Shown here one piece after another: positions 1 through 21,530 of a stretch of DNA of 21,530 nt. A model generated the notes under the pieces. That model did not search any database. It was not told the origin of the DNA and saw nothing but the letters and a program-made list of their open reading frames with translations. The stretch's first letter is position 1; each line of letters starts with the position of its first letter. Made by a program: the position numbers and the translations under genes. This DNA comes from a virus, in the IMG/VR virus record IMGVR_UViG_3300032086_001086, positions 1 through 21,530 of that record. One strand, written 5' to 3'.

Positions 1-314
1 ATAAAATACTCCGCATCTACTAATGCCAAAGGCTTAGTATTATTTCGTTTTATTATAACCAAAGGTTCATAATCTTTACAGTTGCTACATGACTGTTCGT
101 ATGCTTTCCAAACATTAACTGCTTGTTGGTTTTTACATTCTATTGAATAGGGGAATTGTTTGCGGGACTGAACGCCCATAATGATATCTTCGCCAGATGA
201 TCCCATAGGGCGTGATTCTAAATCTTCTTTGTCAAAGCCTAGTATTTCTACTAGTTTATCGACCACCCATTGTTGGAGTTTTCTGCCCTTAGCTTTGGCA
301 GACGCTGTTTTCAT
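1..314 (-). CDS. PD-(D/E)XK-type nuclease, 3' end cut by window edge
   Basis: The first 104 codons of a minus-strand gene starting with ATG at 314; the rest lies beyond the left edge. The N-terminus is a basic helix (KAKGRKLQQWVVDKLVE). It is followed by GSSGEDI (Asp43) and, after a short strand, IECK (Glu59, Lys61). The D...ExK spacing is that of the PD-(D/E)XK nuclease core. The later stretch NVWKAYEQ supplies a helix often seen after the ExK strand in this group. The start overlaps the stop of the upstream 48-aa gene in an ATGA, so the two are translationally coupled. It closes the small-gene chain behind the portal and may act in DNA processing or host DNA breakdown. The nuclease fold is well supported; the exact role is inferred. 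Confidence 0.75.
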   Translation of the reverse strand, partial: MKTASAKAKGRKLQQWVVDKLVEILGFDKEDLESRPMGSSGEDIIMGVQSRKQFPYSIECKNQQAVNVWKAYEQSCSNCKDYEPLVIIKRNNTKPLALVDAEYF

Positions 315-457
315 TTGTGTTTTTTAATTACTTCAAACTCTGCTGTTTGTGATGCGCCTTTGTGTGGAACAAACTTACCGCTATGTTTCATAAGTTTGTA
401 AGACTTGCCATCTTTCATAAAGTGATAGCCTTGAGGTGCTTTTATCTTTTTTTTCAT
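311..457 (-). CDS. Small basic protein, 48 aa, unknown function
   Basis: A 48-residue frame starts with ATG at 457 and ends with TGA at 311-313. It overlaps its neighbours by ATGA at both ends (454-457 and 311-314), which strongly supports it as a real gene in a coupled chain. It begins MKKKIKAPQGYHFMKDGKSY, is rich in lysine and has no membrane segment or signal peptide. The Gly-Tyr-His-Phe-Met pattern is reminiscent of short proteins downstream of phage portal genes. I do not recognise a functional family. A virion-associated or DNA-binding role is only a guess from charge and position. Confidence 0.75.
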   Translation of the reverse strand: MKKKIKAPQGYHFMKDGKSYKLMKHSGKFVPHKGASQTAEFEVIKKHK

Positions 458-576
458 TTTTTCTTTTTAGATTTGCTTTTTTTAAGAGCATCAAAGTCTG
501 CTTTAGTAATCTTTGTGCGCGGGGGTGCAACTCTAGCTAACTTCTTTTGCTTTTCTGAATACTTTGAGAATGGCAT
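454..576 (-). CDS. Small lysine-rich protein, 40 aa, unknown function
   Basis: ATG at 576, TGA at 454-456, coupled to the next gene by an ATGA overlap. The protein has 13 lysines and 2 arginines in 40 residues and ends in a lysine run. The core KQKKLARVAPPRTKIT looks like a recurring mini-protein that I recall from uncultured marine phage contigs, near the head genes; its function is not known. An AAAGG-type ribosome binding site lies upstream. Its charge suggests nucleic-acid contact, perhaps as a packaged or scaffolding-associated peptide, but nothing in the sequence proves it. Confidence 0.75.
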   Translation of the reverse strand: MPFSKYSEKQKKLARVAPPRTKITKADFDALKKSKSKKKK

Positions 577-577
577 A

Positions 578-634
578 TTATTTACCTTTCTTTTTCCCTT
601 TGGATTTTTTCTTTGGTTTGCTGTGATACGGCAT
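578..634 (-). CDS. Very short lysine-rich peptide, 18 aa
   Basis: ATG at 634, TAA at 578-580, 18 residues of which nine are lysine (MPYHSKPKKKSKGKKKGK). It exactly fills the gap between the 79-aa and 40-aa genes and has an AAGGAAAA ribosome binding site upstream, in keeping with the chain around it. Peptides starting MPY and ending in lysine runs recur, as I remember it, in this position in marine phages. Function unknown; a DNA-binding or virion-filling peptide is a guess. The main doubt is its length. Confidence 0.55.
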   Translation of the reverse strand: MPYHSKPKKKSKGKKKGK

Positions 635-636
635 AA

Positions 637-876
637 TTATTTTCCTTTTTTAGATTGTTTTGGTTTTAATAAATCTGCATCTGCTTTTCTTGCACCGCCT
701 TTACCAGTAGCAAAGGATCTTACTCTGCCAGCAGCCCAACCATGAGCAGATACGCCTGGACGAGAACCTGATGAGTAATATGCACCCAATCCTCTTTTGT
801 AAACTTTTTCTAGTGTATTTTTAGATATTCCGCTTGATTTGGAATACTTGTCTATTACATCCTTTTTGCCAGCCAT
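637..876 (-). CDS. Conserved phage protein, DUF5824-like, 79 aa
   Basis: ATG at 876 and TAA at 637-639. The central segment KRGLGAYYSSGSRPGVS, followed by a tryptophan-containing stretch and then GKGGARKADADLLKP, is a distinctive pattern that I associate from memory with the phage family DUF5824. The first 30 residues form predicted helices with an alternating charge pattern (KKDVIDKYSKSSGISKNTLE). There are no cysteines or membrane segments. The protein is basic and sits between two other small basic genes downstream of the portal. The family function is not established. The family name is moderately sure; the gene call is firm. Confidence 0.8.
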   Translation of the reverse strand: MAGKKDVIDKYSKSSGISKNTLEKVYKRGLGAYYSSGSRPGVSAHGWAAGRVRSFATGKGGARKADADLLKPKQSKKGK

Positions 877-877
877 A

Positions 878-1066
878 TTACTTTTTGCTTTTACTTCTTA
901 TCTTAGAAATCATGTCCATCATTGCTGGAGTTAATTTACCAGACTTATAGAGTTTAGCGGTTCTTTTTATTTCTGCTTCTCTTTTAGATGGGTTTTTAGC
1001 ACCAGACACATATTTTTTAGGAACACCGCCTTTGGTCTTTGGTACTTTTGCAAACTTTCTTCTCAT
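878..1066 (-). CDS. Small basic protein, 62 aa, conserved-looking, unknown
   Basis: ATG at 1066, TAA at 878-880; 1 nt separates it from the next start at 876. The upstream 33-aa gene ends in an overlapping ATGA. The protein is strongly basic: KVPKTKGGVPKKYVSGAKNP is followed by a helical region (REAEIKRTAKLYKSG) and a C-terminal SKSKK tail. The GGVPKKY pattern with a following helix recurs, as I recall, in short proteins of marine phages. No enzyme motif is visible. Position and charge fit a structural or DNA-associated accessory protein, which remains inference. Confidence 0.75.
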   Translation of the reverse strand: MRRKFAKVPKTKGGVPKKYVSGAKNPSKREAEIKRTAKLYKSGKLTPAMMDMISKIRSKSKK

Positions 1067-1164
1067 AGCCAGTTTTTAATTTTATCTTTTATAAAATCTT
1101 TATGTTTGCTAAATAACACATAGCCAACAATGGCTACTCCTAATAGTATTAATATATATTCCAT
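1063..1164 (-). CDS. Single-pass membrane mini-protein, 33 aa (holin-like candidate)
   Basis: ATG at 1164, TGA at 1063-1065, overlapping the next start as ATGA. Residues 3-18 (YILILLGVAIVGYVLF) form one hydrophobic membrane segment. It is followed by a lysine-rich tail (SKHKDFIKDKIKNWL), so the tail would face the cytoplasm by the positive-inside rule. Such short proteins can be holins, antiholins or small lysis-associated peptides. The next gene upstream also has one membrane segment, and the pair could form a lysis or membrane module. No endolysin gene is in view, so a lysis role is not shown. Confidence 0.6.
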   Translation of the reverse strand: MEYILILLGVAIVGYVLFSKHKDFIKDKIKNWL

Positions 1165-1168
1165 AATT

Positions 1169-1486
1169 TTATTTTACAGGCATTTCGCATTCTTTCAAAC
1201 GCTGGTATTCCCTTTGCTTTAAATCATTAAATTCTTTTTGTAAAAACTCTATTCTTTCGTTTTGCTGAACATCTAATGGCAACATACCACCAGTTTCCCA
1301 ATCACGAATCCAAGTGCTATGTTCTTTAGTGTCGTCTTGCAGTTGCATTACTTTGACCTGTAATACTCTGATTTGTTCAGTTAGAGTTGCATAGCCATAT
1401 ACTGCAACTGACAACGCTACTGCTATTTGAATAAGATAACTTAATGAAATATTAAGCGATGTTTTATCGTCAACCTTGGCTACCAT
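1169..1486 (-). CDS. N-terminal membrane anchor plus coiled coil, 105 aa
   Basis: ATG at 1486, TAA at 1169-1171; the start overlaps the previous gene's end by 7 nt. After about 15 polar residues there is one membrane segment (about residues 16-34, LSYLIQIAVALSVAVYGYA). A long heptad-like helix follows (about 37-102), rich in Leu, Gln, Glu and Lys, with LQVKVMQLQ and EFLQKEFNDLKQ. This layout matches phage membrane-anchored coiled-coil proteins, among them inner-membrane spanins and holin-associated proteins, though no partner outer spanin with a lipobox was found. The function is unproven; the topology is clear. Confidence 0.75.
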   Translation of the reverse strand: MVAKVDDKTSLNISLSYLIQIAVALSVAVYGYATLTEQIRVLQVKVMQLQDDTKEHSTWIRDWETGGMLPLDVQQNERIEFLQKEFNDLKQREYQRLKECEMPVK

Positions 1487-1731
1487 TTCTTACATGACCA
1501 ATATCTAGCGGTCAATTTGCTTGGGGGGTTGGTATCGCATTTGTGTCTAGCACGAAAAGATTTTCGTCTAGCTGGGATATCTTTTTTGATGGTCATGTTG
1601 GGATCACCAAATCTAATCAATCTGACTTTATCACCAACTTTAGCAAGTACAGCAAACTTCTTGGATTTACCAGGTGTGCGTTTAGGTTTGTTATAACCTG
1701 CAAATCTTTCGCCTCTATACTCTATTGCCAT
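1480..1731 (-). CDS. Small basic Cys/His-containing protein, 83 aa, unknown
   Basis: ATG at 1731, TAG at 1480-1482. The sequence shows a beta-rich middle (FAVLAKVGDKVRLIRFGDP) followed by ARRKSFRARHKCD and a C-terminal YWSCKKW. One His and two Cys (RHKCD...WSC) could form part of a metal site, but a complete four-ligand set is not visible within one chain. I recall the pattern KSFRARHKCD...YWSC from other marine phages and cyanophages without a function. It is co-oriented and almost contiguous with the portal-side genes, so it is probably expressed late. Gene call firm, function unknown. Confidence 0.8.
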   Translation of the reverse strand: MAIEYRGERFAGYNKPKRTPGKSKKFAVLAKVGDKVRLIRFGDPNMTIKKDIPARRKSFRARHKCDTNPPSKLTARYWSCKKW

Positions 1732-1732
1732 A

Positions 1733-1909
1733 TTATTGAATTGTGTGTGCTTCTATTTTTATTATCTCACTAAACGGGGTTATTTGACCACCCGTCATAA
1801 TCTCTAAGATACGAAGTGCTTGTTCTTCTGATTCTGCTGTTATATCTGTGCCTTCAAAGATCATGTCCCCTTCTAAAACTTCAATGTTATAGATTTTGGG
1901 GTGGGACAT
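1733..1909 (-). CDS. Small acidic protein, 58 aa, unknown; overlaps portal 3' end
   Basis: I place the start at ATG 1909 (MSHPKIYNIEV), giving a 23-nt overlap with the end of the portal gene. The frame stays open to a GTG at 1963, which would add 18 residues, but that would lie deeper inside the portal gene. An AAGGA lies about 18 nt and an AGGA immediately upstream of the ATG. The protein is acidic, with a beta-strand start and a helix near EEQALRILEIMTGG. No motif is recognised. It lies between portal and the basic mini-gene chain and is probably translated by coupling. Confidence 0.65.
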   Translation of the reverse strand: MSHPKIYNIEVLEGDMIFEGTDITAESEEQALRILEIMTGGQITPFSEIIKIEAHTIQ

Positions 1910-4088
1910 TTCCTGTAAATAATCCTTGGGACTGAGCTTTCGCAGTTTGCCTGATGGTTTCACGATCTCTCTCCATTATTGCGTTTATTTCTGCAATATT
2001 GACTTGCGCCCCATACTTAGCCATTAGCTCTGCTGCTTTTAATCTAATCTGTGCTTCTTCAATATCACGCTGTCTATCGTCATCCATGATGATCTTCATA
2101 CGATCAGTTTCAGCATCAATCATAGCTTTCTGTGCGCTGACTTGTGCTTTCATAGCCTCTGCCTGTGCAAGCATTTCAGTCGCATCTGGTTTCTGTTCTT
2201 CGGGTGGTTGTTGTGGTGGCATAGGCGGTACTTCAGCATTGAAGAATTGTGAAGAATCTTTAAAGCCAGCCAACTCTACAAACTTAGTCAAAGTATTAGC
2301 GTACTGTTGTAAAGACACCAATGGATTGCTTGGCCCTAGTAACTGCATAATTTGTTCTTGCTTGCCAGCTACTTGAGTTAAGACTGCAAACTTTTCTTCG
2401 TCTGAAGATTTAGAGATTGCTACATTCACAATCATATCTTTGTCGCTATCCCAATATCTAGGATCAACAGGAATAAATTTACCATTAAGTCTGAATACAT
2501 CTTGGGCGTTTTGATGTTTGATAACCAAGTTATTAACAATCTTAAACATATCTTTCAGACCGCCTTCAGCGAAGTGTCTGCAAATAAGTTCAATACGACC
2601 TTGTGCGCCAGACATGGTTGCTGCCACCGCAGCTTTGGTGCTTGATTGTAAAGCATCTGCATTTAAACCAGCAGAAGCCTTAGATACACCTGTTCTATTT
2701 TCTTTGGATTCATCCAAATATCCAAGAACAGGGAACGCTTCCTTGCCAACAAACGGGACTGAGAAGGGTTGTACCATTCCTGGCGCACGCACACGAATTG
2801 GCTGACCGATATCTGTATTTAAGACATCATCGATGTTGACCTGCCCTTCGACTACAGCCATTCGTGGGAAAATAGAATGTCCGAGAGAATCTAAGGTATC
2901 TCTCATAATTTGTGATTTTGCAGCTTGTATTGGTTTTAGATAATCTGCTGGGCATGATCCAATCGCGGTGTGCGGTTCAGGATCTGGGCAGAACATACAA
3001 ATAGGTAATTCATCCCATTGTTCTACATTCAAGACATGCAAGCCATTACCAATGGTGCAAACTCTAATGCGCTCATCTATACCATCGCCATCAAAATCGT
3101 AATTGATGTAATGTTCAATATACAAAGCATCTTTACCACCGCTATCGGTACGATCTGGATAGACCATATTATCGAACGGGTTTCTTGCTTCGATTTCTTC
3201 AAAGGCCTCGGGATCTAGTGATGATCCTGTGTAGCCGATATATTCTTCAATCTCGTCATAGTCGTAGCCCATCGCGACAAGTTCGGATGCGGACTTAATC
3301 ATGCGGTGTGCAACATAAGACGCTTCTTCGAGCGTGCGTGCGTGGCGTGCGATAAGAATTTCTTCGGGTGGGACTGCTTCAATGCAAACTTGATCTTTTG
3401 GTTTTAACCTACGAATAACTAAATCGTATTTCGCTGGTATTTCCATTTCAACTTGTTCGCCAGATAGCGGATCAATCTGAATGATTTTTTCCATCGTGAC
3501 AGATTCTTGCACTATCTCAACATTAGGATCTAAAACCAATGCTTGATAAGACTGTGGATCTAAACCTGTGTATTCGTGCGTGGTAGCTTTTACAGAATCG
3601 TCCCAAAATACTTTTACAAAACCAGTCTTTCTAACCAACGCATCTTTGAACGCTGAATATAAAACTTGGAAACCAGGATTCTTCTCTTGAATTAAATAAT
3701 TTATGTAATCGGTTTGTTGCTCGGCTAGGGCAATATCTTCTGGTCCTTTAGGAACAAACTCCACCACCTTTTTCGTACCAAAAAAAGTACGCATGATTTG
3801 TGGAAGCATGAATAAAACTGTATCTCTAACATCTGTAGAAATAAATTCAGACTGTAAACTAGAAGTAGATTCTGGTTCGTTACCAAGATAGTATTCGGTA
3901 GATTCAGCTCTCTCTTGACCAACTTGGTTGATAAAATCTTTGGCATCATCCATTTCGGATTTTAATACGCCAACTAGATCTTGGAGATCTTGTTCTGTAT
4001 CCTTAACTTCTATTTCTACTTCAACATTCTCTTTTTCAGAGCCTTCAAGCAGTTCTTCTATTTTTTCTTCGTAGTCTTTCTTTGCCAT
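1887..4088 (-). CDS. Portal protein
   Basis: A 733-residue protein that forms the head vertex ring through which DNA enters and leaves. Family-typical features are the N-terminal ESTEYYLGNEPES...DVRDTVLFMLPQIMR (about 62-100), the TGFVKVFW strand (155-162), and the clip/stem-region patterns EAVPPEEILIARHAR (237-251) and AAKSQIMRDTLDSLG. NRTGVSKASAGLNADAL lies about two-thirds along. The loop DFDGDGIDE (331-339) looks like an EF-hand-type calcium-binding loop. The last hundred residues are Gln/Ala-rich helix (PPQQPPEEQ, then EAMKAQVSAQKAM), as expected for a portal barrel. It follows TerL after only 3 nt. Length and sequence fit podovirus-style portals better than the shorter HK97-type. Confidence 0.93.
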   Translation of the reverse strand: MAKKDYEEKIEELLEGSEKENVEVEIEVKDTEQDLQDLVGVLKSEMDDAKDFINQVGQERAESTEYYLGNEPESTSSLQSEFISTDVRDTVLFMLPQIMRTFFGTKKVVEFVPKGPEDIALAEQQTDYINYLIQEKNPGFQVLYSAFKDALVRKTGFVKVFWDDSVKATTHEYTGLDPQSYQALVLDPNVEIVQESVTMEKIIQIDPLSGEQVEMEIPAKYDLVIRRLKPKDQVCIEAVPPEEILIARHARTLEEASYVAHRMIKSASELVAMGYDYDEIEEYIGYTGSSLDPEAFEEIEARNPFDNMVYPDRTDSGGKDALYIEHYINYDFDGDGIDERIRVCTIGNGLHVLNVEQWDELPICMFCPDPEPHTAIGSCPADYLKPIQAAKSQIMRDTLDSLGHSIFPRMAVVEGQVNIDDVLNTDIGQPIRVRAPGMVQPFSVPFVGKEAFPVLGYLDESKENRTGVSKASAGLNADALQSSTKAAVAATMSGAQGRIELICRHFAEGGLKDMFKIVNNLVIKHQNAQDVFRLNGKFIPVDPRYWDSDKDMIVNVAISKSSDEEKFAVLTQVAGKQEQIMQLLGPSNPLVSLQQYANTLTKFVELAGFKDSSQFFNAEVPPMPPQQPPEEQKPDATEMLAQAEAMKAQVSAQKAMIDAETDRMKIIMDDDRQRDIEEAQIRLKAAELMAKYGAQVNIAEINAIMERDRETIRQTAKAQSQGLFTGNVPPQNL

Positions 4089-4091
4089 AAA

Positions 4092-5624
4092 TTATCCAAC
4101 TCTTATGATTCGCGATTTGAGAGGTTTCTTGAAATTATAACCGAAATAGTTACCACTTCCACTAAAACTTGCAGCCGAGGATGCCATGGTTAATGCAAGT
4201 GCATCTGCTTTGTCTGGACTTTTTATACCCCTTTTCCTCATTTCGTCCTTGCTTTCTATTTTTATCTTTCCGCTTGAGGTATATTTGTACAAAGGCGAAG
4301 CGAGTTCCGAGGCAAGCTCGTCATCAATAGGAAGTCGGCAATCACGCTTCGCCAACCAATCTTTTACCTCAAACCATAATTCTGCTCGGAGATTCAAATA
4401 ATTCTTTTTAGTCGCAGGAGCTTCCGCCACATTCACACCGCGCACAGGGAGATTTTGCTCTGCGAGGCGATCGACCACTCCTGATCCTAAACCAATAACA
4501 TCGACTAAGATCTCGCTTGGCGTTTCCATCGCAGTTGCATCATCGTATCTGTTCTTGACCGCACCGCATAACTGCATGAGATCCATGCTAGGGAATGTGA
4601 TCATCTCGATGACTGTGTTCCCTTGGCGCACGCACAGCGCGGAGTTATCTCCGCCGAAGCGTGCGACATCTAAGCCCCAGACTATGGGCGCGGAGGCGGT
4701 GAGGGAAACATCGCGCCCCATCGCTGCGCGGATGAGTTCCATGGGTATGACAGTATCGTCATCTGCAGACGGGAACTCACCCATAACTTCAACGCGAGCG
4801 ACTGTGGAATCTTCGCCATACTGTTCGATCATCTTTTGGAAAAGGGCTTGGTCTGTGCCTTCGACTGTGCGCGAGTCGATCTGTTCGGTTTTCCAGTATG
4901 CGCGCTTGGCGTGGAAGGAATCGTAGAATGGCCCTGTGTTTCTGCGCGGGTTGGAGAAGGTAAACCAAAAGCGGTTTTGCGTGGGTTCGGAGAAGAATCC
5001 TTCTGACACGCTGTATATGGGCGCGGGGATACCTGATGCCTCATCCATGATTAGGCAGACTCCGTATGATGAGTGAATACCAGCGAAAGCATCTGGGTTT
5101 TCTTCTGACCATAGTTGCGCTTGCGCGTAGTAGTAACCAGTATCAATTTTTAAGTCGCGGATTAGGGCTTCTTCAAACCATGGTGCTGGTTTTATGGTGG
5201 TGGCTGTTTTAGCAAACCAATGTGAGTTGATAGATAGCGTTAACCATTTACCTAATTCAGCCCATGTTCTTGATCTAAGCTGTTGTTCAGTATTGGCGGT
5301 AACAATTATGGTAGAGCCAAGCCTTGTGGATAGCATCCATAGTATTAACCAAGACACTAAGGCTGATTTACCAATACCACGCCCCGATGCCACCGCCAAT
5401 CTAAACATTTCAGGTAAGTCTTTAACCTGGTTTCTTTGTATGTGTGTTGAAATTTCCCTCAAAATTTTTTCTTGCCACTTCCTTGGCCCTGAGAAATGCT
5501 CGAGGGGGGTGTTAGGTTCTCCCCATGGGAAGATGAATCTGACAAAGTTTAACGGATCATCTTTTATATTCATTGACCAAACAGAGGTCATCAATTCCTT
5601 TTCTTGCTCTGGTTTGTATTTCAT
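4092..5624 (-). CDS. terL: Terminase large subunit (packaging ATPase/nuclease)
   Basis: A 510-aa motor that pumps DNA into the prohead and cuts concatemers. The ATPase has a Walker A at about 80-88 (SGRGIGKSA), a Walker B at about 189-196 (VCLIMDEA) and a coupling region near FTFSNPRRN (222-230). The C-terminal RNase H-like nuclease shows acidic residues in GLDVARFGGDNS (Asp319), ILVDVIGLG (Asp375) and SPDKADALA (Asp471/474). It is complete in length. The start has only a weak GAGATAA site, and 159 bp separate it from TerS, unusual in this otherwise packed module. Its central part is visibly more GC-rich, with many GCGC tetramers, than the flanking genes. Confidence 0.96.
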   Translation of the reverse strand: MKYKPEQEKELMTSVWSMNIKDDPLNFVRFIFPWGEPNTPLEHFSGPRKWQEKILREISTHIQRNQVKDLPEMFRLAVASGRGIGKSALVSWLILWMLSTRLGSTIIVTANTEQQLRSRTWAELGKWLTLSINSHWFAKTATTIKPAPWFEEALIRDLKIDTGYYYAQAQLWSEENPDAFAGIHSSYGVCLIMDEASGIPAPIYSVSEGFFSEPTQNRFWFTFSNPRRNTGPFYDSFHAKRAYWKTEQIDSRTVEGTDQALFQKMIEQYGEDSTVARVEVMGEFPSADDDTVIPMELIRAAMGRDVSLTASAPIVWGLDVARFGGDNSALCVRQGNTVIEMITFPSMDLMQLCGAVKNRYDDATAMETPSEILVDVIGLGSGVVDRLAEQNLPVRGVNVAEAPATKKNYLNLRAELWFEVKDWLAKRDCRLPIDDELASELASPLYKYTSSGKIKIESKDEMRKRGIKSPDKADALALTMASSAASFSGSGNYFGYNFKKPLKSRIIRVG

Positions 5625-5648
5625 AAAAAAAATTATCTCAACAGTTTA

Positions 5649-5677
5649 TATATATACGCACTACGCTGGGTGTTCAA
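5649..5677 (-). promoter_or_regulatory. Possible promoter for terL
   Basis: Read on the minus strand, TTGAAC (5677-5672) is followed after 17 nt by TATATA (5654-5649) within a longer TA run, about 30 nt before the terL start codon. Each box matches four of six sigma70 consensus positions. The -35 box lies inside one arm of the inverted repeat at 5671-5723, so binding at the repeat could control it. The match is moderate and TA-rich runs are common here. Confidence 0.3.
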
Positions 5678-5723
5678 GGGGGGGTAATTCCTGGAAGGAT
5701 CAAGAATCGGCAACCCTTGAACA
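5671..5723. repeat. Perfect 10-bp inverted repeat between terS and terL
   Basis: TGTTCAAGGG at 5671-5680 is exactly reverse-complementary to CCCTTGAACA at 5714-5723, with a 33-nt loop containing the rest of a G7 run. The gap between terS and terL is 159 bp, the longest in the packaging module. It could be an RNA stem-loop, an operator, or part of a packaging initiation (cos/pac) site, which often lie next to terS. The role is not decided by sequence alone. Confidence 0.6.
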
Positions 5724-5724
5724 T

Positions 5725-5777
5725 GCGCGCGTGCGCTTACATACAGAAGGGAGAAGATGAGATCTGCGCGCGCGTGC
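5725..5777. repeat. Paired GCGCGCGTGC direct repeat
   Basis: GCGCGCGTGC occurs at 5725-5734 and again at 5768-5777, 43 bp apart, in the untranslated space just downstream of terS. Both copies sit in alternating purine-pyrimidine GC tracts, unlike the AT-rich surroundings. With the inverted repeat next to it this makes a compact, structured, GC-rich block. Possible roles are a terminase recognition site or a protein-binding site; both are inference. Confidence 0.5.
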
Positions 5778-5783
5778 ATTTGC

Positions 5784-6278
5784 CTAGTTATCGTTGGAGC
5801 TGTCGCTCTCCTTCAAAAGAAACTGCCCCTTCTTTTCTAGCGTTTCTACCTTTTTGCCCTCGATTATGCGTGTATTGGCATTTTCCAGAACATTGGATAA
5901 GTTGATACTGTTCTCTATCTGTTGAACATCCGCCCAAGGATTGCCAGCTTCTTTTCCTTTGTTCTTTAAAAAGAATATTTGTGCGCTAACGGATGGGTCG
6001 CGCCCATTTCTCCCTGTAGCGGAATCAAACAGAGCTGCGCTGACCTGCTCTATGCTCCTTAACTTTCCGCGCCTTATATACTGTTCAATATTTGCAAATT
6101 CTTTTTTACGCCTTTGCAATGTAGTTACAGAACAACCAAATACAGCCTTACATAATGCTTCTTCAGAAAAACCAAGGCCAGCTAATCGCTCCGCTTCCTG
6201 TAGTTGTTCATCTGTAAAAGTTATCTTTTTTCTGCCTGGTTTACCCTTTTTTTCTTCCATTATTGCAGTATTTTGCAT
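5784..6278 (-). CDS. terS: Terminase small subunit
   Basis: A 164-aa protein expected to recognise the packaging site and hand DNA to TerL. Residues 14-60 (GRKKITFTDEQLQEAERLAG followed by FSEEALCKAVFGCSVTTLQR) form a helix-turn-helix of the type found at the N-terminus of TerS. A helical, basic central region (KEFANIEQYIRRGKLRSIEQVSAALFDSA) suits ring formation, and the tail is acidic and polar (ESDSSNDN). Its position directly before TerL and its length agree with the family. The start ATG at 6278 has a GGGAG ribosome binding site about 8 nt upstream. It is the first gene of the leftward packaging operon, facing away from the early operon. Confidence 0.85.
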   Translation of the reverse strand: MQNTAIMEEKKGKPGRKKITFTDEQLQEAERLAGLGFSEEALCKAVFGCSVTTLQRRKKEFANIEQYIRRGKLRSIEQVSAALFDSATGRNGRDPSVSAQIFFLKNKGKEAGNPWADVQQIENSINLSNVLENANTRIIEGKKVETLEKKGQFLLKESDSSNDN

Positions 6279-6295
6279 TTTTTTTGCTCCCTTTT

Positions 6296-6315
6296 AACCC
6301 TTATTCTATAGGGTT
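6296..6315. promoter_or_regulatory. Palindromic candidate operator AACCCT-N8-AGGGTT
   Basis: A 6-bp inverted repeat with an 8-nt centre (6296-6301 and 6310-6315), 18 bp upstream of the terS start and 47 bp before the early promoter. Its size suits a dimeric repressor, but the symmetry is short and no repressor gene is visible next to it. Confidence 0.35.
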
Positions 6316-6330
6316 TTTACAACATATATA

Positions 6331-6350
6331 CATATTTATACATATTTATA
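6331..6350. repeat. Tandem 10-bp repeat CATATTTATA x2
   Basis: Two exact copies of CATATTTATA (6331-6340, 6341-6350), preceded by a degenerate third (ACATATATA). They lie 11 bp upstream of the -35 box of the early promoter, one helical turn apart. The placement fits an AT-rich UP element or an activator/repressor binding site on the same DNA face. Confidence 0.5.
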
Positions 6351-6361
6351 GTAGAAAAGTG

Positions 6362-6390
6362 TTGACATGTGTATATATGCGTAGTTTAAT
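6362..6390 (+). promoter_or_regulatory. Strong sigma70-type early promoter
   Basis: TTGACA (6362-6367) is a perfect -35 box, then a 17-bp spacer, then TTTAAT (6385-6390), matching five of six positions of TATAAT. Transcription should begin near 6397, about 26 nt before the first early gene, whose leader holds AAAGGAGG at 6411-6418. It is the best promoter seen in the window and should be used by host RNA polymerase right after infection. Confidence 0.8.
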
Positions 6391-6422
6391 ATGATTATTG
6401 ATTATTCACTAAAGGAGGAAAA

Positions 6423-6728
6423 ATGGATAACAACAAACAAGATATCTACACATTAGAGCAAAATCTAATTGAAGAGCTTAACGATAACAAAGAAAAGATA
6501 TTAGAATCAAAATATCCTGAAGATTTGATTAATGAATATGCTGATAGTTGGGTTCCAATATATAACTATGATTTATTAAAAGTTGCTCAGTCAGACTTAA
6601 CTTTGGGTTATGTACATGATTCTGATCTCGGAGAAGGAGATATTTATTTCTTGCTTTCTTGTTCAATACGAGAAAGGCTTACTAATATTGGTTGGAATTG
6701 GTTAAATCAGCAAGTAGAGGTTGCATAA
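6423..6728 (+). CDS. First early-operon gene, acidic 101-aa protein, unknown
   Basis: ATG at 6423 follows AAAGGAGG after 4 nt and the promoter at 6362-6390. The protein is acidic and largely helical at the N-terminus (LEQNLIEELNDNKEKILESK), with an aromatic-rich middle (DSWVPIYNYDLL) and a hydrophobic C-terminal part (YFLLSCSIRERLTNIGWNWL). No signal peptide, metal site or enzyme motif is visible and I recognise no family. As the promoter-proximal gene with the best translation signal, it should be among the first and most abundant phage proteins, as expected for a host-takeover or anti-defence protein; that role is inference. Confidence 0.85.
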   Translation: MDNNKQDIYTLEQNLIEELNDNKEKILESKYPEDLINEYADSWVPIYNYDLLKVAQSDLTLGYVHDSDLGEGDIYFLLSCSIRERLTNIGWNWLNQQVEVA

Positions 6729-6919
6729 TGAATATTCAAAGACAAGAAGGCAATTTAAAACAAGTAATATTCCTGGATGCTGGAAAGGTTAAAGGAAGAA
6801 ATTATTTAATTAAACAAGGTTTTACACCTTGCAGAAATAAAGACTATTTAACCAACGGAAAGCTAACAGGCCATTACAACAGGTTTAAAAAATGTTGGCT
6901 ATTTGGGGAGAACTCATAA
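6728..6919 (+). CDS. Small basic early protein, 63 aa, unknown
   Basis: I chose ATG 6728 (MNIQRQEGNL), which overlaps the preceding stop by one base (TAATG) and has AGAGG 8 nt upstream. A TTG at 6692 would add 12 residues inside the previous gene and is less likely. The protein is basic, with beta-type KQVIFLDAGKVKG and aromatic residues (NYLIKQGF, GHYNRFKKCWLF). Two cysteines are too few for a metal site. No family recognised. Confidence 0.75.
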   Translation: MNIQRQEGNLKQVIFLDAGKVKGRNYLIKQGFTPCRNKDYLTNGKLTGHYNRFKKCWLFGENS

Positions 6920-7038
6920 TGAAAGACTACATAAACCACAAACCACAACCGCCAATTCATTGGACGGATACAGCACGCGTTATAAGTGAAATCTTTATAT
7001 GCGTGATCTCTGTTTTAACTTTAATATTTTTGGTTTAA
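6919..7038 (+). CDS. Single-pass membrane mini-protein, 39 aa
   Basis: ATG at 6919 overlaps the previous TAA (TAATG), and a TAA ends it at 7036-7038. The first 23 residues are polar with a proline cluster (HKPQPPIHW). Residues about 22-39 (ISEIFICVISVLTLIFLV) form one C-terminal membrane segment that runs to the end. A tail-anchored layout like this can place a short cytoplasmic peptide on the inner membrane. It may act on host membrane functions early in infection, for instance in superinfection exclusion, but no homology supports this. Confidence 0.6.
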   Translation: MKDYINHKPQPPIHWTDTARVISEIFICVISVLTLIFLV

Positions 7039-7047
7039 GGAGGATAA

Positions 7048-7248
7048 ATGAAAACTATTAATAAAAAGAAATACTACATTATGCACAATGTAGGGAAAGT
7101 TAAATATTTAATAAACTTCCACGATGGACAAAAAACCCATCAAGACGGAAGTGATTTTTATGATATTGGATGTTTTTCTAATAAGAGAAAATTAGCCCAA
7201 TTTGAAAAGCAATTAATTAACAATGGTTACATAGAGGGCAGACCATGA
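7048..7248 (+). CDS. Small early protein, 66 aa, recurrent phage type, unknown
   Basis: ATG at 7048 with TAAGGAGG at 7036-7043. The middle KYLINFHDGQKTHQDGSDF, then YDIGCFSNKRKL, is a pattern I have seen in short proteins of several phages, with alternating strands and a C-terminal helix (KLAQFEKQLINNGYI). No catalytic motif is present. The stop overlaps the next start as ATGA (7245-7248). The function is unknown; the recurring pattern makes this one of the more certain early genes. Confidence 0.8.
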   Translation: MKTINKKKYYIMHNVGKVKYLINFHDGQKTHQDGSDFYDIGCFSNKRKLAQFEKQLINNGYIEGRP

Positions 7249-7505
7249 CTGAGAATACACACAAAGTAAAAAAGCGTGATGAAGAAATGAAGGCAGAGCG
7301 CATGGATAATATGTATACCCAAATATATGCAAGATGGGATAAAAACAATCCTTACCATGAGGATTTTATAGAAACCAAATATGCAAGCGGTAGAGTTGCT
7401 AATTACAAATTTGATGAGCCAAATAAAGTAACTACCACTTGGGAAAGGGCAAGAAATAAATTTTTTAAGTTTTGGGATAAACCCAGGAAAAAGGAGAACG
7501 ACTAA
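7245..7505 (+). CDS. Small charged early protein, 86 aa, unknown
   Basis: ATG at 7245 overlaps the preceding TGA (ATGA), so it is coupled. The N-terminal third is a highly charged helix (KVKKRDEEMKAERMDNMY), the centre is aromatic and charged (KNNPYHEDFIETKYASGR), and the C-terminus is basic and aromatic (RNKFFKFWDKPRKK). There is no recognised domain. It may bind nucleic acid or a host protein, but this is a guess. Confidence 0.8.
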   Translation: MTENTHKVKKRDEEMKAERMDNMYTQIYARWDKNNPYHEDFIETKYASGRVANYKFDEPNKVTTTWERARNKFFKFWDKPRKKEND

Positions 7506-7510
7506 TAGAC

Positions 7511-7624
7511 ATGGCTACGATCCTAAAAGGGTTTATTTTTTTATTCTCTACAGGATTGTTAGCCATTCTTACCATGTTACTAGGAAACGCGTACATTGAT
7601 TATAAGGAGGGAAAAGATGATTAA
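7511..7624 (+). CDS. Single-pass membrane mini-protein, 37 aa
   Basis: ATG at 7511, TAA at 7622-7624. The end overlaps the start of the next gene at 7617. Residues about 5-25 (LKGFIFLFSTGLLAILTMLL) form one membrane segment, and the tail is charged (YKEGKDD). The frame fills the gap between two better-supported genes. Its ribosome binding site is weak (AGGAGAACGACTAATAGAC before the ATG). The hydrophobic run is unlikely by chance but does not prove expression. Confidence 0.5.
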   Translation: MATILKGFIFLFSTGLLAILTMLLGNAYIDYKEGKDD

Positions 7625-7868
7625 TAATGCAAGATTTTATTTTAACTACCAAGGCGATTCTATAGAGTGGACTTACAAAGGTTCTATGGATGACGACAAG
7701 AGCGCACTATATCGCGCCTATAAACATGCTACCTACAAGCCAAGATTAAACGATTTTAAGATTCTGGACACAAAGGGCCACAACTTAACCAACATTAAAA
7801 AGGCATTGCTAGAAAGCATTAACGAACAACCAAAAGAAAAACCAAAAACAATATGGGGGAAAAGATGA
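7617..7868 (+). CDS. Small basic early protein, 83 aa, unknown
   Basis: ATG 7617 follows AAGGAGGG after a few bases. The TTG at 7596 in the same frame is rejected because it would disrupt that ribosome binding site. The sequence starts with strands (ARFYFNYQGDSIEWTYKG), has a charged helix (DDDKSALYRAYKHATY) and ends with a second helix and a basic proline-rich tail (EQPKEKPKTIWGKR). It overlaps both neighbours: 8 nt with the preceding membrane peptide, 4 nt (ATGA) with the next gene. No family recognised. Confidence 0.75.
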   Translation: MINNARFYFNYQGDSIEWTYKGSMDDDKSALYRAYKHATYKPRLNDFKILDTKGHNLTNIKKALLESINEQPKEKPKTIWGKR

Positions 7869-8200
7869 TTTATTGTGAAAAGACGATTTATTGTGGCGAT
7901 ACACCAATAAATTTAAGCCCAAGAAAAAGAAAAGATAGAGAGATACAAGCCTTGGTTAAGAATCTTGCAGAAAAGCAAATGCAGGAAAAAATGCTAAAAA
8001 CTCAATTAAGTGCTATAGAAAGGCGTCTAAATAAACTTTTGAAAGAATGGTTTAAAGAGAATCCAATTACAGAAACAGCTATATGTGCTTATAAGCCATG
8101 CAGTAAAGAATTTACAAGGAAATTAAAAACTTGCGGAAGATTAAAAATAACATGCAGTGATTCTTGTAGAACACTAAAAGCTAGAAACAGGAGGAGATAA
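7865..8200 (+). CDS. Coiled-coil protein with C-terminal Cys4 zinc-finger-like motif, 111 aa
   Basis: I choose ATG 7865, which gives an ATGA overlap with the previous stop and a GGGGGA site upstream; ATG 7853 would add four residues. Residues about 18-72 form a long charged helix (KRKDREIQALVKNLAEKQMQ and on), probably a coiled coil. The C-terminus holds ICAYKPCSKEF, then KTCGRLKITCSDSC, so CxxxxC plus a CxxxC pair, followed by a basic tail (RTLKARNRRR). The CSDSCR ending is typical of small phage zinc ribbons that bind nucleic acid. A role in transcription or host interference is inferred. Confidence 0.75.
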   Translation: MIYCEKTIYCGDTPINLSPRKRKDREIQALVKNLAEKQMQEKMLKTQLSAIERRLNKLLKEWFKENPITETAICAYKPCSKEFTRKLKTCGRLKITCSDSCRTLKARNRRR

Positions 8201-8355
8201 TGCAAGAAGTTAAAATAATAGACTTACAAATATATGCTTACACAGATGACTTTTTAATTGGCATCTTTGATAACAAAATATTAAGCGATAAAACCAAAGA
8301 AGCAATCAAGCAAGATGTAGAAAAACATATCGAGGGAGAAAATAATGACTTTTGA
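8200..8355 (+). CDS. Small acidic early protein, 51 aa, unknown
   Basis: ATG at 8200 overlaps the previous stop TAA by one base and lies 3 nt after AGGAGGAG-type bases at 8190-8196. The stop TGA is at 8353-8355. The protein is acidic with a beta-type N-terminus (IIDLQIYAYTDDFLIGIF) and a helix (SDKTKEAIKQDVEKHI). Its 3' end overlaps the next gene by 11 nt. No family recognised. Confidence 0.65.
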   Translation: MQEVKIIDLQIYAYTDDFLIGIFDNKILSDKTKEAIKQDVEKHIEGENNDF

Positions 8356-8524
8356 CATGGCAGAACATAAATACCATTGCTACTTACGCGATAGAGGTTA
8401 TATCGGAGAGTTACCTTACGCGAGCAGAGAAACATCTATGCAAACTCCTGAGGGCGATTGGATTTTAAAAGACCAATACGGAGATAAACTCGCAGTAGTA
8501 ACCAAGAACGGAAGAATCATCTAG
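8345..8524 (+). CDS. Last early-operon gene, 59 aa, unknown
   Basis: ATG at 8345 with GAGGGAG about 8 nt upstream, TAG at 8522-8524. The sequence HKYHCYLRDRGYIGELPYAS, then DWILKDQYGDKLAVVT, suggests a small beta-rich fold. No enzyme motif or membrane segment. It ends 4 nt before the first stem-loop at 8529-8581, so it closes the rightward early operon. Confidence 0.65.
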   Translation: MTFDMAEHKYHCYLRDRGYIGELPYASRETSMQTPEGDWILKDQYGDKLAVVTKNGRII

Positions 8525-8528
8525 TTTT

Positions 8529-8581
8529 GGGCGCGTGTTCGGTTTTTATCATTCCCTCCTTACTATGATGAATACGCGCCC
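8529..8581 (+). terminator. Stem-loop at end of early operon (possible terminator)
   Basis: GGGCGCGTGTTC (8529-8540) pairs with GAATACGCGCCC (8570-8581), 12 bp with one G-U pair, loop 29 nt. It starts 4 nt after the last early gene, where opposing transcription must stop. There is no U-tract after it on either strand, so it is not a textbook intrinsic terminator; it may act with Rho or protect the 3' end. The loop contains CCTCCTTA (8555-8562), identical to the end of 16S rRNA. Confidence 0.5.
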
Positions 8582-8599
8582 TTCTTCATGGGGTATTAA

Positions 8600-8638
8600 T
8601 AGGCTATCTTAACTCTCCCTCCTTCAGTAGGTAGCCTA
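8600..8638 (-). repeat. Second stem-loop, at 3' end of the winged-helix gene
   Basis: TAGGCTATCT (8600-8609) pairs with AGGTAGCCTA (8629-8638), 10 bp with one wobble, loop 19 nt. It covers the stop codon of the minus-strand gene and is not followed by a U-tract. It may slow or end leftward transcription before it collides with the early operon. The loop carries CCCTCCTT. Confidence 0.4.
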
Positions 8639-9044
8639 ACCCCACCAATAGAAAATGCTTTTTACCACCTGCCTGCGACTTTCTTAATCTGCGCTTCTCA
8701 TCTTCAAGCACACACCACACCACCTCTTTTTCTATTAATTCGGTAATCGCTCTCCCACAGGTCTTTCTATGCAAACCAACCATCTTGGCGTAATACGCTA
8801 TGGCATCATGCGAGCTGTAAGTTTCCCACCTCCAACGCTCAGTCAGCGCCCACGCGCACAGCTTGGCGCTAGGCGTGAGATCTGTTCTCCCCGCCACCTC
8901 GCGCCTGTACCAACGCCAAACAATATTGCGCACACGCGCAAAGTCTTTCTGCTCACGCACCACGCCCAAGCGCACTAAACCAGATCTCTTAGGATCTTCT
9001 ATCTCTGTCGGTGTCATCCACCAATAATCTTGTTCCCTTCTCAC
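8604..9044 (-). CDS. Winged-helix protein (HTH_36-like), candidate replication initiator
   Basis: I place the start at GTG 9044, preceded by AGGGGG with 6-nt spacing; ATG 9017 (MTPTEIEDP) and ATG 9173 are alternatives, the last adding a repeat-encoded, Arg/Ala-rich N-terminus without a ribosome binding site. In the 146-aa version, about residues 56-110 (LTPSAKLCAWALTERW... HDAIAYYAKMVGLHRKTCGR ...ITELIEKEVV) are a winged helix-turn-helix of the HTH_36 kind, common in phage replication and plasmid Rep proteins. A basic C-terminus follows (KRRLRKSQAGGKKH). The four 22-bp iterons begin 154 bp upstream, as for self-regulating initiators that bind their own origin. DNA binding is well supported; initiation is inferred from context. 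A transcription regulator is the alternative. Confidence 0.7.
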   Translation of the reverse strand: MRREQDYWWMTPTEIEDPKRSGLVRLGVVREQKDFARVRNIVWRWYRREVAGRTDLTPSAKLCAWALTERWRWETYSSHDAIAYYAKMVGLHRKTCGRAITELIEKEVVWCVLEDEKRRLRKSQAGGKKHFLLVGLGYLLKEGELR

Positions 9045-9059
9045 CTCGCACCCCCTGCG

Positions 9060-9076
9060 CTTGCGCTTCGCGCAAG
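9060..9076. repeat. Perfect 7-bp hairpin CTTGCGC/GCGCAAG
   Basis: CTTGCGC (9060-9066) and GCGCAAG (9070-9076) with a TTC loop, just upstream of the ribosome binding site of the winged-helix gene. On the mRNA it would fold next to the start region and could limit translation; on DNA it could be a protein-binding palindrome. Confidence 0.5.
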
Positions 9077-9097
9077 TGCGCCTAATTTCACCTTTGT

Positions 9098-9127
9098 GCG
9101 CGAGTGAGCGCGAGTTTGCGCGAGCAT
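9098..9127. repeat. Three tandem GCGCGAG repeats with 10-bp period
   Basis: GCGCGAG occurs exactly at 9098-9104, 9108-9114 and 9118-9124, each followed by three variable bases. One helical turn per copy puts all copies on the same DNA face, as expected for cooperative protein binding. They lie in the leader of the winged-helix gene. Confidence 0.7.
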
Positions 9128-9131
9128 GCTT

Positions 9132-9166
9132 AGAGAGGGGAAAATGCGCCAGCATTTTACCTCTCT
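9132..9166. repeat. Long hairpin with tetraloop in the origin region
   Basis: AGAGAGG (9132-9138) and AAAATGC (9141-9147) pair with GCATTTT (9152-9158) and CCTCTCT (9160-9166), a 14-bp stem with a small GG/A internal loop and a GCCA tetraloop. The near-perfect pairing over 35 bp argues for selection on structure, not on coding. It separates the iterons from the GC-rich repeats. Confidence 0.7.
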
Positions 9167-9198
9167 CATACATATATAATTCTTATATATTGGATATA

Positions 9199-9286
9199 TG
9201 GATATGTTAGTTACCTTCGTTGGATATGTTCGCCTAGGGTGTTGGACATGTTCGCCTAGGTTATTGGATATGTTAGTAACATTCAT
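9199..9286. repeat. Four 22-bp iterons
   Basis: Copies of TGGAYATGTT start at 9199, 9221, 9243 and 9265, exactly 22 bp apart. The inner two share TGGAYATGTTCGCCTAGG and agree at 19 of 22 positions; the outer two share TGGATATGTTAGTWAC and also agree at 19 of 22, giving an A-B-B-A order. A partial copy TGGATATA lies at 9191-9198. The 22-bp period is two helical turns and is not a multiple of three, which argues against a coding repeat. The array starts at the stop codon of the preceding gene. Confidence 0.9.
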
Positions 9287-9459
9287 TAGGGTATTTCCTT
9301 ACTAAAATTGATCTGCATTATGAGGCTCTCAACCTGCGCTAAGAACTTCTTTTCTTCCATGGTTTGCTTCTTTTTATTCATGGTTGGAAGCGCGTATTGT
9401 CTTAGTGCTTCGTTGAGAATATTTTTATCTTCGCTACTTAGTATTAGTTTTATTGCCAT
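9286..9459 (-). CDS. Small helical protein, 57 aa, unknown
   Basis: ATG 9459 (MAIKLILSSEDKN) is chosen because AAAGGAAAAG lies upstream; the in-frame TTG at 9507 would add 16 residues inside the preceding gene. The protein appears helical (SSEDKNILNEALRQYALP, then EEKKFLAQVESLIMQI) with no metal site. It overlaps the preceding SGKGDK-type gene by 26 nt and ends where the iterons begin. No function known. Confidence 0.7.
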   Translation of the reverse strand: MAIKLILSSEDKNILNEALRQYALPTMNKKKQTMEEKKFLAQVESLIMQINFSKEIP

Positions 9460-9556
9460 CTTTCTTTTCCTTTCGTTTACCAAATATACGATCAAAGTTT
9501 TCTTCAAACTTCTTTCTATCTTTCATTGGTCTTGGTTTGTCGCCTTTGCCACTCAT
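9434..9556 (-). CDS. SGKGDK-type phage mini-protein, 40 aa
   Basis: ATG at 9556 overlaps the TGA of the preceding membrane peptide (ATGA), TAG at 9434-9436. The N-terminus MSGKGDKPRPMKDRKKFEEN and then FDRIFGKRK matches a short conserved protein I recall from many unrelated phages, with SGKGDKPRP and a W/F-D-x-I-F-G ending. Its function is unknown, but the recognisable pattern and a GGAGG upstream make it a real gene despite its size. It is lysine-rich and overlaps the next gene by 26 nt. Confidence 0.75.
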   Translation of the reverse strand: MSGKGDKPRPMKDRKKFEENFDRIFGKRKEKKDGNKTNTK

Positions 9557-9630
9557 TCCTGCCTCCAAATTGTCCATATAGCTAAGACTGCCAGGAATAC
9601 TATTAAATTGGTTATAAAAAATTCATTCAT
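9553..9630 (-). CDS. Membrane mini-protein, 25 aa
   Basis: ATG at 9630 directly follows the methyltransferase stop, whose last codons contain GGAGG 5 nt upstream as ribosome binding site. TGA at 9553-9555 overlaps the next start. Residues about 4-22 (FFITNLIVFLAVLAIWTIW) form one membrane helix, ending RQE. The flanking coupled genes support translation; the function is unknown. Confidence 0.55.
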   Translation of the reverse strand: MNEFFITNLIVFLAVLAIWTIWRQE

Positions 9631-10227
9631 CTATACCTCCATATTTTTAATATAAGTTCCCCATTGATCTGCCATAGCTTCTGCAATACCAGGATAAAAC
9701 TTACTCCTTTCTTTTCCTTTACCCCCCCCTATCCACCAAATCCTATGTTTATCTTTTGGGTGCAATTTATCGGTTTCCTCTTTTACATTATTTGTTTCAA
9801 TTAATTTGGGTAGATTTTTTAACCAAAGACAAGTTCTTTTGTATTCCTTGTGGCCAAATTGATATGGATTTATCATTTGATCTGATTTTCTAATATAAGA
9901 AGATATAACGCTTACAGGATTTTCTATTGCAATATGTTTAATGGGTGCATCCATAAGTTTTTTAACAAACTCAATAGCATCATCTCTTAAATACATTGGT
10001 TTTTTCCCCTCTGTAAACCATCTAGCGCCACTTACTGATAAATGAGTGCAAGGTGGGTGAGCTATCATTAAATCCCAACCATCATAAAGAATATCGAATA
10101 TATCTCCTTGATAATGTTTTCCAGGCTTTTCGGTTTCTAATAAATCGCAGCTAGTAGCGTCAAACCCTTTATCTTCAAAAGCACTTCTAACTATTCCGCT
10201 ATATTCACATGCTATTAATACTTTCAT
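9631..10227 (-). CDS. DNA (cytosine-5) methyltransferase-like protein, short form
   Basis: At 198 aa this is much shorter than typical C5 methyltransferases (300 or more). Motif I-like CEYSGIVRSAF (7-17) would bind AdoMet. AHPPCTHLSVSG (56-67) contains the Pro-Cys catalytic pair with Cys60, and IENP (101-104) is the motif VI glutamate. No clear target-recognition domain or motif VIII follows; the C-terminal half has HKEYKRTCLWLKNLP and HRIWWIGGG, as in the phage subfamily I remember. It would methylate cytosine in phage DNA, protecting it from restriction, or act in regulation. The ATG at 10227 has GAGGAG upstream. Recognition sequence unknown. Catalytic activity is likely but not certain given the short length. 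Confidence 0.8.
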   Translation of the reverse strand: MKVLIACEYSGIVRSAFEDKGFDATSCDLLETEKPGKHYQGDIFDILYDGWDLMIAHPPCTHLSVSGARWFTEGKKPMYLRDDAIEFVKKLMDAPIKHIAIENPVSVISSYIRKSDQMINPYQFGHKEYKRTCLWLKNLPKLIETNNVKEETDKLHPKDKHRIWWIGGGKGKERSKFYPGIAEAMADQWGTYIKNMEV

Positions 10228-10239
10228 TATTTTCTCCTC

Positions 10240-10254
10240 GTGTATGTATGTGTA
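10240..10254 (-). promoter_or_regulatory. CA-rich leader element upstream of methyltransferase
   Basis: On the minus strand TACACATACATACAC ends 12 nt before the ATG, directly before the GAGGAG site. The same 15-mer with one mismatch stands at exactly the same distance before the integrase. The unstructured CA-rich sequence could aid ribosome loading, or be a regulator site. Role inferred. Confidence 0.45.
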
Positions 10255-10273
10255 AGTAAGTGTATATTAATCT

Positions 10274-12100
10274 TTAATAACCATCAAAGTTAAATTTGTT
10301 TTGCTCATAAGGCTCAAGCACCGCACCGCGCCTAAAGAGAGTTTTTACTGTGGTATCTATCTCACTAGAGTTAGATTTCACCACCCCACCGCGCACCACA
10401 CGCAGAGGATCAAACTCCACGCCCTCATCAATGCAGATGCGCTCTGCTTCCTCCTCTTTCGCAAGCCACAGACCAAACGCCTGGCGTGCTGAATCCACAA
10501 GGGCTGTTGCGCCTCTAATGTAGGAGCGTGCAAGCATAGGATCATCGGTATGAGAAAGAGCAGCCTTACTCATGTGATGGATGCTCATAACGCTTGCTCC
10601 TAATTGCGAGGAGATAGAGGCGCACAGCTGACCATATAATTGTGCTGCTTCATTGCTTGATGACAACGGAGCTGCACTCATTGCTTGAATCGGATCAAGA
10701 ATCACTAAAGCCAGATCATTAATCTTGCCTAGTTCATCTACCAATTCATTAGCTTGATCGGTGATATGTAAACCATCTTTGTTATCTTTGAGAAGTATCA
10801 TAGGTTGTTCGGTATCAGGAATGGTATAAGCGAAAGTATCATACAAAGTGTCATACCTTTTTTGTTCAGGATCTAAAGCCATAATCCTTCTATGTAATTC
10901 GTGTTGATCGTCCTCTGCACTTATATAAACCACATTGCCAGATTTAATAATTGGATGACCAAACCAAGTGCCATGACCTCTAGTAACTTTTAATGCAAGA
11001 TCTAAGGCCAACATAGATTTACCCACGCCACCAATACCTGCAAAGATAGATGGCTTACCTTTTTCTAAAAACTTATCCACAAGAAATTCACGCTTGGGTG
11101 GCTCGCCTTTATAGTTTTTAATTGAGAATCTAGTGATGCCTAGACTGCTGGTTATGATTTCTTTAGCAACACGCTCTAATCCATGCTCTAAATACATATC
11201 GTTGTAATCGCCTGTAATGCTCGGTATGCGCTTGAAACAATTAGGGTAGGCATTTGCTATATCTTGTGCATTTCGTTGTCCCACAGAGCTTGTATCGCTG
11301 TCTAAGGCTATGTATATTTTGCATTGTGATACTCCTCTGATGTTTTTAACCGCCTGCAAACCAAAATTCGCAGAAAAAACACACGCGGTTGGTATCTTAG
11401 TAGCCTCATATACAGTCGCTGCGGTTGCGTAACCTTCAACAACGATAAGCTCTTTTATTTGTGGTAATTCATCCACGCTAAAACCAAGACAAAACATGTT
11501 GCCCTTGATCTCTCCGCCTGGATAAAACTTTTTATTGCCCTTTTTATCAATGTACTGTAGTGAACGAATGTCCCCTGTGATATTATGCACAGGAACAACC
11601 AAACTATCATTTGGATCTGTTTTTAAACCATAGCTTTTAACTTTTTTATTTGTGAGATATTCATGTTCAGTCGTATTTTTGTAAGATGCAAAGAGTTCGT
11701 TTACCTCTGTTGCCACTTCCTCGTTCCTATTTTTCTTAGCTTCTTCCAGCCTGTGTTGAGCCTCCGCCATTTGTTGTTTTAATTTAGCGGTATCTACAGG
11801 ACTAAGTGTGCTGGTATCTATAGAACTCCATTTACCTTCAAAACCTGTTTTCCAATTACCAAAGGTAGCAAAGTAATTACCTGATAATTCGTTAACAACA
11901 TACCAACCTGATCTTTGATTAGATCGATCTGCTTTAGATCCTAGTCCTTCGCCCACACGCACGCGCACCAAGCTTCCACTTGTGTCCAGATGATCTACTT
12001 GCAGACCATGATTGGATAACTCCCCCACCAAATCATTAAGATCTGGCATCCTGACTTTGGATTGCTCTTTGTAGTTTTCTAAATACTTAGATAGATCCAT
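10274..12100 (-). CDS. Primase-helicase (Toprim domain fused to RepA-like helicase)
   Basis: A 608-aa fusion for the replication fork. After an N-terminal region with GWYVVNELSGNYFATFGNWK (65-84), typical of TraC/DUF-type primases, and a coiled helix (105-130), a Toprim fold has VVEGYATAATVYEA (220-233, Glu222) and IYIALDSDTSS (262-272, Asp267/Asp269). The C-terminal half is a RecA/RepA-like ATPase: Walker A GIGGVGKS (355-362), VYISAEDD (391-398), Walker B LVILDP (465-470) and a sensor-like HHMSKAA (508-514). No zinc-binding primase domain is visible. A phage-encoded helicase removes the need for a lambda P-type loader. Its C-terminal segment is locally GC-rich. Confidence 0.9.
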   Translation of the reverse strand: MDLSKYLENYKEQSKVRMPDLNDLVGELSNHGLQVDHLDTSGSLVRVRVGEGLGSKADRSNQRSGWYVVNELSGNYFATFGNWKTGFEGKWSSIDTSTLSPVDTAKLKQQMAEAQHRLEEAKKNRNEEVATEVNELFASYKNTTEHEYLTNKKVKSYGLKTDPNDSLVVPVHNITGDIRSLQYIDKKGNKKFYPGGEIKGNMFCLGFSVDELPQIKELIVVEGYATAATVYEATKIPTACVFSANFGLQAVKNIRGVSQCKIYIALDSDTSSVGQRNAQDIANAYPNCFKRIPSITGDYNDMYLEHGLERVAKEIITSSLGITRFSIKNYKGEPPKREFLVDKFLEKGKPSIFAGIGGVGKSMLALDLALKVTRGHGTWFGHPIIKSGNVVYISAEDDQHELHRRIMALDPEQKRYDTLYDTFAYTIPDTEQPMILLKDNKDGLHITDQANELVDELGKINDLALVILDPIQAMSAAPLSSSNEAAQLYGQLCASISSQLGASVMSIHHMSKAALSHTDDPMLARSYIRGATALVDSARQAFGLWLAKEEEAERICIDEGVEFDPLRVVRGGVVKSNSSEIDTTVKTLFRRGAVLEPYEQNKFNFDGY

Positions 12101-12491
12101 CCTCTATTACCTTCTCTAGCTTGCCTGTTCTTGCTTGTTCATTGGCCCAAGTCAAGTAAGCATCAACTATGCGTAGGTAAAAGAGTTCACGATCCTCTCT
12201 GCTCCACTCGTGGAGAACATAAGATTTATTCTTTTTAGAGATATCTATATAGGATTGTTTGCTTGCAGCGATTGTGTGTTCTATTCCTTCATCACATGCT
12301 ACTGCTACTCTTTTCAATTTCTTACCCTCGCGTATAAGTTCTAAATGTTCTTTGCAACAGCATCCATAAATGCTGTCGTTGTTTATCAGAAGTCTAGGGC
12401 TTTGCGCTGGGAGGAAACAATATCCACACAGCGCAGGCCTAAACTTCTTTGGATTAAAATGGTATTTCGTCTGATTCTTCCTGACTAACAC
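12087..12491 (-). CDS. Zinc-binding small protein, 134 aa, unknown
   Basis: The start is GTG 12491, with GAGGAG 7 nt upstream and a 38-nt overlap with the end of the SSB gene; no in-frame ATG exists near it. Residues 22-25 (CGYC) and 44-49 (CCCKEH) suggest a zinc site. The rest is helical and charged (KLKRVAVACDEGIEHTIAAS ... EQARTGKLEKVIEDG). The stop overlaps the helicase start by 14 nt. In the replication operon it may bind DNA or help load the helicase; neither is shown. No family recognised. Confidence 0.75.
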   Translation of the reverse strand: MLVRKNQTKYHFNPKKFRPALCGYCFLPAQSPRLLINNDSIYGCCCKEHLELIREGKKLKRVAVACDEGIEHTIAASKQSYIDISKKNKSYVLHEWSREDRELFYLRIVDAYLTWANEQARTGKLEKVIEDGSI

Positions 12492-12933
12492 TTGGCTTCT
12501 CCTCTTTAACTGCTACAGGTTTTTCTTTCTCTGTTACAGGTTTATAGTTTTTGCCATAGTCGTCATCAATTCTCAGATAACCCTTTTCATTTTCAATGAT
12601 ATTGCAGACCACAGTTTTTCCAACTATGCCATCAGTTGATTTATTTGTTTCGCTAATTTTTTCTAAACCAGCAGCTACTAATAAACCATTGAGTTTTCTT
12701 ATTCCAACATTAACTGCCTTTGGATTTCCATTAGAAATGGTATACCACTCTTTAACAGAAGCAGATCCTGCTGGAAAAATAAACTCAATCTCTACCTGTT
12801 TATACGGCCCATTCTTGTCCTCTCCTACAACCAAAGATTCTTTTGCAACTTTGATTTTATGTATACCAGGTTCAATCCTTGAGCCACCCATATCGATTTG
12901 TTCATCGAAAACTATTTCATTATTTAAGTCCAT
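12454..12933 (-). CDS. ssb: Single-stranded DNA-binding protein (DUF669-like)
   Basis: A 159-aa protein with the beta-rich pattern of phage DUF669/SSB-like proteins: PGIHKIKVAKESLVVGEDKN, EIEFIFP, KEWYTISN and TVVCNIIENEKGYLRIDD. A disordered Lys/Glu/Pro tail ends in DEIPF, a copy of the acidic SSB C-terminal tip (classically DDDIPF). The tip recruits partner proteins such as recombinases, helicases and primases. ATG 12933 has AGGGAG at 7 nt. It lies between the Sak4-like gene and the helicase, a common recombination module order. Family assignment from pattern, tip from direct reading. Confidence 0.8.
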   Translation of the reverse strand: MDLNNEIVFDEQIDMGGSRIEPGIHKIKVAKESLVVGEDKNGPYKQVEIEFIFPAGSASVKEWYTISNGNPKAVNVGIRKLNGLLVAAGLEKISETNKSTDGIVGKTVVCNIIENEKGYLRIDDDYGKNYKPVTEKEKPVAVKEEKPSVSQEESDEIPF

Positions 12934-12950
12934 TAATTACTCCCTAAAAA

Positions 12951-13151
12951 TTATCCCAAATCATACGAATCATATTTTTCAAGATGATCAATATAATCTG
13001 AGATATCTGCGTTAATAAATGCAAGCCACTTAAACCCGTCATGCGGTAAGTTGTTGTTATCTTCATCAATCGTTTTTAATTGTTTATCTAAAACTTTATT
13101 AACTCGTCTTAATGAAACTAACAGTCTTTCGGTTTCGGGTAGTTTGCTCAC
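12951..13151 (-). CDS. Small helical acidic protein, 66 aa, unknown
   Basis: GTG start at 13151 in a GTGA overlap with the Sak4-like gene, with AAGGAA about 8 nt upstream. The protein begins with a helix (ETERLLVSLRRVNKVLDKQL) and ends with an aromatic acidic helix (INADISDYIDHLEKYD). It fills the space before SSB and is presumably part of the replication/recombination operon. Unknown family. Confidence 0.7.
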   Translation of the reverse strand: MSKLPETERLLVSLRRVNKVLDKQLKTIDEDNNNLPHDGFKWLAFINADISDYIDHLEKYDSYDLG

Positions 13152-13996
13152 TTCAACATTTCCTTACGGATTACTTCCCAATCCATAGGTAATTCAGGTG
13201 GCAATCCATATCTATTTTTTGCAAGATAGCCTGGATCATCCTCCGTGAAAATGGTTCTTTCTCCTTTGTGGACTTTGGTTGTCATGCCACCACTTTTGCC
13301 TTTGATAGAAACAGTACCTAACTTTCTAGCACAAAAGAACACAGCATCAGCGTGTTCAACGATTAAGTCAGACGCTTTTCTGTGGAGTTTAATTTGATGG
13401 CGGTCCATTGGATCTTGTGTGGGATCTTCATATCTTTTTATTTCATTGTGAGCTATTTGGACTACAGTTTTACCAGCATCTCTAAGTTCATCAACAACAC
13501 TAAGATATTCTTTCCACTCATTGAGAGCAGCTACATAACCCTTACCATAGGCAGGTGTATCTATCTGCGCCCAACCATTTTGTTCGCAAACATGTCGCCA
13601 TAAAAGACCTTCAGCCCAATCAAGACTATCAACGCCAACAATTTTATGAGGCCTTTGAACACACTCTCTCAAATTTTCCATAAATTCTTCCCAGCTCGCC
13701 GCGCATTCATAATGATCGCACTCAATCTTTCCAATGCCATCTTCTGTTTGAACCATAATAACTCCATGCGTTCCAAGCCATACGCTGTCTTGTGGGTATA
13801 TTGGGTTCTCGCCTTCTATGCCTTCCTCCCATTCTTTCTTAGTAACATCTTCAGCAATAATATTGTACTCAGAATCTCTGACGACATTTCTGCCCATGTG
13901 TGTAACATAGTGTGTTTTACCAATTCCACCAGTTCCATATAAAACAATTATTGGTGGCTTTAGCTTTGCTTTACTTCTAATTTCTTTTAGGCTCAT
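13148..13996 (-). CDS. Sak4-like RecA-fold ATPase (single-strand annealing type)
   Basis: A 282-aa ATPase with Walker A GTGGIGKT (21-28), Walker B KIVGVDSLDW (118-127) and further RecA-fold elements: GKTVVQIAHNEIKRY, DPMDRHQIKLHRKASDLI and ADAVFFCARK. Sak4 proteins are shortened RecA/RadA-like annealing or recombination ATPases of phages, usually working with an SSB and an exonuclease; both are encoded next to it. Residues 29-115 form a longer, acidic connection between the two Walker motifs (GRNVVRDSEYNIIAEDVTKK and following). ATGA overlap couples it to the DUF6447 gene. Confidence 0.85.
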   Translation of the reverse strand: MSLKEIRSKAKLKPPIIVLYGTGGIGKTHYVTHMGRNVVRDSEYNIIAEDVTKKEWEEGIEGENPIYPQDSVWLGTHGVIMVQTEDGIGKIECDHYECAASWEEFMENLRECVQRPHKIVGVDSLDWAEGLLWRHVCEQNGWAQIDTPAYGKGYVAALNEWKEYLSVVDELRDAGKTVVQIAHNEIKRYEDPTQDPMDRHQIKLHRKASDLIVEHADAVFFCARKLGTVSIKGKSGGMTTKVHKGERTIFTEDDPGYLAKNRYGLPPELPMDWEVIRKEMLK

Positions 13997-14262
13997 TGCA
14001 CTACCTCAACAGTTTCTTCTTTATCGCCACCTTCAACAGCATCTTTTAATAAATTACTGTAGTGCTGAGATAGCAACTCTAGTTTCTCAACTTCAAAGTT
14101 AAGATTGCCAATTTGGTTTAAGGCATCTCTCCTTTGGTTATTTAGAAGAACAACTTTGTTATATAAAAGTTTGTTCTCATCACTTAAGTCATCAACCTTA
14201 TACTCTTGACCATCTTCCTCAAAAGTAAAAGTTAACTCTTCTTTTTTATTTTCTTCGGACAT
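13993..14262 (-). CDS. DUF6447-like coiled-coil protein, 89 aa
   Basis: LTFTFEEDGQEYKVDDLSDE is followed by a long helix (VVLLNNQRRDALNQIGNLNF ... EVEKLELLSQHYSNLLKDAV). This is the layout of phage DUF6447 proteins: a short beta unit with a 'dLSdE' turn, then a coiled coil. ATG 14262 directly follows the exonuclease stop with GAGGAG upstream; the end overlaps the ATPase start (ATGA). Its function is unknown; location in the exonuclease-Sak4 operon hints at recombination. Confidence 0.75.
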   Translation of the reverse strand: MSEENKKEELTFTFEEDGQEYKVDDLSDENKLLYNKVVLLNNQRRDALNQIGNLNFEVEKLELLSQHYSNLLKDAVEGGDKEETVEVVQ

Positions 14263-14985
14263 TTATTTCTCCTCGTATCGTTTATAAGTATCACAGTTAA
14301 TTTTGAATGCACAGAATCTACAATGATCCCCTGCAACAAACTGTGGGTTTTCTTCAAAGCAAGCATCAACTGCTGGCTTTAAATCATTGAAGCCCCAATG
14401 CACAAGATTGGGTGCTGAAATCTCAAATGTTTTTATGGGGTTGCTAACTTTTGGTTGCACAATAGTCAGCTCCATAGTGATATCAGGATTACCACCTCCG
14501 TATCTGGTTAATGCTCCTAAGCCATAGATCATTAACTGTTTATTTTTCACAGGATCTACAGCCCATTTACCAGACTTTAAATCAATCACACAAATTCTAT
14601 TTTCTGCTAATAAGATACAGTCAGCAGTTCCATAGCATTTATCTGATATCTCATCAAGGTAAACCTTTTCTTCAATCACCCTCCGCGCACCAAGTTCTTC
14701 TTCTCTTTTCAATATATAGTCAACATAAACTTCCGCGCAGTTAATCATCTCCTCATCAATTTCTATTTCAAAATCTTCTATGACTTCTTTTCTATCCAAC
14801 CAATAATCGCGCAATGTCATATCGCGTAAACGATCCTTTAATAACATTTCTGTCATATGGTGAATGAGTGTTCCGTTAGCAGCAGCTAAACTGGTTTCGT
14901 ATGGCATGTCTGCATTAGCTAATACAGAGCCTGCACATTTAAACCAGCGTTCTGCTGATGATGGACTAGCTAGTGCGTGCGCCAT
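14263..14985 (-). CDS. Cas4/RecB-like exonuclease (DUF2800 family)
   Basis: A 240-aa PD-(D/E)XK nuclease. The N-terminal LASPSSAERWFKCAGSVLAN is the DUF2800 signature with Cys17. The catalytic core is YGTADCILL (Asp122), VIDLKSGK (Asp135, Lys137) and KQLMIYGLGA (Gln150, Tyr154). CRFCAFKINC (Cys222, 225, 231) with Cys17 can hold a 4Fe-4S cluster, as in Cas4 and AddB. It would resect double-stranded ends so that the Sak4-type protein and SSB can act. The start at 14985 lies inside the end of the excisionase-like gene (20-nt overlap) with no strong ribosome binding site of its own, so it is probably translated by coupling. Confidence 0.85.
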   Translation of the reverse strand: MAHALASPSSAERWFKCAGSVLANADMPYETSLAAANGTLIHHMTEMLLKDRLRDMTLRDYWLDRKEVIEDFEIEIDEEMINCAEVYVDYILKREEELGARRVIEEKVYLDEISDKCYGTADCILLAENRICVIDLKSGKWAVDPVKNKQLMIYGLGALTRYGGGNPDITMELTIVQPKVSNPIKTFEISAPNLVHWGFNDLKPAVDACFEENPQFVAGDHCRFCAFKINCDTYKRYEEK

Positions 14986-15169
14986 TAGAAATGTATGAAT
15001 CCTTTTCTAAAGTTTCTATTTCAGAAAGTTCGTATAAAACCTTGCCACCTATTTTGTAATAGTTAGGCCCTTGGTTTTTACCTCTCCAATTCTCTAATGT
15101 TCTTGGACTTTTGTTCCAGCGTTTCGCTAGCTCGTAAGTGTTTAAAAATACTTTATTGCTTTCAGACAT
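14966..15169 (-). CDS. xis: Excisionase-like MerR/AlpA-type HTH protein
   Basis: A 67-aa protein with LNTYELAKRWNKSPRTLENW (9-28), a helix-turn-helix, then GPNYYKIGGKVLYELSEIE, the wing and last helix of the HTH_17/MerR-type excisionase fold. Such proteins bend DNA at att sites to steer an integrase to excision, or act as repressors or activators. As first gene of the leftward replication block and facing the palindromic operator at 15202-15214, it could autoregulate. ATG 15169, with GGGAG 10 nt upstream. The fold is strong; excisionase versus regulator is open. Confidence 0.75.
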   Translation of the reverse strand: MSESNKVFLNTYELAKRWNKSPRTLENWRGKNQGPNYYKIGGKVLYELSEIETLEKDSYISNGARTS

Positions 15170-15199
15170 TTCTTTTAAGCTCCCTTTTGTATCTATTTA

Positions 15200-15229
15200 T
15201 TGTGTAAATTACACTTTTTCCCTTATAAT
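15200..15229 (+). promoter_or_regulatory. Rightward promoter of the DUF3310 gene
   Basis: TATAAT (15224-15229) is a perfect -10 box 34 nt before the ATG at 15263. A weak -35 TTGTGT (15200-15205) lies 18 bp upstream, overlapping the palindrome. The poor -35 suggests need for an activator or low basal strength. Confidence 0.5.
15202..15214. promoter_or_regulatory. Perfect palindrome GTGTAA-A-TTACAC (candidate operator)
   Basis: A perfect 6-bp inverted repeat around one base, in the 93-bp space between the excisionase-like gene and the rightward DUF3310 gene. It lies between the -35 and -10 positions of the rightward promoter region, where a bound dimer would block RNA polymerase. The excisionase-like protein or an unseen repressor might bind it. 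Confidence 0.55.
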
Positions 15230-15262
15230 TGCAATAACTAATTTTAAAAAAGGGAGTTAAAG

Positions 15263-15577
15263 ATGAGCATTGATAATGTTACAGAAAAAGATTGGGATGA
15301 AGCTATTAGAAATTTAGCTTCTAAAAAACAGATTGGGGGTGTCCATTACAAGACATTAAAGATATCTCCAACTGAATATGTTTATGCGAACAATCTGTCT
15401 TGGAATCTTGGTAATGTAGTTAAATACATAACCAGAAGAAAGACAGACCAGGTGGAAGATCGTGTTAATGATCTTCTGAAAGCAAAGCACTACATAGACC
15501 TAGAGTTGCAAATGGTTTATGGCAGAGATGCAGATGGAAATGACATAGGGCCATACACTATAGAAACTAAGGTCTAG
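15263..15577 (+). CDS. DUF3310 protein, 104 aa
   Basis: GGVHYKTLKISPTEYVYANN, then NLGNVVKYITRR and RVNDLLKAKHYIDLEL, is the DUF3310 pattern (His-Tyr near the start, 'vvKYi-R', 'DL-KA-hYi'), found widely in phages. It is thought to relate to nucleotide metabolism proteins, but its reaction is not established. ATG 15263 with GGGAG about 7 nt upstream. It is the first gene of a two-gene rightward unit divergent from the replication block, behind a TATAAT box and palindrome. Family call is confident. Confidence 0.88.
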   Translation: MSIDNVTEKDWDEAIRNLASKKQIGGVHYKTLKISPTEYVYANNLSWNLGNVVKYITRRKTDQVEDRVNDLLKAKHYIDLELQMVYGRDADGNDIGPYTIETKV

Positions 15578-15587
15578 GAGTATGGAT

Positions 15588-15794
15588 ATGAACTTAGCAG
15601 ACTTTAACGATCCTATTCTTACAGAGAGGAATGGGAGAAAGCCTGTCTATATGGACAGACATTTGGTTAAAGACTTTTTAGTATTCTGTAAAGATCATAA
15701 CAAAGATCCTCATAGCGTTGCTGAATACCTACTTAAACTAGGTATTCATGCAACTCAAAAGGATAATGTTTGTATTGATATAGATAACTTATAA
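15588..15794 (+). CDS. Small protein, 68 aa, possible ribbon-helix-helix
   Basis: I use ATG 15588, which has AGGAG at 7 nt; ATG 15582 would leave only one base of spacing. The segment KPVYMDRHLVKDFLVFCKDH, then KDPHSVAEYLLKLGI, has a short strand and two helices, resembling a ribbon-helix-helix dimer, but this is a weak match. It may regulate the nearby operator. Its TAA (15792-15794) and the integrase TAA share the palindrome TTATAA. Confidence 0.65.
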   Translation: MNLADFNDPILTERNGRKPVYMDRHLVKDFLVFCKDHNKDPHSVAEYLLKLGIHATQKDNVCIDIDNL

Positions 15795-16643
15795 AGTTCT
15801 TGAATTAATAATGCTTTCTATATGATTGCCGACTAGGTTTGCGTTTTCGATAGCCTTGTCTTGGTGAATGTGAGCATACCTTTGGGTAGTCGCCTGATCT
15901 CTGTGTCCTAACAATCCACCCACTTCAGCTAAACTCACTTTCTGCAATGACCAAGATGCGTATGAGTGTCTTATGTCATGCAAGCAAACATCTTCTAAAC
16001 CAGCAAGTTGTTTAATCTTCTCCCACGCACGCCGAGGGGTTTTTATTCCTACGATATATTCGCCCGCCCCCCGCGCACACCCAGAGATAATCTCCATTGC
16101 CATAGGCGCAAGATAGATCACGCGATCCTCGCCTAGTTTGTCGGTCTTGTGATCTTTGATCACGAGCGCGTTACCATGCAAGTCAGACCACTTGGCGTTG
16201 CCGATTTCCCCTTTGCGTGCGCCTGTTAAGATTAATAACCAAATAAAAGCTACGGACTTTTTGTATTGCGGTTTGTCTTTGAATTCATCTAAGACTTCGG
16301 TGATGCGTAAAAGTTCTGCGTTAGTGAGATAGCGTTTGCGCTTGTTCTCTCTGTTCTTGCCTATGTGTGTGGCTGGATTGCTTTCTACATAGGAGAGCGT
16401 GATAGCCAGGTTAAACATAGATTTAAGCATAGTTAAACAACTATTGGCGGTGTAGGGTGCGCGGTCTGATATATCGAAATGTAATGTTGCGATATCACCG
16501 CGAATGATAGTGCTTATATCTTTATCGCCAAGCGTTTCTTTGATGTTATTGTTATAGGTTTGTTCTATTTTATTAATGGTCTTGCATTTCCTTCTGGCAA
16601 GATCTTTTTTATAGATCACAAACAAATCATTGAGTGTTTTCAT
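15789..16643 (-). CDS. int: Tyrosine integrase (site-specific recombinase)
   Basis: A 284-aa recombinase that inserts and excises phage DNA. The N-terminal half has the SAM-like core-binding region (about 1-95; e.g. SCLTMLKSMFNLAITLSYVE). The catalytic set is complete: Arg143 in LTGARKGEI, Lys166 in DHKTDK, His222 and Arg225 in LHDIRHSYAS, His247 in GHRDQATTQR, and nucleophile Tyr256 in RYAH. The gene is co-directional with the virion genes and runs into the convergent rightward unit. AAAGGGA lies before ATG 16643, behind the CA-rich leader element. No attP or tRNA end is recognisable nearby. Confidence 0.95.
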   Translation of the reverse strand: MKTLNDLFVIYKKDLARRKCKTINKIEQTYNNNIKETLGDKDISTIIRGDIATLHFDISDRAPYTANSCLTMLKSMFNLAITLSYVESNPATHIGKNRENKRKRYLTNAELLRITEVLDEFKDKPQYKKSVAFIWLLILTGARKGEIGNAKWSDLHGNALVIKDHKTDKLGEDRVIYLAPMAMEIISGCARGAGEYIVGIKTPRRAWEKIKQLAGLEDVCLHDIRHSYASWSLQKVSLAEVGGLLGHRDQATTQRYAHIHQDKAIENANLVGNHIESIINSRTL

Positions 16644-16655
16644 ATTAGTCCCTTT

Positions 16656-16670
16656 GTGTATGTTTGTGTA
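16656..16670 (-). promoter_or_regulatory. CA-rich leader element upstream of integrase
   Basis: On the minus strand TACACAAACATACAC, one mismatch from the copy before the methyltransferase (10240-10254), and like it ending 12 nt before the ATG. It sits in a 32-bp gap between the nuclease and integrase genes and may aid or control translation or promoter use. Confidence 0.45.
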
Positions 16671-16675
16671 GTTTA

Positions 16676-17071
16676 CTAAATATTTTCTAAAATATCTAGC
16701 AAGTTGCGAACAGCATCATTATTCTTCATGTGTTCATCAATGATGGTTATTTGATTTTCTGTATGTGGTTTTATAAAAACCATGTTGCGGTGTTCTAAAG
16801 AAACCAAAGCAAAGATATCTATGAGGCCTTTCTTATACTCTCTGTCTTTAGTATGCGATCCTCTGCGAAGATCAAACCGCCAATTCTTTTTGTGGATTTC
16901 TTGTTTGGATTTGCTTTTGACTTGTACTCTGTAAAAAGTATCTTCGTATTCAAATATTAAATCAGCCAAACCAGCGTTGGGTGTGAGTAATACATTATCT
17001 GAAATAAGCGAGAGGATAGAAGCTGTCAGATATTCACCCGATAGACCAATTCTATGGGTTGGATGTGACAT
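16676..17071 (-). CDS. PD-(D/E)XK endonuclease, PDDEXK_11/HJR-like
   Basis: A 131-aa single-domain nuclease: GLSGEYLTASILS (Glu13), ADLIFEYEDTFYRVQVKSKS (Asp37; Gln50-Val51-Lys52 as the catalytic E/QxK strand) and DIFALVSLEHRNMVFIKP (84-101), the final strands of this fold. It resembles PDDEXK_11 proteins linked to homing or Holliday-junction-type endonucleases. It is read between the large virion protein and the integrase on the same strand, 7 bp and 32 bp away. A possible role is junction resolution or a DNA-mobility function; that is inference. Confidence 0.75.
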   Translation of the reverse strand: MSHPTHRIGLSGEYLTASILSLISDNVLLTPNAGLADLIFEYEDTFYRVQVKSKSKQEIHKKNWRFDLRRGSHTKDREYKKGLIDIFALVSLEHRNMVFIKPHTENQITIIDEHMKNNDAVRNLLDILENI

Positions 17072-17078
17072 GGTTTAT

Positions 17079-20000
17079 TTATTGAAACTTCTCTCTTTCA
17101 AGTTTTATATATTCTTTTTGTATTCTTTTGTTTGTATTAAACAAAATATCTCTTGCTCGTTTTTGTGATTTTTTTAACACATCATCAAGTATTTCTTTTT
17201 TTCTATATTCTGGCAAATTTTTATATCCAGAGCCTTTGATTATTTTGTTTATTTGTTCTTTGGTTTTTAATTTTTTCTGTATAGCCAATAGCTCCTCATA
17301 CTCTTTTGGCTCTAATTCAACATTCCTAATTCTTCTTGTTGGCATGGATGGATATAATCCAACTCTATAAAATTCATTGTAAACAGGATCTTGTTTTAAT
17401 GCAGACAATCTTATTGGAGAGAATGTGCCTATTCCAAGACCTTGATCTCTTGTTCTAATATCACCAAATATATCTCTTTTTGCTGGCAATTCTTTTCTAT
17501 AACCAAGGAATGGAAGTCTGCTTAAAAAATTATCGGTTATATTTCTAGCATCTCTTAATACTGGATCATCATATTGTGATGCATGGGCAAAAAATGTAGG
17601 CACGAAAGAACCTGTAAATCTTTGCACAAATCTTTCTCCATATCTTGATGGATCAGTAATGACTTGTATGGCTGATGATAAACCAGAAAGAAAAGTTTTA
17701 TTGGTAAGGTTATTTGTAACAGATCCCATTAACATTGATGCTAATTTATCTAGCTCTAATTCGTTCTCTTTATTCTTTTCGCTTTGGTTAAATACATAAT
17801 CGCCTATCTCTTGCATATCTGCTGCTATACCAAACAATATACCGACTGGCTCAAACCTATTATAAGAATAATAGGCATCTCCAATCTTTAAAGAATATGG
17901 CCTCCAACCTGTAGCTAACAACGCCCTTCTTTCGTTAGCATCTGTTGGGCCAGCACCTGTAATATTTCCTGCTCCAGCTAAAACCCCTACAGTTGTCATC
18001 ACCGAAGATCCGAACAATAGTCTTCCTAAAACTTCATCTTTTTCAGCTCCGCCTTTAGCTAGCTTTTCTTTAAATTCTTTGGACATAAAACCTAATGGGG
18101 TTCTTTCACCAGCATATTTAACAATGTTTACAGGGGTTCTTACGAATGGTAATAAGAATCTCCAATAAGGATTTCTATTAATAAATGATTGTATGTTTCT
18201 TCCAGTTTCTCCAAGCTCTCTTGTAAATGTTTGATATCTTCCAACATCCATTGCTTTTAAATTTACATCCTTTCCTATTGGGGACTGTAATGGATTGTCT
18301 GAATGTTCTTTAACCAACTGTGATACTCTTTGCCAAGCCTGGTTTCCTTTTAAGCCTTCTTGTTTTGCTTTCCTCATAGCAAGACCATAAATTTCTTGTC
18401 TATAAGCTGCTGTTTTAAAACCAGTATCAGTTGCAACCAATAATCTTCCTGGCGCTCTAACTATCTCTCCAAATAAACCAGGTATAGATTTCTGTTTATT
18501 TAATTCAAGTTTAGTCATGCTATCAACAACAGCTTCTGGTTTTACAAATGCTTTTGCTCCAGCTTTTAAACCCTCTATAGTTCCAGCTATAGTTCCAATC
18601 AATCTTGAATTAGCTTCTGAAAATGTAACTCTTTCAGGATCTCTCCTTACCGCACCTACTAAAGCAGAAGTATAAAACTCTGCTGGTCTTAGTGCTGCTG
18701 TTAACACGCCACTTAAAAAGTTTACTAATTGTGTAGATGGGCTAGACAATAAAGAGTTAATCCAAATTTCTTGTACTTTATCTAGATTTTTTACTTTCTT
18801 TAAACCGCCCAAGAAATTAATTGCAGAATCTATATCTTCAAAAGATTCTAAATTTTTAGCTATGACATTTGGATCTTCGTATGTTCCTTTTACTTTGTTT
18901 AAATATTCTTTGATTGCTTTGCTTTTAATATTTTCATCTGGGCTTGCTGACATTTCTCTTAAAGCTCTTAATGTTCTACCAGCCTCTGCAACAACGCCAG
19001 ATTCTTTTCCAGATAAAGCTGTAACAGTATCTAAGAATTTTAAATATTCTACTTTGTCTATATCTGTAAGAGTTCCGCTATTTAATTTTGAATTATATGT
19101 TTTGTTTAAATCTGCAAGCTCTTGTTGGGAATCTCTTACGATTTGTCTAACAGCAGTAATATCTTCTGCGTTTACTGCCTGCCCTTGTTGTAAATTAAGC
19201 ACATCATCAACTGTCCAACCTTTATCTATGGCAGCTTGATGTAAAACCTCTCCCTCTTTTCCAAACCTTACTCTGCCTCGTCTTTGCGTCCAAAATTGCT
19301 CATTTTCATTTGCAATATCTTTAACTAAATTTTCTGTTTCTTCATCAAAATCTTTTTTAGAAAGCCTTACATTAGCAGCAAATCCTTCTTCTGGTTTTGG
19401 AGCTACACCTTCTGGTATTATTTCTCCTTCTTTCGGCTGAATTTGTAATGGTGTTTCAGTTACTTGTTCTACTTTTTCTGCTTGTTTAAACTTATTTTTT
19501 ATTGATCTTAAACCAGCAAAAGCAACATCAAGACCTATACCCAAACCAACACCCTCTAAAGCCATTTTAAATCTTCCTTCGGCAGCAGTATCATCTTCGT
19601 CTGCCATAAGGTATTCAGTAAATGGATTCGGTGCATATTGTTGGACCATATTAGATAATCTTTCTTCGTCTGGACTAAATGCTAGTTGTTCAGCAGCAGC
19701 TCCAATCAAGGCAGCTTTACCAGCTTTGCCTGCTTTAGAGGTTGGATCAATTATTTTTTCAGCTTTTGCAAGTTTATTAAGTTTTGCTAAAGCAGATGCT
19801 CCTTTTGCAAGACCAGCATAAGGAATAGCAAAGCCAGCTATATCTCTTATTGCCTGGCCTCCTGCGTATGTTGGTTCTGGGATTGTTGGAAGATCTGGTA
19901 TGTCTGCACCAGTTACATCCTCTATTAATTCTGTGGTTGCTTGTGCTGTATCTCTAGCAGCTCCAACCAAAGTTCTTTTTAGATTTTCTGCAAAACCTAC

Positions 20001-20114
20001 TTCTTCTTTTTGTTTTATTTGTTTTATTGCGTTGGCAAGAGCTTGTGCATCTTGCACATTTCCTGCTCTATCTGCTTTTCTTAGTGCTTGTTCTAATTGT
20101 TGTAAGTCTGCCAT
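17079..20114 (-). CDS. Large virion-associated (ejection/internal) protein, 1011 aa
   Basis: The N-terminal LEQALRKADRAGNVQDAQAL (6-25) is a short helical motif that I recall from phage large internal proteins. It has several hydrophobic and glycine-rich stretches (AGFAIPYAGLAKGASALAKL near 100; VLAGAGNITGAG near 700) and long helical, Gln/Lys/Glu-rich parts. The segment RNPYWRFLLPFVRTPVNIVK followed by GERTPLGFM, and later LLATGWRPYSLKIGDAYYSY, are patterns recurring in such giant proteins. The C-terminus is highly basic. Likely injected or internal to the head, to help DNA pass the cell envelope. Overlaps the 251-aa gene by TAATG. Exact role is inferred. Confidence 0.75.
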   Translation of the reverse strand: MADLQQLEQALRKADRAGNVQDAQALANAIKQIKQKEEVGFAENLKRTLVGAARDTAQATTELIEDVTGADIPDLPTIPEPTYAGGQAIRDIAGFAIPYAGLAKGASALAKLNKLAKAEKIIDPTSKAGKAGKAALIGAAAEQLAFSPDEERLSNMVQQYAPNPFTEYLMADEDDTAAEGRFKMALEGVGLGIGLDVAFAGLRSIKNKFKQAEKVEQVTETPLQIQPKEGEIIPEGVAPKPEEGFAANVRLSKKDFDEETENLVKDIANENEQFWTQRRGRVRFGKEGEVLHQAAIDKGWTVDDVLNLQQGQAVNAEDITAVRQIVRDSQQELADLNKTYNSKLNSGTLTDIDKVEYLKFLDTVTALSGKESGVVAEAGRTLRALREMSASPDENIKSKAIKEYLNKVKGTYEDPNVIAKNLESFEDIDSAINFLGGLKKVKNLDKVQEIWINSLLSSPSTQLVNFLSGVLTAALRPAEFYTSALVGAVRRDPERVTFSEANSRLIGTIAGTIEGLKAGAKAFVKPEAVVDSMTKLELNKQKSIPGLFGEIVRAPGRLLVATDTGFKTAAYRQEIYGLAMRKAKQEGLKGNQAWQRVSQLVKEHSDNPLQSPIGKDVNLKAMDVGRYQTFTRELGETGRNIQSFINRNPYWRFLLPFVRTPVNIVKYAGERTPLGFMSKEFKEKLAKGGAEKDEVLGRLLFGSSVMTTVGVLAGAGNITGAGPTDANERRALLATGWRPYSLKIGDAYYSYNRFEPVGILFGIAADMQEIGDYVFNQSEKNKENELELDKLASMLMGSVTNNLTNKTFLSGLSSAIQVITDPSRYGERFVQRFTGSFVPTFFAHASQYDDPVLRDARNITDNFLSRLPFLGYRKELPAKRDIFGDIRTRDQGLGIGTFSPIRLSALKQDPVYNEFYRVGLYPSMPTRRIRNVELEPKEYEELLAIQKKLKTKEQINKIIKGSGYKNLPEYRKKEILDDVLKKSQKRARDILFNTNKRIQKEYIKLEREKFQ

Positions 20115-20869
20115 TATGTTCCATATTTTGCGACTAACTCATCAATATCTATTTCTTTATCAGATCCTTCTACACTTTCAAAACCAGTTTCAGTAAAATC
20201 AAAAAGCTCTGGATTTGTTATCGGCAAATCACGATAGGTTGGATCTATTGCGACTAAAGTGTTAAATTCTTGTTGATTTATTTTGCCACCTGGAGTCATT
20301 AATTTGCTTAAAATTGCTGATCTTATTTCATTAACGCTTTTTTGTTTTGGCTGTCTTAATTCTTGTCTTTCTAATGCTCTCTTAGCAATATCTTTGCCGC
20401 CCAAGGCATCACTCAACAAAAACAACATTTCTGAAATTCCTTTATTTCTAGCATAAAGTCTTTGTTGATTGTATATATCTAAAGCCTCTGGAGAAATTTT
20501 TTGTAAATCTTTTGGTGTTGGCTTTTGAATATTAAAGCCACCAATTTTTGCAAAAAAATCGCCAGCCCTAGAATATTTTTGTAAAGCCACAGGATCTTTA
20601 GCAACCTTTTCTTCTTCTTCTTTTGTTAATAATCCATTTACATCTATCTTTGATTGATCTATTACTGGTAAAACATTTTTTTCTTTTGCTGGTTCATCTT
20701 TTGTTGGAATTTCTGGCAACCCCATGCTTCTGCGCTTAGCCCTTTCTCTTGGTGTGCTAGGAATTATTTTGTCTTCGTCATCTTCTTTTTTATTTTTTTC
20801 TGGAGAAGATTTTAAAAGATCTAATAAAGTTATCTGCGGGGTATTGTAAATATTGTAGTATTGATTCAT
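20114..20869 (-). CDS. Virion-associated accessory protein, 251 aa, unknown
   Basis: ATG 20869, TAA overlapping the next start by one base (TAATG). A disordered, charged N-terminus (residues about 20-70, KKEDDEDK, RERAKRRS, KDEPAKEK) is followed by helical segments (EEKVAKDPVALQKYSRAGDF; QRLYARNKGISEMLFLLSDAL) and an acidic C-terminus (SVEGSDKEIDIDELVA). No recognised family. It lies between the Gln-rich protein and the large internal protein, so a late virion gene is probable, perhaps an ejection or head-completion protein. Confidence 0.75.
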   Translation of the reverse strand: MNQYYNIYNTPQITLLDLLKSSPEKNKKEDDEDKIIPSTPRERAKRRSMGLPEIPTKDEPAKEKNVLPVIDQSKIDVNGLLTKEEEEKVAKDPVALQKYSRAGDFFAKIGGFNIQKPTPKDLQKISPEALDIYNQQRLYARNKGISEMLFLLSDALGGKDIAKRALERQELRQPKQKSVNEIRSAILSKLMTPGGKINQQEFNTLVAIDPTYRDLPITNPELFDFTETGFESVEGSDKEIDIDELVAKYGT

Positions 20870-20874
20870 GTTAT

Positions 20875-21530
20875 TTATCTGTTAAAAAACCCTCCACCAA
20901 AAGCAGCTCCAAGCAATCCTGTTAGTCCACTTAAAACATCACCAAATCCAAGTTTTTGTTGCCCTGTTGTGGTTTGGCCTTGTAAAGGTGTACCCATACC
21001 AGCTTGCAATAAACCAAGTTGTTGTGGTCCATAACCTAATGCTCGCATAAATTCTGCGTAAGAAGCATCCAATCCTCTTTGTTGTAATGCTTGTTGTTGT
21101 GCGCCCATTCCAGATAATAGTCCTTGCGCTCTATATTGCTCGCCTAAAAGATCTCCGTATAAACCAGAAGCTAATTGTCTTTGTTGCATTTCTAATTGAG
21201 GTTGTCCAAGGGCCATTTGCGCTCTTGTTTGATAATCAGCCATACCTGCTTGTTGTCTATAACCAGCTTCAGCCAATGCTCTTTGTTGGGCTTGCGTTCC
21301 TCTGAATTGTTGCATTTGTTGCCTTCTTTGAGCTTCATCCATAGCGGCACCTAATGCTTGACTATAGCCCTTAGATCTAAGTTCTGCTGCTGTTCTGGCT
21401 GCCTCTCTAACATAAGGTTTTTGAGCTTCTGCTTCTATAATTGCAGATCTTGAACCACCAAACGCGCCCGCGCCAATCGCCTGTGCGCCCGCACGCTCTT
21501 GAGCCTTTCTTTGCTCTCGTCTTATATCGC
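20875..21530 (-). CDS. Gln/Ala-rich virion protein, 5' end beyond window
   Basis: The frame is open from 20875 to the right edge; the ATG at 21342 is not the true start because 62 upstream codons continue in frame with QAIGAGAFGGSRSAI, a motif (GxFGGSR) I recall from phage structural proteins. The visible 217 residues are Gln/Ala/Arg-rich helix (e.g. RRQQMQQFRG, QAQQRALAEAGYRQQAG, QQALQQRGLDASY) and end in a glycine-rich, hydrophobic tail (GLTGLLGAAFGGGFFNR). The composition and position next to the internal protein fit a virion core or ejection protein. The function is inferred. Confidence 0.8.
   Translation of the reverse strand, partial: DIRREQRKAQERAGAQAIGAGAFGGSRSAIIEAEAQKPYVREAARTAAELRSKGYSQALGAAMDEAQRRQQMQQFRGTQAQQRALAEAGYRQQAGMADYQTRAQMALGQPQLEMQQRQLASGLYGDLLGEQYRAQGLLSGMGAQQQALQQRGLDASYAEFMRALGYGPQQLGLLQAGMGTPLQGQTTTGQQKLGFGDVLSGLTGLLGAAFGGGFFNR

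Follow-up and report, generated by a model that had tools for sequence, protein, structure and literature searches.

Among the closest known counterparts of the locus considered here is Ocr (gp0.3) of phage T7, which is the first protein made in T7 infection and has a pI of 4.02 (PMC2806950). It acts by blocking the DNA site in Type I restriction-modification and BREX methyltransferase complexes (PMC2806950, PMC7261183, PMC10149784), its inhibition extends to BREX, and its homodimer interface lies at F54/A58 (PMC7261183). In the T7 early region (genes 0.3-0.7), a lead Ocr gene is followed by several tiny proteins behind sigma-70-type promoters. Another acidic anti-restriction DNA mimic is ArdA (PF07275). 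Accessory-gene and counter-defence hotspots of phages (for example, PMC12373910 and PMC9122126) combine fixed flanks with exchanged small accessory genes, including anti-defence genes. Ocr, T7-style early regions, and counter-defence hotspots are subjects already known. The ten-gene operon analyzed in this study is like the T7 early region in its lead gene, its tiny proteins, and its promoter type; however, no phage RNA polymerase gene or gp0.7 kinase is visible in the window, the operon stands alone between opposite-strand genes, and its content is exchanged between sister phages. Unlike those hotspots, it keeps the promoter fixed and swaps the promoter-proximal genes, and it belongs to an uncultured aquatic phage group.

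Phage setting and structure of the operon

The window, i.e., the whole stretch of DNA analyzed, is a linear virus record of 21,530 bases with a GC content of 38% (33% in the operon). On the sequences of its terminase and portal, the phage is grouped with the epsilon15-like podoviruses: the portal matched phrog_1216 (E 4e-150), and the terminase was 48-51% identical to those of unclassified freshwater podoviruses and 37% identical to that of epsilon15. The phage is a virus of aquatic bacteria, and its group is uncultured. A search of phage records with the entire window at the nucleotide level gave no match, and an Rfam search returned nothing. Searching genomes with the terminase yielded only two matches, one in a contig of a Ca. 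Pelagibacter MAG (85%) and one in a MAG of a gammaproteobacterium (61%); since viral contigs find their way into MAGs, these matches were considered insufficient for a host assignment. A tyrosine integrase gene (15789-16643, minus strand) and an HTH_17 excisionase-like gene (14966-15169, minus strand) suggest that the phage may be temperate. Between the integrase and a large virion gene lies a gene for a PD-(D/E)XK endonuclease-like protein (16676-17071, minus strand; E 1.8e-5, slightly under the Pfam cut-off), and a second short plus-strand pair, a DUF3310 protein followed by a small ORF, occupies 15263-15793.

Genes for the terminase, the portal, replication, and the large virion proteins occupy the minus strand. 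The ten-gene operon lies opposite to them on the plus strand. Its neighbours are terS (5784-6278), which is transcribed divergently from it, and a convergent minus-strand gene at 8604-9173. The operon is real. Its ten plus-strand ORFs at 6423-8524, listed in the initial annotation, were recovered with the lengths shown in Table 1. Their junctions are short or overlapping, with TAATG or ATGA at 6728, 6919, 7245, 7865, and 8200 and overlaps at 7617 (8 nt) and 8345 (11 nt), and a purine-rich ribosome site precedes most of the ten starts. An additional ORF from the gene caller (6284-6394, plus strand) overlaps the promoter and was treated as spurious.

Table 1. Features of the ten-gene operon and its flanks, with the basis of each assignment.
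Feature	Position	Strand	Basis
Two tandem copies of ACATATTTAT, AT-rich	6330..6349	+	Direct reading; 12 nt before -35
Sigma-70-like promoter TTGACA-17-TTTAAT of the operon	6362..6390	+	Sequence; conserved placement in relatives
g1, 101 aa, Ocr-family DNA mimic (anti-restriction, predicted)	6423..6728	+	PHROG, profile, fold; median dN/dS 0.25
g2, 63 aa, basic (pI 9.9)	6728..6919	+	ORF packing; 99.3%-identical contig and 42% match
g3, 39 aa, single-pass membrane peptide, family F7, 13 loci	6919..7038	+	Hydropathy 2.8; median dN/dS 0.29
g4, 66 aa, basic	7048..7248	+	ORF packing, AAGGAGG site; one near-identical contig only
g5, 86 aa, basic, family F1, up to 35 loci	7245..7505	+	Median dN/dS 0.22
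g6, 37 aa, single-pass membrane peptide, family F10, 10 loci	7511..7624	+	Hydropathy 2.1; median dN/dS 0.19
g7, 83 aa, core protein, family F2, 23 loci	7617..7868	+	Median dN/dS 0.13
g8, 111 aa, very basic (+16), lysine-rich segment then C4 zinc-finger-like motif	7865..8200	+	Sequence
g9, 51 aa, acidic	8200..8355	+	AGGAGGAG site; one near-identical contig
g10, 59 aa, family F0, 37 loci, helix and small sheet	8345..8524	+	Median dN/dS 0.19; pLDDT 95
12-nt inverted repeat, 29-nt spacing, between convergent gene ends	8529..8581	.	Fold z-score -3.2

Relatives were gathered using the terminase and gene 1 as queries, and the interval from terS to the 8604-type gene was compared in 85 loci. The share of Ocr-bearing cassettes is biased upward because the search with gene 1 brought in 16 loci (L082-L097). 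Purifying selection was detected in six of the ten genes (g1, g3, g5, g6, g7, and g10), with median dN/dS values from 0.13 to 0.29. Genes g4, g8, and g9 occur elsewhere only in one 99.3%-identical contig, to which g2 adds one weak match (42%, L099). These four genes are almost without independent homologues, and their coding status thus rests on packing and ribosome sites.

The promoter had been described in the initial annotation as near-consensus. TTGACA (6362-6367) and TTTAAT (6385-6390) are present at a 17-nt distance and match in 11 of 12 hexamer bases, but the wording was generous, as position 2 of the -10 hexamer, normally A, is T. Because of this T, the promoter is missing from a stricter promoter scan. 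Its reality is better shown by its conserved position than by its hexamers. In 48 of 54 distinct relatives, the start of the best sigma-70-like site falls 56-78 nt ahead of the first gene, compared with 12 (maximum 21) in dinucleotide shuffles. The mean promoter score of the 54 distinct upstream regions was 9.37 versus 8.69 ± 0.09 in shuffles, the regions being related to one another and hence not 54 independent trials. Across 5600-16700, sigma-70-like sites were rarer than in shuffles (17 vs. 35, sd 5.7). The tandem 10-bp repeats reported upstream do exist, but as only two exact copies of ACATATTTAT, which are not generally conserved and recur only in the closest kin, L002 and L003; they are a possible UP element. 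The inverted repeat behind the operon is a possible terminator, though without a strong T run.

Beyond the convergent gene, upstream of its start, iteron-like direct repeats with a 22-bp period were observed at 9188-9287. In relatives, arrays with a period of 21-23 bp and differing repeat sequences occupy the same place; they occur in 24 of the 37 distinct upstream regions, in no shuffle, and in 0.3% of random pieces. The repeat sequence seems to vary in step with the 8604-type protein, resembling the pairing of an initiator with its origin.

Gene 1 and the Ocr family

The proteins of the operon had been regarded as nearly all without recognizable families, a view that overlooked gene 1, a recognizable member of the Ocr (T7 gp0.3) family. 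Its membership is well supported by sequence, charge, and predicted fold. In PHROGs, gene 1 matched phrog_2568, the group of T7 Ocr annotated as 'ocr-like anti-restriction', with an E-value of 3.6e-8, and all 15 aligned gene 1 homologues matched the same group (best 6e-16). The family profile searched against the whole PDB returned T7 Ocr as the sole entry (E 0.003-0.004), and hhalign to T7 Ocr gave an E-value of 1e-4 at a probability of only 55%. A single-sequence search of the PDB with gene 1 found nothing, and tblastn against cultured phages gave nothing significant. The AlphaFold model (pLDDT 84.5) had Ocr chains as its first five Foldseek matches, all with E-values above 0.1. With VIA-align, Ocr took the first seven PDB places, at Z 9.6-11.2 and an rmsd of 2.9-3.4 over 96-100 residues, and the next entry had a Z of 6.6. 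Among the matches of the fold to viral models were T7-like 0.3 proteins and an 'OCR-like antirestriction protein'.

Gene 1 resembles T7 Ocr (PDB 1s7z) in predicted fold, length range, and very low pI (4.08, net charge -13; family 4.05-4.39 and -13 to -21), in the conserved VPxY and acidic helix positions, and in its lead place in a small-gene run behind host-type promoters. It differs in being 20-25% identical, in having 14 fewer acidic residues (20 vs. 34), in lacking the acidic C-terminal tail, and in its setting, an epsilon15-like phage with an integrase and not a T7-like one. The residues aligned to the dimer positions F54/A58 of T7 Ocr are L52 and Q56. ArdA, an acidic anti-restriction DNA mimic carried in the same cassette by a sister phage (L054), belongs to a different family and size class, and gene 1 gave no match to it.

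The other nine genes and the exchange of cassette content

Both single-pass membrane peptides reported earlier, g3 and g6, were confirmed, the hydropathy values in Table 1 being the best 19-residue Kyte-Doolittle means. The protein reported as coiled-coil/zinc-finger corresponds to g8, where direct reading revealed a C-x4-C...C-x3-C motif after a long lysine-rich segment; its homologue search found none except one near-identical contig. The most widespread cassette gene is g10, whose model had no clear match in the PDB. A profile match linking g10 with the adhesin AbpA (E 1e-3, 27 residues) found no support in the fold search and was rejected. No relative of g7 was found in the PDB. Matches of the nine other proteins to Bsp6I, Mis12, Cas2, and similar entries in Pfam, PHROGs, and PADLOC were sub-threshold only and were taken as chance. 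The same general libraries gave no match of the cassette proteins to a known Acr or Aca family. Predicted single-pass membrane proteins of no more than 60 aa, from several sequence-unrelated families, were present in 37 of the 42 distinct complete cassettes.

Complete cassettes span about 1.2-5.3 kb, with 5 to 20 called genes each. The distal families are recurrent: g10 in 37 loci, g7 in 23, and g5 in up to 35, an upper figure given partly transitive clustering and poorly aligning divergent members. The promoter-proximal genes vary. Eight pairs of loci are 91-100% identical over the 120 nt before the first gene and have unrelated first genes. The first gene is Ocr in the window and belongs to an 84-aa family in L002, the terminases of the two being 100% identical; it is Ocr in L067 and a DUF7222 protein in L066. 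Families F20, F28/DUF7222, F37, F40, F58, F94, and others also stand first behind near-identical promoters. Among sister phages with 71-100% identical terminases, the cassette content is swapped; in addition to the ArdA of L054, their cassettes include a DNA methylase and an MT-A70 methyltransferase, so that ArdA, DNA methyltransferases, and many unrelated small proteins occupy the same slot. In other loci, a number of the called 5'-most ORFs may be spurious, and Ocr ordinal positions above 2 are upper bounds. The site is an exchangeable slot, with a fixed promoter flank and unrelated genes in sister phages. An Ocr-like gene was also observed at the head of a divergent small-gene run beside the terminase of an unrelated podovirus (L097:4845-5159). 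The Ocr-led arrangement crosses phage lineages, since the terminase and portal of that phage are different.

Interpretation of the cassette

It is quite likely that the locus is an exchangeable cassette for counter-defence, with a lead gene whose Ocr-type product inhibits Type I restriction and possibly BREX. For the early timing, the dimerization, the enzyme target, and the roles of the other nine genes, we infer the following. Host RNA polymerase would use the sigma-70-like promoter soon after DNA entry and produce one polycistronic mRNA. The first product would be an acidic helical protein, presumably a dimer like Ocr, and would fill the groove in which Type I restriction-modification enzymes, and possibly the BREX protein PglX, bind DNA; incoming unmodified phage DNA would thereby be neither cut nor blocked. 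Genes g2-g10 may have related host-interaction roles. The promoter and some distal genes (g10, g7, and g5) are retained, and the promoter-proximal genes are swapped between sister phages, an exchange to be expected of a counter-defence or host-interaction slot. From location alone, the initial annotation had proposed host takeover, anti-restriction, or anti-CRISPR genes; the anti-restriction part gains support through gene 1, but the other functions were not recognized in g2-g10.

Expression in lysogeny is a live rival because of the integrase and the HTH_17 excisionase-like gene, which point to a temperate phage. The divergent cassette would then be expressed from the prophage, with membrane peptides and small proteins serving in superinfection exclusion or as morons and with the Ocr-like gene as just one component. 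The frequency of cassettes with at least one membrane mini-protein fits such a module, as does the 'repressor protein C' found in a small-gene run facing away from terS in the distant relative DSL-LC05. However, Ocr-type proteins are known for acting on incoming DNA, Pfam and PHROGs recognized no repressor gene in the window's cassette, and integrase relatives occurred in only two of the fetched loci, many of which are short fragments. A lysogeny or superinfection module is considered improbable. Slightly less probable still is an Ocr-fold DNA mimic aimed at another DNA-binding target, such as host RNA polymerase, which T7 Ocr also binds (PDB 6r9b). The smaller number of acidic residues in gene 1 would suit a changed target, but the ArdA and methyltransferase genes of the sister cassettes argue for restriction as the shared selective pressure.

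A reading of the ORFs as ordinary accessory genes for structure or packaging was rejected as having next to no probability. A weak PHROG 'tail tube' match of g5 (E 5.6e-4) is the point in its favor, but it lacks Pfam support, gene 1 is Ocr-like, the operon is opposite in strand to the terminase and portal, and its content is exchanged among sister phages with 71-100% identical terminases. No member of the cassette proved convincingly structural; plain structural homologues had been named in advance as evidence against an early operon.

An extension of the counter-defence reading is more tentative, at somewhat below an even chance: the promoter-proximal position may be a dedicated exchangeable anti-defence slot, in which F20, F28/DUF7222, F37, F40, F58, F94, and others would be new defence inhibitors, and the near-universal single-pass membrane mini-peptides would form a second, membrane-acting layer.

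The most useful new point is the promoter-fixed exchange slot, for which no priority is claimed, the literature compared being openly licensed papers. The results extend the Ocr-type DNA mimics to an uncultured group of epsilon15-like phages that lies far from T7. They also define where to look for further candidates: behind the conserved promoter, between terS and the 8604-type gene with its preceding iterons, small proteins that take the place of Ocr or occur together with ArdA in a cassette can be gathered for counter-defence assays.
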